A stretch of 64,000 nt of DNA, taken from the IMG/VR virus record IMGVR_UViG_3300008110_000040, positions 1 through 64,000 of that record. The stretch is one strand, 5' to 3'. The position numbers were made by a program, and so were the translations under genes. The first letter of the stretch is position 1, and every line of letters begins with the position of its first letter. The stretch comes from a virus. Below are positions 1-64,000 of this stretch, piece by piece. The notes under the pieces are model-generated. The model saw only the letters and a program-made list of their open reading frames with translations. It made no database searches and was not told the DNA's origin.

Positions 1-4
1 ACTT

Positions 5-13
5 AATATTTAT
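5..13 (+). promoter_or_regulatory. AT-rich phage promoter-like box
   Basis: This is the first of about 20 copies of the box AATATTTAT(A) found shortly before start codons in this window; here it lies 20 bases before the first gene. Its reverse complement, TATAAATA, is the T4 late -10 sequence. Promoter activity is inferred only from recurrence and position. Confidence 0.5.
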
Positions 14-33
14 TATAAATAATATTATTTAAT

Positions 34-1197
34 ATGGCAAATATACCTATTTGGCCAGGAACTTCATCATTTGTATCAGGTTCTGGTCAAACCCCATTTG
101 GTTTTTATGATAGTGATGTTTCTTTCCAACAAGAAGCCGATAAAGTAGCAAATTGGTGTGCTCGTAGGTTAGGTTATCCATTAATGGAAATTGAATTGCA
201 AGACATCAATTTCTACACAGCATTTGAAGAAGCAATTACAGCATATAGCAATGAAGTATACCAATATAAGATACGTGAAAACTTCTTTTTAATGCAAGGT
301 AATTCTACCGGATCTTCATATAATAATCAAATAATTACCCCTAATTTAGGAAGCACAATTCGTATTTCCCAAACATACGCTGTTGAAGCAGGAACAGGAG
401 GAAATGTACCTCAATATACAGCTTCATTTGATATGATACCTGGTATTCAAGATTATGATTTAAAAGAAATCATGTCTAGTTCATATGGGATAACATCATC
501 TATTGAGGTTAAAAAAATATTCTATGAGTCTCCTCCAGCTATTGTTCGTTATTTTGATCCATACGCTGGTACTGGTACTGGTATTCAGTCATTATTAGAA
601 ACATTTGGATTTGGACAATTCTCACCAGGAGTTAATTTTTTATTAATGCCTATATATTTTGATGTTCAAAAAATTCAAGCAATTGAATTAAATGACCAAA
701 TAAGAAAATCAGCATATTCATTTGATCTGGTGGATAATAAATTAAGAATATTTCCTATTCCTACTACTGATAATAAAATGTTCTTTCATTATATATTTGT
801 AGATGATAGAAATAGTGTTATACCTCTTAGTGGAAGTGGATTAGGTCCGGGTAGAATCACAGACGTATCAAATGTACCTTATACTAATCCAACGTTTGCT
901 TTAATCAATTCAGTAGGTAAGCAGTGGATTTATCAATATACATTAGCTATATGTAAAGAAATGCTAGCATATATTAGAGGTAAATATACACAGATTCCTA
1001 TTCCAGGAGCTGAAGTAACCTTAAATCAAGCTGATTTATTAGCCGATGCTAGAACTGAAAAAGAAAAATTACTTGAAGTATTAAGAGCAAACTTAGATAT
1101 GGCTTCACGTAAAACACAATTAGAAAACCAAGCATTGGAAGCAGAGGCAATACAAAAAGCATTGAATAACGTACCAATGGGAATTTATATATTTTAA
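34..1197 (+). CDS. Neck protein, T4 gp13-like
   Basis: A 387-residue protein, probably part of the neck that joins head and tail. I recognise no catalytic motif. The call rests mainly on order: it is followed by a gp14-like and then a gp15-like gene, the T4 13-14-15 order, with small extra genes in between. It is longer than T4 gp13 (309 residues). The N-terminal third has an aromatic helical stretch (residues 35-85) and the C-terminal 60 residues are rich in charged helix formers. The start is preceded by the AATATTTAT box. It could be another connector protein. Synteny is what is seen; function is inferred. Confidence 0.5.
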   Translation: MANIPIWPGTSSFVSGSGQTPFGFYDSDVSFQQEADKVANWCARRLGYPLMEIELQDINFYTAFEEAITAYSNEVYQYKIRENFFLMQGNSTGSSYNNQIITPNLGSTIRISQTYAVEAGTGGNVPQYTASFDMIPGIQDYDLKEIMSSSYGITSSIEVKKIFYESPPAIVRYFDPYAGTGTGIQSLLETFGFGQFSPGVNFLLMPIYFDVQKIQAIELNDQIRKSAYSFDLVDNKLRIFPIPTTDNKMFFHYIFVDDRNSVIPLSGSGLGPGRITDVSNVPYTNPTFALINSVGKQWIYQYTLAICKEMLAYIRGKYTQIPIPGAEVTLNQADLLADARTEKEKLLEVLRANLDMASRKTQLENQALEAEAIQKALNNVPMGIYIF

Positions 1198-1199
1198 TT

Positions 1200-1538
1200 A
1201 TGATTAAACTACAGAATCTATTATTAGAATCACTTTCTATTTACGAAATAGAAGTAATGATTAAAGTAGAAAGACAAGCTAATAAGGTAGACATATACAA
1301 TGAAATTAGAGGTATAGATGGAGTAGTTGTTGTTAAAGTAGAACAAAATAACTATTTAAATACTTTAATTACTGACCAAACAGAATACTCTTTACTTCAT
1401 ATGAAATTTATTGTAAGAAAAGAACCAAAAGATGAGTTAGCTGAAATTAAAAGAAGAGCATTAGTAACTCAAAAAATACCAGGCTTATTAAAATTTATAC
1501 CTAGATATAAAACTTTAGAAAAAATAACTACGATATAA
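1200..1538 (+). CDS. Small protein with capsid-targeting-like leader
   Basis: A 112-residue protein starting MIKLQNLLLES. This leader recurs in several small proteins of this phage and resembles the T4 internal-protein capsid targeting sequence, in which prohead protease gp21 cuts after (L/I)-x-E; here LLE falls at residues 8-10. The rest (VKVERQ, VVVVKVEQ, LHMKFIVRKEP) looks like a small alpha/beta domain with an odorant-type VVVVKV strand. It lies between gp13-like and gp14-like genes and its stop overlaps the next start. No function is known; packaging into the head is an inference. Confidence 0.6.
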   Translation: MIKLQNLLLESLSIYEIEVMIKVERQANKVDIYNEIRGIDGVVVVKVEQNNYLNTLITDQTEYSLLHMKFIVRKEPKDELAEIKRRALVTQKIPGLLKFIPRYKTLEKITTI

Positions 1539-2074
1539 TGAGTTTATTTGGAGCAAATAGAGACATAAGTTTATTTAGACACGTAAATAGAGAATTACTT
1601 AATGATATAATTGAGCAAAAAGTAGGATATTATAAAATAGTACTAGATCGCACTGAACCAAACATGTATGGTGAGGCTTCTAAAAAAACATATAACGATC
1701 CTGTACTAATTAATTGCTTGATTGAACGTGGAGATACGACTTCAGCCGTAGATGATTTTGGCCCTGATATTAGTCGTAATATTACTTGCCGCTTTTTACG
1801 CGATGATCTCGCAGGTATTGACTTAAGCACCGAACTTGGCCCAGATGCTAGAGGCTTTACATATAACATAGTACCTGAAATAGGAGATGTAATATTATGG
1901 AATAATGATTATTATGAAGTTGATAATGTTAATGAAAATCAGTTAGTTGTAGGTAAGGATTATAACTATTCTTATTCATCTAATACCGACAATTTTGGTT
2001 CTTCATGGTCAATAATATTATCATGCCATTATATGAGACCAGAAATACTAGGTATAACCCAAACAAGACTATAA
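1538..2074 (+). CDS. Neck / head-closure protein, T4 gp14-like
   Basis: A 178-residue protein, shorter than T4 gp14 (256). It begins MSLFGANRDISLFRHVNREL, and the segment GDVILWNNDYYEVDNV (about residues 116-131) has the same character as the T4 gp14 segment EGDLIYFPMDNSLFEI. Such a fold would sit on the portal and close the DNA channel. Position between gp13-like and gp15-like genes supports the call. The stop codon of the previous gene overlaps its ATG. Medium confidence because sequence similarity is weak by eye. Confidence 0.55.
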   Translation: MSLFGANRDISLFRHVNRELLNDIIEQKVGYYKIVLDRTEPNMYGEASKKTYNDPVLINCLIERGDTTSAVDDFGPDISRNITCRFLRDDLAGIDLSTELGPDARGFTYNIVPEIGDVILWNNDYYEVDNVNENQLVVGKDYNYSYSSNTDNFGSSWSIILSCHYMRPEILGITQTRL

Positions 2075-2081
2075 TATTTAT
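2073..2081 (+). promoter_or_regulatory. AATATTTAT box abutting a start codon
   Basis: This copy of the box ends only four bases before the ATG at 2086, much closer than most copies. If it is a promoter, the transcript starts inside the gene or the box acts on something else. Confidence 0.3.
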
Positions 2082-2085
2082 TGAC

Positions 2086-2445
2086 ATGATTAAATTAATA
2101 GACATATTAAATGAAGCAGAAATTCCTGTAACCGGAGCAAGTGGTGAAAAAGTAGCATCTTTTAAACCTAAAAAAGATGGTGAGGCTTTTGAAAGAGGAT
2201 ATAAAAGTATAAAAACTTCTATAGACCCGGAAACAGGTACCTTTACACAAGAATTTGAAGCTTTACCTAAATTTGATGAAATAAGAAGAAATCTTTTAAA
2301 ATATAGAAGAGAAGTCCAAGCATTTAAATTTTCAACTAATGAAGATGTAGCTAAAGTAGCTAAAGATGCGAATGCTACTCTATATAAAGCTGCTCAACTA
2401 GTATTAGCTTTAGATAAAATGTTAGAATTACAAAGACAAAAATAA
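2086..2445 (+). CDS. Small protein with capsid-targeting-like leader
   Basis: A 119-residue protein. I chose the ATG at 2086 because the resulting N-terminus, MIKLIDILNEA, matches the shared leader; an upstream in-frame ATG at 2005 would overlap the gp14-like gene by 70 bases. The candidate protease site is LNE at residues 8-10. The body is lysine-rich and helical (residues 60-119 end LDKMLELQRQK). It sits between the gp14-like and gp15-like genes. Function is unknown; an internal head protein is the inference. Confidence 0.6.
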   Translation: MIKLIDILNEAEIPVTGASGEKVASFKPKKDGEAFERGYKSIKTSIDPETGTFTQEFEALPKFDEIRRNLLKYRREVQAFKFSTNEDVAKVAKDANATLYKAAQLVLALDKMLELQRQK

Positions 2446-2447
2446 TA

Positions 2448-3710
2448 ATGGCTAAATCTCTTAAACCTATACCTAAAAATGCAGCTGAAATTAGTCAAGA
2501 ACAAGTTACTCCTTATTTAAAAAATCAAGGAAAACCTGTTAGTGATACTGTTTTTTCTAAAAATAGAGGTAAAGATATATCATTTAAGGGAGATACTGTT
2601 AAAGATGTAAGTATAGGAATAGAAGATTTAGATTATGCTGTGTTATACTATTTTGAAAATGTTATAAAACCTAGTGTAATTCAAAATGGACAACAAATAA
2701 CTGTTCCCGTAATTTATGGTTCTCCTGAAAGATGGAAATCAGTTCAAGCCGATGGTTTTTATCGTGATGCTAACGGTAAAGGATTAGCTCCTTTAATTAT
2801 GTTTAAACGTGAAAGTGTTGAAAAAAATAGAAGTCTAGGAAATAAATTAGATGGCAACAGAGCCCATTTATATCAGGTTATAGGTACAAAATATAATATA
2901 AGAAATGCATATGATAGATTTTCAGTTGTAAATAACAGAATACCTTCAGAACAATATTATATAAGTACTGTTCCTGACTATGTTACTTTAACCTATTCGT
3001 GTGTTATATTTACTGACTATGTTGAACAAAATAATAAGTTAGTAGAAGCTATTAATTTTGCTTCAGATTCATATTGGGGAGATCTAAATAGGTGGAAGTT
3101 TAAAGCAAGAATAGACTCATTTACTACAACTACTTTATTAGAACAAGGAGAAGACAGAGCAGCTCGCTCTACATTTAATCTTATTTTAAATGGATATATA
3201 ATTCCTAATACGGTAAATAAAGATTTAGCAGTAGCTCGTAGCAAATTTTACACAACATCACAGGTAGTATTTAATTTAGAGGTAATAGATAGTGGTGGTA
3301 CTATAACTAATATAGACGAAATGAAATTTGCAAATAAACCAGCAGCTAAAAACGCTACAGGAGCTACTTCATTTATAGGAGGAGGAATTAATATAACTAG
3401 TGTAATTGGAGCAGGTAATGATGACGTAGAGTACATAAATACTAATATTGCTAAAATAGCCAATAGCATAACCATTCCTGATACAGCAATTTTTTATAGC
3501 TCATCTATATTGCAACCACCAGCAGGCTCAAGTTTACCTCCTACATCAGTAAATAATTTTGTATTTTATATTAATGGCCAATACGTTCCTTCTTCTGCTA
3601 TAACATTATCAGAAAGTGGAGGAAATGTAACAGCATTATTTAATACATCATCTATAGGATATTCATTAAGTTTAACAGACGAAATAACAGCAATAGGGAA
3701 ATTCACATAA
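2448..3710 (+). CDS. gp15: Tail terminator / sheath stabiliser, T4 gp15-like
   Basis: A 420-residue protein, longer than T4 gp15 (272). Three segments line up with T4 gp15 in order: VPVIYGSPERWK (T4 VPITYASKEHF), LAPLIMFKRESVEKN, and YSCVIFTDYVEQNNKLVEAI (T4 YELSIFTRYEDDMFQIVEQI). gp15 caps the tube and sheath and joins tail to head. The extra C-terminal ~130 residues are Ser/Thr/Gly-rich and look like a surface domain. The stop overlaps the next ATG. Moderately high confidence from motif order and synteny. Confidence 0.72.
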   Translation: MAKSLKPIPKNAAEISQEQVTPYLKNQGKPVSDTVFSKNRGKDISFKGDTVKDVSIGIEDLDYAVLYYFENVIKPSVIQNGQQITVPVIYGSPERWKSVQADGFYRDANGKGLAPLIMFKRESVEKNRSLGNKLDGNRAHLYQVIGTKYNIRNAYDRFSVVNNRIPSEQYYISTVPDYVTLTYSCVIFTDYVEQNNKLVEAINFASDSYWGDLNRWKFKARIDSFTTTTLLEQGEDRAARSTFNLILNGYIIPNTVNKDLAVARSKFYTTSQVVFNLEVIDSGGTITNIDEMKFANKPAAKNATGATSFIGGGINITSVIGAGNDDVEYINTNIAKIANSITIPDTAIFYSSSILQPPAGSSLPPTSVNNFVFYINGQYVPSSAITLSESGGNVTALFNTSSIGYSLSLTDEITAIGKFT

Positions 3711-4093
3711 TGGCACTAATAACCAGTAAACAAATACAGTACCCATTATCGGGCTTATTCAGTGGATCGTTTAGCGGTGATGGTAGTGGTTTGACTAACT
3801 TATCGATTGATGGATTTCAAATAACCTCAGGAAGTGTTAGTGCTAGTGTTAATCCAATAGGAGATTTATTTTTAGTTAAGTCAGCAAGCGCTGAATTTTT
3901 AAAAATAACTTCTAATACTACAACTATAACTAATGATATTTTTATAATTAAGGATAACAACAATAAACCAACATTTACTATAAGTGAAAGTATAATATAT
4001 TTTGCTACTCAGTCAACTGAATTAACAGGTTCAACTATAGCTGGAAGTATGTATTTTACTTCATCATCGTTTTACGTAGGACTAGAAAACTAA
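3710..4093 (+). CDS. Small fibre-like structural protein
   Basis: A 127-residue protein made of short Ser/Thr/Gly/Ile strands (SGSFSGDGSGLTNLSIDGF), the same style as the larger fibre genes downstream. Its N-terminus MALITSKQIQYPL gives a hydrophobic strand but no signal peptide. It overlaps the gp15-like stop by one base. It may be a small fibre, a fibre adaptor or a trimerisation segment. I cannot assign a specific role. Confidence 0.5.
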   Translation: MALITSKQIQYPLSGLFSGSFSGDGSGLTNLSIDGFQITSGSVSASVNPIGDLFLVKSASAEFLKITSNTTTITNDIFIIKDNNNKPTFTISESIIYFATQSTELTGSTIAGSMYFTSSSFYVGLEN

Positions 4094-4095
4094 AT

Positions 4096-4104
4096 ATATT
4101 TATA
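4096..4104 (+). promoter_or_regulatory. TATATTTAT box
   Basis: This copy of the AT-rich box lies 22 bases before the start of the 680-residue fibre-like gene. Activity is inferred from recurrence. Confidence 0.45.
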
Positions 4105-4126
4105 ACAAACATAAAAACAATATACA

Positions 4127-6169
4127 ATGGCAGAATGGAAAAAAGTCGTAGTCTCAGGTTCTGTAGCTGAATTAGAAAACCACTTTAATGGTGAACCAAC
4201 AATAAATCCTTGGTCAACTGGTCTTGATGGAAGTTATTTCAGTACATTTTCACCTACAACCTACACTTCAGATATATTAAGATTTATAGCAGGGTTATTA
4301 AGCGCCTCAGCTCCTGCACCTTCACCTAACACTAGAACATTCGCTAATATTAGTGAAACTATTACAAACAACGGTACTGGAACTGCACCTGCAGGTTATG
4401 TACCTCAAAGTTTTACAGGTGCTGATTTAACTTATTTAGTTAATCAAGGGTTTGCTTCAGTAGGTGGTACTTTATTTCCTAGTAGAACAATATTCAATAA
4501 CTCAAGTTTTAATATAGTTTATAATAGTGTTGCTGGTGGTTCTACAACAGTATCTTCATCCGCTGATGCTCAATTATTTGGTTTAGGAACTTTATCTGAG
4601 GTTCCATTTCGTGTGTCAGGAGCAATAAGTTGGTTTTACTCAGATAACAACAGTGAAACCGTAACTGCAACTTCACAATCACAAGCTTTATTATCATTAT
4701 CAACTACAGGTTCTTCAGGTGGTTTAACGTTAGCTAGAATTAACACAGCTAATCCATTAGTTATCCCTCCAGCATTCCAAGATGGTAAATTTGCTGGTGT
4801 ATTTAGTTCAGGACTATTCAATAATGGAAGATCATTTACTAGTGTAAGTTCATCAGGTTGGTACCATATATCAGCATCTATTAGAATAAATACCGGTTCT
4901 TCAGCATACAGCACAGCACAAACTATTACTGAAAGAGTATTTTATGCTCCAACAACTAATATTAATACTAACATTGGTAGTAATAGTTTATCATATACAG
5001 GTGGTGTAACAGCTTCATTAACAGCAACATCACGCTCATTAAGTGGTGCTCCTTATTTATTAACTGCTACTTGGTCTCAAATATCAACAGCAAGTGGTTT
5101 CTTCTCACCTTTATATGCTGCTGATTCAACATTATCTGATTTAAACACAGCAAATTCATTAGTTGCTTTAAGTGGTATAACAGCTGCTTCAACCGCTGGA
5201 GGTACAGTTCAAACTGCAAATGCTATATTTGATTCAACAGGCGTAACTCCAAGATCAACAGGTACAGTACCTTTTATAAATGATATAGTTAAATTAAGTG
5301 GTAGTGTATCATTTAATGCTGGTTCAAGTGGTGCTACAAATATCCAACAAGGAAGTTCTTTATCTACAACTACATTTACAGTATTAACAAGAGGTAAAGA
5401 CAGAACCGGAACCCAATCAACATTAAACACACAAACTTATTTATTTCACTCAGCCAGTGCTTTTGATCAACCATTATCTTCAGGATCAATGGCTTATTAT
5501 GGTAGAGCACAAGGATTTGATTCTAATACATTAACTGGTGGATCTGAAACATTCGTAGGAGAAACTTCTAGATTACGAATAGATAATAATGTTTTATCAG
5601 GTTCATATAATAGTGGAGGAAAATGGACTACCGGTTCATATAGCGCTTACACATTAGGAGCATTAGATTTACAAGTTAAACCTGGATTCTTAGTAAGACC
5701 AGGTGGTTCATATGGTTATTGGTTAGCAGATCCAAACAGTGGTAAAACATATAAATACTATGCTAGAGCATTTAGACGTGATTTAGCAACTGCTGCTACT
5801 TCAATGACTATAAACGTAGGTAGAACATTAGTAGGCTGGAACTCAGCTACATCTGGTGTAGCAGTTGCTTTAGTATTTGCTAGTTCAGGTGTCAATTTAT
5901 ATTCTACTCCTAGAATTTATGACCCAACTGCTACAACATCTAACTTAATTAGTGCTAATGTATCTAATGATGATTTTATTAATCCGTTTACTAGAAACAT
6001 AGATTTATATGGTAATACAGGTGGTAGTGTTGCTTCAACAACATATACAGTTCCATTAAGAGCAGCAGATGGTATGACATTAGATACTACTTACAGAGAC
6101 TTAATTGTACTTGTAAGATACAATGGAGACCAATTACCAATAACAAGTATAGCAGTAACATATTCATAA
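4127..6169 (+). CDS. Large beta-rich virion surface protein
   Basis: A 680-residue protein rich in Ser, Thr, Gly and Asn with very few charged residues, typical of a beta-structured fibre or adhesin. The N-terminus MAEWKKVVVSGS matches the N-terminus of the 539-residue fibre gene at 8995 (MPNWKKVLTSGS). This suggests a common attachment module for both proteins. No enzymatic motif is visible. It lies in the fibre block under its own AT-rich box. It is probably an appendage or decoration protein of the tail; the exact place is unknown. Confidence 0.55.
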   Translation: MAEWKKVVVSGSVAELENHFNGEPTINPWSTGLDGSYFSTFSPTTYTSDILRFIAGLLSASAPAPSPNTRTFANISETITNNGTGTAPAGYVPQSFTGADLTYLVNQGFASVGGTLFPSRTIFNNSSFNIVYNSVAGGSTTVSSSADAQLFGLGTLSEVPFRVSGAISWFYSDNNSETVTATSQSQALLSLSTTGSSGGLTLARINTANPLVIPPAFQDGKFAGVFSSGLFNNGRSFTSVSSSGWYHISASIRINTGSSAYSTAQTITERVFYAPTTNINTNIGSNSLSYTGGVTASLTATSRSLSGAPYLLTATWSQISTASGFFSPLYAADSTLSDLNTANSLVALSGITAASTAGGTVQTANAIFDSTGVTPRSTGTVPFINDIVKLSGSVSFNAGSSGATNIQQGSSLSTTTFTVLTRGKDRTGTQSTLNTQTYLFHSASAFDQPLSSGSMAYYGRAQGFDSNTLTGGSETFVGETSRLRIDNNVLSGSYNSGGKWTTGSYSAYTLGALDLQVKPGFLVRPGGSYGYWLADPNSGKTYKYYARAFRRDLATAATSMTINVGRTLVGWNSATSGVAVALVFASSGVNLYSTPRIYDPTATTSNLISANVSNDDFINPFTRNIDLYGNTGGSVASTTYTVPLRAADGMTLDTTYRDLIVLVRYNGDQLPITSIAVTYS

Positions 6170-6188
6170 TAAAAAGTAATAATACAAC

Positions 6189-8444
6189 ATGGCAATTGAT
6201 AGAACAATAAAATCAAGTAGGCTCTTACAAAGTAGACGCTATACACAAGCATCATTATCAGATGCTCAAGAAGCATTTACCAGTGTATTAGATATAAACT
6301 CTAGAGAAGTATATGCTCAGGCAAGCCTAATACCTACATCTAGTTTACCCTTCTCAGGTTCAAGCCAAAGCGGCAGTATATATTCTGTTGGAGGACAAAA
6401 CATATTAAGATATTGGTTTCAACATCCATTAACACCATCAAACGTTGTTAGTGGTTCAGTAGTTGATGCCTGGTTCTTTATTGATCCATCAGGATCAGCG
6501 GTTACTCCTCAGATCATACAAACAGGTCAACAAAATAATTTTGTATCAAACAAATACGCTTCACCATCATTAACAAACGCAGATGCTCAAGATAACCCTC
6601 CAGGTTACAACATTGTAGTTTTAATCGACAATGTAAAACAAAATCCAGCTTCATATCAGTTTGATTATAAAAATGGTGTTTTACAATTTGTTACTGCTGC
6701 TCCACTTCCAACAGCTGTAGTTAGAGTAACAGCCTATCAATATGTTGGTCAAACAGTTGATACTGCATTAACCAACTTAAGTGCCTCTATTTCAGGAGTT
6801 AGCGGTTCATTAAGTAATTTAAGTAGTGATAAAATTGCTACAGGTGCTGTTACCGCTTCAGTTGCTACAGGTTCAAATACATTTACTATTACAAATGGTG
6901 GTACTTCATTATTTAAAATAAAAAATAATGGTGCTATAGAGCATGGACCTTCAGTATTAGCTGAAGGAGTTTATTCATATGCTGCTGGTGATTCTACTAA
7001 AGCAATTGGGGACTATTCACATGCTGAAGGTAATAGCACATACGCCGGTTTTAAAGGATATAATTCTGTTGATATAGGTTCGACAACCCCAGGTGATATT
7101 TACTTAAATGCAGGTTATGGTGATGTTTCAAGTCAATTTTCTAGTGGTTATATAGTATTAGATGATACTAATTACAACCAAGCCTACCTCACTACTAAAC
7201 TAGAAATAGCAAATGTTCAGTTTGATGGTACTAATACAATTATAACATTAGTTAATACAAGTATCACAGGAACTGGAGCTATAATAGGTGTTTTTAATAA
7301 TCCAACACCAACTGGAGCAGACCAAATAGCAGGAAACACTTCACATGCTGAAGGTTTTAATACTCAAGCCTTAGGAAATTATTCACATGCTGAAGGTGAT
7401 ACTACTAAAGCAATAGGAAGTTATTCACATGCAGAAGGTAATGGTACTCAAGCAACAGGATACGCTTCACATGCTGAAGGCACTAGTACTCAAGCATTAG
7501 GAGATTATTCACACGCTGAAGGTGAAAGTACAATTGCCTCTGGATACGCATCACATGCAGAAGGTCTTAATACTCAAGCAATAGGAAATTATTCACATGC
7601 TGAAGGTTCTGATACTCAAGCCTTAGGAAATTATTCACATGCTGAAGGTGAAAATACAACAGCATCTGGATACGCATCACATGCTGAAGGTGTAGGTACA
7701 ATTGCATCCGGTTCTGGACAAACAGTAATGGGTAAATACAATACCCAAAACAATGATACTTCATTAGTAATAATAGGTAATGGTATTGATGATAGTACTA
7801 GAAGTGATTTAGTATTATTTAATTCAACAGACGTTGCATTTAACGTACCAGTATCTGCCTCAGTATTTTCAGGTTCATTTGTAGGTAATGGTGCTGGATT
7901 AACAGATGTACCTGCAAGTGCTATTTCAGGATTAAATTTATCTCAAATTGCAACAGGTTCAGTATCAGCATCTGTAAATGTAGATTCAAATGCTTTTACA
8001 ATTATAAGCGCATCTAGTACATTACTTAATGTAGCAAATTCTGGATTAGTTACAGTATCAAATTTAACAGTAAATGATAACTTAGTTGTAAACGGTACCG
8101 CTTCATTTATTAATACAGAAAACTTATCTGTTAAAGATAGATTCATATTAATTAATAGTGGTTCTTCTACATTAGCAGATTCAGGATGGGTTACCCAATA
8201 CAACGCAGCCGGTTCAGGTTCAGCATTTTATTTAGATGCAGATACAACAGGAACATATGGTCGTTTTGCAGTAGCATTTGATGTTGTAGGTAATGAAAGT
8301 ATTGTAACCGCTAACGAGTATGTAGTTACCGCTCGTCAAGCATCAGGAGCACCCCCAGCAACACCAACATGGGGTGGTGCAACCAACGGCTTCGGTAATA
8401 TTTACGTAAACAGTGATAACGGTGATATCTTTATCTATTCTTAA
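6189..8444 (+). CDS. Tail fibre with SHAEG/YadA-head-like repeats
   Basis: A 751-residue fibre. The N-terminal ~200 residues are a beta-rich base. Residues ~250-500 hold ten or so copies of a repeat with core SHAEG, spaced about 14 residues (GNYSHAEG), the signature of YadA-head-like left-handed beta-rolls in trimeric adhesins. After the repeats come GSFVGNGAGLTDVP and a C-terminal domain ending YVNSDNGDIFIYS. Such repeats form long trimeric shafts that bind host surface. Start at 6189 follows the previous stop by 19 bases. Good confidence for fibre, none for the receptor. Confidence 0.75.
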   Translation: MAIDRTIKSSRLLQSRRYTQASLSDAQEAFTSVLDINSREVYAQASLIPTSSLPFSGSSQSGSIYSVGGQNILRYWFQHPLTPSNVVSGSVVDAWFFIDPSGSAVTPQIIQTGQQNNFVSNKYASPSLTNADAQDNPPGYNIVVLIDNVKQNPASYQFDYKNGVLQFVTAAPLPTAVVRVTAYQYVGQTVDTALTNLSASISGVSGSLSNLSSDKIATGAVTASVATGSNTFTITNGGTSLFKIKNNGAIEHGPSVLAEGVYSYAAGDSTKAIGDYSHAEGNSTYAGFKGYNSVDIGSTTPGDIYLNAGYGDVSSQFSSGYIVLDDTNYNQAYLTTKLEIANVQFDGTNTIITLVNTSITGTGAIIGVFNNPTPTGADQIAGNTSHAEGFNTQALGNYSHAEGDTTKAIGSYSHAEGNGTQATGYASHAEGTSTQALGDYSHAEGESTIASGYASHAEGLNTQAIGNYSHAEGSDTQALGNYSHAEGENTTASGYASHAEGVGTIASGSGQTVMGKYNTQNNDTSLVIIGNGIDDSTRSDLVLFNSTDVAFNVPVSASVFSGSFVGNGAGLTDVPASAISGLNLSQIATGSVSASVNVDSNAFTIISASSTLLNVANSGLVTVSNLTVNDNLVVNGTASFINTENLSVKDRFILINSGSSTLADSGWVTQYNAAGSGSAFYLDADTTGTYGRFAVAFDVVGNESIVTANEYVVTARQASGAPPATPTWGGATNGFGNIYVNSDNGDIFIYS
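7336..7695 (+). repeat. 42-bp coding repeats (SHAEG units)
   Basis: A tandem array of about nine units of 42 bases, each encoding a 14-residue unit with core SHAEG. Copies differ at the variable positions and at synonymous sites. One further unit lies upstream near 7015. Near-identical tandem copies in a fibre shaft allow length change by recombination. Confidence 0.8.
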
Positions 8445-8446
8445 AC

Positions 8447-8455
8447 ATATTTATA
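8447..8455 (+). promoter_or_regulatory. ATATTTATA box
   Basis: A copy of the AT-rich box directly after the fibre stop codon, 11 bases before the small gene at 8467. Confidence 0.45.
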
Positions 8456-8466
8456 ATAAAATAGTT

Positions 8467-8667
8467 ATGGCATTTACAGCAACACACATAGACAACAACG
8501 TTAAAAAAGAACAAACAACAACTCTATCTCCATCACAGTTAAATACAAAGGAGATAGAGATGTTGTTATCTCTAATAAAAAGATCAACATTCCTTGGAGA
8601 GGATGTAGAGACTATTTATCATATGGTGGTTAAACTACAAAACCAATATTTGGAACAAACAAAATAA
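8467..8667 (+). CDS. Small hypothetical protein
   Basis: A 66-residue acidic-to-neutral helical protein (MAFTATHIDNNVKKEQ...). The ATG at 8467 is chosen because it follows the AT-rich box and the recurring AAATAGTT-ATG start context; an earlier in-frame ATG lies inside the fibre gene. No family recognised. Position between fibre genes suggests a fibre-assembly or regulatory helper, but nothing in the sequence proves this. Confidence 0.55.
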   Translation: MAFTATHIDNNVKKEQTTTLSPSQLNTKEIEMLLSLIKRSTFLGEDVETIYHMVVKLQNQYLEQTK

Positions 8668-8674
8668 TTAAGTT

Positions 8675-8896
8675 ATGAATATATACTCAGTTGATTTAAC
8701 TCTAAATGAGTTAAACTTTATCCGTCAATCATTAGAAACAGTTACCATACAAGGTAAAGATGCTAAATTTTTAGCTACACTTCAAGTAAAAATTGAACAA
8801 GAACTGGCTGAAATACAAAAAATGATACAAGCAGAAGAACAAAAGAAAATGCTTGCCCTATCAGAGACTATAACTAAAAGTACATCTAAAAAATAG
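8675..8896 (+). CDS. Small helical protein
   Basis: A 73-residue protein, mostly predicted helix with many Gln, Glu and Lys (residues 30-70), plausibly a coiled coil. Starts in the common AAGTT-ATG context. Forms a pair with the preceding small gene, seven bases apart. Unknown function; a fibre chaperone is one possibility given the neighbours. Confidence 0.55.
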   Translation: MNIYSVDLTLNELNFIRQSLETVTIQGKDAKFLATLQVKIEQELAEIQKMIQAEEQKKMLALSETITKSTSKK

Positions 8897-8902
8897 TTTT
8901 CC

Positions 8903-8911
8903 ATATTTATA
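8903..8911 (+). promoter_or_regulatory. ATATTTATA box with long leader
   Basis: This box lies 83 bases before the next ATG (8995), so the mRNA would have a longer leader than usual. The leader contains short inverted segments (CACGGCATAAGTGTATG) but no recognised element. Confidence 0.4.
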
Positions 8912-8994
8912 CTAGACCATTGGCCTGTAAAAGGAAGTAGGCATATACACGGCATAAGTGTATGTATCTAACCGTGGTTTAATTATATATCAAC

Positions 8995-10614
8995 ATGCCT
9001 AACTGGAAGAAAGTCTTAACTAGCGGTTCAGATGCCGCCTTAAACACATTAACTGTATCTAACGGTATAACAGGTTCTCTATTAGGAACTGCTTCATTTG
9101 CTTCAACAGCATCTTTTTCATCAACAGCATCATTCATCAATGTAACAGGCTCAAATGTTTTTGTTCAAGGTGGTAATAGTTTTGGCGCAGGCGCTGTATT
9201 AGGAACAAATGATAATCAATCTTTAATATTAGAAACGAGTGGTTCTGCTAGGTTAACTATAACAAACGCGGGTATAGCTCGTTTTTCACGTACAGGTAGT
9301 GGTAACTTAGTAGAATTATATGATAATAACAATAATATAGTTACTCGTTTTCTTAATAATGGTCAAGCTGTTTATACTGAGGCTGTAACTATTCCTTATT
9401 TAATAGGAGGATTAGGAGGAACATTAAATATTTTCGGTAGCACATTTATAGGAGCGGATTTTGCCGTTACTCCAAATGCTCGTTTACATATAAGAGGGGC
9501 AGGCTCTGGGTCAGCTACCACAGCGTTACGTGTTCAAAATAGCGCTTTAACATCATCATTAGTAATCTTAGATAACAATTCAGGTTCATATAATGGGGGT
9601 TTTACATTTACTGGTAATACAATTATCTCAGGTTCTGAAACTATTTCAGGTTCAATAACATTTACTAGAGCATCAACTCCATCAGCTGCAGGTGTAATTG
9701 GACGTGGAGCACTTGGGCTTGAAATCAGAGGTGTAGATGGTGGTTCAGGTGGGCATTTATCGTTACTTAATGCTGGAGGTGACGGTGTATTAGTAGGTAT
9801 TAGCAGTACTAGACATTTATCAACATATGGTAGACTTGGTGTAGGTATCGGATTAGCAACACCATCATCCCGTTTACAAGTTAGAGGAGAGGGTACTACA
9901 AATGCTACCGAAACGCTACGTATACAAAACAGTGCAGCAACCTCTTCATTAGTAATCTTAGATAACAATTCAGGTTCATATAATGGTAACTTTGATATAA
10001 CTGGTAGTTTAACTACAACGGGAAATGTTGGTATAGGTAGGAGCTCTGCTACTGCAAGTTTAGATGTAGCAGGCACAACTCGTCTCTCAGGCTCATTCAA
10101 CACAGCAGCATCTGGCTCAATCTTAACCGTAATAGGTTCAGGTTCAGCGCAACCAATATTTACAGTACAAGGTTCACAAGGTGAATTGTTCTCTGTAACA
10201 GATAGTTTATCAGGATCTTTATTTAGTGTTAATGACATATCAGGTCTTCCTATTATGGAAGTATTCTCAGATAACACCATTTTAATGGGTGATTATCAAG
10301 ATCCAATGTTATTAACAACTAGAAAAATAACACAAACAAATTCAGGTTCGTTTGTTGTATATAGTATACCAACAGCATCGTACGATGGAGCATTTTTTGA
10401 ATTCACAATAAAATCAGGTTCAAATGCAAGAGTAGGAACTATAATGAGTACGTGGGCTGGATCTTCAATTGAATTTTCGGAAGTAGATACAATGGATATA
10501 GGTAATACAACAGCAGTAGGTTTAACAATGATATTATCAGGTTCAAATGCCGTGTTGACAGGTTCGTCATCAACAGGATCTTGGACAATAAGAACAATAG
10601 TGAGGGCAATATAG
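8995..10614 (+). CDS. Tail fibre, GTASFA-repeat type
   Basis: A 539-residue fibre. The N-terminal WKKVLTSGS module is shared with the gene at 4127. It is followed by GITGSLLGTASFASTASF repeats, then two copies of a domain with LVILDNNSGSYNG near residues 185 and 325. The C-terminal 130 residues differ and may be the receptor tip (AFFEFTIKSGSNARVG...). The duplicated middle domain is near-identical at the DNA level. Part of the fibre block; function inferred from composition and repeats. Confidence 0.65.
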   Translation: MPNWKKVLTSGSDAALNTLTVSNGITGSLLGTASFASTASFSSTASFINVTGSNVFVQGGNSFGAGAVLGTNDNQSLILETSGSARLTITNAGIARFSRTGSGNLVELYDNNNNIVTRFLNNGQAVYTEAVTIPYLIGGLGGTLNIFGSTFIGADFAVTPNARLHIRGAGSGSATTALRVQNSALTSSLVILDNNSGSYNGGFTFTGNTIISGSETISGSITFTRASTPSAAGVIGRGALGLEIRGVDGGSGGHLSLLNAGGDGVLVGISSTRHLSTYGRLGVGIGLATPSSRLQVRGEGTTNATETLRIQNSAATSSLVILDNNSGSYNGNFDITGSLTTTGNVGIGRSSATASLDVAGTTRLSGSFNTAASGSILTVIGSGSAQPIFTVQGSQGELFSVTDSLSGSLFSVNDISGLPIMEVFSDNTILMGDYQDPMLLTTRKITQTNSGSFVVYSIPTASYDGAFFEFTIKSGSNARVGTIMSTWAGSSIEFSEVDTMDIGNTTAVGLTMILSGSNAVLTGSSSTGSWTIRTIVRAI

Positions 10615-10616
10615 TT

Positions 10617-11354
10617 ATGGCATTTAGTTATTCACCAAAAATAGTAACAGATGGATTAGTTTTGTACTTAGATGCAGCTAATACCAAATCATATGTTAGT
10701 GGTTCTACCGTTTGGAACGATATATCAAATTTTAACAATAATACAACCTTAGTACCTAATGGAGCATCAAATATTTCATTTAATACAAGTAGTTTAGGCA
10801 GTATTTCATTCACAAATAATGCTTGGGGTAGAATAAATAATGTGAATGATATAAATGGGTTTACTCGAGGACCACATTGGGATTTAAACTGGACTTTAGA
10901 TTTTTGGGTTAACAGTCCATTAACAAGGATAGGCGCGGTACTTGGAGCCCGAACAGCAGTATCGGGACAACAAGGATTACAAATATTTGTAACATCTGTT
11001 AATAACGGATGGACCTATTGCAAAGTAAATCGCGATGTTGATTTGTTTTCAACTTTAAATCAACCATCAATATTAAACTCAGTTAATCGTTGGATGCACT
11101 TCGCAGTTACGTCCGAAGATGCTGTTACATATAGAATATATGTTAATGGGGTACAAATACATGTTAATAGTATAAACTGGAGAGATAATGCACTTCGAGT
11201 AAATGTATCTTCAACAAACCCATACTTAATAAGTACAGACAATACCAATTGGCAAACTGGTGATTATAGTTGTTACAAACTATATAATAGAACATTAACA
11301 GCTAATGAAGTTAGAAGAAACTTTGAAGCAACTAGAGGTAGATATGGATTATAA
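10617..11354 (+). CDS. LamG/concanavalin-like lectin domain protein
   Basis: A 245-residue protein with the layout of a LamG-type jelly roll: an early GLVLYLDAANTKSY strand, WNDISN, a central WTLDFWV strand (residue ~95), RWMHFAVT, and a final YNRTLTANEV motif. These domains bind sugars on cell surfaces. The ATG at 10617 follows ATAGTT, two bases after the fibre stop. Probably a fibre tip or accessory adhesin. Family call is good, ligand unknown. Confidence 0.7.
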   Translation: MAFSYSPKIVTDGLVLYLDAANTKSYVSGSTVWNDISNFNNNTTLVPNGASNISFNTSSLGSISFTNNAWGRINNVNDINGFTRGPHWDLNWTLDFWVNSPLTRIGAVLGARTAVSGQQGLQIFVTSVNNGWTYCKVNRDVDLFSTLNQPSILNSVNRWMHFAVTSEDAVTYRIYVNGVQIHVNSINWRDNALRVNVSSTNPYLISTDNTNWQTGDYSCYKLYNRTLTANEVRRNFEATRGRYGL

Positions 11355-11607
11355 TAACAGACAATTTATGATATTTAGTGTAACTGAGTTACCTAATATC
11401 AATTTTACTCAAGTAAATGAAACATCAATAGACACAGTAAGAAAATCAGTTGATGGAACAAAAACATTTGTTAAATGGGATGGAGAAGAAATACCATCAT
11501 CCGTAGATACTTTAGAAACTAAAGAAGGTCCTTACACATACGAGGAAATGATAGAAATATTAGCTACAGAGGAATGGACTGATCCTAATCTAATAATAGG
11601 AATATAA
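11344..11607 (+). CDS. Small hypothetical protein in fibre block
   Basis: An 87-residue acidic protein (MDYNNRQFMIFSVTEL...). The ATG at 11344 is preferred because it overlaps the previous stop by only 11 bases. It contains GEEIPSSVDTLETKEGPYTYEEMIEIL, which resembles small fibre-assembly helpers seen between adhesin genes, but I cannot name a family. Unknown. Confidence 0.5.
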   Translation: MDYNNRQFMIFSVTELPNINFTQVNETSIDTVRKSVDGTKTFVKWDGEEIPSSVDTLETKEGPYTYEEMIEILATEEWTDPNLIIGI

Positions 11608-11608
11608 T

Positions 11609-12301
11609 ATGAGTACAGTAGGTAGTTGGCAAGGACCAGGCATAATTAAAGATAATAGTTTAGTGGTATATATAGACCCAAGTAGCCCAAATTGTTATTA
11701 TTTACAATCAGGTTCTGTAGTGAATAATATGGGAGACCAAACTTATCGTTCATATACTGTATCATACTATACTGGTTCTTTATCAAGTGCTTCATTTAAT
11801 ACTATTGATAAAACCTTTGACCATAGATTTAAATTAGAAGGAGGTGGAGGAAGTCGTGTCACTACTGATTTTACAATACAGCAAACTATATTTTACCCAA
11901 CAGGTTCACCTAACACTATAGATTATTCATTTACTACACAAGTAGGTTCAGGTACCGGTATAGGTATGGGATTAGGTAATGCTGCTAGTTCTAGTTTTTT
12001 AGTTTTAGCTGGAGGTACTCGTTTAGTTTTAAGTAACATCCCAAGAAATCAATGGTTTAACTTAACCTATACTAAAGAGGGTAGCTCATTAAAGGGATAT
12101 ATTAATGGAATATTAATCAACACAGGTTCATGGAGTACATTTACAATATATGATAATATGTTTTTAGGTTCAAGTGGTGGTTCATTAGCTCTTACAAATT
12201 ACTATATACGAGCAGCAAATTTATTAGTGTATAATCGAGCCTTAACTCCAACTGAAATAATGCAGAATAAGACAGTTCTGGGAGCAAGAGTTGGAATATA
12301 G
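11609..12301 (+). CDS. LamG-like adhesin
   Basis: A 230-residue protein with the same order of elements as the gene at 10617: SLVVYIDPSSPNCYY early, a RNQWFNLTYTKEG strand in the middle (residues ~150), and LLVYNRALTPTEIMQN near the end. This is a LamG/ConA-like jelly roll. The two LamG genes flank a small gene and may be paralogues. Likely a sugar-binding tail protein. Confidence 0.68.
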   Translation: MSTVGSWQGPGIIKDNSLVVYIDPSSPNCYYLQSGSVVNNMGDQTYRSYTVSYYTGSLSSASFNTIDKTFDHRFKLEGGGGSRVTTDFTIQQTIFYPTGSPNTIDYSFTTQVGSGTGIGMGLGNAASSSFLVLAGGTRLVLSNIPRNQWFNLTYTKEGSSLKGYINGILINTGSWSTFTIYDNMFLGSSGGSLALTNYYIRAANLLVYNRALTPTEIMQNKTVLGARVGI

Positions 12302-12311
12302 AATATTTATA
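12302..12311 (+). promoter_or_regulatory. AATATTTATA box
   Basis: This box begins directly after the stop of the LamG-like gene, 29 bases before the next ATG. A purine-rich GAAAGGAAC follows, a possible weak ribosome site. Confidence 0.45.
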
Positions 12312-12340
12312 TATAACCTGGAAAGTGAAAGGAACAAAAA

Positions 12341-13918
12341 ATGAACGAATTTAAAGTAAGAAATGGTCTCATAGTAGACTCAGGAGTATCTGTTATAAGC
12401 GGATCTCTAATTGTATTAGGTGGTATAACAGGTAGCTTATCAGGATCAAGCACTGGTGGTGGCGGTGGAAGCGGTAGCGCTTTTCCGTTCACAGGCTCAG
12501 CTCAAATAACTGGTAGTTTAGGAGTAACAGGAAGTTTAACTACAACAGGAAATGTTGGTATTGGAACAGCTGCTACATCAACAGCATTCACAGTTGGTGG
12601 TAGAGCAACTATAACTCAACGGTTACGATTAGGAACAACAGGTGATCCTAATAGTACATTAGAAGTTTGGGGTAATGGTGTATTCTTAACTGGTGGCGGA
12701 GCTACATGGGCTATCTTTGACCAAACAAACCAAAGATTAGGCATAGGTAAAAGCTCAGCTAATTCCACCTTAGATGTTAGTGGTAGTGTTATCATATCAG
12801 GTTCACTAAATGTAACTGGAGGAATAACTGGAAGTTTACTAGGAACAGCATCATACGCCACCCAAGCATTAAGTGCATCGTGGGCCCCATCAACGGGTGG
12901 AGGTCCAGCATTTCCATTCACAGGTTCAGCAGGCATCTCAGGAAGCTTAGCAGTTGATGGTCCTGTTTTAATAACAGGTAGTGGAGCAACATCAACTACA
13001 AACGCTTTAGTAGTAAATAATTCATCAAACCAATATAGTCTTATAGCTAGAAATGATGGCATAATTTTAACTCGAGGATTAATTCTATCAACAACAGATC
13101 CAAATAATCCTCCATTTAGTCGTACCGGCTCTATAGTAGCAGGAAATTCTTTAACATCTGGCTCAGATTATTCTTTAGTACTTGGTGAGGGTGTGATCGC
13201 TCAAAATAGATCAATTGCTGTAGGTAGTTCATTAACCTCTACTTCCGGAAGTGATTATACTTTAAATATAGGTGAAACAAATATCATATCGTCTTCATAT
13301 AGTACAGCTTTAGGTACTTTAAATACCGTTAGAGGTAACTATGGATTAGCGATAGGAAGACAAAACCTTGTATCAAGTAGCATAGCAACTAACAGTTATA
13401 GTACAGCTATAGGATTACAAAACACAGCTTCTGGGTATATTTCATTAGCGTTAGGTGAGTCAAATAAATCATTAGGTGCTAGAGCAGTTTCTATTGGTGC
13501 TGCTAATAATACTATAGGTAGTTTAGATGTAGCTATAGGTAGTTTTAATAATGTAAATGGTGGTAACACTATAGTAATAGGAAATAACCTAAGTTCATCT
13601 ATTGCCTCACAAATAGTAATGGGTCAATATAATATTACTGATTCAAACGCTATATTTATCTTTGGGAATGGTATAAACGCTGGCTCAAGATCAAACTTAA
13701 TAACAGCTACTCAAACTAGTGTTATTGTTTCTGGTTCATTAAATATAACGAGTGGTATTACGGGTTCGTTACTTGGTACTGCTTCATTCGCAACTCAAGC
13801 ATTAACAGCTTCATTTGCTCCTAATTATGTTTTATCTTCTAGAATAACATCAGGAACTTTAGCACCAAATAATGCTAGTGGTTCAGATGGTGATATTTAT
13901 TTTCAATATACAACATAA
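12341..13918 (+). CDS. Tail fibre with YadA-like head repeats
   Basis: A 525-residue fibre. The N-terminus MNEFKVRNGLIVDSG is a common phage fibre opening. Middle segments GITGSLLGTASYATQALSAS recur in other fibres here. Residues ~300-420 contain YadA-head repeats (STAIGLQNTASG, ALGESNKS, IGAANNT). The end, SGSDGDIYFQYTT, resembles other fibre C-termini here. Probably a trimeric adhesin-like fibre. Confidence 0.68.
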   Translation: MNEFKVRNGLIVDSGVSVISGSLIVLGGITGSLSGSSTGGGGGSGSAFPFTGSAQITGSLGVTGSLTTTGNVGIGTAATSTAFTVGGRATITQRLRLGTTGDPNSTLEVWGNGVFLTGGGATWAIFDQTNQRLGIGKSSANSTLDVSGSVIISGSLNVTGGITGSLLGTASYATQALSASWAPSTGGGPAFPFTGSAGISGSLAVDGPVLITGSGATSTTNALVVNNSSNQYSLIARNDGIILTRGLILSTTDPNNPPFSRTGSIVAGNSLTSGSDYSLVLGEGVIAQNRSIAVGSSLTSTSGSDYTLNIGETNIISSSYSTALGTLNTVRGNYGLAIGRQNLVSSSIATNSYSTAIGLQNTASGYISLALGESNKSLGARAVSIGAANNTIGSLDVAIGSFNNVNGGNTIVIGNNLSSSIASQIVMGQYNITDSNAIFIFGNGINAGSRSNLITATQTSVIVSGSLNITSGITGSLLGTASFATQALTASFAPNYVLSSRITSGTLAPNNASGSDGDIYFQYTT

Positions 13919-13921
13919 AAT

Positions 13922-14101
13922 ATGATTAAAATAGAAAAAAATATAGAGGTAGAATCAAACAAAAAATATATAACCTCTGAAAATGGAGAATTTAATGATA
14001 ATGATTTTGTTAAATGCAAACTTAAAACCGAATCATTAGATAACACAGTAATGTTTTTAGCATCACAAATAAAAAATATAAACAATGAAAGTAGCAATTG
14101 A
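13922..14101 (+). CDS. Very small hypothetical protein
   Basis: A 59-residue reading frame, MIKIEKNIEVES..., with coding-like composition. It starts three bases after the fibre stop and ends overlapping the next gene by 17 bases. The N-terminus is only loosely like the capsid-targeting leaders. No family recognised. Confidence 0.4.
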   Translation: MIKIEKNIEVESNKKYITSENGEFNDNDFVKCKLKTESLDNTVMFLASQIKNINNESSN

Positions 14102-16226
14102 ACAAATATTTAATGGGTCGTTAGACCAAGTTGCAATAGGCGGTGCTTATGATGCAACAAAAATAAACAGAGGTAAGCATACAGGACAATTCAATCTTGG
14201 TCCAAATGCAATTGACAAATTTGTAGGGCCTGCCCCTGTTGGTGTGGCTAACTTCGGTCAATCATCATTAGCCATACCCTCTCATTTTGTTCATCCAGTC
14301 AAAATAACGGACGATTTATTTTGGATTTTTGGTGCGGATGTTGCTGCTGCTGCTGCTACCCGTAGGGTTCAGTTATGGACATTTGTGCCTTCAACAAATA
14401 CGTATACGTTCGTAGGTGCAATTACTTGTACATTTCCGACTGCCACTGCTCATACAGTAAGAGGCATTCGTGTTATTCTTGAAAACTACACAACAGGTAC
14501 AGTAGGTGTAAGCGGAACTGCCGTTACTGGCACAAGTACAGCTTGGAATACAGACCGATTATCGGTAGGTTCACGCATAGGGTTTGGTTCTACGAATCCG
14601 AACAACATAACGCAATGGTTTCAGATTTCAGCAATTGGTTCTGACACATCAATTACGTTGACAACTTCAGCAGGAACAGTAGCATCAGGGACGCCTTACG
14701 TCATTCAGGATTTAATGATTGTGCAAGCTACAACCAACGCAACTGCTACTAATGGTGGATTGTTTATTACAAAAGGGTTGCAATTTGCGGATTTTCAAAA
14801 TCCGGCATCTACAATTCCTGCCGCTACGACTGTTGATAGGATAAAGGCGGTGTATTGGTTAAGGGATGCTGCACCAATAACTAATACTGCTATTGGTGGT
14901 TGTGCATTGGGTGATAGAGATACTTGGGGACAGCAATACGTTTATTCAACAAATGGCGCAGCGACTTCGTTAATAATATATCGTTACAATATTAGAGCGG
15001 CTCTCACTCCAAGTGCGGGTGCATTTACCTTAACTGGAACAGACATAGTAATTACAGGTGCGCAAACTGTTACGGGTAACATTTCTCAGTTTAACAATGG
15101 TAGAGTGGCAACATTGCAACACGGAGCGGGTAGTGGCGTTACTTCTTTATACCTGCTTACCACCACTCGTATTATTCGTATTCCTCTTTCAAGCATAACC
15201 ACAGGTAACACTTCCTTTGTTGCGGATACTATGAGCGAAGTCGTTCCGGGCGGTACTGAAACAAATGTTGCTATTAGCACATTTACTACATTAGATGTTG
15301 CTCAATCAATGGATAAACTTGTTATCGCCGGTGGTTCAAACACAGTATCATTGTACATCACCGATTATTACACAGGGGGCCAGCAAATAGATAGGAGAGC
15401 AAATATCCTATCAACACAAATGGTTTCGTCACTGCGTGACGTTGATAGTCCAATCTATGTTCACTCTATTGTTGGTCAAGCGCCTTCTGTTTGGGTTGAA
15501 GATGGATGGTTATTTTGGATGTATGGTACGGCCATAACAACTAATACAAATGCTTTAAGTGTATATCCACTTGCAGCAGATTTGGATTTTCAAGCTGATA
15601 TAAACAACAGGATAATACTACCTAAAATAACATTAGGTGCTACACCTGCTAAGATGTACAGAGTTACCACAACAAGCATGGGTAATATAGGCGACTTAAC
15701 AATGGGAGTTTCACCTGACTTTTATAAACTACAAGTTCGCACATCGGGTATAGATGATAATACAGGTATTTGGACTGACGTTTCGGATAACGGTGATTTG
15801 TCAGGATTGGGTACACCTTCAAACATTCAGTTTGCATTGCAGTTTAGAACTGCTGGTGTGATTATGTTGCCAGCAAGAGTGTTGAGTTTGGCTTTAATAT
15901 ATGAAACAGACGATGCTTTACCAAGTCAGTATCGTTGGAATTATTCTGATTTTAACACTTCTAATGGTACATTTGCTTGGGTACAAGCTACCTTGTTTGG
16001 TACATCAATTGGAACACATACAATAAACATTTATCGTGCTGATACAGATGCTTTAGTATTAACACAAGCAAGCACATCAACCACTAATGGAACATTTGAA
16101 AATTGGAACGGTTCATCTTGGGTATCTGGATTAGGTGCTGATACTGTTGGTAGACGTAGAAGATTTGTACCATCAGGTTCATTGCCTGGATCTGTTGATT
16201 TATATGCTAAAATAACAATTGCATAA
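14085..16226 (+). CDS. Large structural/fibre protein of unlike composition
   Basis: A 713-residue protein, MKVAIEQIFNGSLDQ..., with beta-rich, Gly/Thr/Ala-rich sequence, probably a tail or surface protein. Its codon use differs from its neighbours: more GCG, GCC, CGG and TTG codons and fewer AT-ending ones, which suggests recent acquisition or domain exchange. The C-terminal ~100 residues return to the local style. There is no recognised domain. It may be a host-range fibre that was swapped in. Confidence 0.5.
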   Translation: MKVAIEQIFNGSLDQVAIGGAYDATKINRGKHTGQFNLGPNAIDKFVGPAPVGVANFGQSSLAIPSHFVHPVKITDDLFWIFGADVAAAAATRRVQLWTFVPSTNTYTFVGAITCTFPTATAHTVRGIRVILENYTTGTVGVSGTAVTGTSTAWNTDRLSVGSRIGFGSTNPNNITQWFQISAIGSDTSITLTTSAGTVASGTPYVIQDLMIVQATTNATATNGGLFITKGLQFADFQNPASTIPAATTVDRIKAVYWLRDAAPITNTAIGGCALGDRDTWGQQYVYSTNGAATSLIIYRYNIRAALTPSAGAFTLTGTDIVITGAQTVTGNISQFNNGRVATLQHGAGSGVTSLYLLTTTRIIRIPLSSITTGNTSFVADTMSEVVPGGTETNVAISTFTTLDVAQSMDKLVIAGGSNTVSLYITDYYTGGQQIDRRANILSTQMVSSLRDVDSPIYVHSIVGQAPSVWVEDGWLFWMYGTAITTNTNALSVYPLAADLDFQADINNRIILPKITLGATPAKMYRVTTTSMGNIGDLTMGVSPDFYKLQVRTSGIDDNTGIWTDVSDNGDLSGLGTPSNIQFALQFRTAGVIMLPARVLSLALIYETDDALPSQYRWNYSDFNTSNGTFAWVQATLFGTSIGTHTINIYRADTDALVLTQASTSTTNGTFENWNGSSWVSGLGADTVGRRRRFVPSGSLPGSVDLYAKITIA

Positions 16227-16528
16227 TGAGTTTTCAACTTACATTTGGTGGCGGTGAAGCGGTGATCGTCAAAGATAAAGGTATAGTAAATACTGTACAG
16301 GGATTTGTTAGTGATGAAACTGTTGTTTCTAAAAACATAATGGCACTACCTACCACTTTTATATTTCAACTTTATGATTATAAACAGGCTCCTCTGATTA
16401 GTATAGTTAATATTAAAGTTTGGATAAAAGTTAGTGGAATATGGAAAGAATCTATTATATGGATAAAAGTAAATGAAATCTGGAAACAATCTACTTCTTT
16501 TATTAAAGTAAGTGGAATATGGAAATAA
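16226..16528 (+). CDS. Small protein with WIKVxGIWK repeats
   Basis: A 100-residue protein. The C-terminal 45 residues contain three imperfect copies of WIKVSGIWK (VWIKVSGIWKES, IWIKVNEIWKQS, FIKVSGIWK). Such YVK-xGGVWK-type repeats occur in phage tail and fibre proteins. The gene overlaps the preceding stop by one base and is followed by a decayed fibre remnant, so it may have lost a downstream partner or C-terminus. Confidence 0.5.
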   Translation: MSFQLTFGGGEAVIVKDKGIVNTVQGFVSDETVVSKNIMALPTTFIFQLYDYKQAPLISIVNIKVWIKVSGIWKESIIWIKVNEIWKQSTSFIKVSGIWK

Positions 16529-16540
16529 GTAATAGAATAA

Positions 16541-16895
16541 ATTGTAAATTATATTATTACTCAATTATCAGGTTCTAATGTTGAACTTGAAGTATTAAGT
16601 ACTGGTGTAAGAATAGGTAATATAATAGGAGATGCTCATACTGTAACAGGTAGCTTTGGGTGTAAATGGATCAGGTACTTTTGCTGGTAATATTATAGCT
16701 ATAGGTTCATTAACTGTTAATGGTCAAGTACGAGTAAATAATCAATCAGGAGGGACTCCAACAGAACAAGGTACATCGGCTGGTGTTGTATCTAATTATT
16801 GGGCCACAGAAGATGGTAAGTTTTTAAGCACACTAGCAGTATGGTTAACAATAAATTTAAACGGTATTGCTTATTATCTTCCAGCATATGAATAA
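16541..16895 (+). pseudogene. Remnant of a tail-fibre gene
   Basis: Reading from 16541 gives ...TQLSGSNVELEVLSTGVRIG and then TVTGSFG; the sense continues as VNGSGTFAGNII only after shifting one frame at the GGG at 16658-16660. No start codon precedes the first part. Removing one G would restore one continuous fibre-like sequence through to the stop at 16895. This looks like a fibre 3' part left by recombination. A TTG start at 16656 could still express the last 79 residues. A sequencing error at the short G run is possible. Confidence 0.6.
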
Positions 16896-17059
16896 TGATT
16901 AAATCAACACCAGAAATAGAAGCAAAAATAAAAGCCAGTGGAGTACCAATTGTTGAAATAACTTTTCAACAACTTTCTCAAGCTAAACTTGCTACTGAAG
17001 AAGAAATTTTATATATTTATAATAAACATAAACAAAATGGCAATACAAGTAACAGGTAG
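16895..17059 (+). CDS. Very small hypothetical protein
   Basis: A 54-residue reading frame, MIKSTPEIEAKIKASG..., whose ATG overlaps the preceding TAA. It contains the AT-rich box of the next gene and overlaps that gene by 23 bases. Charged and helical. It could be a real small protein or a chance frame after the fibre remnant. Confidence 0.35.
   Translation: MIKSTPEIEAKIKASGVPIVEITFQQLSQAKLATEEEILYIYNKHKQNGNTSNR
17013..17020 (+). promoter_or_regulatory. ATATTTAT box
   Basis: A copy of the box 16 bases before the ATG at 17037, inside the end of the preceding small frame. Confidence 0.4.
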
Positions 17060-17354
17060 TCTTCAAGTAGGCTTAGCATATTATAACAACCCAATTATTG
17101 AATTAATACCTCATTTAACATACAGAGGTATGATAGCAATGGATGCTAATGTTTGCGCTCCAGCTTACAATCCAGAAACATCAAGTAGTTATTACACTCA
17201 AGTAACAACACTACCTTATTACCCGCAAATATCTGAGTTACAATATCCTGCATCACCAGTAGATCCTTATAGTGATTTAATTTACGCTTTGGAAACATTT
17301 GTGATTGAAGATTTACAACCTAATAATTCAGGTTCAATATTTAATAGATTTTAA
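17037..17354 (+). CDS. Small structural-like protein
   Basis: A 105-residue protein starting MAIQVTGSLQVGLAYYNNP. The ATG at 17037 is chosen because it follows the AT-rich box; an earlier in-frame ATG lies within the preceding frame. Composition (Tyr, Pro, Ser) and position between fibres and sheath suggest a small tail component. No family recognised. Confidence 0.5.
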   Translation: MAIQVTGSLQVGLAYYNNPIIELIPHLTYRGMIAMDANVCAPAYNPETSSSYYTQVTTLPYYPQISELQYPASPVDPYSDLIYALETFVIEDLQPNNSGSIFNRF

Positions 17355-17391
17355 TTTGGAGTTTTAAGAAAAAGTTATTATAATTAAAATA

Positions 17392-17616
17392 ATGAAAAAA
17401 ATATTTGAATTCATAAAAACTATTTTAGGGTTTGTTAAAGAAACAACTACTGAAATAAAAGAAATTAGTAATGAAGTACTAGAAGTGGTTGAAACTTCTA
17501 ATAAAATAGAAGAAAAAGTAACTGAAACAACTGAAGAAGTAGAACCTATAACTGAAGAAGTAGAACCTACTCCTAAAAAAGCTAAAAAGAAACATTACCC
17601 AAAGAAAAAAAAATAA
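17392..17616 (+). CDS. Small amphipathic, charge-segregated protein
   Basis: A 74-residue protein in three parts: a hydrophobic N-terminal helix (MKKIFEFIKTILGFVKE), an acidic Glu/Thr-rich middle with repeated TEEVEP, and a very basic tail (PKKAKKKHYPKKKK). The split charges suggest binding to both a protein or membrane and nucleic acid. Unknown function. Confidence 0.5.
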   Translation: MKKIFEFIKTILGFVKETTTEIKEISNEVLEVVETSNKIEEKVTETTEEVEPITEEVEPTPKKAKKKHYPKKKK

Positions 17617-17619
17617 GTA

Positions 17620-17853
17620 GTGCTTAAATTATTAGAAATAGCTGAAGCCTGGATTATTGCTGAAAACCCTAATTCTGAACAAAAAGCAATAGCTGAGTCT
17701 AGAATAGAGATATGCAATAGTTGCCCTGAAAAAACATTTGTAGATATGTTTGATACTTATATATGTGGTGTATGTAGTTGTCCTCTATCTAAAAAAATAT
17801 TTAGTTCAAGACCAGGCCCAGAAGCTTGCCCTAAACAAAAATGGATAAAATAA
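17620..17853 (+). CDS. Small zinc-ribbon protein
   Basis: A 77-residue protein with four paired cysteines: CNSC at about residue 32 and CGVC at 50, plus further Cys at 54 and 70, the spacing of a small zinc ribbon. The likely start is GTG at 17620, because no ATG gives a complete domain. Its stop overlaps one possible start of the next gene. Small phage zinc ribbons of this type have unknown roles. Confidence 0.6.
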   Translation: MLKLLEIAEAWIIAENPNSEQKAIAESRIEICNSCPEKTFVDMFDTYICGVCSCPLSKKIFSSRPGPEACPKQKWIK

Positions 17854-17858
17854 AGAAT

Positions 17859-18131
17859 ATGTCAGAAATTAAAAAACTAACCCAAGAAGAGATCGATTCG
17901 ATCAAAGCCCTACAAGTACAATATAACAAGGTTATATTCGAATTAGGTTCAATTGAAAGTCAACTAATGTTGATTAAAAAACAAACAGAGGTATTAGAAA
18001 CAGAAAAAACAAAAATTGTATCTGATATCGACAAAATAGGTGAATCTGAAAAAACATTGATTGATTCACTTCAAACTAAATACGGCGCTGGTAACATAAA
18101 TATCGAAACTGGCGAAATTACACCTCTTTAA
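17859..18131 (+). CDS. Small coiled-coil protein
   Basis: A 90-residue protein (MSEIKKLTQEEIDSIKAL...) with heptad-like Leu/Ile spacing over residues 5-70, then a YGAGNINIETGEI tail. I use the ATG at 17859; an in-frame ATG at 17841 would overlap the zinc-ribbon gene. It sits just before the sheath gene. Proteins with this look are common in T4-like phages of this kind but have no assigned function. Confidence 0.55.
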   Translation: MSEIKKLTQEEIDSIKALQVQYNKVIFELGSIESQLMLIKKQTEVLETEKTKIVSDIDKIGESEKTLIDSLQTKYGAGNINIETGEITPL

Positions 18132-18162
18132 TCTCTGTTCTGCGTTTTATATAGACTAGTTG

Positions 18163-18170
18163 ATATTTAT
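18163..18170 (+). promoter_or_regulatory. ATATTTAT box
   Basis: A copy of the box 40 bases before the sheath gene. Confidence 0.45.
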
Positions 18171-18210
18171 TAGTAGATTAATCTTTAATAAATTCAATTA
18201 AATATATAAA

Positions 18211-19935
18211 ATGGCAGAACAAATTATTTCACCTGGTGTATTCCAAATAGAGTCAGACCAGAGCCTTTACACAACCCAACCACCTGCGTTAGGTGCAGCA
18301 ATAGTAGGTCCTACAGTTATGGGTAGACCTTTTGTACCTACTTATGTTACTACATATTCTCAATATCTAGCATTATTTGGTGATATTTTTAAGAGTGGTA
18401 GTTACTACTATGAATACTTTACTTCACAAGCAGCTAAAGAATATTTTCAAAATGGCGGTCAGTCATTATTAGTTACTCGTATTATTAGCGGATCAGCTAA
18501 TGCAAGTACGTATGCTACATCTAATATTCCTGCTGCTTCAGGTACAGGATCATCATTCCAATTAGAAGTTTTATCATGGGGTGACCAAATGAATAACACT
18601 TCTAGCTTAGTAAGTGGTGCTTTAGCAAGTGGTTCTTCACTAAACGTACGTTGGGAGGTAACATCAGTAAATACAGGAAGTGGTACTTTCACTTTAGTAA
18701 TTCGTCGTGGTGACGATAATGATGCTCAGAAAAATATTTTAGAAACATGGGCTAACGTAAGTTTAGATCCTCAATTACCTAACTACATTTCTCGTGTAAT
18801 AGGTGATTTAAAACCTGTTTATACAGCAGCTACAGGTAATAGCTCAGCATATATTAATTTTACTGGAACTTACCCAAACATATCACAGTATGTTCGTGTT
18901 TCATCAGTTACTACTCCAAATGTAGATTCAATTGACAATAATGGTAATTATAAAGCTACTCAATACAGTGGAAGTTTACCTACAGTAGGAAGTGGATCAT
19001 ATGGTGGTTCGTTCAGTGGAGGTGTAGCAGACACAAACGCTGCTAAGTTGATGAATGAAAACATTACCTCAGCAAGTATTCAAGGATTTACTCCAGCAGA
19101 TTATAATACAGCATTTAGTTTATTATCTAATGCAGATGAATACAGATTTAATATGTTGTTAGCTCCTGGTGTTGGATTAGATAACTCAGCTGTATCTACT
19201 ATGATAGCAACAGTAGAAGGACGTGGCGATGCAATCGCTATTACAGATGCTGGTGTTTATGGAACTGCAATCGGAACTGCAACTCAAAATGCTTCAGGTC
19301 AATCAAGTAATTATGCTGCAACTTATTATCCTTGGGTTCAATTATTCTCAAGTGGTTTAGGAAAAGTAGTATGGTGTCCTCCATCAACAGTAATAGGTGG
19401 TGTATTAGCATTTAACGATAGAGTAGGTGCTGAATGGTTTGCTCCAGCTGGTTTAAACAGAGGTGGTATTCCTTCAGTAGTTCGTCCTGAACGCAGATTA
19501 CAACAAACAGATCGTGATACATTATATAGTGGAAATGTTAACCCAATTGCAACATTCCCAGGTACTGGTACTTGTGTATGGGGTCAGAAAACATTGCAAC
19601 GTAAACCAACATCTTTAGATCGTGTAAATGTAAGACGTTTATTAATAGCATTAAAAGATTTTATCGGTGGTGTATCTCGTACATTAGTATTCGAACAAAA
19701 CACAACAGTAACTCGTAATAGATTCTTATCACAAGTTAATCCTTATTTAGAGTCAGTAGTGCAACGTCAAGGTTTATTTGCTTATAAAGTAGTAATGGAT
19801 GATACTAATAATACAGCAGATGTAGTTGATAGAAACCAATTAGTAGGCCAAATTTATATTCAACCTACTAAAACAGCTGAATTTATTATCTTGAATTTTA
19901 ACATTCTACCAACTGGAGCTACATTCCCAGCTTAA
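18211..19935 (+). CDS. gp18: Tail sheath protein (T4 gp18-like)
   Basis: A 574-residue contractile sheath protein. Family features: the N-terminus ISPGVFQIESDQS, which begins most sheath proteins; a GPTVMGRPFVPT strand soon after; a TRIISGSA motif; a central NMLLAPGV (residue ~310); and a C-terminal RLLIALKDFIGGVSRTLVFEQN followed by the AEFIILNFNI strand. Length is close to T4 gp18 (659). It polymerises around the tube and contracts at infection. It has its own promoter box and a strong terminator. High confidence. Confidence 0.93.
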   Translation: MAEQIISPGVFQIESDQSLYTTQPPALGAAIVGPTVMGRPFVPTYVTTYSQYLALFGDIFKSGSYYYEYFTSQAAKEYFQNGGQSLLVTRIISGSANASTYATSNIPAASGTGSSFQLEVLSWGDQMNNTSSLVSGALASGSSLNVRWEVTSVNTGSGTFTLVIRRGDDNDAQKNILETWANVSLDPQLPNYISRVIGDLKPVYTAATGNSSAYINFTGTYPNISQYVRVSSVTTPNVDSIDNNGNYKATQYSGSLPTVGSGSYGGSFSGGVADTNAAKLMNENITSASIQGFTPADYNTAFSLLSNADEYRFNMLLAPGVGLDNSAVSTMIATVEGRGDAIAITDAGVYGTAIGTATQNASGQSSNYAATYYPWVQLFSSGLGKVVWCPPSTVIGGVLAFNDRVGAEWFAPAGLNRGGIPSVVRPERRLQQTDRDTLYSGNVNPIATFPGTGTCVWGQKTLQRKPTSLDRVNVRRLLIALKDFIGGVSRTLVFEQNTTVTRNRFLSQVNPYLESVVQRQGLFAYKVVMDDTNNTADVVDRNQLVGQIYIQPTKTAEFIILNFNILPTGATFPA

Positions 19936-19945
19936 CAATAATAAT

Positions 19946-19977
19946 GTAGAGGGGTGAAAACCTCTCTACATATTTTT
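19946..19977 (+). terminator. Rho-independent terminator after sheath gene
   Basis: A 10-bp stem (GTAGAGGGGT / ACCTCTCTAC, one G-U pair) with a GAAA loop, followed by ATATTTTT. It isolates the abundant sheath transcript from the tube gene. Confidence 0.8.
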
Positions 19978-19986
19978 AAATTATAT

Positions 19987-19995
19987 AATATTTAT
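19987..19995 (+). promoter_or_regulatory. AATATTTAT box
   Basis: A copy of the box 22 bases before the tail tube gene, immediately after the sheath terminator. Confidence 0.5.
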
Positions 19996-20017
19996 CAATA
20001 GATAACAATTAAATAAC

Positions 20018-20503
20018 ATGCCAGTACTTTCAGCAAACGAGATAATGTTCACTGCGTTTGAACCAAAAGTTCAAAATCGCTTTATCATGTACATAGATGG
20101 TATTCCTGCTTACCTAATTAAAAAAGCAAGCTCACCTTCATTAGACGCAGGTGAAGTAGTATTAGACCATATTAACGTTTACCGTAAAATTAAAGGTAAA
20201 GTTAGATGGAATGATATGAACTTAGAATTATACGACCCTATCACTCCATCAGGTGCTCAAGCAGTAATGGAATGGGTTCGTTTATCACATGAATCTGTAA
20301 CGGGTCGTGATGGTTACTCAGATTTCTACAAGAAAGATATTACATTAGATGTATTAGGCCCAGTAGGTGATGTCATCAGTGAATGGGTTATCAAAGGAGC
20401 ATATGTTAAAACAGCTAACTTTGGTGATTACGATTGGGCAAATGATCAAGCAATTAACTTATCAGTATCGATTGCTATGGATTATTGTGTATTGAACTTC
20501 TGA
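20018..20503 (+). CDS. gp19: Tail tube protein (T4 gp19-like)
   Basis: A 161-residue tube protein, the same length class as T4 gp19 (163). It begins MPVLSANEIMFTAFEPKVQNRF, where FEPKVQNRF is typical, then IDGIPAYLIKKASSPSL and WNDMNLELYDPI, and it ends ISVSIAMDYC-type strand. It forms the inner tube through which DNA passes. It has its own box and a terminator on both sides. High confidence. Confidence 0.92.
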   Translation: MPVLSANEIMFTAFEPKVQNRFIMYIDGIPAYLIKKASSPSLDAGEVVLDHINVYRKIKGKVRWNDMNLELYDPITPSGAQAVMEWVRLSHESVTGRDGYSDFYKKDITLDVLGPVGDVISEWVIKGAYVKTANFGDYDWANDQAINLSVSIAMDYCVLNF

Positions 20504-20542
20504 TCTTTAATTAAGAAAATAGCGATCCAAATCGCGTCTTCT

Positions 20543-20582
20543 AATCCTTCTATATATATATTAGTATATAGGAGGATTTTTT
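20543..20582 (+). terminator. Terminator after tail tube gene
   Basis: A 14-bp stem (AATCCTTCTATATA / TATATAGGAGGATT, one G-U pair) with an 8-base loop and a T tract. Confidence 0.75.
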
Positions 20583-20628
20583 ATGCTTAAAAAAAACAAA
20601 TTAAACAAATATTATTAGAAAATATATC
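20583..20628 (+). other. Possible decayed leader before next gene
   Basis: An ATG at 20583 opens a short frame with an A8 run. Adding one A would give MLKKKQIKQILLENIS and stop, which resembles the capsid-targeting leaders of neighbouring genes. It could be a frameshifted remnant of such a gene, or chance. Confidence 0.2.
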
Positions 20629-21153
20629 ATGATAAAACTATCCCAAATATTGAAAGAAATATCATCATCTCCTGAATACCTCACTTTAAATACAAATGAT
20701 AAAAACTTATACGAAACATATATATTATTAGGAGAATTATTAAATCCGGATAATTCATATCCATATGAAGAAAAGATAAAAGGGTTATGGGAATATAAGG
20801 ATATAATGGATAATATATATTTTGTTCGATTAACATATCAACCAACAACTCAACCTCATTTTGAGTTAAAAACAGGATATTATAATGAACATGGTAAACC
20901 TCAATACGACCCGCCAGTACCTGATAATTCAACTAGTAAAGATTGGGATAAACGAAGTGATACTGTTGCTAAAATATATCGTGATGAAATAATACCTATG
21001 TTTATAGAGCAAAACATAAGTAATATATTAATCATAAAACCACTAGAAATTAAAAGATATCAATTTAGTGTAAGATTAATAGATAAATTTACCCCTAACA
21101 ACATTCAGATAAAATATAATAAACCTCAATCTATTGTTTTAACAAAACCATAA
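20629..21153 (+). CDS. Protein with capsid-targeting-like leader
   Basis: A 174-residue protein starting MIKLSQILKEIS, with candidate prohead-protease site LKE at residues 8-10. After the leader come a helical segment and a mixed alpha/beta body (NIYFVRLTYQPTTQPHFELK), ending in a short basic C-terminus. It lies between the tube and the tail-chaperone genes, as the T4 internal-protein type can be scattered. Function unknown; packaged-protein role inferred. Confidence 0.6.
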   Translation: MIKLSQILKEISSSPEYLTLNTNDKNLYETYILLGELLNPDNSYPYEEKIKGLWEYKDIMDNIYFVRLTYQPTTQPHFELKTGYYNEHGKPQYDPPVPDNSTSKDWDKRSDTVAKIYRDEIIPMFIEQNISNILIIKPLEIKRYQFSVRLIDKFTPNNIQIKYNKPQSIVLTKP

Positions 21154-21199
21154 TATTTATCACCACGAAATTACTTTTTCCGAAGTATACAGAAAGATT

Positions 21200-21219
21200 G
21201 GCTTGGCTTTTGCCAGGCC
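21200..21219 (+). terminator. Terminator-like hairpin
   Basis: An 8-bp stem (GGCTTGGC / GCCAGGCC, one G-U pair) with a TTTT loop, followed by TCTTCTT. A copy of the AT-rich box (21152-21160) lies upstream and another downstream. The T tract is weak. Confidence 0.5.
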
Positions 21220-21232
21220 TCTTCTTATCGTT

Positions 21233-21241
21233 ATATTTATA
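21233..21241 (+). promoter_or_regulatory. ATATTTATA box
   Basis: A copy of the box 18 bases before the tail-assembly chaperone gene, followed by the AATAAGTT start-context sequence. Confidence 0.5.
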
Positions 21242-21259
21242 TAAAATAATAAGTTATAA

Positions 21260-22030
21260 ATGGAAAATACTGTTACAAAACCAAAATTCCCAACAGAGAT
21301 AGTAGATTTACCTTCAAAAGGTTTACTTTATCCTAAAGAAAACCCACTATCAAGCGGTAAAATTGAAATGAAATATATGAGCGCGCGCGAAGAAGATATT
21401 CTTACAAACGCAAACTATATTAAACAAGGTACTGTTATTGATAAACTATTGCAAGCTCTTATTGTATCTCCTATCAATTATGATGATTTATTGATTGGTG
21501 ATAAAAATGCAATTTTAGTTGCCGCTCGTATATTAGGATATGGTAAAAATTACCAATTTACTTACGTTAATTCGCAAGGTCAAGAAGTAGACGCGGTAGT
21601 TGACCTAACTACTCTTAACGACAAGATAATCGAAGATTCTCTTTATACCCCCGGTTTAAATGAGTTCAATTTTAAACTACCTCACTCAGATAATACTGTG
21701 ACTTTTAAGTTATTAACACATGGTGATGAAAAGAAAATTGAAGCTGAAATAAAAGGTTTACAGAAAATCAATCCAAGTGCTACTTATGACGTAACTACTC
21801 GTTTAAAATACATGATTACATCAGTAAACGGTAATCGTGAAGTAAAAGAGATACGTGAATTCGTAGATAATTTCTTAATGGCTAGGGATGCCAGAGCATT
21901 ACGTGAATATTATGTTAAAATACAACCTGATATTGAACTAAAATATATTCCTAATGACGAAAACTATGTTGGGGAGGGCATAGATATTCCTATTTCTCTT
22001 AACTTTTTTTGGCCTGACTCAGGAATATAG
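21260..22030 (+). CDS. Tail assembly chaperone, unshifted form (gp26/gpG-like)
   Basis: A 256-residue protein with DLPSKGLLYPKENPLSSG near the N-terminus and KYMSAREEDILTNANYIKQG after it, a pattern known from T4 gp26-type baseplate-hub/tail-chaperone proteins of T4-like phages. It sits directly before the tape measure gene, the canonical place for the gpG chaperone. Near its 3' end, seven T residues (22004-22010) overlap an open frame in the +1 register, so a longer shifted form is expected. It would bind the tape measure during tail assembly and not stay in the virion. Confidence 0.75.
   Translation: MENTVTKPKFPTEIVDLPSKGLLYPKENPLSSGKIEMKYMSAREEDILTNANYIKQGTVIDKLLQALIVSPINYDDLLIGDKNAILVAARILGYGKNYQFTYVNSQGQEVDAVVDLTTLNDKIIEDSLYTPGLNEFNFKLPHSDNTVTFKLLTHGDEKKIEAEIKGLQKINPSATYDVTTRLKYMITSVNGNREVKEIREFVDNFLMARDARALREYYVKIQPDIELKYIPNDENYVGEGIDIPISLNFFWPDSGI
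22004..22010 (+). other. Programmed frameshift site (T7 run)
   Basis: The run of seven T follows AAC. In the zero frame the ribosome reads TTT TTT TGG and stops six codons later. A +1 step (or -2) gives GGC CTG ACT CAG and opens a 90-codon extension. A -1 step would meet TGA at once, so +1 or -2 is required. Confidence 0.65.
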
Positions 22031-22283
22031 ATTAGTTTTATTTAGTCAAATACACGACATTTGTTTCTGGGGACAAGGTGGATATGATTGGAATACTGTT
22101 TATGATATGCCCGTTTGGTTACGTACGTTTACCTTTAATAAAATAAAGGAATACCATGATAAACAAAACGAGGAGATTGAAAAGCAGCAAAATATGATGA
22201 ATAATAACAGTAAAAAACAAGAATTAGCAAAACCAAATATAACCCCTAAACCAGATTACGTTACAAGAGCACCTAAAAAATAG
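22011..22283 (+). CDS. Frameshifted C-terminal part of tail assembly chaperone (gpGT-like)
   Basis: A 90-residue extension in the +1 frame with no start codon before its conserved part: YRLVLFSQIHDICFWGQ, then GGYDWNTVYDMPVWLRTFTF, then a charged helix. The motif (Y/D)xMPxWLRxFxF is the hallmark of the T part of tail-chaperone pairs. The fused product from 21260 would be about 340 residues. It ends just before the tape measure promoter, and its last codons form the terminator stem. An internal ATG (22109) would omit half of the conserved region. Confidence 0.7.
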   Translation, partial: GLTQEYRLVLFSQIHDICFWGQGGYDWNTVYDMPVWLRTFTFNKIKEYHDKQNEEIEKQQNMMNNNSKKQELAKPNITPKPDYVTRAPKK

Positions 22284-22293
22284 GTGCTTTTTT
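22268..22293 (+). terminator. Terminator overlapping the chaperone stop codon
   Basis: An 8-bp perfect stem (AGCACCTA / TAGGTGCT) with an A5 loop and six T. The last coding codons of the frameshifted frame and its TAG lie in the stem. Conservation of this arrangement would support that the frame is real. Confidence 0.75.
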
Positions 22294-22294
22294 G

Positions 22295-22304
22295 TATATT
22301 TATA
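22295..22304 (+). promoter_or_regulatory. TATATTTATA box
   Basis: A copy of the box only four bases before the tape measure ATG, directly after the terminator T tract. Confidence 0.45.
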
Positions 22305-22308
22305 ACAT

Positions 22309-24279
22309 ATGGCTGACGATAAAGATAAAATAATAAAAGATTTAAATCAAGCATTAGATAGCTTAGACCAAAGAATTAACGGAGCGGTAAATACATTAAA
22401 CACTCAGTTTATTACTGGTTTAACTAATTCTATAAATAAGGCTAGAGATTTAACTAAGGCTTTTGAAGATGGTGAAAAAATTGAAAAAAAATTAACATCC
22501 GAACGAAGAAAAATTAATAATAGTATAGATTCTAGTCTTCGTTTAGAAGCTAAATTACAAGATAAAATATTAAAAGCTAACACAACAGGAAACTATACTA
22601 AAGCCGCATCTCTACAAATCCAATTAGACTCTCTAGTAGCTCAAAGAGAAATAAATGAGGAATTAGATTATAATTTACTACAACTAGAGAAAGCAAATAG
22701 TTTAGAAAGGCAACTAACAGAAGAAAAGAAAAAACAAAATTCACTCAGCGGAGTAGCTAAAAAACTATATGACGATAACTTTAAAAAAATAGTAAACTCT
22801 TTTACTACCCTACAAGGTGTAATAGATTTACTGATTAAAGCTGCTTTTAATTTTAATAAAGTATCAGTCGATGTAGGTAAGAATTTTGGATATGGAGCAG
22901 ATCAAGCAGATAGATTAACATCTAATTTAGCATCAGCTGCTAGAAATTCAAGTAATGTTAACTTTACATTAAAGAATGCGGCCGAAGCAATGACCCAGTT
23001 GAATGAACAAACTGGATTTGTTGCAGAATACTCAGCACAAACACTTGAAACTCAAATAATGTTAACCAAACAGTTTGGTTTAACAGCAGAAGAGGCATCA
23101 GGAATATATAAGTTCTCAGTATTAACTGGTAAATCTACAGAACAAATAAACAAGTCGATGGTGGGAGCATATGTTGCTGCTCGTAATCAACTTGGAGTAG
23201 GAATACCATTTAAAGCTACTATGGCTGAAGCCGCTAAGGTGTCAGGTCAATTAGCAGCTAACCTAAAAAATAATCCTGAGTTTATAGTTAAAGCAGTAGC
23301 TCAAGCAAAAGCATTAGGTACTACTTTAGAACAAACTAAAAAACAGGGTGAATCATTATTAGAATTTGAATCTTCAATTGAAGCTGAATTAAAAGCTGAA
23401 TTATTGACAGGTCAAGCCCTTAATTTAGAAAGAGCTAGAGCAGCAGCATTAATGGGTGACCAAGTTACAGTAATGAAGGAACTTAATAATCAAGGAATGA
23501 CACTTGAGAAGTTCCAAGCAATGAATGTATTAGCCCAAAAATCATTTGCTTCTGCTATTGGTTTAAGTGCAGATGAATTAGCAAATCAACTTAGACAACA
23601 GAAATTAGCAGTTGAAAGTGGTAAGTCATTAGCTCAAATTACTGAGGAAGAAGCAATAGAAGCACAAAAACGCCAAAACATACAAGATAAATTTAATGCT
23701 GCTGTCGATAAATTAAAAGACTTAATAGGTAATTTAGTAGCAGGTCCTCTTGGTAAGTTTTTGGATATGATAAGTAGTATATTATCTCATACAACTGCTT
23801 TAAAAATAGTTGTAGCAGGATTGGCAGGATATATGGTAGCCTCTCTTATCCCCTCATTTAGTAGATTAGCAGTAATAATGAGATATATAAGAATGCAAGG
23901 AATAGGAACTGCTATAGCTACTGCTATTTCAAATCCATTTGCCGCTATAGCTGGTTTGGCTACGGCCGGTATAGTAGGAGCATATTTAAATTCCAAAACG
24001 GCAGATGACATGGTATCTGAAGGAGGTTATGGGAAACGCACATTATTAGCTCCAGAAGGTGCTATTAAGTTAAATGATAAAGATACAATAATAGCGGGAA
24101 CTAATTTAGGTAGATCTAACCCACAACCTCAACAAATAGACAACACAGCTTTAATAGCAGCTATCAATAGACAAACCGATGTAATAGCTAGTAAAAATTA
24201 TACACCAACATTACAAGCAATAGTAGAGGGCTCAGTATTAGCAACGGGAACTGTTCAAAATTCTTATAACTTAGCTTAA
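22309..24279 (+). CDS. Tail tape measure protein
   Basis: A 656-residue protein that sets tail length. The N-terminal ~200 residues are coiled-coil and charged. The middle contains alternating amphipathic helices rich in Ala and Gln. Residues ~490-570 hold hydrophobic segments (KIVVAGLAGYMVASLI, IAGLATAGIVGAYL) that may insert in the host membrane. It follows the G/GT chaperone pair, as expected. It plays the role of T4 gp29. Its 3' end is partly duplicated 1.1 kb downstream. Confidence 0.85.
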   Translation: MADDKDKIIKDLNQALDSLDQRINGAVNTLNTQFITGLTNSINKARDLTKAFEDGEKIEKKLTSERRKINNSIDSSLRLEAKLQDKILKANTTGNYTKAASLQIQLDSLVAQREINEELDYNLLQLEKANSLERQLTEEKKKQNSLSGVAKKLYDDNFKKIVNSFTTLQGVIDLLIKAAFNFNKVSVDVGKNFGYGADQADRLTSNLASAARNSSNVNFTLKNAAEAMTQLNEQTGFVAEYSAQTLETQIMLTKQFGLTAEEASGIYKFSVLTGKSTEQINKSMVGAYVAARNQLGVGIPFKATMAEAAKVSGQLAANLKNNPEFIVKAVAQAKALGTTLEQTKKQGESLLEFESSIEAELKAELLTGQALNLERARAAALMGDQVTVMKELNNQGMTLEKFQAMNVLAQKSFASAIGLSADELANQLRQQKLAVESGKSLAQITEEEAIEAQKRQNIQDKFNAAVDKLKDLIGNLVAGPLGKFLDMISSILSHTTALKIVVAGLAGYMVASLIPSFSRLAVIMRYIRMQGIGTAIATAISNPFAAIAGLATAGIVGAYLNSKTADDMVSEGGYGKRTLLAPEGAIKLNDKDTIIAGTNLGRSNPQPQQIDNTALIAAINRQTDVIASKNYTPTLQAIVEGSVLATGTVQNSYNLA

Positions 24280-24289
24280 AATATTAATA
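24261..24289 (+). repeat. Direct repeat, left copy (tape measure 3' end)
   Basis: 29 bases starting TTCTTATAAC, spanning the last codons SYNLA and stop of the tape measure gene. The right copy at 25404-25432 matches at 27 of 29 positions. The pair flanks two genes with capsid-targeting-like leaders. Confidence 0.75.
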
Positions 24290-24303
24290 ATAAATTAAAA
24301 ATT

Positions 24304-24927
24304 ATGATAAGATTAATAGGTTTATTAAAAGAAAATATAAATTATTTAAAACCTCAAAATAGTGAAGAAAAATTATTACCTCTTCCTAAAAAAGCAAAAG
24401 ATAATGAAGGAAATACTGTAACACTAATAGGTCAAGAATCTAAATTTATATATTGGGATGATAATGGAAATAGATGGACTTCAGATGGTGAGAATCTATA
24501 TAGTAAATATAAGATGAATAGATATGATGCAATAGAATTTAAGAAAAAACCTAAACTAGAACCGGAAGCTGTAGACAAAGCTTGGGAAAAAGCATATGAT
24601 GAACATACAGACTCATTAAAAATATTTGTTAACGATATATTAGAAGTTCCATATGATGTTAATTTAGGATGGAGAGATGGCGTCGATGAAGATATTATTT
24701 TTATCACATCTAAAATATATGGTACTAATCCAACTACTTTTACTACTTACCATAAAGAAGTAGATGGAGATCAGATAGATTATAAATATGAATCATATAA
24801 ACCAATAAATGCCACCGCAGATGAAATTGAAGATGCTTTAACTAAAAGAAAATTAAAAAAATTAGGTTTGGAAGGAACGATTAAATTGGTTGATCTATTA
24901 AAAGAATACACTAAATTAGTTTCCTAG
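24304..24927 (+). CDS. Protein with capsid-targeting-like leader (and a second copy at its C-terminus)
   Basis: A 207-residue protein starting MIRLIGLLKENI, with candidate site LKE at residues 8-10. The body includes ESKFIYWDDNGNRWTSDGEN and an acidic middle. The end, TIKLVDLLKEYTKLVS, repeats the leader pattern, so the motif may act at either end or reflect fusion. It lies in a two-gene segment bounded by a 29-base direct repeat. Function unknown; internal head protein inferred. Confidence 0.6.
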   Translation: MIRLIGLLKENINYLKPQNSEEKLLPLPKKAKDNEGNTVTLIGQESKFIYWDDNGNRWTSDGENLYSKYKMNRYDAIEFKKKPKLEPEAVDKAWEKAYDEHTDSLKIFVNDILEVPYDVNLGWRDGVDEDIIFITSKIYGTNPTTFTTYHKEVDGDQIDYKYESYKPINATADEIEDALTKRKLKKLGLEGTIKLVDLLKEYTKLVS

Positions 24928-24942
24928 ATTTTTTAATTCTGT

Positions 24943-24952
24943 AATATTTATA
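24943..24952 (+). promoter_or_regulatory. AATATTTATA box
   Basis: A copy of the box 14 bases before the next capsid-targeting-like gene. Confidence 0.45.
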
Positions 24953-24966
24953 ATAAGTTAAAAATT

Positions 24967-25377
24967 ATGATAAAATTAATAGATTTATTAAATGAATCTC
25001 AATATTCTCAATTAGAATTAACACCAATGGGGGAATTACTTCTTAATTACCTCAACTCAGATGTTGAATCTGATAAACCTGAAAATTATCATCTATCTTC
25101 AAGAGATGAACAAATATTAATGGATATGGGAATGTATGTTACTGATGGCTTATATACTGATAATAAATTTACTAATTTAGATATATTTGCATTAGATATA
25201 GCATCTGGAGAATATCAAGATCCACAATTAGGTAGACAAAAAGTTTTAAATAAAATAAATACTGCTATCAAAAAAGGATGGGTTAAAATAGTTCCTTATA
25301 AAGGTAATCCTTTTAAAGATAAAAATAACGATGATGATAATTCAATAGGTAGAGGTAGAGATTTTATAGGAGTATAA
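24967..25377 (+). CDS. Protein with capsid-targeting-like leader
   Basis: A 136-residue protein starting MIKLIDLLNESQ, with candidate site LNE at residues 8-10. The following segment (LELTPMGELLLNYLNSD, DEQILMDMGMYVTDG) looks helical and could be a small winged-helix-like domain. The C-terminus is Asp/Asn-rich (KNNDDDNSIGRGRDF). Part of the direct-repeat-bounded pair. Function unknown. Confidence 0.6.
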   Translation: MIKLIDLLNESQYSQLELTPMGELLLNYLNSDVESDKPENYHLSSRDEQILMDMGMYVTDGLYTDNKFTNLDIFALDIASGEYQDPQLGRQKVLNKINTAIKKGWVKIVPYKGNPFKDKNNDDDNSIGRGRDFIGV

Positions 25378-25403
25378 ATTAAAACAAATAACATTATGGA
25401 ATA

Positions 25404-25432
25404 TTCTTATAATCTAGCTTAAAATATTAATA
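25404..25432 (+). repeat. Direct repeat, right copy
   Basis: A second copy of the tape measure 3' end, 27 of 29 bases identical. With ATG at 25396 it forms a vestigial eight-codon frame ending in YNLA and stop. It marks the right junction of a probable insertion or duplication. Confidence 0.75.
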
Positions 25433-25437
25433 TTTAT
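25429..25437 (+). promoter_or_regulatory. AATATTTAT box
   Basis: A copy of the box 18 bases before the gene at 25456, overlapping the end of the right direct repeat. Confidence 0.45.
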
Positions 25438-25455
25438 TATAAATAAATTACAACT

Positions 25456-25872
25456 ATGGCAGTAGTAGATCAATACAAAACAAGTACGCTTGGGTTATTA
25501 GTTAGACATAATGTTGAACCTCAAAGAGATTTAACAGCTAAAAATTCTTACTGGGGATATAGAGACCCATCAGCTAATGTAGACCCAGCATTAAGTCAAT
25601 TACATGGAGAAGGATTTTTTGACCCTTATACATTAGGTTACTCAGTAGATGGTACTCCTAATGTTAGAGTATCATCATTCGGTGATATATCAGCGGGTAG
25701 TACAATATCTGTTAAACAACCTTCACTTATAGATGAATTAGACCCGAACGCCCCTAATAACACCCAAATAGGAAAACCAGTACCTAATGGAGGCCCAGTA
25801 GTTTCTCAAATTTACAAATCTCCTACAGGACAAAGATACAGAGACTTAGGACCTACAGAAGGACGTTATTAA
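25456..25872 (+). CDS. Small baseplate-region protein
   Basis: A 138-residue protein rich in Pro, Tyr, Asp and Gly with little hydrophobic core (YGEFF-type segments such as EGFFDPYTLGYSVDG). It ends SPTGQRYRDLGPTEGRY. The gene lies 10 bases before the 706-residue structural gene and probably belongs with it to the baseplate or hub. No family recognised. Confidence 0.5.
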   Translation: MAVVDQYKTSTLGLLVRHNVEPQRDLTAKNSYWGYRDPSANVDPALSQLHGEGFFDPYTLGYSVDGTPNVRVSSFGDISAGSTISVKQPSLIDELDPNAPNNTQIGKPVPNGGPVVSQIYKSPTGQRYRDLGPTEGRY

Positions 25873-25882
25873 TAAAACATAG

Positions 25883-28003
25883 ATGGCTTTAAGAGATCTA
25901 GTTAATGACACAACCTTAAAATCTTTAAGGTACGGTAATGATCAACTAAATGAAGGATCTAGTGGCCAACCTTATATAACTACAGACGTAAATGATCCCA
26001 ATTTAACTAATCTAACACTAGCTAGAGGAGAATTAGGAAGACTATTACAAAGAGCAGGTATAACACCTGGAATTACTCTTGATAATAAAATAGGTAAAGA
26101 TGCTGGTTTTATTAGAGGAGGATTTTTAGGAGCAGCCAATGCAAGTATAGTAGATACTGTTCGTGTAGGAAGTTGGATAGTAAATAATCCACTATGGATT
26201 GCTAAACAAGTAGGTCTACAATTATCTAATCCTAGATTAGAAACTCCAAAAAATGTATCATTATTAACTAATCCTGGTAATTTATTATCATTAGGAACTA
26301 GTGGTATTATCCAACCTACTAGAATATATAATTTAGGTATTAATACTTTATTACAAGTACCTACTAATGCTTTTGGAGTTCACTTCTATAGACATGGTTT
26401 AGGTCCTACAATGGATGATAACCAAAAATATGAAGCTATAGCTCGTGCTAATAACGATATATTCGGATCTTCTGATAGTAACAGATTAATTAGTTTAAAA
26501 AATACTCTTAAAATTAGCTCCCCTGTAATAGGTTCATCTTTCCCTTCTGTTTTAACAGGAATAGGTAATATATTACGTAGAGTCCTCCCTGACTCAGCTG
26601 GTTCTATATTAAATAGTTTATTTGGAGATAATACTCCTATAGATGATTATTTAACAGGACCGGGATCAGTATATGGTATTGGTTCAACTACAATTAGAAG
26701 ATACCAAAATACTTCCATAGGTGCTAAAGGAGGTGAATTAAATAAGATTTTTTTAGAAAAAGGAAGAAGTATTTGGGATAATAATACTGCAGCCACAGAT
26801 ATTAATTATGGTTTTGGTAAAAATATTCCTTTAGTTTCTAATTTTTTTGGATTATCAAGAGATATAAATAATTCTAATAATCAAACAGGAATAGATTCGA
26901 ATGGTAATGTAGTTGTACCTGTCCCTGAATTACCTAATTATGAAGGAAAAACATTAGTAAATAACGAAAATACAGCTGTAAATTACAATAGTGCTTCTCC
27001 TTCTTTAAGAAAATATGGAGATTTATTTGCGGCTATAAAAACAAATATAACACAAAGCATTTCTTTCTCAGATTCTGAGAAATATAATCCTACACCCGCT
27101 GTAAATTCTCCGTTTGCTGCGGATAGACGATATTTTACTACTCAAGATTTAGAAGCTAAAGCTGGGTTAAGAAGAGATGATCCTGATTTTAGATATTATG
27201 GTAAAAGAACTACAGTAAGCGGAAGTGAAGGAAGTATAGCTAAATATGGGGATGGAATTAAAGTATTTGAACGATATGATTCAGATATATTAACAGTAAT
27301 GTTTAGAGGAGTAGATCCATTCACTTTAAATGAAGAAAGATGGGCATTCTCAGCATATTTAAGTGGATTCAAAGATAGCTTTGATGGAACTTGGAATGAT
27401 GTAAATTATATTGGGAGATCAGAAACTTTTTACATATATTCAAAATTCAGAAGATCAGTATCATTTAGTTTAAAAATACCTTGCTTTAATAGAGCACAAT
27501 TGTTTGAAAAACATAGAGCATTAGGTCAATTAGCATCAACTACTGCTGGTAGATATAATACTAATAGTACTCGTGCTTTAGGTGGAATGTTATTAAGATT
27601 AAATGTGGGTAATTATTTAGTAGGTGAATATGCAACTATGAATAACTTAACCTATACTGTTCCTGATGATGCTAGTTGGGATATAACTCCAGAAGCTAGA
27701 TTAGCGATGTATATTGAGGCTAACTTCAGTTTTAATATTGTACATCAACAATTACCTCAATATTTACCTAGTAGAGAGGTAGGTGGTGATAATGATGATG
27801 TTGGATTCTTTGGTTATTTAAATAACAGCATTAGAGGAGATGCCGAATTCTTAAAAATAGCCGGAAGAACAAATGATGAACAAAAATTAATAACATCCGG
27901 TTTTGCTTTAAATTTAAATGAAACTTCATCTAAAGGAACAATATTAGCCAAAGAAAACCCTAAACCGGTAGTTGGAAGTACATCACGATATATTAGACCA
28001 TAA
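25883..28003 (+). CDS. Large baseplate/tail structural protein
   Basis: A 706-residue protein. The N-terminal part has a helical segment with FIRGGFLGAANASIVDTVRV (residues ~70-90). The C-terminal third (residues ~470-640) is more globular with FDSFDG-type and KIPCFNRAQLFEK motifs. Position between the tape measure and the gp53-like gene points to a baseplate or hub component. I do not recognise a T4 counterpart by eye. Function inferred from context only. Confidence 0.5.
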   Translation: MALRDLVNDTTLKSLRYGNDQLNEGSSGQPYITTDVNDPNLTNLTLARGELGRLLQRAGITPGITLDNKIGKDAGFIRGGFLGAANASIVDTVRVGSWIVNNPLWIAKQVGLQLSNPRLETPKNVSLLTNPGNLLSLGTSGIIQPTRIYNLGINTLLQVPTNAFGVHFYRHGLGPTMDDNQKYEAIARANNDIFGSSDSNRLISLKNTLKISSPVIGSSFPSVLTGIGNILRRVLPDSAGSILNSLFGDNTPIDDYLTGPGSVYGIGSTTIRRYQNTSIGAKGGELNKIFLEKGRSIWDNNTAATDINYGFGKNIPLVSNFFGLSRDINNSNNQTGIDSNGNVVVPVPELPNYEGKTLVNNENTAVNYNSASPSLRKYGDLFAAIKTNITQSISFSDSEKYNPTPAVNSPFAADRRYFTTQDLEAKAGLRRDDPDFRYYGKRTTVSGSEGSIAKYGDGIKVFERYDSDILTVMFRGVDPFTLNEERWAFSAYLSGFKDSFDGTWNDVNYIGRSETFYIYSKFRRSVSFSLKIPCFNRAQLFEKHRALGQLASTTAGRYNTNSTRALGGMLLRLNVGNYLVGEYATMNNLTYTVPDDASWDITPEARLAMYIEANFSFNIVHQQLPQYLPSREVGGDNDDVGFFGYLNNSIRGDAEFLKIAGRTNDEQKLITSGFALNLNETSSKGTILAKENPKPVVGSTSRYIRP

Positions 28004-28005
28004 AA

Positions 28006-28311
28006 ATGAATAGATACGAAAACGGAACTATACTAAAAACAGAAACAGGACAACCATATTATAAGGGTAAATTCTATCCTAATATTCCTGTATCTGAAAA
28101 TGATTTTTATGTAATAACTTCTGAAGGAGATAGACTTGATCTTTTAGCTCAAGCTTATTATCGTGATTCTACTTTATGGTGGATAATAGCGGTAGCAAAT
28201 AATAATATAAATAAAGGCCTACTATCCCCAGTACCTGGTACGCAACTAAGAATACCTGTTAATATAGGCGAGATAATCGCGCAATATAACAATTTTAATA
28301 ACGCTAGATAA
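28006..28311 (+). CDS. Baseplate wedge, gp53/LysM-like
   Basis: A 101-residue protein whose core DRLDLLAQAYYRDSTLWWIIAVANN matches the LysM-like fold of T4 gp53 (T4: ELANAIYGNPQLYWVLLMCND), followed by LRIPVNIGEIIAQ. T4 gp53 is longer (196) and joins wedges around the hub. The gene is between the 706-residue gene and the hub gene. Good support for the fold. Confidence 0.72.
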   Translation: MNRYENGTILKTETGQPYYKGKFYPNIPVSENDFYVITSEGDRLDLLAQAYYRDSTLWWIIAVANNNINKGLLSPVPGTQLRIPVNIGEIIAQYNNFNNAR

Positions 28312-28318
28312 TTAAGTT

Positions 28319-31300
28319 ATGAGTATATTTAAAGATACATTTACTGAAAAAGTTAGAAATCAACTTAAAACTAGAGGAAATGCGTTTTTAAAACGCACTT
28401 CTAATGATATCATATACATAAATGGAAGAACGGCTTGGGTAAGAATGGTATCTGGAGTAGATGTAGGAGGAGATAGTACATTAGCTAAAGAAAACATATT
28501 ACAAGGTGGATTATTACAAAGTAACGGTAAATCTTTAAGACAAGGAGTAGGTAGTAATTTTACAACTAATGCCTATAGCAATACAACAAACGGTATAAAC
28601 AACCTTTATGGTTTAAGACCAATGCCTGGTATTACTAATATAGATATTCAAAGTAAATCAGCATATGGTTCAGTACGTGTAGCAACAGTAACATTTAATT
28701 GTTGGGATATAAGACAATTAGAAACATTAGAACTGTTATATATGAGACCAGGATTCCCTGTATTGTTAGAATGGGGTTGGTTACCTTATTTAGATAATAA
28801 TGGAAATATAGTTACTAATTTAAAAAATGGTTTCTATGATATTTTTACTTCAAAAATATCTCCTAAAACAGGAAAACCAATTTCATTACATGAAAGATTA
28901 ATTGAAGTATACAATAAATCTCAAGAAAATGATGCTAACTACGAAGGTATGTTAGGTTACATTAAAAACTATAGTTGGTCATTAAGACCAGATGGAGGAT
29001 ACGATTGTACTACTGAACTTATATCAACTGGTGAAGTATTAGAATCATTAAAAGTAAATTATTCTGTAAATTATATTGCACCTACTACATTAGAAAATGG
29101 TTTAATTTTTACTGAAAAATCCTCAGGTACATCTCTTACAGACAAAAATAAGTACGGTAAATATATAGCTAAATTTTACCAAAATAATATTCTAGCGGGG
29201 GCAGCAGCTGAAGCTATATTTACAGCATATACAGAAAGAGATCAGAAAAAAAGAACTGATGATGATTTAAATAAAGGATTTTCTTATTCTATATTTGATA
29301 CAAACGGAACAATAACAGGAGATAAAGGACATAAAATAGATATGTTTGTATTTAAATTTATGTCTGTAGATACCCAAGATAGTGATCCTGACTTAGTAAA
29401 TGGAATCGATCCTACAATCCAAGTATACATGGATTTAAATTCATTAACTAAAATTATAAGTAAACATGTAATCCCAACAAATCCAGAAAATGGAGACCCA
29501 TTAATACCTTTAACAACTAGATCAAGAGAATATACACCTGGGATAAATCCTGATTTATATTGTTTATATCACCCTTTACAAATATCAATGGATCCTAGGG
29601 TATGTTTAATAAAAAATGACCTATTTAAAAAGGCAATATCAATAAACCCAGAATATAATTCTCCTACTACTGTTTGGAATATAAGTAATTTATCTTCTAA
29701 TGAGCAAGGATTTGCCCTATTTACTAAAAGTTTTATTAGTATATTTATTGATTCTATTAATAATTTAAGAGATGATGACGAATCTAAAATAATTTATATA
29801 CAATCAGCTATAAAAAATTTAAAAGAACGAGCTAGTACTTATGGTATTACTAATGAAAAAACTATAGGTAGATTTTTAGCCAATGCATGGGAAGAATATA
29901 AACTTAAAAATGTAGATATTAATATTGGTGCCGGAACTAATCAAGTTACTTATATCAATTATTTAAGAGCATTAAATAATACTAATATAAATGAAGATGA
30001 AAATAACTTTATAAATAGAGTAACAGGTATTGACTTTGTTAATTTCATTAAGCAAAGATTAGGATTAATCCAATCTACACAAGAAAAAAATATCATATCC
30101 TCATTAGGACCAGATTACTCTTTAATATACATCCCCGATAATAATATTGCTTTATCTTCTCAAGATGCTATTAAAGCAATTATATCTAACCTTAAAGAAA
30201 ATATTACTAGACAAAATATTAAATTTGAAGGAATTGAATTTTTAAATAGATTACCAAAAGAATTTAGAACCTCTCTTAACGGAAAAAGTTTAGGTAATAT
30301 AGGTAATATATTCATTAATTTATTAAACGTTATTAATTTAGCTACTAATGGAGATTTAGAAGCAAATGATGTTAAAGAAAAACAAGAAATAAATTTATAT
30401 GATTTTATAAAAAAATTAATGGGACAGGTTCAAAGTGCTATAGGTAATTTAAATAACTTTGACATACATACTGATCCTATTGATGGAATAGGTAGAATTA
30501 TAGACATTAACTATGTTGATGAAAAACAAACAACAGAAGCATATAATACAGCTTTTACATTTATAAGTCAACCTGATGAAGTGGGTATTCCTATATTTAA
30601 TGGGTTGGTAAACAATGTTCGTTCATATAAGTTTAATTCTAAAATATTTAAAGAACAAAGTAGTATAGTAGCTATTAGTGCCCAAAATGGAGGCGGAGTA
30701 ATGGGACTAGATAATGAAACATTAGTAGGATTTCAAACGGGTCTTACAAATAGATTAGCTCCCAATACAAAACCAGCATCTGCTCCTTATATCCAAAGTC
30801 AAGGAACACAGATAATAGGTACATTAAGTCAATCTCTAGTTTTACTTCAAACTTTTTTAGAAGACATAAATTGGATTCCTAAAGATTGGTGGTGGGATAA
30901 AGAAAGAACATATGATATAGAGAATTCTGAGAAATATAAAAATGCTTTACGTGATATGATAAAAGCATTTGTTGCTTTTTCTAAAGATGATGCATCATTT
31001 AAAGCTATAATTCCAACAACCGTATCATTAGAGTTAGACGGTATAGGAGGAATTATAATTGGTCATATATTTAGATTACCTGATGAAATTATTCCAGCAG
31101 GATATAAAGGAGATATCATTAATAGTAATAAAATAGGTAGAAAACTGGGATATATAGTAACTAGGTTAGGACATAAGTTGTCAAACTCAGATTGGGTTAC
31201 TAGCATTGAAGCCCAAACTATAATACTAGAAGACCCAGAAAATGTAACTAAAGTAAATTTTACTAAACTTTTAGAATCAATTAATACTACTGATGAAGTG

Positions 31301-31900
31301 TTAATAAATGTAGAAACAGGACAAACTACAATTAAAGAAACTAATACATCACCTAATCCTACACCTGCACCTAAATCACCAGAACAAGATTTTTGGACAT
31401 TGGTAGCTATATGTGCTAGAGAGGCAAGAGGAGATGCTCAAGGACAAGCAGATGTAGCTCAATCTATATACAATAGATTAGGCTCTAAAGCATACCAGAA
31501 AAATTCAATAACCGGTTTAATAACTAAGAGAGGCGAATACTCACCTACTTGGGAATATCCAAAAGGTCCTGAACGTGGTATTAATAATCCTAATTGGGCT
31601 TGGTCTAATATAACAAATGCTACAACAGCAGCTGCTGCAACTGGGTTACCTGGCGATGAATTATTCCAAGTAGCTAGAAATTTACAAAGAACAGATTTAC
31701 AACAACAAGCAGCTGAATTTGTTCAAGGTAGAACTGATTTCTTTGGAGTAGGTCAACCTGCTGAGGCAATGACTAAAAATGGTTCTAGAAAACAAAGAAA
31801 TAGAAACAGTAATCAGTTTGGATTTTCATTTAATTACACTAAAAATGTAACATATCCTGTTCCTGATTTTGTAAATAAAATAAAATTAGTTTACCAATAA
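28319..31900 (+). CDS. Baseplate hub protein with C-terminal SleB-like hydrolase
   Basis: A 1193-residue protein, the largest here. Residues ~1-1000 carry hub-like beta segments (LLEWGWLPYL, YDCTTELISTGEVLESL) and a later segment with LELDGIGGIIIGHIFRLPDEI. Residues ~1025-1190 match the SleB/CwlJ cell-wall hydrolase fold: AICAREARGDAQGQADVAQSIYNRL, with the candidate catalytic Glu in REARGD, then GEYSPTWEYPKG. In T4 the hub (gp27) and lysozyme (gp5) are separate; here they seem fused in one chain, with a SleB-type rather than lysozyme-type enzyme. It would cut peptidoglycan at DNA entry. Confidence 0.68.
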   Translation: MSIFKDTFTEKVRNQLKTRGNAFLKRTSNDIIYINGRTAWVRMVSGVDVGGDSTLAKENILQGGLLQSNGKSLRQGVGSNFTTNAYSNTTNGINNLYGLRPMPGITNIDIQSKSAYGSVRVATVTFNCWDIRQLETLELLYMRPGFPVLLEWGWLPYLDNNGNIVTNLKNGFYDIFTSKISPKTGKPISLHERLIEVYNKSQENDANYEGMLGYIKNYSWSLRPDGGYDCTTELISTGEVLESLKVNYSVNYIAPTTLENGLIFTEKSSGTSLTDKNKYGKYIAKFYQNNILAGAAAEAIFTAYTERDQKKRTDDDLNKGFSYSIFDTNGTITGDKGHKIDMFVFKFMSVDTQDSDPDLVNGIDPTIQVYMDLNSLTKIISKHVIPTNPENGDPLIPLTTRSREYTPGINPDLYCLYHPLQISMDPRVCLIKNDLFKKAISINPEYNSPTTVWNISNLSSNEQGFALFTKSFISIFIDSINNLRDDDESKIIYIQSAIKNLKERASTYGITNEKTIGRFLANAWEEYKLKNVDINIGAGTNQVTYINYLRALNNTNINEDENNFINRVTGIDFVNFIKQRLGLIQSTQEKNIISSLGPDYSLIYIPDNNIALSSQDAIKAIISNLKENITRQNIKFEGIEFLNRLPKEFRTSLNGKSLGNIGNIFINLLNVINLATNGDLEANDVKEKQEINLYDFIKKLMGQVQSAIGNLNNFDIHTDPIDGIGRIIDINYVDEKQTTEAYNTAFTFISQPDEVGIPIFNGLVNNVRSYKFNSKIFKEQSSIVAISAQNGGGVMGLDNETLVGFQTGLTNRLAPNTKPASAPYIQSQGTQIIGTLSQSLVLLQTFLEDINWIPKDWWWDKERTYDIENSEKYKNALRDMIKAFVAFSKDDASFKAIIPTTVSLELDGIGGIIIGHIFRLPDEIIPAGYKGDIINSNKIGRKLGYIVTRLGHKLSNSDWVTSIEAQTIILEDPENVTKVNFTKLLESINTTDEVLINVETGQTTIKETNTSPNPTPAPKSPEQDFWTLVAICAREARGDAQGQADVAQSIYNRLGSKAYQKNSITGLITKRGEYSPTWEYPKGPERGINNPNWAWSNITNATTAAAATGLPGDELFQVARNLQRTDLQQQAAEFVQGRTDFFGVGQPAEAMTKNGSRKQRNRNSNQFGFSFNYTKNVTYPVPDFVNKIKLVYQ

Positions 31901-31901
31901 T

Positions 31902-32390
31902 ATGAGATATCCTAAAAATCAGTTAAAAGAAAATTTATATACACCGGGAGGAGAGTTTATTGATACTTCTAATAATAGGGTATATAGTGGATATTATTGG
32001 GAAATCAATGGAAGATATTTTATTGGAAAAACAGCTTCAAACAATGCTGTTGAACTTAAAAAAACAAGTCCTGAAGAAATACAAAAAACCCAACTAAATA
32101 GAACTGAAGGAATAAATTATGTCTCTAAAGGGACAGTAATATCTTCTAATACTAAAGTATCAGGCATTCCATTAAACACCAGTACTTCAAATATCCGTTA
32201 TTTTTCAAAACAAATTAATTTAGTGCCTACAATTATAAAAGAAATAAGTAAAGACACATTTGATATGATTAAAAATAATGCTATATATCAAACAATATCG
32301 TTAGAAGCAGATTTAATATATCTTAATTCTCCTACCTTAGATGTAGCTGAAAAGAATTTTTCTGGTATAAAAGCATTTTTAGGTTTTTAG
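31902..32390 (+). CDS. Hypothetical baseplate-associated protein
   Basis: A 162-residue protein (MRYPKNQLKENLYTPGGEF...). A central GYYWEINGRYFIGKTASNNAVEL segment looks like two small beta strands around a glycine turn, a form seen in several phage tail proteins. It starts two bases after the hub gene, so it is probably co-transcribed. Unknown function. Confidence 0.5.
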   Translation: MRYPKNQLKENLYTPGGEFIDTSNNRVYSGYYWEINGRYFIGKTASNNAVELKKTSPEEIQKTQLNRTEGINYVSKGTVISSNTKVSGIPLNTSTSNIRYFSKQINLVPTIIKEISKDTFDMIKNNAIYQTISLEADLIYLNSPTLDVAEKNFSGIKAFLGF

Positions 32391-32431
32391 GCAAAAAAAT
32401 CTTATTACATTTACAAAAATAAAGGTTATAT

Positions 32432-33733
32432 ATGGCATTTTACATTATTGAACGGGAGAATCAATTAGAAAAACTAGGTCCTTTTGGGGATTGTTTCATT
32501 GATTTTATCCAACAAAATAATAATTTTCATCCTAAACTAAGTTCACTAAGTCTAATATATATTAGACCACTAAATGATCATAAAGGATATATTCTATGTT
32601 TAGATCATAGTGAATCTTTTTCATTAGATAAACAAAACGTTTTTGATTGGATCAATAATAATACTAAAAGATTGTTTGTTCCTGATAAAAAAAAGGCATT
32701 ATATTATTTTCCGTACTTTAGTAAGTTATATGATATTAATTTTATTGAAATTATAGCAACAGATAGAATACCTACTAATAATTGTGTTGAATGGTATTAC
32801 AGAAAACATTATGCTTTGCCTAATGTAAATTGTTTAATTCCCTTAAGTAAGCATTATGAGGATAAACAAAATCTATTTGATTTAGTACAACCTATAATTA
32901 ACTCATTTAAAGAAGACGAAATATACAGATTTAATAATAATCAAACTACAAAAGTATTTTTTGAAATTGAAAAAACAGGAATAAAAATAGATAAAAACTG
33001 TTTTATTGATTGTTATGGTAATGATTTAAAGAACCCTGAATTTAGTGTATCTAAAGGTAGAATATATTCTCATTATAATCTGTACACAACTACAGGCAGA
33101 CCTTCAAACTCATATAATCATATTAACTTCGTTGCATTAAATAAAACTAATGGCGAGCGATTGTGTTATAGACCGTCAAACGATATGTTCGTTGAATTTG
33201 ATTTTCAGGGTTATCACCCACGATTAATAGGTGAATTAATTAACTTTAAATTTCCTGAAGATACAAACACATATAACTATTTAGGAGAGATACTAGGAGT
33301 AACTACAGATGAAGCAAAAGAATTAACATTCAAACAAACCTATGGTGGAGTATGGAGTGAATATGCTAATAAACCGTTTTTTAAAGAAATAGCAATCCTT
33401 ATTGATGATATATGGGACGAATTCAATTATGGTAAACGTTACTGTACTAAAAATAGAGTATTTGTTCCTAATGGTGAAAGTTTATCTCAAACCAAACTAT
33501 TTAATTACATAATACAGAGCATGGAAACATCACATAATATAGAAATGTTAAGCGAGGTTATAAAGTATTTACAAGATAAAAAGACCAAATTAGTATTATA
33601 TACTTACGACGCATTTCTATTTGATTTCAGTAAAGAAGATGGGAAAGAAGTGCTTTTTGAAATAAACAAAATATTAAAGTACCCAACAAATATTAAAAAA
33701 GGCAAAACATATCATAATTTACAAAAAATATAA
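32432..33733 (+). CDS. Family-A DNA polymerase-like protein
   Basis: A 433-residue protein with the order of Pol I polymerase motifs: EIEKTGIKID (180-187, the Pol I E-x-x-G-x-x-I-D motif), TTTGRPS (219-225), motif A EFDFQGYHPR with D257, motif B AKELTFKQTYGG with K296, and motif C YTYDAF with D393. The usual motif C HDE reads YDA, so the His and second acid are lost, and motif A lacks its usual Glu. The N-terminal 170 residues look like a degenerate exonuclease domain. The phage also encodes a family B polymerase. It may be a translesion, gap-filling or non-catalytic form. Confidence 0.68.
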   Translation: MAFYIIERENQLEKLGPFGDCFIDFIQQNNNFHPKLSSLSLIYIRPLNDHKGYILCLDHSESFSLDKQNVFDWINNNTKRLFVPDKKKALYYFPYFSKLYDINFIEIIATDRIPTNNCVEWYYRKHYALPNVNCLIPLSKHYEDKQNLFDLVQPIINSFKEDEIYRFNNNQTTKVFFEIEKTGIKIDKNCFIDCYGNDLKNPEFSVSKGRIYSHYNLYTTTGRPSNSYNHINFVALNKTNGERLCYRPSNDMFVEFDFQGYHPRLIGELINFKFPEDTNTYNYLGEILGVTTDEAKELTFKQTYGGVWSEYANKPFFKEIAILIDDIWDEFNYGKRYCTKNRVFVPNGESLSQTKLFNYIIQSMETSHNIEMLSEVIKYLQDKKTKLVLYTYDAFLFDFSKEDGKEVLFEINKILKYPTNIKKGKTYHNLQKI

Positions 33734-33734
33734 C

Positions 33735-34187
33735 ATGAAATATTCATTTATTGACGACCCGAATATATTTATTGATAATGCATGGACATCAATAGATATG
33801 GGACAAAAATTATTTTGCACATTTACTTTACATGGTGATTTAGATAAAACATTAGATAAAATAACAGAACAGTATACTATTTTGTATGATAAAATCTTTG
33901 TTTTAGAGTCTCCACAGAGTGAGGAATTAATGTGCACTTACAATATAGATACACACAATACAAACGGGGCTCCTATGCCTCATACTATATTATTACATCG
34001 TAAAAAAGAAAGTAATACATTATATACAATCAACGCGTTAAATACTTTAATAAAATTATTAAATGCTGGTGTATTAGATACTACTTATATGATAAATTGG
34101 GCAGATTACCGCAATAGTATATTATTAACTAACGGGTCTGAAATACGTAAATTAGAGACTACTATTCACACTATAATAAATCTTTAA
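33735..34187 (+). CDS. Hypothetical protein after polymerase-like gene
   Basis: A 150-residue protein whose ATG follows the polymerase-like stop by one base. The C-terminal half has TLYTINALNTLIKLLNAGVL and NWADYRNSILL. Reads like a small alpha/beta domain. I do not recognise the family. Tight coupling suggests a partner of the polymerase-like protein. Confidence 0.55.
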   Translation: MKYSFIDDPNIFIDNAWTSIDMGQKLFCTFTLHGDLDKTLDKITEQYTILYDKIFVLESPQSEELMCTYNIDTHNTNGAPMPHTILLHRKKESNTLYTINALNTLIKLLNAGVLDTTYMINWADYRNSILLTNGSEIRKLETTIHTIINL

Positions 34188-34190
34188 AAC

Positions 34191-34550
34191 ATGAAATTAA
34201 TCAAAGAAGCCAAACGATTCCAGGAATTGGCAGGTATAAATGAAGTAAAAATTGAGCCTGATATTCGTATTAAAAGCTACGAAGACTTTGTAAAATTATT
34301 TAACAGAACCTTTTCTAAGTATGTAAAACCATTAACAATAGAAGATATAAAATCTGAACAATCAGAAAGAGAAGAAGGAGAAACATATATGCTTAGTCTA
34401 GATAAGATAGATATGGATATAGATGTTGATAAACTTGAAGATATATTTAATAAAACTTTTTCTAAGCATAATATTGAATTAGCAGAAATAGAGGATGCTG
34501 GTGATTATTTTATATTTTATATAGAACCTATAAATTTTAAAATAACATGA
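34191..34550 (+). CDS. Protein with IKEAKRFQELAGINE leader
   Basis: A 119-residue acidic protein. Its first 17 residues, MKLIKEAKRFQELAGIN, are almost the same as those of the next gene, also at DNA level, while the bodies differ. The leader contains two (L/I/F)-x-E sites, IKE and FQE, so it could be the capsid-targeting type. Its stop overlaps the next ATG by 4 bases. Unknown function. Confidence 0.6.
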   Translation: MKLIKEAKRFQELAGINEVKIEPDIRIKSYEDFVKLFNRTFSKYVKPLTIEDIKSEQSEREEGETYMLSLDKIDMDIDVDKLEDIFNKTFSKHNIELAEIEDAGDYFIFYIEPINFKIT

Positions 34551-34924
34551 CAGAATTAATTAAAGAAGCCAAACGACTCCAGGAATTAGCAGGAATAAAC
34601 GAGATAAAGATTCAATCTAATGATAATAGAAAAGCATTAGGGACAGTGTTTTATGAAAATCCTAATCCTGAAGAAGCAGAGAAATATGGTTATTTATATG
34701 TTTGGGACGATGAATTTGTAGAGCAATTAGCTAAGGATTTAGGCTTTGAAGACTACGAAGATGCAGCAAGTGAATTTACGGCATATTATGACCCAGGTAC
34801 TAAAGAAAATATACATTTTCTAGAGAAGGTTTTAGGACTTAAAAATTTGACTATAGATAAACTTACTGTAGAGATGTATAAACAAGCTATGTTACGTTCA
34901 CTAAAAAAGATAAATATTCGTTAG
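34547..34924 (+). CDS. Protein with IKEAKRLQELAGINE leader
   Basis: A 125-residue acidic protein with the same leader as the preceding gene (LIKEAKRLQELAGINEIKI). The body (FYENPNPEEAEKYGYLYVWDDE, KVLGLKNLTIDKL) is unrelated. The shared leader on two different bodies argues that it is a separable targeting or processing signal. Unknown function. Confidence 0.6.
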   Translation: MTELIKEAKRLQELAGINEIKIQSNDNRKALGTVFYENPNPEEAEKYGYLYVWDDEFVEQLAKDLGFEDYEDAASEFTAYYDPGTKENIHFLEKVLGLKNLTIDKLTVEMYKQAMLRSLKKINIR

Positions 34925-34955
34925 AAAATATTTGGAAGACCAAAATAAAAGTTTT

Positions 34956-34964
34956 ATATTTATA
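34956..34964 (+). promoter_or_regulatory. ATATTTATA box
   Basis: A copy of the box 14 bases before the single-stranded DNA-binding protein gene, followed by AATAAGTT. The box thus also precedes replication genes, not only structural ones. Confidence 0.5.
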
Positions 34965-34978
34965 CAAAATAATAAGTT

Positions 34979-35818
34979 ATGGATTTATCATTAATTAAAC
35001 AGAAGCTTGCCGCTTCTCAAAACAAAGGCAAACCGAAAGAAAAAACTGATTACACGAAAATTTTCTGGAAACCAAAGCCAGGTAAGTACCAAGTACGTAT
35101 TTTACCTTCTAAGTTCGACAAATCTAATCCATTCCGTGAAGTTTACTTCCATTATGGTTTTTCAAGAGGCCCAATTTTAGCATTAGTAAATTGGAATGAA
35201 AAAGATCCTATTGTTGAATTTGCAAAACAATTACGCAAATCCTCAGACAAAGATGATTGGCAATTAGCTAAAAAAGTTGAACCAAAATTACGTTATTTCG
35301 CACCAGTATTAGTACGTGGTGAGGAAGACAAAGGTGCTCGCTTATGGGAATTTGGTAAATTAACTTATGAGCAATTGTTAGGTATTGCTGCTGATGAAGA
35401 CTATGGTGACTACACAGACATCACTGAAGGACGTGATTTCACTATTGAAGCTGTTGAAGATACTGTTGCTGGTAGAAAAAGTGTAAAATGTTCTATCCGT
35501 CCTAAAGTTAAGTCATCACCTATTTCAGAAGATGCTGCTTTAGTACAAAAAGTATTAGACGAACAGCCTGATATTTTAACCGTTAATAAACATCATACAT
35601 TTGAAGAATTACAAGAAATTCTTAACAAGTGGTTAAACCCAGAAGAAACAGCTGAAGAAACTGAAACTCCTGTAGCATCAGCTACTGAAGAAGAGGATGA
35701 AGAAGAAACATCTGATTTACCATGGGAAAAAGGTACATCAACTGCTAGTACCTATAAAGTAGATGCACCTGCAAAAACTAGCAATGCAGATAAATTTGAT
35801 AGTTTATTTAACGACTAA
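34979..35818 (+). CDS. gp32: Single-stranded DNA-binding protein (T4 gp32-like)
   Basis: A 279-residue protein. A basic N-terminus (residues 1-25) is followed by FWKPKPGKYQVRILP, a typical gp32 core opening, then DPIVEFAKQLRK. The core ends near 215 and is followed by an acidic tail with EEEDEEETSDLPWE, ending DKFDSLFND, as in T4 gp32. T4 gp32 binds zinc through three Cys and one His; here the core region has no such Cys, so the zinc site seems lost. It sits directly before uvsX. Confidence 0.85.
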   Translation: MDLSLIKQKLAASQNKGKPKEKTDYTKIFWKPKPGKYQVRILPSKFDKSNPFREVYFHYGFSRGPILALVNWNEKDPIVEFAKQLRKSSDKDDWQLAKKVEPKLRYFAPVLVRGEEDKGARLWEFGKLTYEQLLGIAADEDYGDYTDITEGRDFTIEAVEDTVAGRKSVKCSIRPKVKSSPISEDAALVQKVLDEQPDILTVNKHHTFEELQEILNKWLNPEETAEETETPVASATEEEDEEETSDLPWEKGTSTASTYKVDAPAKTSNADKFDSLFND

Positions 35819-35823
35819 AATAT

Positions 35824-36915
35824 ATGGCCAAAAAAGACAGTTTAACGACTGCTATATCAGACGGTTTGAAAAAGCCGTTTGATATAGAGGCGTTTAAAAA
35901 ATCAAAATACTTAGATCAATCATCTAAGTTCAAAAAACAAAGATGGATTCCATTTTCACCAGCAGTTAAAGATGCTCTTTCTATTCCTGGTGTTCCTATG
36001 GGGCATGTTTATATAGCTCGTGGAGGATCAGATACAGGAAAAACTACATTATTGATTGAGACAGCTGTAGCAGCTCAAAAAATGGGAATATTACCTGTAT
36101 TCATTATTACTGAGATGAAATGGGATTTTTCTCATGCTAAAATGATGGGATTAGAATTAGAGGAAGTAGTAGATGAAGAAACAGGTGAGGTAAACTACAA
36201 AGGATTTTTCTTATATGTAGATAGAGCATCATTAAATACAATTGAAGATGTAGCTGGATTTATTGCTGACATTCTAAACGAGCAAAAACAAGGAAAATTA
36301 CCATATGATTTATTATTCTTATGGGACTCAGTTGGTTCTATTCCCTGTGAAATGAGTGTTAAGCAAGGTAATAACAATCCTATGTGGAACGCAGGTGCCA
36401 TGGCAACTCAATTTGGTAATTTTATTAACCAACAGTTTCCTCTATCACGTAAAGAGAATTATCCATACACTAATACATTCTTTGTTATTAATAAAACAGG
36501 GGTACAACCTGCTTTAACACCAATGAGCCAACCTAAAATGACTAACAAAGGAGGTAATGCTATGTATTGGGATGCTACAATTGTTACTACATTTGGTAAC
36601 GTAACTAATAGTGGTACATCTAAGATATTTGCCCAACATAAGGGTAAAAAAGTAGAGTTTGCTAAACGTACTAAAATAGCAATTGATAAAATCCATGCTG
36701 ATTGTGGTATTGCAACTTCCACTACAGTAATTGTAACTCCTCATGGTTTTATCCCTGATACTAAAGAGGCAGAAAAAGAATATAAAAGACTTCATGCTCA
36801 CGAATGGTTTGGTGAAAAAGTAGATATTGAAAAACTTCAAATAATTGAAGATAGCTCAGAATGGGAAGAAAGTAGTAGAATATCACCAATGATCGAAGTA
36901 GACAATGAAGAATAA
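35824..36915 (+). CDS. uvsX: Recombinase UvsX (RecA family)
   Basis: A 363-residue RecA-fold ATPase. Walker A is GGSDTGKTT (about residues 67-75). Walker B is LLFLWDSVGSIP (about 164-175). Then come the DNA-binding loop region with WNAGAMATQFGNFINQQF and VINKTGVQP. T4 UvsX is 391 residues. It drives strand exchange and recombination-dependent replication. It lies between gp32-like and the FEN gene; its 3' end overlaps the next gene by 11 bases. Confidence 0.92.
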   Translation: MAKKDSLTTAISDGLKKPFDIEAFKKSKYLDQSSKFKKQRWIPFSPAVKDALSIPGVPMGHVYIARGGSDTGKTTLLIETAVAAQKMGILPVFIITEMKWDFSHAKMMGLELEEVVDEETGEVNYKGFFLYVDRASLNTIEDVAGFIADILNEQKQGKLPYDLLFLWDSVGSIPCEMSVKQGNNNPMWNAGAMATQFGNFINQQFPLSRKENYPYTNTFFVINKTGVQPALTPMSQPKMTNKGGNAMYWDATIVTTFGNVTNSGTSKIFAQHKGKKVEFAKRTKIAIDKIHADCGIATSTTVIVTPHGFIPDTKEAEKEYKRLHAHEWFGEKVDIEKLQIIEDSSEWEESSRISPMIEVDNEE

Positions 36916-37927
36916 GTATGCTCAACTTTTAGCAAATATAAACAATAATCCTCGTAATGCTCAAGATTCAATTTTAATAATTGATGGTTTAAATACTTTC
37001 TTGAGAAGTTTTACAATGATAAACCACATAAATCCAGACGGAGCCCACATAGGTGGGCTCACTGGGTTTTTAAAATCATTGGGTTATGCTATTAAAACGA
37101 TAGATCCTACTAAGGTAATTATCGTATTTGATGGAATAGGAGGTTCTAACAACAAACGTAACTTATACCCTGAATATAAGGCTAATAGAAATAAAAGTCG
37201 TATGACTAATTATTCTATATTTAGTAGTAAGGAAGAAGAAACTGAAGCTATAACAAACCAGGTTAGTAGATTAATACAGTATCTTAAATGTTTACCTGTT
37301 ACTATAATTTGTATAGATGGTATTGAGGCCGACGATGTTATTGGTTATCTCGCGGTAAAATTCGAGAATTTCGCGCTAACTAAGGAAGTCACCATCATGT
37401 CTGCTGACAAAGATTTCTTACAATTAACAAGCGATAAAACACGAGTTTATTCGCCTATTAAAAAGAAAATATACAAACCTGAAGATGTAAAGGCTGAATA
37501 TGATATTAACCATTTGAATTTTATTAATTATAAAATATTAATGGGAGATACATCAGATAATCTACCAGGTGTACCTGGTTTGGGCCCTAAAAAGTTACTT
37601 AAATTATTTCCTATTTTAAATGAAAACAGAAAAGTTAGTTTACAGGAAATTATAGAATACTCAGCAAACAGAGTTAATGAACATGCTTTATATTCATCTG
37701 TTGTAGAAAGATCTTATCAGTTAGATATAAATAGACAACTAATGGATTTACATACTGTTCCATTATCTGATGAAAATAAAAAAGAAATACAACAAAATTT
37801 TAATAACCAGTATTCATTAAATAAACATGTTTTTATGCAAATGTATTTGGCAGATCATTTAGGAGAAAGTATACCTAATGTATCAAATTGGCTTAATCAA
37901 GTTTTTGGAGGGTTAGAAAATTTTTAG
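36905..37927 (+). CDS. 5'-3' exonuclease / RNase H (FEN family)
   Basis: A 340-residue PIN/FEN-fold nuclease, similar in layout to T4 Rnh. Acidic metal-binding positions include IIDGLNTF (D near 26), IIVFDGIGGSNNKR (D near 78), DGIEADDVIGYLA (D143 region), and MSADKDFLQL. The H3TH motif GDTSDNLPGVPGLGPKKLL (about 217-236) binds DNA. It removes RNA primers at the fork. Not fused to a polymerase; the family-A-like polymerase is 3 kb upstream. Confidence 0.9.
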   Translation: MKNKYAQLLANINNNPRNAQDSILIIDGLNTFLRSFTMINHINPDGAHIGGLTGFLKSLGYAIKTIDPTKVIIVFDGIGGSNNKRNLYPEYKANRNKSRMTNYSIFSSKEEETEAITNQVSRLIQYLKCLPVTIICIDGIEADDVIGYLAVKFENFALTKEVTIMSADKDFLQLTSDKTRVYSPIKKKIYKPEDVKAEYDINHLNFINYKILMGDTSDNLPGVPGLGPKKLLKLFPILNENRKVSLQEIIEYSANRVNEHALYSSVVERSYQLDINRQLMDLHTVPLSDENKKEIQQNFNNQYSLNKHVFMQMYLADHLGESIPNVSNWLNQVFGGLENF

Positions 37928-37944
37928 TAAATTTATAAAAGGTT

Positions 37945-39327
37945 ATGGCAACATTAAACAAATTAAATAATTACGGAAACGTATTTCAAGTTAAAGTATT
38001 AGGAGCATTATTAACACAACGAGATTTTTTACTTAACATATCAGATTCATTAGATAGTGAGTATTTTGAGAATCCCTCTCATAAATGGGTTGTTGATTAT
38101 GTTATTAAATATTTTGAACAATATCATACTTATCCAACTGCTGAAACATTATCAATTGAGATAAAAAAGATAGATAATGAAGTATTAAGAATATCACTAG
38201 TTGAAGCAATTCGTGAAGCTTATAGATTAGCAGATGCTAGTGATTTGGAATGGGTTGAGAGAGAATTTTCTGATTTCTGTCAAAACCAACAGATGAAAAA
38301 AGCAATTATGACATCTGTTGATTTATTGAATCTAGGTGATTATGATGGTATTAAACAACTAATTAATCGTGCTTTAAAAGCAGGTGAAGATAAAAATATA
38401 GGACATCTTTATGAAGCCGATGTTGAGTCTCGATACAGAGATGATGATAGAAGAGCAATACCATTCCCTTGGCCTGTGTTTAACGACTTAACACAAGGTG
38501 GTTACGGTAAAGGTGATTTAGTACTATTATTCGGTAATCCAGGTGGTGGTAAGTCTTGGGGTGTTATAGCAATGGGAGCTTATGCTGCTGCTTTAGGATA
38601 TAACGTAGTACATTACACACTAGAATTATCTGAAGGGTATGTAGGAAAAAGATATGATGCTGTATTCTCAGGTATTGATGTAGATAAATTAAAAGATCAT
38701 CGTGATAAAGTTCAAGAAGCTGTAGAAAGAGTAAAAGGTAAAATAGTGATCAAAGAATATTCTCCTAAACGAGCATCATTGGATACTATTGAATCCCATA
38801 TACAACAATTAAAACATCAAAATGAATTTGAACCTGATTTAATTATTATTGACTATATTGATTTATTACGCACTAAAGGAAGAAAAGAACGTAAAGATGA
38901 AATTGATGATGTTTATACTGAAGTAAAAGGATTAGCTAAAGAATTAGGAATACCTATTGTATCTCCTTCACAAGCTAATAGAACAGGTGCCGATAAACCT
39001 ATTCTACAAGGAGAAAACGCAGCTGGTTCATATGATAAAATTATGATTGGTGATATTATTATATCTCTAGCACGAGGTAGAAAAGATAAAGTTAACGGAA
39101 CGGGTAATTGGCATTTTATCAAAAATAGATACGGAGCAGACGGATTAACTTTTGGTTCTAAGATCAATACGTCTACCGGATATATAGATATATACGATCA
39201 ACCGTTAGATGACGATGATACACCGGAACTAAAAGGTAAAAACAAAGCAGTAAATTCGTTCTCAGAAGTGGGGACAGAAGATAAACAAATTTTACGAAGC
39301 AAATTCCTTTCTTACAAGGAAGAATGA
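37945..39327 (+). CDS. gp41: Replicative DNA helicase (DnaB/gp41-like)
   Basis: A 460-residue DnaB-family hexameric helicase. N-terminal ~130 residues are helical. The RecA-like core has Walker A GNPGGGKSW (about residue 198), a strand HYTLELSEGYVGKRYDA, Walker B DLIIIDYIDLLR, IVSPSQANR (the H3-like element), and DIIISLARGRKDK. T4 gp41 is 475 residues. No primase gene is visible in this window. It starts in a GGTT-ATG context. Confidence 0.9.
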   Translation: MATLNKLNNYGNVFQVKVLGALLTQRDFLLNISDSLDSEYFENPSHKWVVDYVIKYFEQYHTYPTAETLSIEIKKIDNEVLRISLVEAIREAYRLADASDLEWVEREFSDFCQNQQMKKAIMTSVDLLNLGDYDGIKQLINRALKAGEDKNIGHLYEADVESRYRDDDRRAIPFPWPVFNDLTQGGYGKGDLVLLFGNPGGGKSWGVIAMGAYAAALGYNVVHYTLELSEGYVGKRYDAVFSGIDVDKLKDHRDKVQEAVERVKGKIVIKEYSPKRASLDTIESHIQQLKHQNEFEPDLIIIDYIDLLRTKGRKERKDEIDDVYTEVKGLAKELGIPIVSPSQANRTGADKPILQGENAAGSYDKIMIGDIIISLARGRKDKVNGTGNWHFIKNRYGADGLTFGSKINTSTGYIDIYDQPLDDDDTPELKGKNKAVNSFSEVGTEDKQILRSKFLSYKEE

Positions 39328-39335
39328 TATTTATA
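39327..39335 (+). promoter_or_regulatory. ATATTTATA box
   Basis: A copy of the box overlapping the helicase stop codon, 20 bases before the next gene. Confidence 0.45.
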
Positions 39336-39355
39336 AACCCAAAAACAACAACTAC

Positions 39356-39844
39356 ATGAAATCATATAAATTAAAAGATATAATTTTAGAAGAAATAAAA
39401 CAGAATAAAGGTAATGGTGATTTTTCATGGGTTACTTTAAGGGAAAATGAGTTATTAACTGAATTTAATTATAATATAGAAGATACATATCCTATTACTA
39501 ATGAACTTCCTTTTAATATTGAATTTAAAGATGAAAAGGGAAGATTAAACATTACTAAAGGAAAATTAAATAATAACTACATTGAAATAAAGTTATATTG
39601 GGTAGATAATTATGGGAAATTAAGAATGGATACTCCTGAAGGTATCCTACCAAAAACAATGAATACTCATATGTTTAATATATTAAATAAGTTTTTACCC
39701 AATTACGACCAGTTTCTAATTAGACCTAATGATCCTATAAGATTTAGATTATTCCATTTATTATTGAATAAATACATTGACAAAAGTATATGGGAAGTAA
39801 TCTCATATGAGGATGAACAAAAAATATTAATACATAAATTATGA
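39356..39844 (+). CDS. Protein with capsid-targeting-like leader
   Basis: A 162-residue protein starting MKSYKLKDIILEEIKQ. This is the closest leader to T4 IPIII (MKTYQEFIAE) in form; candidate cut after ILE or LEE. The body has a beta-rich middle (NIEFKDEKGRLNITKGKLNN) and a helical end. It lies between the helicase and thioredoxin genes and overlaps the next start by 4 bases. Function unknown. Confidence 0.55.
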   Translation: MKSYKLKDIILEEIKQNKGNGDFSWVTLRENELLTEFNYNIEDTYPITNELPFNIEFKDEKGRLNITKGKLNNNYIEIKLYWVDNYGKLRMDTPEGILPKTMNTHMFNILNKFLPNYDQFLIRPNDPIRFRLFHLLLNKYIDKSIWEVISYEDEQKILIHKL

Positions 39845-40101
39845 TTATAGTTAAACGTTATACAGCAACATGGTGCGGACCATGTAAGGCCCTTGCTCCC
39901 ATTATGAGTGAGATACAGACAGAAATAAATGATGTTAGTTTTATTACAATAGATGTAGATCAAAACAGAGAAGCAGCTATGCAAGACAATGTGTCATCAG
40001 TACCTACTGTTATAGTAACAAAAAATGGCCAAGAAATGCACCGATTTACTGGTGTAAAACCTAAAAATGTTATATTAAATATTATAAACCAATTTAAATA
40101 A
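39841..40101 (+). CDS. Thioredoxin
   Basis: An 86-residue thioredoxin-fold protein with the WCGPC active site (residues 11-15), DVDQNREAAMQ, the cis-proline SVPTVIV (about 58-64) and a C-terminal GVKPKN. Shorter than cellular Trx (~105). It precedes ribonucleotide reductase by 8 bases and is the likely electron donor for it. High confidence for fold, good for role. Confidence 0.88.
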   Translation: MIIVKRYTATWCGPCKALAPIMSEIQTEINDVSFITIDVDQNREAAMQDNVSSVPTVIVTKNGQEMHRFTGVKPKNVILNIINQFK

Positions 40102-40109
40102 AAACAAAC

Positions 40110-41963
40110 ATGAATATTGAACAAAGTATCTTAAGTGACATTACTGTCTACATGAAATATGCTAAATTCGTCCCTGAATTAAACAGAAGAGAGACGTGGA
40201 CCGAATTAGTAGATAGAAATAAAGGGATGCATTTAAAAAGATTCCCTCATCTAGCAAACGAAATTGAAGAAGCATACAAATTTGTATATGATAAAAAAGT
40301 ATTACCATCAATGCGTTCAATGCAGTTTGCAGGTAAACCAATTGAAATAAATAATGCTCGAGTATTTAATTGCTCATATCTACCTATTGATGATATGGCT
40401 TCTTTCTCTGAAATAATGTTTTTATTATTATCAGGATGTGGTGTTGGATACTCAGTACAACAACATCATATTGAAAAATTACCTGAAGTAAGAAAACCGT
40501 TAAAATCAAAAAGATATTTAGTAGGTGATTCAATTGAAGGATGGGCAGATGCAGTTAAAGTATTAATGAAAGCCTACTTACGTGGAGGACCAGCACCTGT
40601 ATTTGACTTTAGAGATATTCGTCCAAAAGGAGCTCAATTGATTACTGTGGGTGGTAAAGCCCCAGGCCCTGAGCCTTTAAAAATAGCATTAGCTCACGTT
40701 GAAGCTATTTTAAGTAGCAAACAAGACGGAGAAAAATTAACATCGTTAGAATGTCATGATATTATTTGCCATTTAGCAGACGCAGTATTATCAGGGGGTA
40801 TTCGTAGAGCAGCATTAATTGCTTTATTCAATTTAGATGATGAAAACATGTTGACATGTAAGTTCGGAAACTGGTGGGAACAAAATCCACAGCGTGGTAG
40901 AGCAAACAACACAGCAGTATTGATTAAATCTAAAATTGAAAAAGACACATTCTTAGATTTATGGAAGAAAATTGAATTAAGTAATTCTGGAGAACCAGGA
41001 TTTATTTTTTCAAATGATAAAGATGCTGGTACTAACCCATGCGCTGAAATCAACTTAAAACCGAATCAATTTTGCAATCTTTGTGAAGTCAACGCCTCAA
41101 CCATCGAATCACAAGAAGATTTAAATTCTCGCGTTAAAGCAGCAGCTTTCATAGGAACTCTACAAGCGTCTTATACAGACTTCCATTACCTAAGAGATAT
41201 TTGGAAGAAAACAACTGAAAAAGAAGCATTATTAGGTATAGGTATGACAGGTATTGCATCAGGAGCAGTATTAAACTACAGCTTAAAAGAAGCAGCTAAA
41301 GTTGCTACTGAAGAAAATGCTCGTGTAGCTGAAATATTAGGAATTAATAAAGCAGCTCGTGTAACTTGTGTTAAACCAAGTGGTACTACATCATTAGTAT
41401 TAGGCACATCAAGTGGTATTCACGCATGGCATGATGATTTCTATTTAAGAAGAATTCGTATTGGTAAAAATGAAGCATTATATACTCATTTAGCAATTCA
41501 TCACCCTGAATTATTAGAGGATGATTTCTTCAAACCACATATTCAAGCTATAGTAACCATTCCTCAGAAAGCACCTGATAATGCTATTACACGCCCTAAA
41601 GAAACAGCTATTGAGTTATTAGAGCGTATTAAGAAATTCAATAAAGAATGGATTAAACCAGGTCATAGAAAAGGATCTAATATGCATAATGTGTCAGCCA
41701 CTGTTAATATTAAGCAAGATGAGTGGGGAACTGTAGGTGAATGGTTATGGGATAATAAAGAATACTTCACTGCATTATCATTCTTACCTGAAGATTTAGG
41801 AACATATACTCAAGCACCATTTGAAACAATAACAGAAGCTGAATTCAATGAGCGTGTTGGTCATTTACATAACTTAGATTTATCTAAAGTAATTGAAATG
41901 GATGATATGACCGCTTTAATGGATCAAGCAGCTTGCGCTGGTGGAGCATGCGAGATAGTTTAA
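40110..41963 (+). CDS. Ribonucleotide reductase, class II (B12-dependent)
   Basis: A 617-residue reductase. LLLSGCGVGYSVQ (about 108-120), NPCAEINLKPNQFCNLCEVN (about 310-330), and CVKPSGTTSLVLGTSSGIHAWHDDFYLRRI (about 420-450) fit the adenosylcobalamin-type RNR of the monomeric, triphosphate-reducing form, with C-terminal redox pair CAGGACE. No small (R2) subunit is found in the window, consistent with class II. It makes dNTPs for phage replication, with the neighbouring thioredoxin. It depends on host cobalamin. The sub-type is inferred by eye. Confidence 0.8.
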   Translation: MNIEQSILSDITVYMKYAKFVPELNRRETWTELVDRNKGMHLKRFPHLANEIEEAYKFVYDKKVLPSMRSMQFAGKPIEINNARVFNCSYLPIDDMASFSEIMFLLLSGCGVGYSVQQHHIEKLPEVRKPLKSKRYLVGDSIEGWADAVKVLMKAYLRGGPAPVFDFRDIRPKGAQLITVGGKAPGPEPLKIALAHVEAILSSKQDGEKLTSLECHDIICHLADAVLSGGIRRAALIALFNLDDENMLTCKFGNWWEQNPQRGRANNTAVLIKSKIEKDTFLDLWKKIELSNSGEPGFIFSNDKDAGTNPCAEINLKPNQFCNLCEVNASTIESQEDLNSRVKAAAFIGTLQASYTDFHYLRDIWKKTTEKEALLGIGMTGIASGAVLNYSLKEAAKVATEENARVAEILGINKAARVTCVKPSGTTSLVLGTSSGIHAWHDDFYLRRIRIGKNEALYTHLAIHHPELLEDDFFKPHIQAIVTIPQKAPDNAITRPKETAIELLERIKKFNKEWIKPGHRKGSNMHNVSATVNIKQDEWGTVGEWLWDNKEYFTALSFLPEDLGTYTQAPFETITEAEFNERVGHLHNLDLSKVIEMDDMTALMDQAACAGGACEIV

Positions 41964-42265
41964 AAGAATATATAGATTATTACGTAGAAGGAGATAGGGT
42001 GGTATTTACCGCCCTATTTCATTCAAAACGAGGATTTTGCTGCGGGAATAAATGCAAACATTGTCCTTATATACCAAAATATATTAAAAATACTACTACT
42101 ATGGATATAGAAATGTTAAAAGTCTTAAAAGAACAAGCAGAATTTTTAGAAAAAAATCAAGATAGTCTTCCATCTGCTGAAAAAATAGAGAAAGCTATGG
42201 ATCTATATAACAAGATAAATGAATTAATATCCAATATAGATATTAAAGAAATTGAGCAAGAATAG
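41948..42265 (+). CDS. Cysteine-rich DUF5522-like protein with coiled tail
   Basis: A 105-residue protein, ATG at 41948 overlapping the reductase 3' end by 16 bases. Residues 1-45 carry YYVEGDRVVFTALFHSKRG and FCCGNKCKHCPY, the core of a small Cys-rich family (DUF5522) common in Bacteroidota genomes. Residues ~52-105 are a coiled coil and could be a separate protein from the ATG at 42101. The family is a pointer to host phylum. Confidence 0.6.
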   Translation: MRDSLKEYIDYYVEGDRVVFTALFHSKRGFCCGNKCKHCPYIPKYIKNTTTMDIEMLKVLKEQAEFLEKNQDSLPSAEKIEKAMDLYNKINELISNIDIKEIEQE

Positions 42266-42275
42266 TATATTTTTT

Positions 42276-42284
42276 AATATTTAT
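42276..42284 (+). promoter_or_regulatory. AATATTTAT box
   Basis: A copy of the box 19 bases before the fibre gene at 42304. Confidence 0.5.
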
Positions 42285-42303
42285 TGGTAAATTAAATAAT
42301 AAT

Positions 42304-44838
42304 ATGCCAATAATATATAGGTTAGCTAAAGGATCTCCACTAACTCATGCGGAATTAGATGGAAATTTTCAATTTCTTACTGGATCTATTAATAATATAT
42401 CAGGATCTTATGCAACTACTAGTTCAAACACATTCATTGGTGATCAAGTAATACAAGGTAACTTATCTGTATTTGGTACAGCTTCGTTTACTTATACTAC
42501 TTCATCTATTACAACAATAAGTGCATCAACTTTTGCTGTATCTATATCAAGTCCAGTAATACGTTATGGTTTTTATGAAGTTTTAGATTCAGGAGCATCT
42601 TTATCAACTTCTTCACTTGCTTGGGATTCTGCTAACAAATATTGGGTATATAGAAATGTTACAGGTTCTGCTACTAGTAGTGCTATATTATTAACTGGCC
42701 CTGTAAGTACAGGAGGTTTAGGAACAGAAGTAGCTATTCCACAATATAGAATTCCTATGTCTAATGGGAACCAATCATTAGTAAGTTCTAATATATACAC
42801 TAGTGGTTCTCTTAATATCATAACAGGATCAACACGTATACTTCCATTTGTAGAATCACCAATCCCTACTTTAGGTACAGGTTCAGGTGGTTTCTTTTTA
42901 GGTGGTGATAATGGAGCATATGGTTTATATATGGGTGTATCATCATCAGGTGTTACATGGATCCAATCTAATAGAAATGATGGATTAGCTGATGCTTATA
43001 ACATATCTATACAACCATTAACAGGAAATGTTAATATAGGTAAAATTAATACTTTAAATTTAGGACCCAAATTAGATATATCTGGTAGTACAGTTATAAC
43101 AGGCTCACTAAATGTGACTCAAGGTATCACTAGTTCATTACTAGGCACATCATCATATGCTTCTTTTGCTTTAACAGCATCTCATGCTACTAATGTTCCT
43201 GCAACAGCTTCATATACTTTACAAGCACTGTCGGCATCATTTGCTAATAACAGCACATCTGCCTCATTTGCTACTAATAGTGTATCGGCTTCATTAGCAA
43301 CCAACAGTATATCGGCATCATTTGCTACTAATAGTACATCTGCATCATTTGCTATAAGTGCTTCACAAGCGGTATCAGCGTCTCGTGCTATAAGTTCTTC
43401 ATTCTCCTCTAATTCATTATTATTAAATAACATGGCCTCATCTGTATTTGCAACTACAGGTTCAAATACTTTTAGAGGTACTCAAAATATAACTGGGAGT
43501 GTTAATATTACTGGTTCATTAGTTGTATCTGGTTCTTCTACTTTAGTAAATATAGGTTTAGCTGAAATGACGGGTTCATTATTAATGAACACATTAGATG
43601 GTAGAAGATTATTTAGAGCTAGCTCTTCATTATCATCTTCAATCAGTAGCTCAAATGAATTAACAACAGCTAGTTTTAATGGAGTTATATCTTTAAATTC
43701 AAACTCAGGTGGAAATGTGTGGGATTCTAATTTTAATATTTATTACTCAGGTATTTCGGGAAGTAATGAAACTCAAGTTAGTCCTGTTTATACTGCTTCG
43801 TTTGATGGTAATGGATATAATAATTTCAGTATTGTAGTTAATTCTAGACCTCAGATAATTTTATCCCCAAGTGGTAGTATACAATCTTATAAAGTATACA
43901 TTTATAATTCAGGTAGTACCGGCACAGGATGGTATGTCCAATCAGGCTTATCTGGGGATACTTTACAAAATGGAATAGATATATTATTATCAGGTCATAC
44001 AAATAATAGTTTTGGAAATGATTTAATAAATGCAGGTTTTATTTCAGGAGTATCGGATCCAACAGGTAACACTAATACTGTAACTTATGTTTCTCAATCA
44101 TTATTAACGTTTACCTCTTCATTAGTTGAAATAAACGCTCCAACTATTACAATGACTGGTTCAATCATTGTAAGTGGTTCTAAAACATTAACTGGTACTA
44201 TTAATAGTAATGGAACATTTGCTCAAACAGGTTCATTTATAGTAAGTGGATCAGCTACCTTTAATAACACAACATTCACAGTAACTGGTTCTCAATTCTT
44301 TACTGGTTCGTCAGTATCTGTTGGTAATCAAACAATAACAGGTTCATTAAGTTTAACTAGTAATGGAATCGGAACAGGATTATATATTAATGGTCAAAAA
44401 CAATTTAACTATATATCTCTTCTTCATACAGCAAGTATATTACCTACACAAAACGTGTCCGGTTCATTTATATATAGTACTACAGGATCTTCTAGTGGTA
44501 TATCTTTAGTTAGTGGTAGTAGAATAACATTTGCTAACACAGGTATATATAATATACAATTCTCAGCTCAAGTATTTACAGCAACTGGAGCAACAGTAGA
44601 TATATGGTTTAAACGAAATGGTACTAATATAGCTTTTTCGGGTACAAAAATAGGTCCAACCTCTAATAATCAGTATGTTGTAGCAGCATGGAATTTTGTA
44701 GATACATTTACTTCAGGTTCATATGTTGAAATTGCTTATCAAACAGATCAAACAAATACTCAATTCCAATATATAGCAGCAACAGGTAATGTACCAGCAA
44801 TTCCATCAATAATAGCAACAGTTACACAAGTAGCTTAA
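42304..44838 (+). CDS. Tail fibre with ASFATNS repeats and C1q-like tip
   Basis: An 844-residue fibre. The N-terminus has LTHAELDGNFQFL, a motif found at the start of many phage fibres and shared with the gene at 60497. Residues ~290-370 hold about ten repeats of the type SASFATNSTSASFA. The C-terminal ~130 residues (SLVSGSRITFANTGIYNIQFSAQV ... IWFKRNGTNIA) look like a C1q/TNF jelly roll, a plausible receptor-binding tip. It is separate from the main fibre block, between nucleotide and DNA-modification genes. Confidence 0.7.
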   Translation: MPIIYRLAKGSPLTHAELDGNFQFLTGSINNISGSYATTSSNTFIGDQVIQGNLSVFGTASFTYTTSSITTISASTFAVSISSPVIRYGFYEVLDSGASLSTSSLAWDSANKYWVYRNVTGSATSSAILLTGPVSTGGLGTEVAIPQYRIPMSNGNQSLVSSNIYTSGSLNIITGSTRILPFVESPIPTLGTGSGGFFLGGDNGAYGLYMGVSSSGVTWIQSNRNDGLADAYNISIQPLTGNVNIGKINTLNLGPKLDISGSTVITGSLNVTQGITSSLLGTSSYASFALTASHATNVPATASYTLQALSASFANNSTSASFATNSVSASLATNSISASFATNSTSASFAISASQAVSASRAISSSFSSNSLLLNNMASSVFATTGSNTFRGTQNITGSVNITGSLVVSGSSTLVNIGLAEMTGSLLMNTLDGRRLFRASSSLSSSISSSNELTTASFNGVISLNSNSGGNVWDSNFNIYYSGISGSNETQVSPVYTASFDGNGYNNFSIVVNSRPQIILSPSGSIQSYKVYIYNSGSTGTGWYVQSGLSGDTLQNGIDILLSGHTNNSFGNDLINAGFISGVSDPTGNTNTVTYVSQSLLTFTSSLVEINAPTITMTGSIIVSGSKTLTGTINSNGTFAQTGSFIVSGSATFNNTTFTVTGSQFFTGSSVSVGNQTITGSLSLTSNGIGTGLYINGQKQFNYISLLHTASILPTQNVSGSFIYSTTGSSSGISLVSGSRITFANTGIYNIQFSAQVFTATGATVDIWFKRNGTNIAFSGTKIGPTSNNQYVVAAWNFVDTFTSGSYVEIAYQTDQTNTQFQYIAATGNVPAIPSIIATVTQVA

Positions 44839-44863
44839 AAATAAGAACAAATATTAAAATAAA

Positions 44864-44895
44864 TTTGGCCTCTCACGAGGCCTTTTTTATCTTTA
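44864..44895 (+). promoter_or_regulatory. Bacteroidota-type promoter overlapping terminator
   Basis: TTTG at 44864-44867 and TATCTTTA at 44888-44895 with a 20-base spacer match TTTG / TAnnTTTG. The -33 element runs into the terminator stem and the T tract leads into the -7 box. Predicted start lies about 10 bases before the ATG at 44910. Confidence 0.6.
44867..44888 (+). terminator. Terminator after fibre gene
   Basis: A perfect 6-bp stem GGCCTC / GAGGCC with a TCAC loop and six T. Confidence 0.85.
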
Positions 44896-44909
44896 TAAAA
44901 AACAAAGTT

Positions 44910-45698
44910 ATGAAAATATCACATGAAGTACCACTCTCATTACTTGAGAAAAGTTTAATGTTTAATGACTACCAGTATGTATTACCTCATTTAATGGATA
45001 AATATAATGAGTATAAATTGTTCATGTTGAGATATAGAAACCAAGAAAACTCATTCATTATCATGGATAATGGTTTATTTGAGGGAGTAACTCATACAAC
45101 TGAGGATTTAATTGAAAAAATTAATTTAGTACAACCAGATATTTTTATAACACCAGATGATTGGAATAATCCACATTCTACGTATAAAAATGCGAAATAC
45201 TGGATGAATACTTTGAAGTCACAACTTCCATCAACTACAAAATTGATGGTTGTACTTCAAGGAAAAACAATAGAGGAAATAACTCATCTATATGATAAAT
45301 GTGTTGATTTAGGGTTTAAACATTTTGCATTTAATCATTCATCAGAAACATATCAACGTATGTTTAACCACCCAAATAAATTGGTTAATCAGATGATGGG
45401 TAGAATTGAGGTTGTAAATGAATTGAAAAAACAAGGTCATATTAATAATAACCATTATATTCATTTACTTGGAGCTTCACTACCACAAGAATTTGTTTAT
45501 TATAAAGGAATGAATTGGATCAATTCAGTTGATACATCTTCTCCTATTATAAATGGTGCTTTAGGTATTGTTTATGAAGAGTATGGTTTACTAAACAAAC
45601 CAACAAATAAAATTGAAGAGTTCTTTGAAGAAAATTTGGAGGGTCAAATAGGAAATATTACATTTAACATAAATAAGTTTAGAGAATACGCTTCGTAA
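44910..45698 (+). CDS. DpdA-like DNA 7-deazaguanine transglycosylase (TGT paralogue)
   Basis: A 262-residue TIM-barrel protein with the pattern of TGT/DpdA enzymes: FIIMDNGLFEG (D53, counterpart of the TGT DSGGF substrate Asp), FITPDDW, TTKLMVVLQGKT, HLLGASLPQEF, and INSVDTSSPIINGAL (D208, likely nucleophile, counterpart of the TGT FDCVxPTR Asp). It is shorter than tRNA TGTs (~370) and has no zinc Cys cluster. With FolE, QueD, QueE and QueC encoded downstream, it would insert a preQ0-type base into phage DNA. ATG at 44910 follows the Bacteroidota-type promoter. Confidence 0.72.
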   Translation: MKISHEVPLSLLEKSLMFNDYQYVLPHLMDKYNEYKLFMLRYRNQENSFIIMDNGLFEGVTHTTEDLIEKINLVQPDIFITPDDWNNPHSTYKNAKYWMNTLKSQLPSTTKLMVVLQGKTIEEITHLYDKCVDLGFKHFAFNHSSETYQRMFNHPNKLVNQMMGRIEVVNELKKQGHINNNHYIHLLGASLPQEFVYYKGMNWINSVDTSSPIINGALGIVYEEYGLLNKPTNKIEEFFEENLEGQIGNITFNINKFREYAS

Positions 45699-45727
45699 AA
45701 GAAAAATGCGTTTTCTATTCTTGTTAT

Positions 45728-45736
45728 ATATTTATA
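45728..45736 (+). promoter_or_regulatory. ATATTTATA box
   Basis: A copy of the box 28 bases before the tiny gene at 45765. Confidence 0.45.
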
Positions 45737-45764
45737 TCAAATAATAAACAAACTAATTTCAAAA

Positions 45765-45866
45765 ATGACACTGAGATATATAAATACGATTTCGTTAAGT
45801 CCGGTTGCCCAAGAGTGGGGAATGGATAAAGGCTTCTATCGTGTTAACTGTCAGGGTCAAATGTAA
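45765..45866 (+). CDS. 33-residue small protein
   Basis: The reading frame ATG 45765 to TAA 45866 encodes MTLRYINTISLSPVAQEWG followed by MDKGFYRVNCQGQM. Its codon use is richer in G and C than most neighbours, and it sits between an AT-rich box and a terminator, as a complete single-gene unit. It contains Trp, Tyr and one Cys. No family recognised. It may instead be part of a non-coding RNA, since an 8-bp helix (45783-45790 with 45838-45845) can also form. Confidence 0.5.
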   Translation: MTLRYINTISLSPVAQEWGMDKGFYRVNCQGQM

Positions 45867-45895
45867 ACGATATAAAACAAATTGCATATAACAAG

Positions 45896-45924
45896 AGCCC
45901 TGACTTAAAAATCAGGGCTTTTTT
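45896..45924 (+). terminator. Terminator before tRNA cluster
   Basis: A perfect 8-bp stem AGCCCTGA / TCAGGGCT, 8-base loop, six T. GTCAGGG at 45850-45856 could pair with its 5' arm as an alternative, but lies in the small reading frame. Confidence 0.85.
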
Positions 45925-45925
45925 G

Positions 45926-45956
45926 TTGGCTTGGCAAAATAAAAATATTATCTTTA
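45926..45956 (+). promoter_or_regulatory. Bacteroidota-type promoter for RNA island
   Basis: TTGG (45926-45929), 19-base spacer, TATCTTTA (45949-45956). It fits the TTTG / TAnnTTTG form and begins the tRNA cluster right after a terminator. Confidence 0.65.
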
Positions 45957-45984
45957 CAATGTTGAAAAAAGAGATAAGAAAAAC

Positions 45985-46057
45985 GGGGTTGTAGCAAAGA
46001 TGGACTATGCGCCGGTCTGAAAAACCGGAGATATTGGATCGTTACCAGTCAGCCTCA
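45985..46057 (+). tRNA. tRNA-Phe(GAA)
   Basis: Acceptor GGGGTTG with CAGCCTC (two G-U pairs), anticodon arm CCGGT-CTGAAAA-ACCGG, T arm ATTGG-ATCGTTA-CCAGT. The T loop departs from TTCRANN at its first base. Complete cloverleaf. Confidence 0.75.
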
Positions 46058-46064
46058 CAAATAC

Positions 46065-46140
46065 GCAAGTGTAGTGACCAATGGTTTTAACACGTCCGGC
46101 TCCAACCCGGAAAATGTGGGTTCGAATCCTACCACTTGTG
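46065..46140 (+). tRNA. tRNA-Trp(CCA)
   Basis: Acceptor GCAAGTG with CACTTGT, anticodon arm TCCGG-CTCCAAC-CCGGA, T loop TTCGAAT. Complete. Confidence 0.9.
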
Positions 46141-46147
46141 CAAAAAA

Positions 46148-46198
46148 ATCGTTATAAGGCATATGCTAGTAATGCCAGCAGGTTAAGCGATATCCTGC
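46148..46198 (+). other. Two-hairpin linker RNA
   Basis: Two adjacent stems, GGCAT / ATGCC and GCAGG / CCTGC, between tRNA-Trp and tRNA-Asn. No known family. Could be a processing spacer. Confidence 0.3.
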
Positions 46199-46204
46199 AA
46201 ATAA

Positions 46205-46277
46205 TGTGATGTAGCTCAGAGGCAGAGCAGGGAGCTGTTAACTCCAAGGTCGGTGATTTCGAAATTCCCCATCACAG
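46205..46277 (+). tRNA. tRNA-Asn(GTT)
   Basis: Acceptor TGTGATG / CATCACA is perfect; anticodon loop CTGTTAA. The T arm pairs poorly (GGTGA against TTCCC), so the gene may be partly degraded. Confidence 0.7.
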
Positions 46278-46330
46278 CCGGTTTGGGTTTTATACTTTTA
46301 GACTTACAAGATAAGGAAAAAGTAATTACT

Positions 46331-46401
46331 GGGGTAGTGGCCAGGGTAGCTCACAACGACTGTAAATCGTAGGTGCGAAAGTTCGATTCTTTCCTGCCCC
46401 A
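46331..46401 (+). tRNA. tRNA-Tyr(GTA)
   Basis: Acceptor GGGGTAG / CTGCCCC, anticodon loop CTGTAAA in stem ACGA/TCGT, T arm GAAAG-TTCGATT-CTTTC. Short variable region for a Tyr tRNA. Confidence 0.85.
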
Positions 46402-46489
46402 CAAAAATAAAAAAGATGAAACGAAAACTATAACAGTGCATGAGTATCAAGGATATAAGTGCACAAATTAAGATTAAAATTTAATTTAT

Positions 46490-46564
46490 GCGCTTGTAGC
46501 TTAATTTGGTAGATGCACTCGGCTTTTAACCGAGGGGTTGGGGGTTCAAGTCCCTCCAGGCGCA
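46490..46564 (+). tRNA. tRNA-Lys(TTT), copy 1
   Basis: Acceptor GCGCTTG / CAGGCGC, anticodon arm CTCGG-CTTTTAA-CCGAG, T loop TTCAAGT. Complete. Confidence 0.92.
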
Positions 46565-46572
46565 CAGAGTTT

Positions 46573-46646
46573 GACTCTGTAGCTCAATTGGTTAGAGCAC
46601 CTCACTTTTAATGAGGGGGTTATGAGTTCGAGTCTCATCAGGGTCA
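46573..46646 (+). tRNA. tRNA-Lys(TTT), copy 2
   Basis: Acceptor GACTCTG / CAGGGTC, anticodon arm CCTCA-CTTTTAA-TGAGG, T loop TTCGAGT. Second Lys gene with a different body. Confidence 0.92.
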
Positions 46647-46651
46647 CAAAT

Positions 46652-46915
46652 ATGAATATAACAGGCATGACTTTAGACGGTAAGATTACTGTTGGAAATA
46701 TAGGTAAATTCTATTTTCAAAAAGGAATACCATTAAATATAATATTTGATTGTTTAATTAAAAAAGATATAGTAGTTGATTGGATTTCATTAAAAGATGA
46801 GTTAATAAACAACGGAATGTCTTTAAATAGAATTAAACATTTATTGAGTGAAAATATTAATGACTCATACGGTAAACAATATCGCGATGATATCATTAGT
46901 AGATTAGGTCTTTGA
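46652..46915 (+). CDS. Hypothetical protein inside tRNA cluster
   Basis: An 87-residue protein, MNITGMTLDGKITVGNIGK..., starting six bases after tRNA-Lys copy 2. An earlier non-ATG start would lie inside that tRNA and is rejected. It has a mixed alpha/beta look and ends YRDDIISRLGL. Probably co-transcribed with tRNAs. No family recognised. Confidence 0.55.
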   Translation: MNITGMTLDGKITVGNIGKFYFQKGIPLNIIFDCLIKKDIVVDWISLKDELINNGMSLNRIKHLLSENINDSYGKQYRDDIISRLGL

Positions 46916-46932
46916 CATATTGTAAATTATTT

Positions 46933-47008
46933 GGTCTCGTGGTCTAATGGCTCAGGATACATGACTGTCTATCATGGGGTGAGGGTTCGATTCCCTTCGG
47001 GACCGCCA
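46933..47008 (+). tRNA. tRNA-Asp(GTC)
   Basis: Acceptor GGTCTCG / CGGGACC, anticodon loop CTGTCTA, T loop TTCGATT, encoded GCCA end. Confidence 0.92.
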
Positions 47009-47099
47009 AATTAACTGCAATGAGAAATACGGGTTCGAAGCCCGGGTGGCGGGTGTAAACACGCGCTACCTGAAGCTAAGTTGCGATAGCCAGTTAATT
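47009..47099 (+). ncRNA. Inside-out tRNA-like RNA (Y-RNA-like or permuted tRNA)
   Basis: The ends pair in a perfect 9-bp helix (AATTAACTG / CAGTTAATT). Inside, the order is T arm (CGGG-TTCGAAG-CCCG, 47030-47044), then acceptor 3' strand GGTGGCG, capping loop, acceptor 5' strand CGCTACC (47064-47070), then a D-arm-like GCT...AGC. This is a tRNA body opened at the anticodon arm and closed at the acceptor. It lacks the TAGYAAY / TACTTCG stem of the other family members. YrlA-type Y RNAs have this topology. Confidence 0.55.
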
Positions 47100-47105
47100 A
47101 AACAT

Positions 47106-47178
47106 AGCGTAATAGCCTAATGGTTGAGGCACTTGCTTTGGGAGCAAGACGATGTCGGTTCGAGCCCGGCTTACGCTA
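47106..47178 (+). tRNA. tRNA-Pro(TGG)
   Basis: Acceptor AGCGTAA / TTACGCT, anticodon loop TTTGGGA, T loop TTCGAGC. Complete. Confidence 0.9.
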
Positions 47179-47183
47179 CACAT

Positions 47184-47300
47184 GGGGGAGAATGCAAAAC
47201 AAAACACTGTTCAAGCATTCTCTCGAAAGAGTAGTAATAGAATAGTTACTTCGCAATCAAACTGTAAATTTGACGACTTGCCGTAAGGCCTCCCCCACCA
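47184..47300 (+). ncRNA. tRNA-Tyr-like RNA with Y-type stem inserted in D loop
   Basis: Acceptor GGGGGAG pairs CTCCCCC followed by ACCA. The anticodon arm TCAAA-CTGTAAA-TTTGA gives GTA. The T arm is replaced by a short GCC-GTAA-GGC hairpin. Between the two halves of the D arm (TGC / GCA) lies the family stem: ACTGTTC (47206-47212) pairs GAATAGT (47240-47246), then CTCTCGAAAGAG closes the distal helix, with conserved TAGTAAT and TACTTCG. Here the stem is a closed internal hairpin and the acceptor is free. Confidence 0.55.
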
Positions 47301-47301
47301 T

Positions 47302-47373
47302 GCAGATATAGCACAATGGTTAGTGCTTCGGCTTGCCAAGCCGAAGATACGAGTTCGAGTCTCGTTATCTGCT
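47302..47373 (+). tRNA. tRNA-Gly(GCC)
   Basis: Acceptor GCAGATA / TATCTGC, anticodon arm TCGGC-TTGCCAA-GCCGA, T loop TTCGAGT. Complete. Confidence 0.92.
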
Positions 47374-47380
47374 CTAATAA

Positions 47381-47456
47381 GCGTGTATGGTGTTTCAATG
47401 GCTTAGCATGCTGCACTTCCAATGCAGAGGTTTCAGTTCGAATCTGAATACGCGCT
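47381..47456 (+). tRNA. tRNA-Gly(TCC)
   Basis: Acceptor GCGTGTA / TACGCGC, anticodon arm CTGCA-CTTCCAA-TGCAG, T arm TTCAG-TTCGAAT-CTGAA. Complete. Confidence 0.9.
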
Positions 47457-47464
47457 CGCTTTTA

Positions 47465-47575
47465 TGAATAAGTTAGCAGCATAAACAATTGACGGAATGC
47501 TGTAAGTCTTAACGACTTTGGAGATGCGAAGTATAGTAACGTCTCCTAAATTTTTTAGGAGGTTCCTGCCTAGTA
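47465..47575 (+). ncRNA. Unassigned structured RNA
   Basis: Four local stems in a row: CAGCAT / ATGCTG, AAGTC / GACTT, GGAGA / TCTCC (enclosing TATAGTAAC, similar to the family strand TAGTAAC) and CTCCTAAA / TTTAGGAG. No T loop. It may be a divergent member of the Y-like family ending in a terminator-like hairpin. Confidence 0.35.
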
Positions 47576-47595
47576 TTAATACTGAAGTGGGCCAT

Positions 47596-47668
47596 GGGCT
47601 GTTGGTATAGTTGGCTAACACGATAGCTTTGCAAGCTATAGTCCCCGGTTCAAGCCCGGGACGGTCCA
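47596..47668 (+). tRNA. tRNA-Ala(TGC)
   Basis: Acceptor GGGCTGT / ACGGTCC, anticodon loop TTTGCAA, T loop TTCAAGC. Complete. Confidence 0.9.
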
Positions 47669-47670
47669 CA

Positions 47671-47735
47671 AAATTGTAGGTGTCAGATAACCTTCAGGTT
47701 TGAGTCGCAGTTGTACCTTAAACAGCTGACAATTT
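47671..47735 (+). ncRNA. Unassigned hairpin RNA
   Basis: Ends pair (AAATTGT / ACAATTT, or TGTCAG / CTGACA); inside is AACC-TTCA-GGTT. It lies directly before tRNA-Met. No family recognised. Confidence 0.3.
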
Positions 47736-47809
47736 GCCGAGTTGGTAGAGTAGGTTTCTTACGGGGCTCTCATAAGGCTCAGACAACAGTTCAAATCTGT
47801 TACTCGGTA
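47736..47809 (+). tRNA. tRNA-Met(CAT), copy 1
   Basis: Acceptor GCCGAGT / ACTCGGT, anticodon loop CTCATAA, T arm AACAG-TTCAAAT-CTGTT. One of three CAT tRNAs; could be Met, initiator Met or Ile (lysidine type). Confidence 0.85.
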
Positions 47810-47819
47810 CAAAATATAT

Positions 47820-47898
47820 TGTGGGAGGGTGAAACGGATATATAAATCATTCTGGGCTCATAACCCAGAGATAGCTGGTTCGACTCCAGCGCCCGCAA
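47820..47898 (+). tRNA. tRNA-Met(CAT), copy 2
   Basis: Anticodon arm CTGGG-CTCATAA-CCCAG, T arm GCTGG-TTCGACT-CCAGC, acceptor TGTGGGA / GCCCGCA with one mismatch at the inner end. D arm is long and irregular. Confidence 0.75.
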
Positions 47899-47900
47899 CA

Positions 47901-48059
47901 AAAACAGTAGTAACGTGAAAGTTACTTCGAATGCATAGGGAGCACGTACATTGGTGGTTCGAATCCATCCCTCCCAACCAATAAAATAATAATATTGGGA
48001 GGTGGCGAAATTGGTAGACGCACGTAAAGAAAAAACACTTTTACAATTTTCTCTGTTTT
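47901..48059 (+). ncRNA. Y-like RNA with inside-out tRNA-Leu-like body
   Basis: Outer helix AAAACAG (47901-47907) / CTGTTTT (48053-48059). Conserved TAGTAAC, then GTGAAAGT (47915-47922) / ACTTTTAC (48037-48044), then TACTTCG. The body has T arm GGTGG-TTCGAAT-CCATC, acceptor CCTCCCA plus ACCA (47970-47980), a 15-base linker, acceptor TGGGAGG (47996-48002), and a Leu-type D arm GGCGAAATTGGTAGACGC. The acceptor pairs perfectly. Order is reversed relative to a normal tRNA; an anticodon is not resolved. Confidence 0.65.
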
Positions 48060-48063
48060 ATAT

Positions 48064-48135
48064 TCTCGGGTCGTCTAGCGGCAGGATAGGGTGCTTTGAA
48101 CACTCTGACAGTTGGTTCGAATCCACTCCCGAGAA
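48064..48135 (+). tRNA. tRNA-Gln(TTG)
   Basis: Acceptor TCTCGGG / CCCGAGA, anticodon arm GGGTG-CTTTGAA-CACTC, T loop TTCGAAT. Confidence 0.9.
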
Positions 48136-48142
48136 CAAAAAA

Positions 48143-48173
48143 TTTGATTGGCAAAATAAAGTTATTATCTTTA
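48143..48173 (+). promoter_or_regulatory. Bacteroidota-type promoter, near-consensus
   Basis: TTTG (48143-48146), 19-base spacer, TATCTTTA (48166-48173). The ATG begins five bases after the -7 box, so the mRNA should be leaderless or nearly so. Confidence 0.7.
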
Positions 48174-48177
48174 CAAC

Positions 48178-48432
48178 ATGAAAGAATTAGTAATACGATA
48201 TTTCAGAGGTCAAGCACTTAACATAGATGAGTGTGTTAAATTAATGGAGGAATATATGAAAAAAACAAATAAAGATAATCCTACGTTAATACAAAAATTG
48301 ATAGATCCTATGAATCCATTTGGGCCATCAATGTTACAACAAGCAGTAGATGTATCTGCTCGCTCGTTGGCTGAAGATTTTGATATTACTAGATTATATT
48401 CGAAAGAAGGTAATTTATTAATGGTATATTAA
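48178..48432 (+). CDS. Hypothetical protein with own promoter
   Basis: An 84-residue protein (MKELVIRYFRGQALNIDECV...). It has a near-consensus Bacteroidota-type promoter right before the ATG, the clearest early-type unit inside the RNA island. Helical, amphipathic; ends with LYSKEGNLLMVY. No family recognised. Could be an early host-interaction protein. Confidence 0.6.
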   Translation: MKELVIRYFRGQALNIDECVKLMEEYMKKTNKDNPTLIQKLIDPMNPFGPSMLQQAVDVSARSLAEDFDITRLYSKEGNLLMVY

Positions 48433-48437
48433 AATAA

Positions 48438-48514
48438 GGGCCTTTAACTCAGTTGGTTAGAGTAACTGACTCATAATCAGTAAGCCACAGGTTCAAGCCC
48501 TGTAAGGCCCACCA
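48438..48514 (+). tRNA. tRNA-Met(CAT), copy 3
   Basis: Acceptor GGGCCTT / AAGGCCC, anticodon arm ACTGA-CTCATAA-TCAGT, encoded ACCA end. Confidence 0.9.
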
Positions 48515-48519
48515 AATAT

Positions 48520-48591
48520 GGTCCCGTCGTCTAATGGTTAGGATGTCACCCTTTCACGGTGAAGATTTCGGTTCGAATCCGTGCGGGACTA
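48520..48591 (+). tRNA. tRNA-Glu(TTC)
   Basis: Acceptor GGTCCCG / CGGGACT, anticodon loop CTTTCAC, T loop TTCGAAT. Confidence 0.92.
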
Positions 48592-48596
48592 CAATT

Positions 48597-48669
48597 GCTG
48601 ATATGGTCGATTGGTTTAGGCACTAACCTGATACGTTAGTCTAGGTAGGTTCGATTCCTGCTATCAGCA
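48597..48669 (+). tRNA. tRNA-Ile(GAT)
   Basis: Acceptor GCTGATA / TATCAGC, anticodon loop CTGATAC, T loop TTCGATT. Confidence 0.92.
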
Positions 48670-48671
48670 CA

Positions 48672-48717
48672 AAGTCCAAGAGTAATTAACTTGGTACCTG
48701 AGAGGTTCGAAACTCTC
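48672..48717 (+). other. T-arm-like hairpin remnant
   Basis: CCAAG / CTTGG hairpin, then a T-arm-like GAGAG...CTCTC hairpin with GTTCGAAA loop. No acceptor or anticodon arm. Looks like a tRNA fragment or a small unassigned RNA. Confidence 0.3.
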
Positions 48718-48720
48718 GAT

Positions 48721-48831
48721 TGACTATGGTGTATAGGTGTGCACAGAGGAACGTAGTAAGAGGCACTGTCGAAAGACGATACAATCTCTGAACTGAGACT
48801 CAGGATTAAGGTTCAAACCCTTTTTAGTCAG
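48721..48831 (+). ncRNA. Class II tRNA-like RNA with Y-type stem in place of anticodon arm
   Basis: Acceptor TGACTA / TAGTCA, D arm GTG...CAC, variable arm CTGA-GAC-TCAG and T arm AAGG-TTCAAAC-CCTT are in normal order. Where the anticodon arm should be is a longer stem: CAGAG / CTCTG (48744-48748 / 48786-48790), an internal loop with TAGTAAG and ACAAT, and a TGTC-GAAA-GACG tip. Long variable arm suggests Leu or Ser origin. Resembles YrlA, where the Ro-binding stem takes the anticodon-arm place. Confidence 0.5.
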
Positions 48832-48834
48832 CAA

Positions 48835-48942
48835 AGATAGAAGTAAGTGGCACCTGTTGCAGGCAACATAAAGTAAGATCCACAACTTGGCTGGTCGTCA
48901 CTTCTTATAACATAATAATGTGGGTGTTATAAGCTATCTTTA
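48835..48942 (+). ncRNA. Unassigned structured RNA closed by 7-bp helix
   Basis: AAGATAG and CTATCTT close a region with stems TGTTGC / GCAACA and TTATAACA / TGTTATAA. No tRNA features. Unknown. Confidence 0.4.
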
Positions 48943-48944
48943 AT

Positions 48945-49016
48945 GCTCGGTTAGTTTAATAGGTAAAACTACTGATTTGTAATCAGAGAACATCGGTTCG
49001 ATTCCGGTACTGAGCT
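48945..49016 (+). tRNA. tRNA-Thr(TGT)
   Basis: Acceptor GCTCGGT / ACTGAGC, anticodon loop TTTGTAA, T loop TTCGATT. Confidence 0.92.
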
Positions 49017-49023
49017 CAAAAAT

Positions 49024-49099
49024 GGTCGCTTCGCTTAGCTGGTTTTAAAGCGCTTGATTTACATTCAAGAGATCATAGGTTCGAATCCTATAGCGACTA
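49024..49099 (+). tRNA. tRNA-Val(TAC)
   Basis: Acceptor GGTCGCT / AGCGACT, anticodon arm CTTGA-TTTACAT-TCAAG, T loop TTCGAAT. Confidence 0.9.
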
Positions 49100-49106
49100 C
49101 AAAAAC

Positions 49107-49198
49107 GGAGGGTTGAGAGAGATGGATGATTCTGCTAGTCTTGAAAACTAGATGTCGCGTAAATCCGGGGCACGTGGGTTCGAATCCCACACCCTCTT
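49107..49198 (+). tRNA. tRNA-Ser(TGA)
   Basis: 92 bases, acceptor GGAGGGT / ACCCTCT, anticodon loop CTTGAAA, long variable arm, T loop TTCGAAT. Confidence 0.9.
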
Positions 49199-49213
49199 CA
49201 AATAAAAAACATA

Positions 49214-49417
49214 ATGGAAAGAATACCACAACATATAATCGACCAAATGCGTCAATCACTGTTAGGTAAACGAGTACGATACAGGGATATAGTAGGTGAA
49301 TGTAAATACTTCGGTTATAACGAATATTTACCTAAGTGGGGACTGCAAATAACTTTAGATAGAATGCCTTTATCTAATGTTGATATAAAGCACATATTTA
49401 TAGTAGATGAGCTATGA
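49214..49417 (+). CDS. Small hypothetical protein
   Basis: A 67-residue protein (MERIPQHIIDQMRQSLLGKRV...). It has a compact alpha/beta look with KRVRYRDIVGECKYFGYNEYLPKWGL. It overlaps the next gene by 11 bases, suggesting coupled translation. Located between tRNA-Ser and tRNA-Cys. No family recognised. Confidence 0.55.
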   Translation: MERIPQHIIDQMRQSLLGKRVRYRDIVGECKYFGYNEYLPKWGLQITLDRMPLSNVDIKHIFIVDEL

Positions 49418-49601
49418 ATTAATCTTTATACTGTACGCAGTAATAATAATCTCTATTCCAGTAATATTGCTGGCTATAGTAGTATTATATGAACTTCTTG
49501 AGAGTACCTACCATATAACTGAAATGATATTTCCAGTACATCACACTGCGGTTAGATGGATATTATTGTTAATAATTTTTATATTGTTTTTTATTTTATA
49601 A
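49407..49601 (+). CDS. Small membrane protein, two transmembrane segments
   Basis: A 64-residue protein with two hydrophobic segments (residues ~4-28 and ~49-64) and a short loop with STYHITEMIFPVHHTAVR. Size and layout fit a holin, an antiholin or a superinfection-exclusion protein, but no lysis gene is adjacent. It ends right before tRNA-Cys. Function uncertain. Confidence 0.5.
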   Translation: MSYELIFILYAVIIISIPVILLAIVVLYELLESTYHITEMIFPVHHTAVRWILLLIIFILFFIL

Positions 49602-49673
49602 GGGCGATTGTCTGACTGGCTGAGGTGGCCGCCTGCAAAGCGGCTTAAATAGGTTCGATTCCTATATCGCCCT
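49602..49673 (+). tRNA. tRNA-Cys(GCA)
   Basis: Acceptor GGGCGAT / ATCGCCC, anticodon loop CTGCAAA, T loop TTCGATT. Confidence 0.92.
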
Positions 49674-49708
49674 CACTTAAATGAACGTAAAGAGTAATTT
49701 GTTTATAA

Positions 49709-49777
49709 GATGTAAGGTAAACAAATGAACATAAACCTTTATTAGTAAGCATTACTAGTGTGTGTACTTACATCTCT
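49709..49777 (+). other. Hairpin-rich spacer before tRNA-Ser
   Basis: AGATGTAAG pairs CTTACATCT (9 bp) around a region with AGTAAGCATTACT. No known family. It may shape processing of the next tRNA. Confidence 0.35.
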
Positions 49778-49779
49778 AT

Positions 49780-49866
49780 GGAGAGTAAAGCAACCAGGGT
49801 GTTGTCACCGCCTGCTAAGCGAGTGGTACTTTCGGGTATGAATTTCGAATATTCTGCTCTCCGCCA
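49780..49866 (+). tRNA. tRNA-Ser(GCT)
   Basis: Acceptor GGAGAGT / GCTCTCC with encoded GCCA, anticodon loop CTGCTAA, long variable arm, T loop TTCGAAT. The T stem is weak. Confidence 0.8.
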
Positions 49867-49951
49867 AAGTAAGTTTGGAAAGGCAAAGTCCAAAGCTTAT
49901 ATTTAAATCATAATAAAAAGAAATGTCAAATAATTAATTTGTACCAAGTTT

Positions 49952-51577
49952 ATGTCAAAATTTAGAAATGCGTCATTAGCTTCTAAAGTAGGAGCAATGA
50001 AACCAAAAGACAATTTAGTAGCAGCAGCATCAATTCCTGCTCCTGATACTAAGAACATTCAAGGTAAAGAAGCTTATTCACAAGATAAGTGGGTTAAATT
50101 ACTAACAATGTTAAATACATTGAAATTGGAAAACCAATTTTACCGTTCAGAGTCTAAGACTATGACCGAATTGAGATCGTTAATGATAGAATGTGCTCAA
50201 GCAGATCCTTATTTTACAGCACAATGTATTGTTTACTCTCGTTGTGTGGGTGAAGGTATGAGATCAATTAATCACTTAGCAGCTGTTTATTTAGCTCCCT
50301 ATTTAGGTGGTTTAGATTGGGGTAAGCGTTTCTATGGATTATGGAATAAAAAAGAAGCTAAAGGTGGAACTATATATCGCCCAGATGATATCGCTGAAAT
50401 CGTTGCTGCATATAGTGCATTAAACGAAAAAGGTATTACTAACGCGATGAAGAAAGGTTTCAAATCGGCTTTAGAAAACATGGATGCGTATAGTTTGTTA
50501 AAATACAAACCAGCCTTACTTGATATTATCAATTTAGTTCACCCAAATCCAAATGTTTCAAAAGCAGTGGTTGATTATGAAGGTAAAAAAGTATCTGTAT
50601 TTGAAGCTATTATGAAAGGATACAACGTATCAGCTGATACTTGGGAAGTAGCTCAATCAGACGCTGGTCAAATTGTAGCAAAAGCTGTTAAAGAAGGTAA
50701 GTTATCTAAAGAAGATGCTGCTGAAGTATTAGCTGAAGCAAAATCTGATAACTGGGAAGCTTTATTAGTAGATGGTAAATTAGGTATTTTAGCTGCTTTA
50801 AGAAATATTAGAAATATTTTATTAGCTAAACCAAAAGAAACTACAGTTGACATGTTATGTAAATTGTTATCTGATGGAGTGGCTATTAGAAAAGGTAAAG
50901 TAATGCCTTACCAAATTGATATGGCTAATGAAGTTGTAAACGCAGAATTTAGCGATGCTAATTCTCGTAAGATTTCAAAAGCATTATTAGCTGGATATGA
51001 ATTAGCATTACCTAACTTAGCTGAATTGCTAACAGGTGATACTTTAGTAATGGTTGACTTTTCAGGTTCAATGACTACATATGTTAAAGATCCAAAACGT
51101 AAAACAAATTACAAGTCAACTTGTATGGATAAAGCAGCTCTAATTGCAGCTACAATTGCAAAAGCTACAAACGGAGATATAATTCGTTTCGGTTCAAGTG
51201 CTGAATATGTAAATTATAATGCTAATTTAGATGTGTTTTCACTTGCTAACTCTATCAAAAAAGATATGGGTGGAACAAGTTTAGCACAAGCATGGGCTGC
51301 AGCTCAAAAATCAGGTAGAAAATACACACGTGTGTTTATCTTATCTGATAATGAATGTAATATAGGTTCAACTTATAAAGCATACCAATCATATGTTGAA
51401 AAAACAGGTGATCCATATGTTTATTCAGTTGACTTAGCAGCATATGGTACAACTGCTATAGCAGGTCCAAAAGTAAGATTTTACTACGGATTCGGTTATA
51501 CAATGTTTGATGATATCGCAACAAGCGAATTCAATGCAAACTACCATATTGAAAAGGTTAAAAAGATTGTTATCTAA
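49952..51577 (+). CDS. Ro60 (TROVE + vWA) RNA-binding protein
   Basis: A 541-residue protein, the length of animal and bacterial Ro60 (about 530-540). Residues ~30-340 form the TROVE HEAT-like ring (MTELRSLMIECAQADPYFTAQCIVYSR is typical). Residues ~360-530 form a vWA domain with MIDAS DFSGSM (about 369-374), GGTSLAQAW and FILSDNE. Ro60 binds Y RNAs and misfolded RNAs and can gate RNase access. It sits within the tRNA island, followed at once by RNAs that look like its Y-RNA partners. Confidence 0.9.
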   Translation: MSKFRNASLASKVGAMKPKDNLVAAASIPAPDTKNIQGKEAYSQDKWVKLLTMLNTLKLENQFYRSESKTMTELRSLMIECAQADPYFTAQCIVYSRCVGEGMRSINHLAAVYLAPYLGGLDWGKRFYGLWNKKEAKGGTIYRPDDIAEIVAAYSALNEKGITNAMKKGFKSALENMDAYSLLKYKPALLDIINLVHPNPNVSKAVVDYEGKKVSVFEAIMKGYNVSADTWEVAQSDAGQIVAKAVKEGKLSKEDAAEVLAEAKSDNWEALLVDGKLGILAALRNIRNILLAKPKETTVDMLCKLLSDGVAIRKGKVMPYQIDMANEVVNAEFSDANSRKISKALLAGYELALPNLAELLTGDTLVMVDFSGSMTTYVKDPKRKTNYKSTCMDKAALIAATIAKATNGDIIRFGSSAEYVNYNANLDVFSLANSIKKDMGGTSLAQAWAAAQKSGRKYTRVFILSDNECNIGSTYKAYQSYVEKTGDPYVYSVDLAAYGTTAIAGPKVRFYYGFGYTMFDDIATSEFNANYHIEKVKKIVI

Positions 51578-51609
51578 GCTTTGAAAGACAAGATAAAAAT
51601 CGTATATTT

Positions 51610-51701
51610 AAATATAAGTTAGATAGCAAGATAGTGGGTTACTTCGTTTTATTTGAAAAACTCCAACTATACTCACGTCAATTAACTTCTAGCTTATATT
51701 T
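51610..51701 (+). ncRNA. Y-like RNA, short body
   Basis: Begins 33 bases after the Ro60 gene. Outer helix of 13 bp (51610-51622 with 51689-51701, one G-U). Conserved TAGCAAG, inner helix GTGGGT (51634-51639) / ACTCAC (51671-51676), TACTTCG. The body is only 24 bases, with an anticodon-arm-like TTTTATTTGAAAAA hairpin and no T arm. The clearest simple Y-RNA shape of the set. Confidence 0.65.
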
Positions 51702-51726
51702 AATTTGTTCTTTGAATTAATGAATT

Positions 51727-51848
51727 TGGGTAGCAATGTAAAAGTTACTTCGTAGTGCAATGGTAGCACAATTTTATTTCCAAAAATCAGTTATGGGTTC
51801 GATTCCCATCGAGGCCGAAAGGCTTAACACTTTTACAATTTTCTCCCA
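51727..51848 (+). ncRNA. Y-like RNA with tRNA-Glu-like body
   Basis: Inner helix TGTAAAAGT (51737-51745) / ACTTTTACA (51829-51837), nine perfect pairs; short outer helix TGGG / CCCA; conserved TAGCAAT and TACTTCG. The body has D arm GTGC / GCAC, anticodon arm ATTTT-ATTTCCA-AAAAT (TTC), T arm ATGGG-TTCGATT-CCCAT. The acceptor is CGAGGCC, a GAAA tetraloop, then GGCTT, completed by CG at 51751-51752: seven pairs if the ends are joined. So it is opened in the acceptor and capped by a tetraloop. C37 is unusual for a working tRNA. Confidence 0.65.
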
Positions 51849-51857
51849 TATAATACT

Positions 51858-52001
51858 AGTAAGATAGCAATGTTGTAAGTTACTTCGTATATTGGTTCGA
51901 CTCCAATATTTTCCGCCAACAATTGGAAAATTAGCTAAATGGATAAAGCAAAACTCTTATAAAGTTTGATAAAACACACTTACTCAAATAATCTTCTTAC
52001 T
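51858..52001 (+). ncRNA. Y-like RNA with inside-out tRNA-Ile-like body
   Basis: Outer helix AGTAAGA (51858-51864) / TCTTACT (51995-52001); TAGCAAT; inner helix GTAAGT (51875-51880) / ACTTAC (51978-51983); TACTTCG. Body order: T arm ATTGG-TTCGACT-CCAAT, acceptor ATTTTCC, GCCA, linker, acceptor GGAAAAT (perfect 7 bp), D arm GCT / AGC, anticodon arm AAACT-CTTATAA-AGTTT (TAT). It is opened in the variable loop. A full tRNA could form if the ends were joined. Confidence 0.7.
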
Positions 52002-52010
52002 TAAAATATT

Positions 52011-52257
52011 ATCTAGTAGTAATTAATCAGTTACTTCGAAACAAAAATGCTATCATAGATAGCATATAACACGTAAATTATATTAATATATAATTTCTAC
52101 CATCAAATCGGTAACAGCTGGTATCTATTGCCGAGTCGAAAGACTTAGTAACTACCCCAGGTTTTAATAGTACCTTGCCAAAAAATATTACGTTTGTTGC
52201 GTTAAGACATGAGGTACAGCTTATATCTGATACACCTGATTAAAGTAAACTCTAGAT
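52011..52257 (+). ncRNA. Y-like RNA with large (~200 nt) body
   Basis: Outer helix ATCTAG (52011-52016) / CTAGAT (52252-52257); TAGTAAT; inner helix TAATCAG (52024-52030) / CTGATTA (52236-52242); TACTTCG. The body is not tRNA-like: stems ATGCTATC / GATAGCAT, AAATTATAT / ATATAATTT, GAGTC-GAAA-GACTT and GTACC / GGTAC. It shows that the same Y-type stem carries different cargo domains. Confidence 0.6.
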
Positions 52258-52266
52258 TAAAAATAT

Positions 52267-52401
52267 TATATTAGTAGTAATAGGTAATCGTTACTTCGAA
52301 AATTAGCTCAGCTGGTTGAGCGTTTGTATGTGGAACAAAAGGTCGTTGGTTCAACTCCAACATTTTCAATCAAATACACGATCCTAACTTTCTCTAATAT
52401 A
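52267..52401 (+). ncRNA. Y-like RNA with tRNA-His-like body
   Basis: Outer helix TATATTAG (52267-52274) / CTAATATA (52394-52401); TAGTAAT; inner helix ATCGT (52287-52291) / ACGAT (52378-52382); TACTTCG. The body is in normal order: acceptor GAAAAT / ATTTTC, D arm GCTC / GAGC, anticodon arm TTTGT-ATGTGGA-ACAAA (GTG), T arm GTTGG-TTCAACT-CCAAC. The stem is attached at the acceptor ends. A standard tRNA-His is encoded separately at 53731. It ends one base before tRNA-Leu. Confidence 0.6.
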
Positions 52402-52402
52402 T

Positions 52403-52486
52403 GCTCCGATGGCGGAATAGGTAGACGCGTGGGACTTAAAATCCCATCCCCGCAAGGGGGTACAGGTTCGATTCCTGTTCGGAGCA
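52403..52486 (+). tRNA. tRNA-Leu(TAA)
   Basis: Acceptor GCTCCGA / TCGGAGC, anticodon loop CTTAAAA, variable arm CCCC-GCAA-GGGG, T loop TTCGATT. Confidence 0.93.
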
Positions 52487-52488
52487 CA

Positions 52489-52605
52489 ATGAGGAAGAGA
52501 TGCTCATCAGTCTTTGGACCAAGTCTTTAATAATGGTCTCGTTCGATCCGGACAGCGGAATGCCGGTTATAGAGGATGAAAAGGATGTGGACACACTCCT
52601 CTCTA
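52489..52605 (+). ncRNA. Unassigned structured RNA
   Basis: Stems GATG / CATC, GACCA / TGGTC, CCGG / CCGG and AGAGGA / TCCTCT, with a TTCGATCC segment that resembles a T loop. No complete tRNA can be drawn. The remaining 106 bases to tRNA-Leu(TAG) show only weak inverted repeats. Confidence 0.35.
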
Positions 52606-52711
52606 TTAATGTTGATTTATATTTTTATGTGGTAAGACACTAATGTGTTTGTTTTCAAGAAAACTAAACCGTTAAAATCTACTCATCTGGAATCTCAGGA
52701 TGGGGTAATTT

Positions 52712-52784
52712 GCCCTGGTGGCGGAAAGGCAGACGCGCTGGTCTTAGGAACCAGTTTTTGAGAGTTCGAATCTCTCCCGGGGTA
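52712..52784 (+). tRNA. tRNA-Leu(TAG)
   Basis: Acceptor GCCCTGG / CCGGGGT, anticodon loop CTTAGGA, T loop TTCGAAT. Short variable region for Leu. Confidence 0.85.
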
Positions 52785-52786
52785 CA

Positions 52787-52986
52787 AATAAACAAGAGAA
52801 CTCATCGCTGGTAACAGAGGAAGTTCGCGACATCACAGCTTAAGGCAGGAGTATGAACAACATATGTTAGTACTGCCGAGGATGCAACTCAAAACAGCCT
52901 AGACGGTGAGCTGGTCTATAATGGCAAGGTTGGAGGCAAAGATAAATGATGAGATAAAACAGAATCGCGGCTAAGCTCAGTTTATT
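52787..52986 (+). ncRNA. rnpB: RNase P RNA, very short form
   Basis: P1 is AATAAAC / GTTTATT (52787-52793 / 52980-52986). The universal core is present: GAGGAAGTTCGCG (52817-52829) and ACAGAATCGCGGCTAA (52959-52974), forming P4 with the conserved bulged U (AG-U-UCGCG / CGCGG-CU). Upstream of the 3' strand is AGATAAATGA, like the bacterial J18/2 element (AGATGAATGA). At about 200 bases it is far shorter than bacterial RNase P RNAs (330-400), so peripheral domains are mostly lost. It lies among the phage tRNAs it would process. Confidence 0.8.
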
Positions 52987-52996
52987 AAGTTCTTTG

Positions 52997-53200
52997 AACA
53001 ACTACTGATTGACACTAAACAGTAATTATGCAGACCACGTTAAAAAAAGCGATTTTGTGGAGGCGTAAATGATAATTACCTCACAGTCTAAGATGTGAGT
53101 GGTTTAGGTTGATGTAATGATTTGAGAAAATATACTGCCCACAGATAGTAAATATGTGGTTTCAATGTTTAATTATCCTACTTAGAAGGCAGTAGTTGTT
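52997..53200 (+). ncRNA. Unassigned 204-nt structured RNA
   Basis: A perfect 11-bp helix closes it (AACAACTACTG / CAGTAGTTGTT). Inside are GTAATTAT / ATAATTAC, CTAAAC / GTTTAG, CTCACA / TGTGAG, CCAC / GTGG and CCACA / TGTGG. It is not tmRNA, SRP RNA or 6S RNA by any motif I know. It follows the RNase P RNA by 10 bases. Confidence 0.55.
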
Positions 53201-53206
53201 TAATTT

Positions 53207-53279
53207 GGTCCTATGGTGTAATGGATTAGCACCAACGCCTTCTAAGCGTTTAGTATAGGTTCGAATCCTATTAGGACTA
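53207..53279 (+). tRNA. tRNA-Arg(TCT)
   Basis: Acceptor GGTCCTA / TAGGACT, anticodon loop CTTCTAA, T loop TTCGAAT. Confidence 0.92.
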
Positions 53280-53282
53280 CGA

Positions 53283-53352
53283 TTGGAGGTATAGGGGTAA
53301 CCCCTTGAGGCGAAGTACAAGCCATGGTCACTGAATGTAAACCAACCTCTAA
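53283..53352 (+). ncRNA. Cloverleaf-shaped RNA without tRNA sequence marks
   Basis: An 8-bp end helix (TTGGAGGT / ACCTCTAA, one wobble) encloses three hairpins: GGGG-TAA-CCCC, GGC / GCC and TGGT / ACCA. The size (70 nt) and shape mimic a tRNA, yet T-loop, D-loop and anticodon signatures are absent. Confidence 0.4.
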
Positions 53353-53360
53353 ACGAATTT

Positions 53361-53447
53361 AGTCAGGTGGCGCAATTGGTATGACGCTGAGCGTATTTCC
53401 GAAACGGAGGGTAAAATGATGTGCAGGTTCGAATCCTGTCCTGACTA
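53361..53447 (+). tRNA. Class II tRNA-like gene, anticodon unclear
   Basis: Acceptor AGTCAGG / CCTGACT and T arm CAGG-TTCGAAT-CCTG are good; D arm GCG / CGC is of Leu/Ser type. The expected anticodon arm pairs poorly; the loop could be TTCCGAA (CCG, Arg). A long variable part follows. Could be a decayed or unusual tRNA. Confidence 0.55.
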
Positions 53448-53448
53448 C

Positions 53449-53650
53449 AAGCCGTCTTTTTTTCTTGTCTACCGTGGATGTGGATTGTTGAGACGTAAAA
53501 AATAATAATCGATTGATGAGGAAACGGCAGGATACAGGTTCACTATACGAAGGTAGAAGTTTTTTTCAGAGTGCTGGGTTTGAGTCTTAATAATAACAAA
53601 CCAACTAGATGATTAGGGACATATGAGAGCTGCTTACTCTCGTCCCAAAC
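53449..53650 (+). other. Structured region of unknown function
   Basis: Contains GCCGT / ACGGC, TCTACC / GGTAGA, GGTTTG / CAAACC and a GGGAC / GTCCC stem with inner GAGAG-CTGCTTA-CTCTC, plus two T7 runs. No gene and no complete tRNA. It may hold one or two further non-coding RNAs. Confidence 0.4.
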
Positions 53651-53651
53651 T

Positions 53652-53723
53652 GCTCCTGTAGGCTAATGGATAAACCTTTGCGCTACGGACGCAAGATTCC
53701 TCGTTCGAGTCGAGGCAGGAGCA
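53652..53723 (+). tRNA. tRNA-Arg(ACG)
   Basis: Acceptor GCTCCTG / CAGGAGC, anticodon loop CTACGGA, T loop TTCGAGT. A34 would need host TadA to make inosine. Confidence 0.9.
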
Positions 53724-53730
53724 CAAACAT

Positions 53731-53808
53731 GGTGTCTATGTTGTTAATGGTTTAGCATACATGCTTGTGGCGCATGAGGTAACAGTTCGAATCTGTTTAG
53801 ACACACCA
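53731..53808 (+). tRNA. tRNA-His(GTG)
   Basis: Extra G at -1, acceptor GTGTCTA / TAGACAC, anticodon arm CATGC-TTGTGGC-GCATG, T loop TTCGAAT, encoded ACCA end. Confidence 0.92.
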
Positions 53809-53813
53809 AAACA

Positions 53814-53823
53814 AATATTTATA
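53814..53823 (+). promoter_or_regulatory. AATATTTATA box with Shine-Dalgarno-like site
   Basis: A copy of the box 20 bases before the RNase H-like gene; AGGAGG follows at 53833-53838, one of the few strong Shine-Dalgarno sequences in the window. Confidence 0.5.
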
Positions 53824-53843
53824 TGTAAACATAGGAGGTTATT

Positions 53844-54314
53844 ATGAATCTACAATTCAAATCTTTAGGTACCCATCAAGTAATTGATGATATTTTTGGT
53901 TACATTAAGAACTTACTTAATGAAAAACCACAAACAAAACTTTATGTTGGTACCGACTCTCAAAACGGTCGTAGGATGACAACTTACGCTACTGTTATTG
54001 TTATGCATATGAATGAAAATGATAGTGGTAAAGGAGCTCATGTTTTATATAGTAAAGAAACATTACCTAAAATGAAGGATAGGTTCGCTAGACTATGGGG
54101 AGAAGTAGAACGTTCAGTTGAAGTGTCTAACATGTTAAGAGATGGAGGATTATCTATTAAAAATATTGACCTAGACTTCAATGAAGATCCTAAATATAAT
54201 TCTAATACAGTATTACGTTCAGCAGTTGGTTATGTTGAAGCATCTGGTTTTATAGCTAGGTGGAAACCTCACAACGCTTTTAGTGTTCGTGTAGCAGATC
54301 AAATTTGTAAATAA
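53844..54314 (+). CDS. RNase H-like protein (YkuK/DUF458 family)
   Basis: A 156-residue RNase H-fold protein with KLYVGTDSQ near residue 35, a conserved VVIVMH-type second strand, and acidic positions near NIDLDFNED. The YkuK family is predicted to act on RNA:DNA or structured RNA but is uncharacterised. It starts after the tRNA island with a good ribosome site and ends in a terminator that covers its stop codon. Confidence 0.65.
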   Translation: MNLQFKSLGTHQVIDDIFGYIKNLLNEKPQTKLYVGTDSQNGRRMTTYATVIVMHMNENDSGKGAHVLYSKETLPKMKDRFARLWGEVERSVEVSNMLRDGGLSIKNIDLDFNEDPKYNSNTVLRSAVGYVEASGFIARWKPHNAFSVRVADQICK

Positions 54315-54337
54315 GCTTGGATGTCCAAGCTTTTTTT
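54313..54337 (+). terminator. Terminator overlapping stop codon and next promoter
   Basis: A perfect 8-bp stem AAGCTTGG / CCAAGCTT, ATGT loop, T tract. The last two bases of the TAA stop are in the stem. Confidence 0.8.
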
Positions 54338-54347
54338 CTTATCTTTA
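54317..54347 (+). promoter_or_regulatory. Bacteroidota-type promoter overlapping terminator
   Basis: TTGG (54317-54320) in the terminator stem, 19-base spacer, TATCTTTA (54340-54347). The ATG at 54352 follows within five bases, so a nearly leaderless mRNA is expected. Confidence 0.6.
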
Positions 54348-54351
54348 TATT

Positions 54352-54570
54352 ATGAATCAAGAAAATTATATTTCACTTTACGATCATTTAGGTAAAGCAG
54401 CAGGTGCTGAATTAGGTAAACAAGTTAATGAATATGCTAAAATTAGAAATCAACCTCATAAAGTTAGATATGTAGAACACCCTGGATATAAGGGGTATGT
54501 AAATCTATATACTAAAGAATTCTTACAAGAATTTTTCCAAACAAAATATCTTTTTACAAATGAAAAATAA
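54352..54570 (+). CDS. Small hypothetical protein before queC
   Basis: A 72-residue protein (MNQENYISLYDHLGKAAGAELG...) with a basic middle and TKEFLQEFFQTKYLF end. It is the first gene after a host-like promoter and overlaps queC by 11 bases. No family recognised. Confidence 0.55.
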   Translation: MNQENYISLYDHLGKAAGAELGKQVNEYAKIRNQPHKVRYVEHPGYKGYVNLYTKEFLQEFFQTKYLFTNEK

Positions 54571-55471
54571 AAAATATGCAGTCCTAAGTTTAAGTGGAGG
54601 AATGGATTCTTCTACTTTATTATTACATTTATTAGCTAACGATTATGAAGTTACCGCTTTATCATTTGATTACGGTCAAAAACATAGAGTAGAGCTAGAA
54701 CGTGCTACTGAGTTAGTTGAATACATTAATGAAAATTCTGAAGTAGTAGTACAAGAATTAGAAGAATTTGATATAACAGAGGAAAAATTCCCTCCAGTTA
54801 AACATCAAATCATTAAAATTGATGGTTTAGGTCAATTACTAAATTCAACATTAGTAGAAGGTGGATCAGATGTTCCTGAAGGACATTACGCTGAAGAAAA
54901 TATGAAGGATACAGTTGTACCTAATCGTAACAAAATATTCAGTTCTATTATTCAAGCAGTAGCATTGTCAATTGCGGATAAAAATAATTCTGAGTGTGCT
55001 ATTGCAATGGGTATTCATGCTGGTGATCACGCTATTTACCCAGACTGTAGACAAGAATTTAGAGATGCTGATTTTGAAGCATTTAAGTTAGGTAATTGGG
55101 GTAGTGAGTATGTTTATCATTATACACCTTATCTTAAGTACGATAAACTATGGATCTTAGAAGACGGTTTAGCATGCTGTAATAAATTAGGTTTAGATTT
55201 TGATGAAGTATATAAACGTACTAATACAAGTTATAAACCAATTTGGATTGAAAATGAAGATTACAAAAATAAAACCAATTTGGAAACATGGCCATGGAAA
55301 TCAGGAACATGGTACTCAGATTACAAATCAGCATCATCTGTAGAACGTATTGAAGCATTTATTAAACTAGGTGTTCCTGATCCTGTATTATATGCTGACG
55401 AAACAGGACCTGTTAGTTGGGAAGTAGCAAAAGCACACGTAGAAAAAATATTAGCTGAACATTCTAAATGA
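54560..55471 (+). CDS. queC: 7-cyano-7-deazaguanine synthase (QueC)
   Basis: A 303-residue PP-loop ATPase that turns CDG into preQ0. Motifs: LSLSGGMDSST (residues ~8-18, PP-loop SGGxDS), SFDYGQKHR (~35-43), PNRNKIF (~121-127). Cellular QueC is ~220-230 residues and ends with a zinc site CxxxxxxxxxHCGxCxxC; here the matching region reads TNTSYKPIWIENEDY ... SGTWYSDYKSASS, so the Cys ligands are gone. An insertion of ~60 residues precedes it. Part of a deazaguanine pathway with QueD, QueE and FolE. Confidence 0.88.
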   Translation: MKNKKYAVLSLSGGMDSSTLLLHLLANDYEVTALSFDYGQKHRVELERATELVEYINENSEVVVQELEEFDITEEKFPPVKHQIIKIDGLGQLLNSTLVEGGSDVPEGHYAEENMKDTVVPNRNKIFSSIIQAVALSIADKNNSECAIAMGIHAGDHAIYPDCRQEFRDADFEAFKLGNWGSEYVYHYTPYLKYDKLWILEDGLACCNKLGLDFDEVYKRTNTSYKPIWIENEDYKNKTNLETWPWKSGTWYSDYKSASSVERIEAFIKLGVPDPVLYADETGPVSWEVAKAHVEKILAEHSK

Positions 55472-56016
55472 TAAAACAAACCTATATAGAACCTCATTTA
55501 GCACATCTATATGTTAAAGTGCCAGATCATCTCTGGCACACTGCTACTCATTACACTAGAGTACCTAGTGTTGATCCTGCTTTCCCATATAGTGAAGAAA
55601 AAGATAGGTTTGGATGGTTTGATATAGTGTATTTATTTGAACCTATAGTAGATCCATCAGGCGCTGTTAGAAAAGAAGAATGGATATATGTGTTGGTAAA
55701 TAAATCTATGCCTGGTATGGTTAAGATAGGTATGACTACTAATACAGTGGAAGAAAGAGCAAAACAAATAAATACAGCTACTGGTGTTCCAACACCTTGG
55801 ATTCCTGTTTATAAATTTAGATGTTATGGTTCTCGATACTTAGAAAAAGAAATACATGAATACTTAACTCAATATAGAGTATCAGGAAATAGAGAGATGT
55901 TTGCTATTGATGCAGTAACAGCTCAAGAGACTATAGAAAAACTAGGTACATATTATTCAAACGCTCTATATGTGGCTAGTGAAGTAGAAAAAGGAAATTT
56001 GGAAGGTCAAGACTAA
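55468..56016 (+). CDS. GIY-YIG / T5orf172-domain protein
   Basis: A 182-residue protein. Residues ~72-140 (WIYVLVNKSMPGMVKIGMTT ... ERAKQINTATGVPTPW ... LEKEIHEYL) match the T5orf172/MUG113 branch of GIY-YIG folds. The N-terminal 70 residues are a separate His/Pro-rich part. Such domains may cut nucleic acid; in phages the role is unclear. The ATG overlaps the queC stop by 4 bases. Confidence 0.7.
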   Translation: MIKQTYIEPHLAHLYVKVPDHLWHTATHYTRVPSVDPAFPYSEEKDRFGWFDIVYLFEPIVDPSGAVRKEEWIYVLVNKSMPGMVKIGMTTNTVEERAKQINTATGVPTPWIPVYKFRCYGSRYLEKEIHEYLTQYRVSGNREMFAIDAVTAQETIEKLGTYYSNALYVASEVEKGNLEGQD

Positions 56017-56045
56017 AATCTTATATTTAAATAAATAAATAAGTT

Positions 56046-56258
56046 ATGAGTAAATTAAACAAAACAGCTAAACTAGCATTTTACAATGCTCGTAAGCAAG
56101 ACGGTGACACTCAAAAGTTAGCCGCTAAAACAGGTTTTACTGCACGTTTTATTAACTACGTTTTACGTGGTGAGAGAAGCGTTAATGACGAATTAGCTAA
56201 TGCTATGTATAGCATTTCTCGTTCTAGAAAAACCAACAGTCAAATGGCTAATGCCTAA
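56046..56258 (+). CDS. Small helix-turn-helix DNA-binding protein
   Basis: A 70-residue protein with a Cro/lambda-repressor-like HTH: TQKLAAKTGFTARFINYVLRGERSV (residues ~22-46). It could control the surrounding early genes. It is preceded by a diverged AT-rich box (TATATTTAAAT) and AATAAGTT, and followed by a terminator. Confidence 0.65.
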   Translation: MSKLNKTAKLAFYNARKQDGDTQKLAAKTGFTARFINYVLRGERSVNDELANAMYSISRSRKTNSQMANA

Positions 56259-56268
56259 GCATTAGTAC

Positions 56269-56300
56269 ACACCTCCTTCACTCTGAGGGAGGTGTTTTTT
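56269..56300 (+). terminator. Terminator after HTH gene
   Basis: An 8-bp stem ACACCTCC / GGAGGTGT with an 11-base loop and a T tract. Confidence 0.8.
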
Positions 56301-56319
56301 TATTAAAATAATTAAATAT

Positions 56320-56781
56320 ATGAATAAATTTCAATCAACAAAAATATTCGACGGATTCAGTTGTGTATTCCGTCAATGGAGAGCAGAAGGTACTCATTGT
56401 AGATTCTTACATGGTTATGGAGTATCATTTAAAGTATGGTTTGAAGGAGAATTAGATGAGAAAAACTGGGTATGGGATTTTGGAGGTATGAAACGTGCTA
56501 AAGGAACTATTGATGGTATGAATCCTAAAGCATGGATGGATTATATGTTTGACCATACAACTATTATAGCCGAAGACGATCCTTATTTAGAAAGTTTTAA
56601 ATTAATGGAGGAAAATGAGCTTATTCAACTTCGCATCATTCCAGCAGTAGGAGCAGAGCAGTTCGCAAAATATATCTATGAAAAACTAAATACATTCGTT
56701 CAAGAAGAAACTCAAGGACGAGTACAAGTAAAACGAGTTGAATTTATGGAACATAATAAAAATACAGCTATATATGAGTAA
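56320..56781 (+). CDS. queD: 6-carboxytetrahydropterin synthase (QueD)
   Basis: A 153-residue protein of the QueD/PTPS family that converts 7,8-dihydroneopterin triphosphate to CPH4. Motifs: FRQWRAEGTHCRFLHGYGVSF (residues ~17-37), with C27 and HGY as the active Cys and zinc-binding His, GELDEKNWVWDFG and LFDHT-type FDHTTI (~74). Slightly longer than bacterial QueD (~120). Its stop overlaps the next lipoprotein gene. Confidence 0.85.
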   Translation: MNKFQSTKIFDGFSCVFRQWRAEGTHCRFLHGYGVSFKVWFEGELDEKNWVWDFGGMKRAKGTIDGMNPKAWMDYMFDHTTIIAEDDPYLESFKLMEENELIQLRIIPAVGAEQFAKYIYEKLNTFVQEETQGRVQVKRVEFMEHNKNTAIYE

Positions 56782-57013
56782 AATATTAATAACATTAGTA
56801 CTTGGATCATTATTAGTAAGTTGTGCTGATCAAACTAATCGTCAAAGACATTTAGAAAAAACATATCCTAAATGTAAAGTAGAACCAGCAACAGGATTAA
56901 TCCAACATAGTGGATATGATTTTATTGTAATAGATAGTACAAACCAAATTATAGCGGTAGATTTTTATCCATTTTCAGAAAGTAAAATTAATCACTTAAG
57001 AAATATAAGATAA
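56774..57013 (+). CDS. Small predicted lipoprotein
   Basis: A 79-residue protein. MSKILITLVLGSLLVSCAD is a signal peptide with lipobox LVSC. The ATG at 56774 is chosen since the signal begins there; an upstream in-frame ATG lies in queD. The mature part is short. Phage lipoproteins often block superinfection; here function is unknown. Its placement inside the que operon is odd. Confidence 0.65.
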   Translation: MSKILITLVLGSLLVSCADQTNRQRHLEKTYPKCKVEPATGLIQHSGYDFIVIDSTNQIIAVDFYPFSESKINHLRNIR

Positions 57014-57014
57014 T

Positions 57015-57875
57015 ATGAGCAAAATATCAACAGATAAATTATTAATAAGCTCAGATTTCTATTCAGTACAAGGAGAAGGTATCTCATCAGGAGTACCTTC
57101 ATACTTTGTACGTTTAGGAGTTTGTAACTTAACTTGCGGTATGTCTCGTAAGTTTGCTAATCAATTAGCTAAAGATAAGACATTAGAAGATGGTGAAATC
57201 TTTGAAGGTGATTTACATAAGGAAGGTAAAGCAACTTGGACTTGTGATAGTACATCTCAATGGTTATGGAGAGGAGTTGATCAAGACTTCCAATACCTAA
57301 TTGACCAATGGAAAGAACAAGGTATCTATGATGATATCAAGAATGGTACTATCCATATTATTTGGACTGGTGGAGAACCTACAATTAAAGGACATCAGGA
57401 AGCTATTAGCAATTTTCGAAATTATTGGTTTCAATGGGAAATGAAACAACTAACTGAGAATGGTTATGTTTCTGATTTTACACCATACGATGAAATAGAA
57501 ACCAACGGTACAGTGGTAATTGAAGATAAATTATGGACATTTCTAGACCAAATCAACTGCTCACCAAAGCTATCTAACTCAGGCATGACTGAGAAGCAAC
57601 GCATTGTTCCTGCTGCTATTAAACGCATAATGGAACATAAAAACTATCAGTTTAAGTTCGTTATTTCAACTGAAGATGATGTTAAGGAAATATTCCGTGA
57701 CTTCATTGAGCCATTTAACATTCCACTAAAGAATGTGGTTTGTATGCCAGGTTTAGATGATGTTGCTAATTTTGAAGAACGTACTCAGTTTGTATTAGAG
57801 ATGGCTAAGAAATATAAGTTTAGAGGTTTAACCCGCTTACATATAGCGGCTTGGAATAAAACATTAAATGTATAA
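57015..57875 (+). CDS. queE: 7-carboxy-7-deazaguanine synthase (QueE)
   Basis: A 286-residue radical SAM enzyme that makes CDG from CPH4. FYSVQGEGISSGVPSYFVRLG (residues ~15-35) is the family opening. The iron-sulphur Cys motif is CNLTC (C37, C41) with the third likely Cys at TWTCDS (C77), that is C-x3-C-x35-C, a long insertion compared with the usual C-x3-C-x2-C. Then come IWTGGEPTIKG (~116-126) and DEIETNGT (~155). The gene follows a lipoprotein gene and overlaps another. Confidence 0.85.
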   Translation: MSKISTDKLLISSDFYSVQGEGISSGVPSYFVRLGVCNLTCGMSRKFANQLAKDKTLEDGEIFEGDLHKEGKATWTCDSTSQWLWRGVDQDFQYLIDQWKEQGIYDDIKNGTIHIIWTGGEPTIKGHQEAISNFRNYWFQWEMKQLTENGYVSDFTPYDEIETNGTVVIEDKLWTFLDQINCSPKLSNSGMTEKQRIVPAAIKRIMEHKNYQFKFVISTEDDVKEIFRDFIEPFNIPLKNVVCMPGLDDVANFEERTQFVLEMAKKYKFRGLTRLHIAAWNKTLNV

Positions 57876-58206
57876 AATATTAATAGTATTAGCAGTACTA
57901 CTAGGTAGTTGCTGCCAACCAAATCAAAAACGTTTACCTACTAAAGTAGAATACTTACGTATTGGATTTGAAAATGGTAAAGAATCTTATCTGCAAATAC
58001 AAGGCACAGGTCTATATGAAATAAGATATGGCGATGAATTACATATGCAGGTGGTTGAAAACCCAGCACAAGCTTGTGCGGGAAAAGGATCTGATATGAT
58101 TGCATCAGACGTTAACTTCTTCTCAGTAGTTTCAGAACACGAGTATAACATTAAACATTTAGGAGTAGAAGCAACACCAGTAACACCAACACCAGAATAT
58201 CAATAA
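57868..58206 (+). CDS. Predicted lipoprotein
   Basis: A 112-residue protein with signal MYKILIVLAVLLGSCCQ and lipobox LGSC. The mature part has an FENGKESYLQIQG strand and ends PVTPTPEYQ. It overlaps queE by 8 bases. Two lipoproteins within the que gene group suggest surface-exclusion proteins expressed early. Function inferred only. Confidence 0.65.
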   Translation: MYKILIVLAVLLGSCCQPNQKRLPTKVEYLRIGFENGKESYLQIQGTGLYEIRYGDELHMQVVENPAQACAGKGSDMIASDVNFFSVVSEHEYNIKHLGVEATPVTPTPEYQ

Positions 58207-58207
58207 T

Positions 58208-58663
58208 ATGCAAGAACTAAATAATTATTTAAATGTATTTCAAATCATCATTAGTGATTTGACAGAGTTATCACCATCAACAAAAAATGTTAGATTAGGT
58301 GGATCTTTAATCCTTAAATTACACGGATTAAAATTTTCAAGATCAATTGGGGATTTAGATGTTATTATTACTAATCCAACTGAAAAACAAAAGGATTATT
58401 TAAGAGCGTTAAAGTTCTTTAACTACGAAGATGACGGGTATGATAATCAAACTAACTACAAATTTAAAAAGAATGGATTTGTATTAAATATATTGATAGT
58501 AGATCCTTATACGTTACCTGTTACACCAATGTTTTATTGTTATGAAAATAAATACTATGGTGTGGTATCTGTAGATGAAATTATTGATGCTAAAAAACGA
58601 TACAAACGTACTAAAGATATCAGTGATTTCTTATTATTAAAGAACGAAAATTTTAATATATAA
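58208..58663 (+). CDS. Nucleotidyltransferase-like protein
   Basis: A 151-residue protein with GGSLILKLHGLKFSR and IGDLDVIITN (residues ~33-60), the GS...DxD pattern of minimal nucleotidyltransferases (AbiEii/MNT type). A third acidic position may be LIVDPY (~98). Enzymes of this fold modify nucleotides, proteins or tRNA ends. Substrate unknown. Confidence 0.6.
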   Translation: MQELNNYLNVFQIIISDLTELSPSTKNVRLGGSLILKLHGLKFSRSIGDLDVIITNPTEKQKDYLRALKFFNYEDDGYDNQTNYKFKKNGFVLNILIVDPYTLPVTPMFYCYENKYYGVVSVDEIIDAKKRYKRTKDISDFLLLKNENFNI

Positions 58664-59178
58664 TGAAAATACTATTTAACCAAAGTCATCTCCAAACAGC
58701 TGTATCTCATATAGGAGATCAGATCCATAATAAACATTATAATGATCCTAATCCTCCTGTAATGATATGTGTGTTAAATGGAGCATTTATGTTTTTTACG
58801 GATTTAGTAAAACAAATAGATATCGATTGTGAAATCGATTTTATTCAAGCTAGATCATATCAAGGACAGGAACAATTTGATGTTAAAATAATTAAAGATA
58901 TCACTACGGATATTACAGGTAAAAATGTTTATATAGTAGATGATATATTAGACTCAGGAAATACATTAACTAAAATAATAGAATATTTAGGTACACATCA
59001 TAAACCTCGTTCTATTACTCCTGTAGTGTTATTTAAAAAACACACTAATAATTGGCCTGTTATGTATGGAATAGAATTGACAGATGAAGCATGGTTATGT
59101 GGTTATGGTTTAGATGGAGAGAATGGTCTTTACAGAAATCGTTCTGTAATATTTGGAAAATCAGAAGAAATAGATTAA
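58663..59178 (+). CDS. Hypoxanthine phosphoribosyltransferase-like
   Basis: A 171-residue type I PRTase. The PRPP-binding motif is VYIVDDILDSGNTL (about residues 88-101); the N-terminal part has MICVLNGAFMFFTDLVKQ and IDFIQARSYQG. Length fits bacterial HPRT (~175-180). It salvages purine bases to GMP/IMP, which could raise GTP for FolE or purines for replication. One-base overlap with the previous gene. Confidence 0.82.
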   Translation: MKILFNQSHLQTAVSHIGDQIHNKHYNDPNPPVMICVLNGAFMFFTDLVKQIDIDCEIDFIQARSYQGQEQFDVKIIKDITTDITGKNVYIVDDILDSGNTLTKIIEYLGTHHKPRSITPVVLFKKHTNNWPVMYGIELTDEAWLCGYGLDGENGLYRNRSVIFGKSEEID

Positions 59179-59187
59179 ATTTAAAGT

Positions 59188-59916
59188 ATGGCAGATACAA
59201 GAAAAACAGTTGTTGACATTGAAAAACTAGAAACAGCAGGCGCTGGTTTTGCTAATGGTATTTCAACGCAATTAGATGCTTTGATTAAAGCAGGAGAACA
59301 TCGCTCTCTAAACAGTGATGAAAAAAGTATTATTATTGATCAAGCAACAGAAGCTTATGGTAAGTTTTTAGATGCATTAGGTGTTAATTGGAAAAATGAT
59401 CCAAACAGTATGGATACTCCAAGACGTGTAGCTAAAGCATATGTTAATGATTTATGGAAAGGTAGATATGAATTACCATCTGAAATCACAGCATTCCCAA
59501 GTGATGGTTACAAAGGTATTATCTTAGAAAGAGATATTCCGATTGTTAGTATGTGTTCACATCATCATCAAGCAATTTTAGGTAAAGTACATATTGCGTA
59601 TGTTTCAGGTGCTGAAGGTAAAGTAATTGGTTTATCTAAATTAAATCGTATTGCTGAACATTTTGCTCGTAGAGGTGCTATCCAAGAACAATTAACAGTA
59701 GCTATTCATAATGCAGTAGATTATATCTGTGAAGGTAATCAAGGTGTTATGGTTGTAGTACATTCATTCCACAACTGTGTAAGTTGTCGTGGAGTTAAAC
59801 ATTTTGGTGCTTCAATGGTAACAAGTGAAGTAAGTGGTGTATTTGCAGACCATACTAAAACGGCTAAAGAAGAAGTAATGGATATGATTAAATTAAATAT
59901 GGAGGGTTATAGATAA
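59188..59916 (+). CDS. folE: GTP cyclohydrolase I (FolE)
   Basis: A 242-residue GTP cyclohydrolase IA. Motifs: DPNSMDTPRRVAKAYVND (residues ~72-88), VSMCSHHHQAILGKVHIAY (~119-137) with zinc Cys and His, GLSKLNRIAEHFARRGAIQEQLT (~150-172), and CVSCRGVKHFGASM (~196-209). It starts the pterin/deazaguanine pathway from GTP. With QueD, QueE and QueC it completes preQ0 synthesis. High confidence. Confidence 0.93.
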   Translation: MADTRKTVVDIEKLETAGAGFANGISTQLDALIKAGEHRSLNSDEKSIIIDQATEAYGKFLDALGVNWKNDPNSMDTPRRVAKAYVNDLWKGRYELPSEITAFPSDGYKGIILERDIPIVSMCSHHHQAILGKVHIAYVSGAEGKVIGLSKLNRIAEHFARRGAIQEQLTVAIHNAVDYICEGNQGVMVVVHSFHNCVSCRGVKHFGASMVTSEVSGVFADHTKTAKEEVMDMIKLNMEGYR

Positions 59917-59917
59917 T

Positions 59918-60418
59918 ATGTTAAATGCAGAACAAATAATAGAACAAAACTTACTAAAGCTACAGTATACTCATGGTAAACCAGCACAAGTAGGGTACGA
60001 TTTATCAATTCAATCCGTACAAAAAGTAGTATCTGGTGTAAAAATGGGATATGTTTTAAAAGATAAAACTATATTAGCTCACTACGAACCTTTATATCCC
60101 ACTAAAGTAGATGAATATACTGGTTGGATATTATATCCGGGTGTATATGATATTACTTTTCATGAAGGATGCAAAATTCCAGCAGATCGTACGGCTTTTA
60201 TTAAACAGCGTTCATCCTTATATCGTAATGGTGCAATAATCAATAGCCCTGTATTTGATCCCGGTTTTGAAACAGAACATATGGGTACATTTATGTATGT
60301 ATACGAAACCATATTTATTGAACAAGACGCTCGCGTAGCTCAGATATATTTCCATGAGTCTACATCAACTGACAATCTTTACAACGGTCAGTGGCAAAAC
60401 GACAAACAGAGACAATAA
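59918..60418 (+). CDS. dCTP deaminase / dUTPase family protein
   Basis: A 166-residue trimeric-dUTPase-fold protein. FIKQRSSLYRNGAIINSPVFDPGFET (about residues 88-113) matches the family motif, with RSSL and the DPGF strand. It is nearer to dCTP deaminase than dUTPase by the RSSLYRNG pattern, but the enzyme cannot be fixed by eye. It would adjust dCTP/dUTP pools during phage DNA synthesis. It ends the nucleotide gene run. Confidence 0.72.
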   Translation: MLNAEQIIEQNLLKLQYTHGKPAQVGYDLSIQSVQKVVSGVKMGYVLKDKTILAHYEPLYPTKVDEYTGWILYPGVYDITFHEGCKIPADRTAFIKQRSSLYRNGAIINSPVFDPGFETEHMGTFMYVYETIFIEQDARVAQIYFHESTSTDNLYNGQWQNDKQRQ

Positions 60419-60437
60419 TAGCCTGTTAACCATTGAT

Positions 60438-60459
60438 AGCCCCTCAATCGAGGGGCTTT
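60438..60459 (+). terminator. Terminator after nucleotide genes
   Basis: A perfect 8-bp stem AGCCCCTC / GAGGGGCT with an AATC loop and TTTC tail. Confidence 0.8.
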
Positions 60460-60469
60460 CTTAGTTTAC

Positions 60470-60478
60470 ATATTTATA
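60470..60478 (+). promoter_or_regulatory. ATATTTATA box
   Basis: A copy of the box 18 bases before the fibre gene, inside the palindrome CATATTTATATG. Confidence 0.5.
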
Positions 60479-60496
60479 TGTAAATAATCATAAATA

Positions 60497-62056
60497 ATGA
60501 CATACCCTATAACACGACAATTTGGCCCGAATGCAAAAGGCTCAGAGCTAACCTTTGCAGATATGGATAATAATTTATTATATCTAGATGCAAAAGTAAC
60601 AGGATCTAACAATTATATTGCATTATTCAATGGATCTTCAGCTGTAACTTCAAGTATTATATATCAACTTAATAATAATATTGGTATAGGTACCACTAAT
60701 CCATTATCTAAATTTGTGGTATCTAATAATAATTCTCAAAGTATAGAATTTGATTATTCTGTTGATTTAGGAGGTAATTATATAGAAAGTTTTAATAGAA
60801 CAACTAATGTTCCTGTAGATTTGATATATTATTTAGGAACAGGTAATGCTAGTTACAAATGGTATACTAACGGTTCTCAAAAAATGTCATTAAATAATAA
60901 TGGTTCTTTGAATATAACAGGTTCTATTACTTCAAGTAATGGTCTTTTAGTAAATAACGGAGGAATAACGGTAGGAGGTCAATCTAATTTTGATGGAGGA
61001 ATAGATTTATTTGAAAGCGTACTTAATTTAAGCGGTGAGGGAGGTCTCATTAATATAAATAACGGAGAATTAAGAGTAACAGGTAGTACTAATATAACAG
61101 GTTCTTTAAACATTAATGGAAGTTCTATTATAACAGGTTCTTTAAATGTAAGTGGAAGTACTATAGTTGTAACGGGTTCATTAAGAATATTTTCACCTGT
61201 ATCAACACATGAAATTAGAGGAAATAACAGTATTAATTTAATATCAACAGGTGGAGCTATAAATCTTACAGCAACTTCTGGAGTAAATATTAACGGAAAT
61301 TTAAATGGAGGTATTATATATAGTAATGATAAAGTAAGAATTGGGAGCTCAGCAACTCCAAGTAGACAACTAGAAATAACAAATAGCGGATCATTAAGTC
61401 CTACTATTAGATTTAATAATATAATAACCGGAACTATATATGATATATCTAATACAGGTAATTTATTTATAAATAGAGGAGGTAGCAACAGTGGGTTAGT
61501 TATAGCATCCGGCTCGGGAGCAGGAGGAGTAGTATTTACAACATCGTCTATAACACTACAATCAGGAGGGGAAGAAACATACACTACAACTAATTTTGGA
61601 GCAGGGGTATATACTATAACATTAAATTGGAATGGAGGAGATGATATAACTATATATGATGGAAGTACTACAGGAAGTATAATATGGAATCAAGGATATG
61701 CCACCCCTCCAGTAACTTCTTCTACTGTTGTTACTATAAGTACAGGATTTCTTACTTTTAAAACAGATGGATTTACTCAAAGTGATGTAGATTTAAATCT
61801 AATAACAGTTAGTTCACTTGCATCTAATATTAGAGTAGGTATAAACAAAGCGTCAGGTAGTGCAATTAATGCTACTGGGTTAGATATAAGTGGTAGTTTA
61901 TTGGTATCAGGAAGTACTACTATAACTGATGTTCTTACTTTACCTCCTGTAAATCCTTTACCATCAGGTAGACCTACTGGTTCATTAGCTGTATCAGGAA
62001 GTGGAGCAAATTGTAAAATTTATTTTTTTAATGGAAGTTGGAATGCATTATTTTAA
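60497..62056 (+). CDS. Tail fibre / adhesin-like protein
   Basis: A 519-residue fibre. The N-terminus GSELTFADMDNNLLYLDAK matches the LTxxELDxNFxxL motif of the fibre at 42304. Then come YQLNNNIGIGTTNP, ITGSLNINGSSIITGSLNV repeats, and a C-terminal part ending FFNGSWNALF. A CUB-like or CBM-like segment (NFGAGVYTITLNWNGGDDITIYDG, ~residue 372) may be a receptor module. It stands alone between nucleotide genes and polB. Confidence 0.65.
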   Translation: MTYPITRQFGPNAKGSELTFADMDNNLLYLDAKVTGSNNYIALFNGSSAVTSSIIYQLNNNIGIGTTNPLSKFVVSNNNSQSIEFDYSVDLGGNYIESFNRTTNVPVDLIYYLGTGNASYKWYTNGSQKMSLNNNGSLNITGSITSSNGLLVNNGGITVGGQSNFDGGIDLFESVLNLSGEGGLININNGELRVTGSTNITGSLNINGSSIITGSLNVSGSTIVVTGSLRIFSPVSTHEIRGNNSINLISTGGAINLTATSGVNINGNLNGGIIYSNDKVRIGSSATPSRQLEITNSGSLSPTIRFNNIITGTIYDISNTGNLFINRGGSNSGLVIASGSGAGGVVFTTSSITLQSGGEETYTTTNFGAGVYTITLNWNGGDDITIYDGSTTGSIIWNQGYATPPVTSSTVVTISTGFLTFKTDGFTQSDVDLNLITVSSLASNIRVGINKASGSAINATGLDISGSLLVSGSTTITDVLTLPPVNPLPSGRPTGSLAVSGSGANCKIYFFNGSWNALF

Positions 62057-62076
62057 CAATTACTAAAATATTTTAG

Positions 62077-62106
62077 AGAGGTTTGGTTTTCCAAACCTCT
62101 TTTTTT
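62077..62106 (+). terminator. Terminator after fibre gene
   Basis: A perfect 10-bp stem AGAGGTTTGG / CCAAACCTCT, TTTT loop, six T. Confidence 0.9.
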
Positions 62107-62113
62107 ATCTTTA
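62082..62113 (+). promoter_or_regulatory. Bacteroidota-type promoter overlapping terminator
   Basis: TTTG (62082-62085) lies in the terminator stem, a 20-base spacer, then TATCTTTA (62106-62113). The polymerase ATG at 62118 follows within five bases, so a leaderless mRNA is expected. Confidence 0.6.
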
Positions 62114-62117
62114 CAAC

Positions 62118-64000
62118 ATGTATCAAGCAGCATATTACGACAGAACATCATATACTTATCATTTAAGAGATGATGAAAGAGGATGGATTGATTTTAAATA
62201 CACACCTGAATTATATAGAATAGATCCTACTGGGGAATTAGAAACACTAGATGGAAAACGAGCTATAGCAGTACAAAAATACGATTGGAAAGATAATTCA
62301 CTCTACGAAAAGGATGTAGATAAATTAACTCGAGTGTTAATAGATCTATATAAAGATAGTGATGATTCTCCTAAATGGCATAATGTTGTATATTTTGATA
62401 TAGAGTGCGAAATTGGAGGAGCACTAACCACAGAATATATAAAAACGGCCCCTATGAAAATGACGTCTGTATCGGTTTATGATCACACCACCAAACGTTA
62501 TTACTGTTATATATTAGATGAAAAAAAACAACTAAAATTTACCGAAAACGAAAACAGAACCATAATACCATTCAATACAGAAGCAGAAATGCTTCGTAAA
62601 TTTCTTGATTTATGGGAAGAATTAGCTCCCACTATCATTACAGGATGGAATAGTGGATTCTTTGACGTTCCTTACATGTACTACAGAATATTAAATGTAT
62701 TGGGTTATGATGAGGCTCAACGTTTATCTCCATTACGTAAATTAAATTTCACTGAGTGGGATACAGCTCAACCTATAGAATTAGGTGGTATAAATCATTT
62801 AGATTATATGTTGTTGTTTAAGAAATATATTGTTAAACAAGAACCATCATATAAATTAGGTGATATAGGAGAAAAATACGTTAAGTTAGGTAAAGTTGAG
62901 TATGATGGCAATTTAGATAAATTATTTCAGGATGATATCAATAAATTTATTGAATATAACTTACGAGATGTTGAAATTATTATTGAATTAGAGAAAAAAC
63001 TTAAATTCATTGATTTAACAATAGCTATCTGTCATTTATGCCATGTACCTTATGAACAAATTTATTTATCTACAGTATTAAATGATGGAGCTATATTAAC
63101 ATATCTAAAACGACAAGATATAGTTTCTCCAAACAAACCAACCACTATAAATCCCTTACTAAAAGAAAGTACTAGTGATGAGTATGCAGGTGGTTATTTG
63201 AAAGACCCAGTTCCTGGTTTATATGAATGGGTTATTGATCTTGATTTTACTTCGCTATATCCATCGATCATTCGTTCGCTCAATATAGGTATTGAAACGC
63301 TTATAGGTCGCATAGTAAACAACGATAAATACGATAATCAATGGACTTATGCTGAGTTAGTAGATATGGATCCTAATACTTTAGTTACCATTGAAAAACT
63401 TAGAGCTGATTTTACCTTAGCTCGTACGCAAGTACCTGTAGGTAAAATTGTTAAAATGATTGAAGATAATAAATGGGTAACAGCAGCCTCGGGAGCCATA
63501 TTTAGAACAGATAAATCTTCAGTAGTATGTGAGGTATTAACAGATTGGTTTAATAAACGTAAACATTACAAGAAATTAATGTCTCAAGCATATAAATCAG
63601 GTGATTCTAATTTAGGAGATCATTACCATCGATTACAACATGCTTATAAAATTAAATTAAATGACGTTTACGGTTGTTATGCTATCAATGGTTGGCGCTA
63701 TACAGATGGTCATAAAATAATTTCATCTGCTATTACATTAACAGGACAACGTGTAACGCAAGAATCTATTAAATTTGTTAATAGATGGATGAATAGTAAG
63801 TTAAATACTAAGAATAAAGATTATGTTGTAACATCAGATACAGACTCATTATTTATCCAAGTAAAAGACTTATTGGTAGATAAAGGTATTGATTTAACTA
63901 ATAAAGAGGCATGTATTGCTGCTGTATTAGAAATAGCAACTGAAATACAAACAGCCGCTAATACTTTTATAGGTAATTTTGCTATGGAATCATTTAATAT
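62118..64000 (+). CDS. DNA polymerase family B (T4 gp43-like), 3' end outside window
   Basis: The first ~627 residues of a B-family replicative polymerase. Exonuclease motifs: VVYFDIECEIGG (Exo I, about residues 90-101), TGWNSGFFDVPYM (Exo II, ~175) and YNLRDVEII (Exo III, ~283). Polymerase motif A is DLDFTSLYPSIIRSLNI (~374-390), motif B KIKLNDVYGCYAINGW (~512-527), motif C SDTDSLF (~575). The frame stays open to the window edge. T4 gp43 is ~898 residues, so about 270 are missing. It is the main replicase. Confidence 0.93.
   Translation, partial: MYQAAYYDRTSYTYHLRDDERGWIDFKYTPELYRIDPTGELETLDGKRAIAVQKYDWKDNSLYEKDVDKLTRVLIDLYKDSDDSPKWHNVVYFDIECEIGGALTTEYIKTAPMKMTSVSVYDHTTKRYYCYILDEKKQLKFTENENRTIIPFNTEAEMLRKFLDLWEELAPTIITGWNSGFFDVPYMYYRILNVLGYDEAQRLSPLRKLNFTEWDTAQPIELGGINHLDYMLLFKKYIVKQEPSYKLGDIGEKYVKLGKVEYDGNLDKLFQDDINKFIEYNLRDVEIIIELEKKLKFIDLTIAICHLCHVPYEQIYLSTVLNDGAILTYLKRQDIVSPNKPTTINPLLKESTSDEYAGGYLKDPVPGLYEWVIDLDFTSLYPSIIRSLNIGIETLIGRIVNNDKYDNQWTYAELVDMDPNTLVTIEKLRADFTLARTQVPVGKIVKMIEDNKWVTAASGAIFRTDKSSVVCEVLTDWFNKRKHYKKLMSQAYKSGDSNLGDHYHRLQHAYKIKLNDVYGCYAINGWRYTDGHKIISSAITLTGQRVTQESIKFVNRWMNSKLNTKNKDYVVTSDTDSLFIQVKDLLVDKGIDLTNKEACIAAVLEIATEIQTAANTFIGNFAMESFN

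Follow-up and report, generated by a model that had tools for sequence, protein, structure and literature searches.

The locus raises the question of whether a conserved tail protein is encoded in two overlapping reading frames that are joined by a ribosomal frameshift and, if so, in which direction the ribosome shifts. Frameshifting in tail assembly chaperones (TACs) is a textbook case of recoding. In the window (the whole stretch of 64,000 nucleotides that we analysed, part of a virus record of 171,732 bases), a zero-frame open reading frame runs from 21260 to 22030 and ends in TAG (22028-22030), a +1 frame is open from 21984 to 22283, and a run of seven Ts (T7; 22004-22010) lies in their overlap, all at the positions given in the initial annotation. 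The product of the +1 frame includes ...TFFGLTQEYRLVLFSQIHDICFWGQGGYDWNTVYDMPVWLRTFTF.... At the putative shift site on the plus strand (AAC TTT TTT TGG CCT GAC, 22001-22018), which is conserved in relatives, the zero frame reads AAC TTT TTT TGG CCT GAC TCA GGA ATA TAG, and the +1 frame reads TTT TTT GGC CTG ACT CAG GAA TAT AGA. Three further features that the initial annotation had described were also borne out: a -1 shift meets a stop at once (TTT TTG GCC TGA, FLA-stop, with the TGA at 22015-22017 directly after the site); the +1 frame has no start before its conserved part, its first ATG, GTG or TTG being the ATG at 22107, within the conserved core; and the +1-frame stop (TAG, 22281-22283) lies within a terminator-like hairpin (22265-22291). 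Since long open +1 frames are not rare in the window (27 of 106 cases reach at least 240 nt, many of them probably real downstream genes), the case rests on conservation and not on the length of the open frame.

The gene neighborhood and the protein family both point to a tail chaperone of a contractile-tailed phage. All genes in this region are on the plus strand: a tail sheath protein gene (18211-19935; matches to Phage_sheath_1 and phrog_23), a tail tube protein gene (20018-20503; phrog_4542, E=3e-24; product 59% identical to a protein of Flavobacterium phage immuto), an ORF of 174 aa (20629-21153) that gave no match in a family search, the zero-frame gene itself, and a tape measure gene (22309-24279; 656 aa) whose product is 30% identical over 362 aa to the annotated immuto tape measure (E=4e-32). 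The chaperone gene thus sits between the tube and tape measure genes, with the 174-aa ORF intervening after the tube gene. A second terminator-like hairpin, at 21200-21219, lies just 5' of the chaperone gene. The 256-aa zero-frame product matched PF12322 (E=2e-6; 28.0 bits, above the curated cut-off of 24.5) and phrog_150 (E=9e-13), and phrog_150 is also matched by both gp26 and gp51 of T4, with gp51 reaching further toward the C-end of the profile than gp26. By these profile matches, the product is a tail assembly chaperone of the T4 gp26/gp51 family, corresponding to the short, gp26-like form (TAC-N).

Structure prediction, in which the N-part and the extension were folded separately, gave an N-part (pLDDT 92) that resembles predicted structures of T4-like "baseplate hub assembly" proteins. 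There was no significant match among solved structures, the HK97 chaperone 2ob9 being a weak one (E=3.8, TMt 0.49). The extension is predicted to consist of a conserved helical region (approximately residues 4-65) followed by a tail with no predicted structure, and its predicted fold, searched alone, had no structural match. The extension showed a weak similarity to the C-end of gp51, both in profile comparison (E=0.07, collinear to the last residue) and by hmmsearch (E 0.01-0.6), which is only suggestive of homology.

We found that the +1 relation is conserved far beyond the window. A first sample of 80 viral contigs and several isolates yielded 83 loci with the +1 relation and TTT[C/T]T[T/A]T at the joint. 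Further scans brought the total to 284 loci with the N-domain, and an iterated profile located the C-domain in 275 of these: in an overlapping +1 frame in 258, in an overlapping -1 frame in 13, in the zero frame in none, as a separate ORF in three (two distinct contigs), and, in one (L165), in the +1 frame following an N-gene that is interrupted. Among the nine N-domain loci with no C-domain match, seven were too short or cut off by a contig end; in RM378 the +1 ORF was recognised by eye, and Alishewanella phage Slickus01 gave no clear case of the arrangement. These counts take in near-duplicates, with the dereplicated set holding 176 of 257 +1 loci. The relation is kept in Bacillus phage SP-15, Listeria LIS04, Streptococcus GXN1 and Rhodothermus RM378. 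A 20-member alignment prepared for a distant scan had no conserved stretch to use as a query, and gp26 of cyanophage S-PM2 was not found within the S-PM2 stretches examined. In L165, a stop near position 1848 interrupts the chaperone N-gene well before the shift site, and the site and C-domain remain; by its sequence this appears to be a damaged gene or an assembly error.

Both frames evolve as coding sequence. The zero-frame gene had a dN/dS of 0.17 and the +1 extension one of 0.19, and 3' of the zero-frame stop 52% of changes still fall at codon position 3. These values indicate that the extension is under purifying selection and has the codon-position pattern of a gene. Together with the placement of the C-domain in the +1 frame in nearly all loci, this supports a frameshift-made chaperone of the G/GT type, as the initial annotation had proposed, as the best reading of the locus.

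From the conserved frame relation and site, we infer that programmed +1 frameshifting very probably produces the long (GT-like) chaperone. At AAC_UUU_UUU_UGG_CCU_GAC, a minority of ribosomes would slip forward by one nucleotide: tRNA-Phe on a P-site UUU (within 22004-22009) would re-pair with the UUU that overlaps it, or with UUC in some relatives, during a delay in filling the codon that follows (mostly UGG). Reading would then resume at GGC (22011) and continue as GGC CUG ACU... to 22283, giving the junction N-F-F-G-L-T-Q and a long form (TAC-NC) that consists of the short form plus an extension of 90 residues. Any -1 product would end at once, because a conserved UGA lies directly behind the site; among relatives, the -1 frame closes at a median of 3 codons. 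By analogy to lambda gpG/gpGT (PMC5009743), and given the family and gene order, coating of the tape measure may fall to the short form and recruitment of tube subunits to the long form, with a fixed rate of slippage setting the ratio of the two.

The sites in relatives are compatible with this mechanism throughout. Among the 258 loci, we found TTT TTT TGG in 146, TTT CTT TGG in 84, TTC TTT TGG in 17, TTT CTA TGG in two and other sites in nine (TTT TTT CAC in SP-15 and a duplicate, TTC TTT CGT in GXN1, TTT TTT AGT in LIS04, TTT CTA TTC in LR756508, TTT CTT TAC in L071, and three singletons). In all 258, a +1 slip leaves the P-site tRNA able to re-pair at one or other of two codons: in nearly all cases UUU moves to UUU or UUC (from the first codon or the second), and otherwise CUU moves to UUU as at the RF2 site.

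We considered that the shift might instead be -2, as in phage Mu, where it is documented (PMC5009743). A -2 shift leads to the same frame as +1 and would add one Phe, and the homopolymer in the window, taken alone, permits it; indeed, the initial annotation had left the choice between the two directions open. The comparative data favor +1, since -2 re-pairing is impossible in 21 of the 258 loci: at TTC TTT TGG (17) and TTC TTT CGT (1) it would put tRNA-Phe on UCU, and it fails at TTT CTA (3) as well. Moreover, at TTT CTT (85 loci, including L071) it would put tRNA-Leu on UUC. These re-pairing rules count as an argument rather than a measurement, and on their basis we consider a -2 shift to be unlikely.

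A second possibility is slippage of RNA polymerase along the T run, which would yield a mixture of mRNAs for the two forms. The T7 in the window, and in 147 of the 258 loci, would be consistent with slippage, but T7 is short for efficient slippage by polymerase, and T runs reach at most 3 in 70 loci and at most 4 in a further 36 (those with TTT CTT or TTC TTT), yet the frame relation and the domain are kept. Thus, the comparison with relatives that the initial annotation had called for upheld a conserved frame relation but not a uniform T run, and slippage by polymerase appears very improbable.

We regard as equally improbable that the C-part is translated by itself, from a start within or beyond the zero-frame gene. 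The first possible start in the window's +1 frame lies inside the conserved core, and there is no ATG, GTG or TTG between the site and mid-core in 179 of the 258 loci and none at all in 100. Independent starts, which the initial annotation had named as grounds for rejecting a frameshift, were confined to one small lineage nested among frameshifting relatives, L122 (=L135) and L127, in which the C-domain is a separate ORF that starts at an ATG 2-5 nt past the end of the zero-frame gene and opens with a new leader of approximately 20 residues (1923-2243 in L122; from 1924 in L127). In these contigs, however, the slip region reads TTC TTG TAT or TTC CTT TGG and the C-ORF is in another frame that the +1 frame does not reach, closing the +1 route. 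In that lineage the frameshift seems to have been replaced, and we do not take this as evidence against a frameshift in the window. A sequencing error, also raised at the outset, or a pseudogene has nothing in its favor other than the frame break itself and has next to no probability, since hundreds of contigs, each assembled separately, share the break with complete isolate genomes (immuto, Mel-JY01, SP-15, LIS04, GXN1, RM378), with purifying selection on both sides of it.

In more distant homologues, the C-domain lies in the -1 frame and the sites are canonical heptamers. Of the 13 -1-frame loci, those with T_TTT_TTC or T_TTT_TTT comprise PBECO4 and relatives, Atu_ph07, Phosso, Vibrio 2.275.O, PA5oct, XacN1, RAS14 and LR756511. 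The chaperones of PBECO4, Atu_ph07, PA5oct and XacN1 belong to the same N family as that of the window, with the same C-domain by profile and the same FF position, but in these giant or T4-related phages a T before the UUU pair creates a T_TTT_TT(T/C) heptamer, and it is the -1 frame, unlike in the window, that holds the C-domain. The window has C as the preceding base, no X_XXY_YYZ heptamer and no -1 frame relation. An A_AAT_TTC heptamer was found at the other two -1-frame loci, L254 (IMG/VR 3300010883_010859) and L256 (3300027779_002770), which retain the FFWP motif but encode it through TTC TTC; these two homologues lie near the +1 group. By sequence, these two loci are candidates for a natural switch of shift direction. 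In a quick tree of 102 N-proteins, which is unrooted and gives no direction of change, expression mode required four changes. L254 and L122 were each nested within +1 rows, although the forks near L254 were not starred, and LR756511 and RM378 formed long branches whose placement is unsure.

The codon before the slip codons is itself biased. We found that TTT TTT is preceded by a codon with C rather than T at its third position in 97 of 98 loci of the dereplicated set, compared to 25% in the same genes (binomial p ~1e-56, with loci that are not independent), and this bias falls before the point at which reading of the +1 frame would begin. Avoidance of a -1 heptamer can explain the C-ending codon at most in part, because the same bias is seen before TTT CTT (34 of 36, compared to 28%).

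Lambda gpG/gpGT and other tail assembly chaperones were reportedly described as products of programmed frameshifts by Xu, Hendrix and Duda in 2004, and T4-like TACs are said to have been identified by Vladimirov, Gautam and Davidson in 2022, in a paper that, to judge by its title, favors a different mechanism. A -1 shift serves lambda and most other frameshifted chaperones, whereas the family described here would use +1 at UUU_Y and belongs with T4 gp26/gp51. In T4, however, gp26 and gp51 are encoded by separate, divergently transcribed genes on opposite strands, rather than by one gene with a frameshift. Shifts of -1, -2 and +1 are all known among tail chaperones, and in a review such frameshifting is called widely conserved, "except T4" (PMC5009743). 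A paper citing the 2022 work (PMC12846349) states that poly-T -1 signals are present in TAC-N genes of the T4-like kind, and it reports -1 TACs for the Vandenendeviridae. Two known tail systems share the +1 direction but differ in gene family and site: the presumed +1 TAC shift of the haloarchaeal myovirus HSTV-2, and SPP1 gp17.1*, which shifts at CCC_UAA (PMC5009743, PMC6316719). UUU_C was shown by mass spectrometry to act as a +1 site in a eukaryotic system (UCC_UUU_CGU; PMC3498833), and UUU is among the better +1 slippery codons at the RF2 site (PMC10885494).

A large T4-related family of contractile-tailed phages appears to use frameshifting, mostly +1, and at this joint its relatives rely on -1 or on separate genes; together they form a natural series for testing what sets the direction of a shift. 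In the literature searched, which covered the 2022 paper through its title and citations, we found no description of a UUU_Y +1 class. We propose, tentatively and with somewhat less than even confidence, that these are members of a large undescribed class of bacterial-phage +1 sites, in which UUU_Y is usually followed by UGG, preceded by a C-ending codon and backed by a UGA that would trap -1 slippage; its hosts are phages infecting Bacteroidota, cyanobacteria and Bacillota, and the same chaperone would have switched between +1, -1 and separate-gene expression, and the determinants of shift direction might be read from the natural variants. Current annotations miss the long chaperone or mis-call its C-part a "hypothetical protein" (immuto, SP-15, Mel-JY01), and in LIS04 the C-part is not annotated.

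As to possible stimulators, no conserved RNA structure or 3' stem-loop was found, and folding near the site was weak (mean z of approximately -0.6 to -0.8). A Gly codon, GGG, is over-used 9 nt upstream of the site (approximately 80 of 118, against an 11% background; L136 and many others), but this GGG(G) element is confined to part of the family and absent from the window. We therefore rejected a universal internal Shine-Dalgarno sequence; in the part of the family that carries it, GGG could be an internal Shine-Dalgarno-like stimulator. The RF2 (prfB) site, CUU_UGA, offers a parallel, in that the variant TTT CTT TGG holds CUU_U and some members have GGG(G) upstream, but at RF2 a stop follows the slip codon, whereas here UGG follows and the window lacks the upstream element. 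We also note that the window carries 25 phage tRNA genes (45985-53724), among which tRNA-Phe(GAA) adjoins tRNA-Trp(CCA), the readers of the shift-site codons; this adjacency may be a coincidence.

What the first reader, a model, noticed from the sequence alone, without database searches (positions are those of the whole stretch)
51578..52402. A family of Y-RNA-like molecules with interchangeable tRNA-mimic bodies beside a phage Ro60 gene
Seen: five consecutive elements (51610-51701, 51727-51848, 51858-52001, 52011-52257, 52267-52401) plus one at 47901-48059 share the same stem: outer helix, TAGYAAY, inner helix, TACTTCG on the 5' side; inner helix complement, a short A/T-C-T-rich internal-loop strand and outer helix complement on the 3' side. 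The helices covary: inner pairs are GTGGGT/ACTCAC, TGTAAAAGT/ACTTTTACA, GTAAGT/ACTTAC, TAATCAG/CTGATTA, ATCGT/ACGAT and GTGAAAGT/ACTTTTAC. Only the stem is shared; the enclosed bodies are Glu-, Ile-, His- and Leu-like tRNAs, a short hairpin and a 200-nt domain. Known: Ro60 binds Y RNAs, and bacterial YrlA RNAs carry a tRNA-like domain and lie near the Ro60 gene. Inference: the phage has an expanded Y-RNA set that delivers different tRNA mimics to Ro60, perhaps to control tRNA modification, aminoacylation, tRNA-cutting defences or RNA decay.
Basis: partly seen in the sequence, partly recalled or inferred. Interest (0 to 1): 0.97.

Follow-up and report, generated by a model that had tools for sequence, protein, structure and literature searches.

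The report
Phage Y RNAs carrying tRNA look-alikes
This phage carries, beside a gene for the RNA-binding ring protein Ro60, a set of small RNAs that share one Ro60-type stem but hold different tRNA look-alikes, some joined to the stem in ways the known family model does not show.

Summary
The sixth (52011-52257) rests on its stem and fold. Alignments of related elements show changes on both sides in 24 of 29 and 28 of 34 predicted pairs. Ro60 occurs in 43 of 50 contigs picked by the RNA pattern against 7 of 50 tRNA-bearing controls.

They are best read as phage Y RNAs. What looks new is how the tRNA body joins the stem: besides the permuted order of known YrlA, bodies are joined at the variable loop, or stand in normal tRNA order joined at the acceptor end. 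Anticodon loops stay canonical (U33 in 58 of 62, purine 37 in 60 of 62) while anticodons vary. As encoded, the parsed bodies have closed or stem-bound acceptor ends, which suggests tRNA mimics, not working tRNAs. Ro60 binding, expression and function are untested. The primary bacterial Y RNA papers were not held, so novelty is provisional.

The parts
49952..51577 (+). Ro60 gene (TROVE + vWA, 541 aa)
   Evidence: Pfam TROVE E 7.1e-5 (22.6 bits, cut-off 23) and vWA_Ro60 E 7.5e-4 (19.9 bits, cut-off 27.7), both below the curated cut-offs; a profile of 9 phage relatives matches solved TROVE/Ro60 chains, 9kop E 7.8e-54, 1yvp E 3.2e-28, 2nvo E 1.4e-18; the DxSxS pattern of the vWA part is kept in 9 of 9 (pattern recalled)
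51580..51612 (+). promoter-like 33-nt repeat directly before the first element
   Evidence: copies at record positions 67867, 109241 and 55999 with 31, 29 and 27 of 33 identical bases, each followed by an ATG within about 50 nt as read; weaker copies at 34932 (24 of 33) and at 49875, just before the Ro60 gene (25 of 33)
51610..51701 (+). Y RNA 1: stem with a short hairpin body
   Evidence: R2 39.5 bits and R1 30.0 bits full length over 51616-51695; fold z -4.68
51723..51852 (+). Y RNA 2: normal-order tRNA body (anticodon TTC) whose acceptor stem is replaced by the Y stem
   Evidence: R1 77.9 bits, R2 36.1 bits; ARAGORN calls it tRNA-Glu
51857..52002 (+). Y RNA 3: permuted tRNA body joined at the variable loop (T arm, acceptor, GCCA, linker, acceptor, D arm, anticodon arm with TAT)
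   Evidence: R2 128.6 bits; anticodon arm AAACT/CTTATAA/AGTTT, 5 of 5 paired, after the D arm
52011..52257 (+). Y RNA 4: stem with a structured body of about 200 nt that is not tRNA-like
   Evidence: stem beats 20 of 20 shuffles; fold z -3.79; found by neither model
52267..52402 (+). Y RNA 5: complete tRNA-like body in normal order (anticodon GTG) joined at the acceptor end
   Evidence: R1 136.9 bits, E 3.2e-27, window not in training; ARAGORN calls it tRNA-His
47900..48060 (+). Y RNA 6, upstream in the tRNA array: permuted Leu-like body with CCA in the acceptor loop
   Evidence: R2 51.1 bits, R1 45.1 bits full length; permuted order parsed; where its anticodon hairpin lies is not settled
47232..47253 (+). 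seventh copy of the 5' motif; no ordinary 3' arm
   Evidence: motif; no partner; a possible stem capped by a CGAA loop is not distinguishable from spurious fits
52403..52487 (+). tRNA-Leu (TAA) starting directly after Y RNA 5
   Evidence: adjacency read

Best explanation
These are phage-encoded Y RNAs. One shared stem (outer helix with an unpaired T, AG/CT, internal loop, inner helix, TACTTCG) docks on the phage Ro60 ring, and the body is a swappable head. Most heads with a recognisable tRNA body look like whole-tRNA mimics: T arm, D arm and, in many, a canonical anticodon arm are kept, but as encoded the acceptor end is looped off, merged into the stem, or continuous with the stem and often mispaired at 1:72. 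They should therefore be recognised by tRNA-handling enzymes without being charged or used by the ribosome. Most likely the Ro60 particle uses them to hold or redirect such enzymes (modification enzymes, RNase P, tRNA-cutting enzymes or a host exonuclease such as PNPase) during infection, with each conserved class of body serving a different partner. Shown here: the stem, its covariation, linkage to Ro60, body classes, canonical anticodon loops with changing anticodons. Inferred: transcription, Ro60 binding, inability to be charged, and the effectors.
For: Ro60 in 43 of 50 pattern contigs against 7 of 50 controls, Fisher p 2e-13, and in 21 of 24 contigs found by the normal-order pattern. In the 67 of 105 element-bearing loci whose slice holds Ro60, the median distance of 165 motif places is 397 nt and 161 lie on the same strand. 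Changes on both sides in 24 of 29 pairs (18 elements) and 28 of 34 pairs (14 elements), including TAG/TTCT changing with TGG/TTCC. Null by cross-pairing for the stem: own downstream first for 30 of 94, top 5% for 53 of 94. Anticodon stem 98 of 100 cells paired with 13 different stems, at an offset fixed from the T arm (shuffled mean 53.8, maximum 75). U33 58 of 62 and purine 37 60 of 62 while anticodons vary. The 1:72 pair is broken in 15 of 20 normal-order bodies while 2-7 pair in 114 of 120 cells. Body classes recur in similar order in several of 32 loci with three or more elements. A repeated promoter-like element lies right before the first copy and a weaker one before Ro60. No RNase_PH (PNPase) and no RtcB gene in the own record (the record may be a fragment), so a PNPase partner would have to come from the host or the missing part.
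Against: No binding, RNA or infection data. 7 of 50 pattern contigs show no Ro60 (they may be fragments). The base-swapped control for the normal-order pattern had 0 of 4 with Ro60, but those contigs are only 4-15 kb, so it is weak; the 24 are not all independent (some contigs are near-duplicates or were already found). The 3' ends of the aligned elements were chosen by complementarity, so pair counts for the outer and inner helices lean towards the stem. Several single-sequence folds are no better than shuffles (51852-51998 z -0.33; L002:11374-11506 z -0.02; L002:11527-11661 z -0.54). Two window elements (51610-51701 and 52011-52257) have no tRNA body, so tRNA mimicry is not the whole story. 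48 of 93 parsed permuted bodies have no perfect anticodon arm in either place tested, and the 42 permuted loops counted for U33 and purine 37 were those with perfect stems. Acceptor-less normal-order Y RNAs also occur in bacterial genome assemblies, so a role special to infection does not follow. The T arm (and the D arm for the normal-order set) was part of the defining pattern, so its conservation is no evidence. Processing that frees an acceptor end cannot be excluded for normal-order bodies.
Confidence: 0.5

Rival explanations
1. The bodies are decoys for host enzymes that cut tRNA in or near the anticodon loop: they offer a canonical loop on a molecule the phage can afford to lose, and the anticodons diversify in an arms race.
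For: Anticodon arms are structurally kept while the anticodon changes. Hughes et al. 2020 (PMC7790460, passages read) suggest that the YrlA tRNA-like domain might competitively inhibit an anticodon nuclease.
Against: No nuclease is identified. A decoy would not need Ro60 or a conserved set of classes. The hairpin and 200-nt bodies do not fit. In the same paper no YrlA fragments were seen with the nuclease studied.
Confidence: 0.25
2. The Y RNAs work as in Deinococcus: a tether and gate that ties Ro60 to the host exonuclease PNPase for decay of structured RNA; the kind of body is secondary.
For: This is the bacterial Y RNA mechanism described in the passages I read (PMC8394870 and PMC8058203). 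No PNPase gene of its own in the record searched.
Against: It does not explain several distinct tRNA-like classes per phage or pairing kept in anticodon arms.
Confidence: 0.15
3. The stems are processing cassettes that release working tRNAs from the array.
For: Bodies at 51745 and 52296 are called as tRNA-Glu and tRNA-His. The elements sit among tRNA genes, and Y RNA 5 abuts tRNA-Leu.
Against: Permuted bodies cannot give a linear tRNA by ordinary processing (recalled knowledge). The anticodon changes between related elements and 2 of 20 carry TCA; 1:72 is mispaired in 15 of 20. An ordinary tRNA-Glu at 48520 and a His-type tRNA at 53733-53803 (Rfam match, GTG read by eye) are present in the array.
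Confidence: 0.04
4. The elements are decaying tRNA pseudogenes with chance flanking inverted repeats.
For: One permuted body scores 28.9 bits as a tRNA (51925-51998, cut-off 29). One motif copy (47232) lacks a 3' arm.
Against: Changes on both sides of pairs, a conserved motif and Ro60 linkage across many phages; seven motif copies against none in the control.
Confidence: 0.02

Closest known systems
YrlA, bacterial Y RNA (Rfam RF02553; structure 6CU1)
   Same: End-to-end stem; tRNA-like domain with T arm, acceptor and D arm in circularly permuted order (model alignments printed; 6CU1 described as a circular permutation of tRNA in PMC11472068, passages). Encoded near Ro60 (PMC7790460, passages).
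   Different: Scores far below the family cut-off (19.2 bits in the window, 35.7 and 35.5 bits in L019, cut-off 69; own record nothing over the cut-off). The Rfam structure line as printed shows no anticodon arm. Here bodies are also joined at the variable loop or, in normal order, at the acceptor end, and several classes occur per phage.
Deinococcus Y RNA and the RYPER particle (Ro60, Y RNA, PNPase)
   Same: Idea of a Ro60-binding stem plus an effector-binding head (PMC8394870 and PMC8058203, passages).
   Different: Here the heads are multiple and many are tRNA mimics in other arrangements; no PNPase gene in the record searched.
Salmonella rsr-yrlBA-rtcBA operon
   Same: Ro60 with Y RNAs in one operon (PMC7790460, passages).
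   Different: No RtcB gene in the own record; more and different bodies.
Phage tRNA arrays
   Same: The elements lie within a 45985-53803 tRNA array.
   Different: The elements look like mimics: acceptor ends looped or stem-bound as encoded, and anticodons drift.

Membership tests
Bacterial Y RNA (broad sense) | encoded near Ro60 | tested here: met
   window motif copies lie 66 nt to about 2.7 kb from Ro60; 43 of 50 contigs against 7 of 50 controls
Bacterial Y RNA (broad sense) | 5' and 3' ends paired in a long conserved stem | tested here: met
   covarying outer and inner helices (with 3' ends chosen by complementarity); cross-pairing null 30 of 94 first
Bacterial Y RNA (broad sense) | published Ro60-recognition sequence | tested here: inconclusive
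   a conserved motif is present across phages, but the primary papers were not held
Bacterial Y RNA (broad sense) | bound and stabilised by Ro60 | not testable with these tools
   needs pull-down or gel shift
YrlA (Rfam RF02553) | score at or above the family cut-off of 69 bits | tested here: not met
   19.2 bits for the window element; nothing above cut-off in the own record; none among the 150 of 180 rows shown for 17 loci, listed by score down to 48.3 bits
YrlA (Rfam RF02553) | T arm, acceptor, D arm in permuted order | tested here: met
   for the bodies at 51857-52002 and 47900-48060 only
YrlA (Rfam RF02553) | permuted order as the only tRNA-like arrangement | tested here: not met
   normal-order bodies at 51723-51852 and 52267-52402; 20 elements of the second kind in all
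Functional tRNA | free acceptor end ending in CCA | tested here: inconclusive
   as encoded the acceptor is looped in 93 parsed permuted bodies, but the parse demanded this and 23 of 116 did not parse; in the 20 normal-order bodies it runs into the stem with 1:72 mispaired in 15; later processing cannot be excluded
Functional tRNA | conserved anticodon identity among related elements | tested here: not met
   11 different anticodons among 20 normal-order bodies
Ro60 protein | TROVE ring plus vWA domain | tested here: met
   profile matches to solved Ro60-type chains (9kop over profile positions 14-484 of 495); Pfam TROVE and vWA_Ro60 found but below cut-off; ring shape not modelled

The most novel reading that the evidence does not exclude
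Phage Ro60 carries a standing toolkit of complete but unchargeable tRNA mimics, grafted onto one stem at several different points of the tRNA (acceptor end, between D and anticodon arms, variable loop). Each class captures a different tRNA-handling enzyme or blocks a different anticodon-cutting defence, which would make Ro60 a programmable tRNA-mimic display particle in viruses.
Probability: 0.3. Interest if true: 0.9.

Novelty: new variant of a known kind. Interest (0 to 1): 0.74.

Why it matters
Why phages carry Ro60 is not explained in the passages I read (for example PMC7824862). If these RNAs bind it, the answer may lie in the heads, and the heads can be swapped and tested one at a time. 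A phage with a named laboratory host and such an array beside Ro60 (Caulobacter phage CcrPW) makes this testable. It also means that some annotated phage tRNAs are probably not tRNAs: two in csAssE-Sib (annotated tRNA-Tyr and tRNA-Lys) sit inside Y stems.

Tried and rejected
Rejected: that the Y-borne His body is the only His tRNA (a His-type one, GTG by eye, lies at 53733-53803; Rfam match). Rejected: that the Rfam YrlA match at 46536-46598 is a Y RNA; it is the T arm of one tRNA-Lys next to the D arm of the following one. Left open: an inverted Y stem at 47232; the fit (score 11) is no better than other, apparently spurious fits (9-12), and a first version of that script printed nothing. Minimum-energy folding alone did not separate several elements from shuffles. 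No similar DNA for 51578-52402 in named phages. A Rfam search of 17 loci at gathering score showed only tRNAs, tmRNAs and a permuted tmRNA in the 150 of 180 rows listed. Paper searches (listings, with passages of eight papers opened) showed no account of normal-order Y RNAs or of several body classes, but Chen 2014, Sim and Wolin 2018, Wang 2018 and Sim 2020 were not held and are known to me only from reference lists and recall.

Rows dropped before counts. One search found 99 places and kept 94 distinct ones, with own-genome copies and L003 left out; a few of the 94 are probably chance. Controls for one search were 38 of the 80 listed loci, 7 of the 13 (all contigs of at least 30 kb) and 5 plain-tRNA loci. 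One of these, L027, lies in the same contig as the Y-like L052, so it is not a clean control; 3 of the 7 control matches are weak (about 1e-7). Alignment A3 leaves out the window element and L278:13395, whose 3' arm was mis-parsed; A4 leaves out the window element. In one search, 23 of 116 permuted bodies did not parse. In one search a few motif places are plainly chance, for example one inside the Ro60 gene of L001.

Full report
What was checked. The window is part of a 171,732-base virus record. Its tRNA array runs from 45985 to 53803, and a Ro60 gene lies at 49952-51577. Pfam matches for that gene are below cut-off (TROVE 22.6 against 23, vWA_Ro60 19.9 against 27.7), but a profile of nine phage relatives matches solved Ro60-type chains strongly (9kop E 7.8e-54, 1yvp E 3.2e-28). 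The motif TAGYRA-n-TACTTCG occurs seven times in the whole record, all forward and all in the array.

Structure. For 94 distinct elements from the window and related contigs I searched for a 3' arm completing the inner and outer helices. 45 of 94 beat all 20 shuffles of their own downstream sequence and 59 of 94 lost to at most one. With other elements' downstream sequence as the null, 30 of 94 rank first and 53 of 94 are in the top 5%. For 18 normal-order elements, window excluded, RNAalifold predicts 29 pairs, 24 of them with changes on both sides. For 14 elements joined at the variable loop it predicts 34 pairs, 28 with changes on both sides. The 3' ends of these elements were chosen by complementarity and by the linker, so the stem pairs in those counts are not independent of that choice; the arms of the bodies are. 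The outer helix includes A and G of TAG, paired with CT of a 3' TTCT; in some phages this becomes TGG with TTCC. The T before AG is invariant and unpaired in both alignments. Models from these alignments recover five window elements full length. In R2 these five rank above every plain tRNA; in R1, which contains a normal tRNA body, plain tRNAs reach 43.1 bits and only three of the five exceed that. A very similar phage, L280, was in training.

Body types. Normal order with its own acceptor stem: 20 elements, with 98 of 100 anticodon-stem cells paired, 13 different stems and 11 different anticodons. Normal order with the acceptor stem replaced by the Y stem: the window's 51723-51852 and others. 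Permuted bodies: 116 by a simple rule, of which 93 parsed. Of these, 15 have a perfect anticodon arm after the D arm, so the Y stem sits in the variable loop; 30 have it before the T arm, mostly with the TTCG of the motif forming the stem; 48 have no perfect arm in either place. Over 20, 15 and 27 bodies of the three groups (the permuted ones chosen for perfect stems), position 33 is U in 58 of 62 and position 37 a purine in 60 of 62. The window holds a hairpin body, two normal-order bodies, two permuted bodies and a 200-nt body. Similar sets recur in similar order in several of 32 loci, for example Ro60, acceptor-less, unassigned, variable-loop, normal-order in L112 (classes set by rough rules).

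Link to Ro60. Contigs picked by the RNA pattern, after removing plain tRNAs by eye, carry Ro60 in 43 of 50 cases, controls in 7 of 50 (Fisher p 2e-13). Contigs found by the normal-order pattern carry it in 21 of 24 cases; its base-swapped control in 0 of 4 short contigs. The first pattern gave at least 119 stretches (capped), its base-swapped control 13. In the 67 of 105 loci whose slice holds both, 150 of 165 motif places lie within 3 kb of Ro60 and 161 of 165 on the same strand. Nine of 34 stretches from bacterial genome assemblies found by the normal-order pattern also have Ro60 in the slice, three of them labelled Saprospiraceae. So the acceptor-less normal-order form is not confined to contigs filed as viral; whether those stretches are prophage was not tested.

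Mechanism. Shown: a common stem, interchangeable bodies, tight linkage to Ro60, canonical anticodon loops under changing anticodons, acceptor ends that are looped or stem-bound as encoded in the bodies parsed. Inferred: that the stem binds Ro60, that bodies engage tRNA-handling enzymes, and that each class has its own partner. A 33-nt repeat found before other genes of the phage, in weaker form also before Ro60 itself (49875), lies directly before the first element. The last element abuts tRNA-Leu, so RNase P cleavage of the tRNA leader could set its 3' end (inference).

Known families. The permuted bodies have the arm order of YrlA, a circular permutation of tRNA (PMC11472068, passages), but miss the Rfam cut-off widely. 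YrlA as reviewed in PMC8394870 (passages) has D, T and acceptor arms and is a substrate of DusA and TruB. Phage Ro60 and phage Y RNAs are mentioned in print (PMC7824862 and PMC7765460, passages). I found nothing on normal-order bodies or body classes in the listings and passages seen, but the primary papers were not held.

Noticed in passing
window 52796-52978: Likely phage-encoded RNase P RNA: RNaseP_arch 35.6 bits (cut-off 84, so below it), with stretches GAGGAAGUUC and ACAGAAUCGCGGCUAA that resemble the conserved core (recalled); a second copy in another Y-RNA phage (L112 8613-8790, 31.8 bits) keeps GAGGAA and ACAGAA. 2 of 22 records searched. One paper search, listing only.
   Followed up: partly
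window 45985-53803: The tRNA array seems to cover nearly all amino acids (25 ARAGORN genes, two of them Y RNA bodies, plus Rfam-only ones such as a His-type at 53733).
   Followed up: no
L132 19625 and 19771 (csAssE-Sib, OR575929.1): Two genes annotated as tRNA-Tyr and tRNA-Lys lie inside Y stems just before Ro60 and are probably Y RNA bodies.
   Followed up: yes
L134 13660-14860 (Caulobacter phage CcrPW): About seven Y-RNA-like elements in a row upstream of Ro60 in a phage with a named host (counted by eye).
   Followed up: partly
L131 5810-6716 (crAss001): Noncoding gap after Ro60 with TTACTTCAA variants of the motif; R1 matches 6391-6510 at 36.1 bits and 5906-5991 at 28.5 bits, scores that plain tRNAs also reach.
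   Followed up: partly
window 47183-47295: Seventh motif copy inside a stretch closed by TGGGGGA/TCCCCCA; possibly a Y stem capped by a CGAA loop, unproven.
   Followed up: partly
window 48672-48940 and 49680-49950: Long stretches between tRNAs with tRNA-like pieces (for example a Ser-like GCT region), seen by eye and not called as genes.
   Followed up: no
contig of L116 (G108) 34592-36172 and 41968-43245: Two Ro60-like genes in one contig.
   Followed up: no
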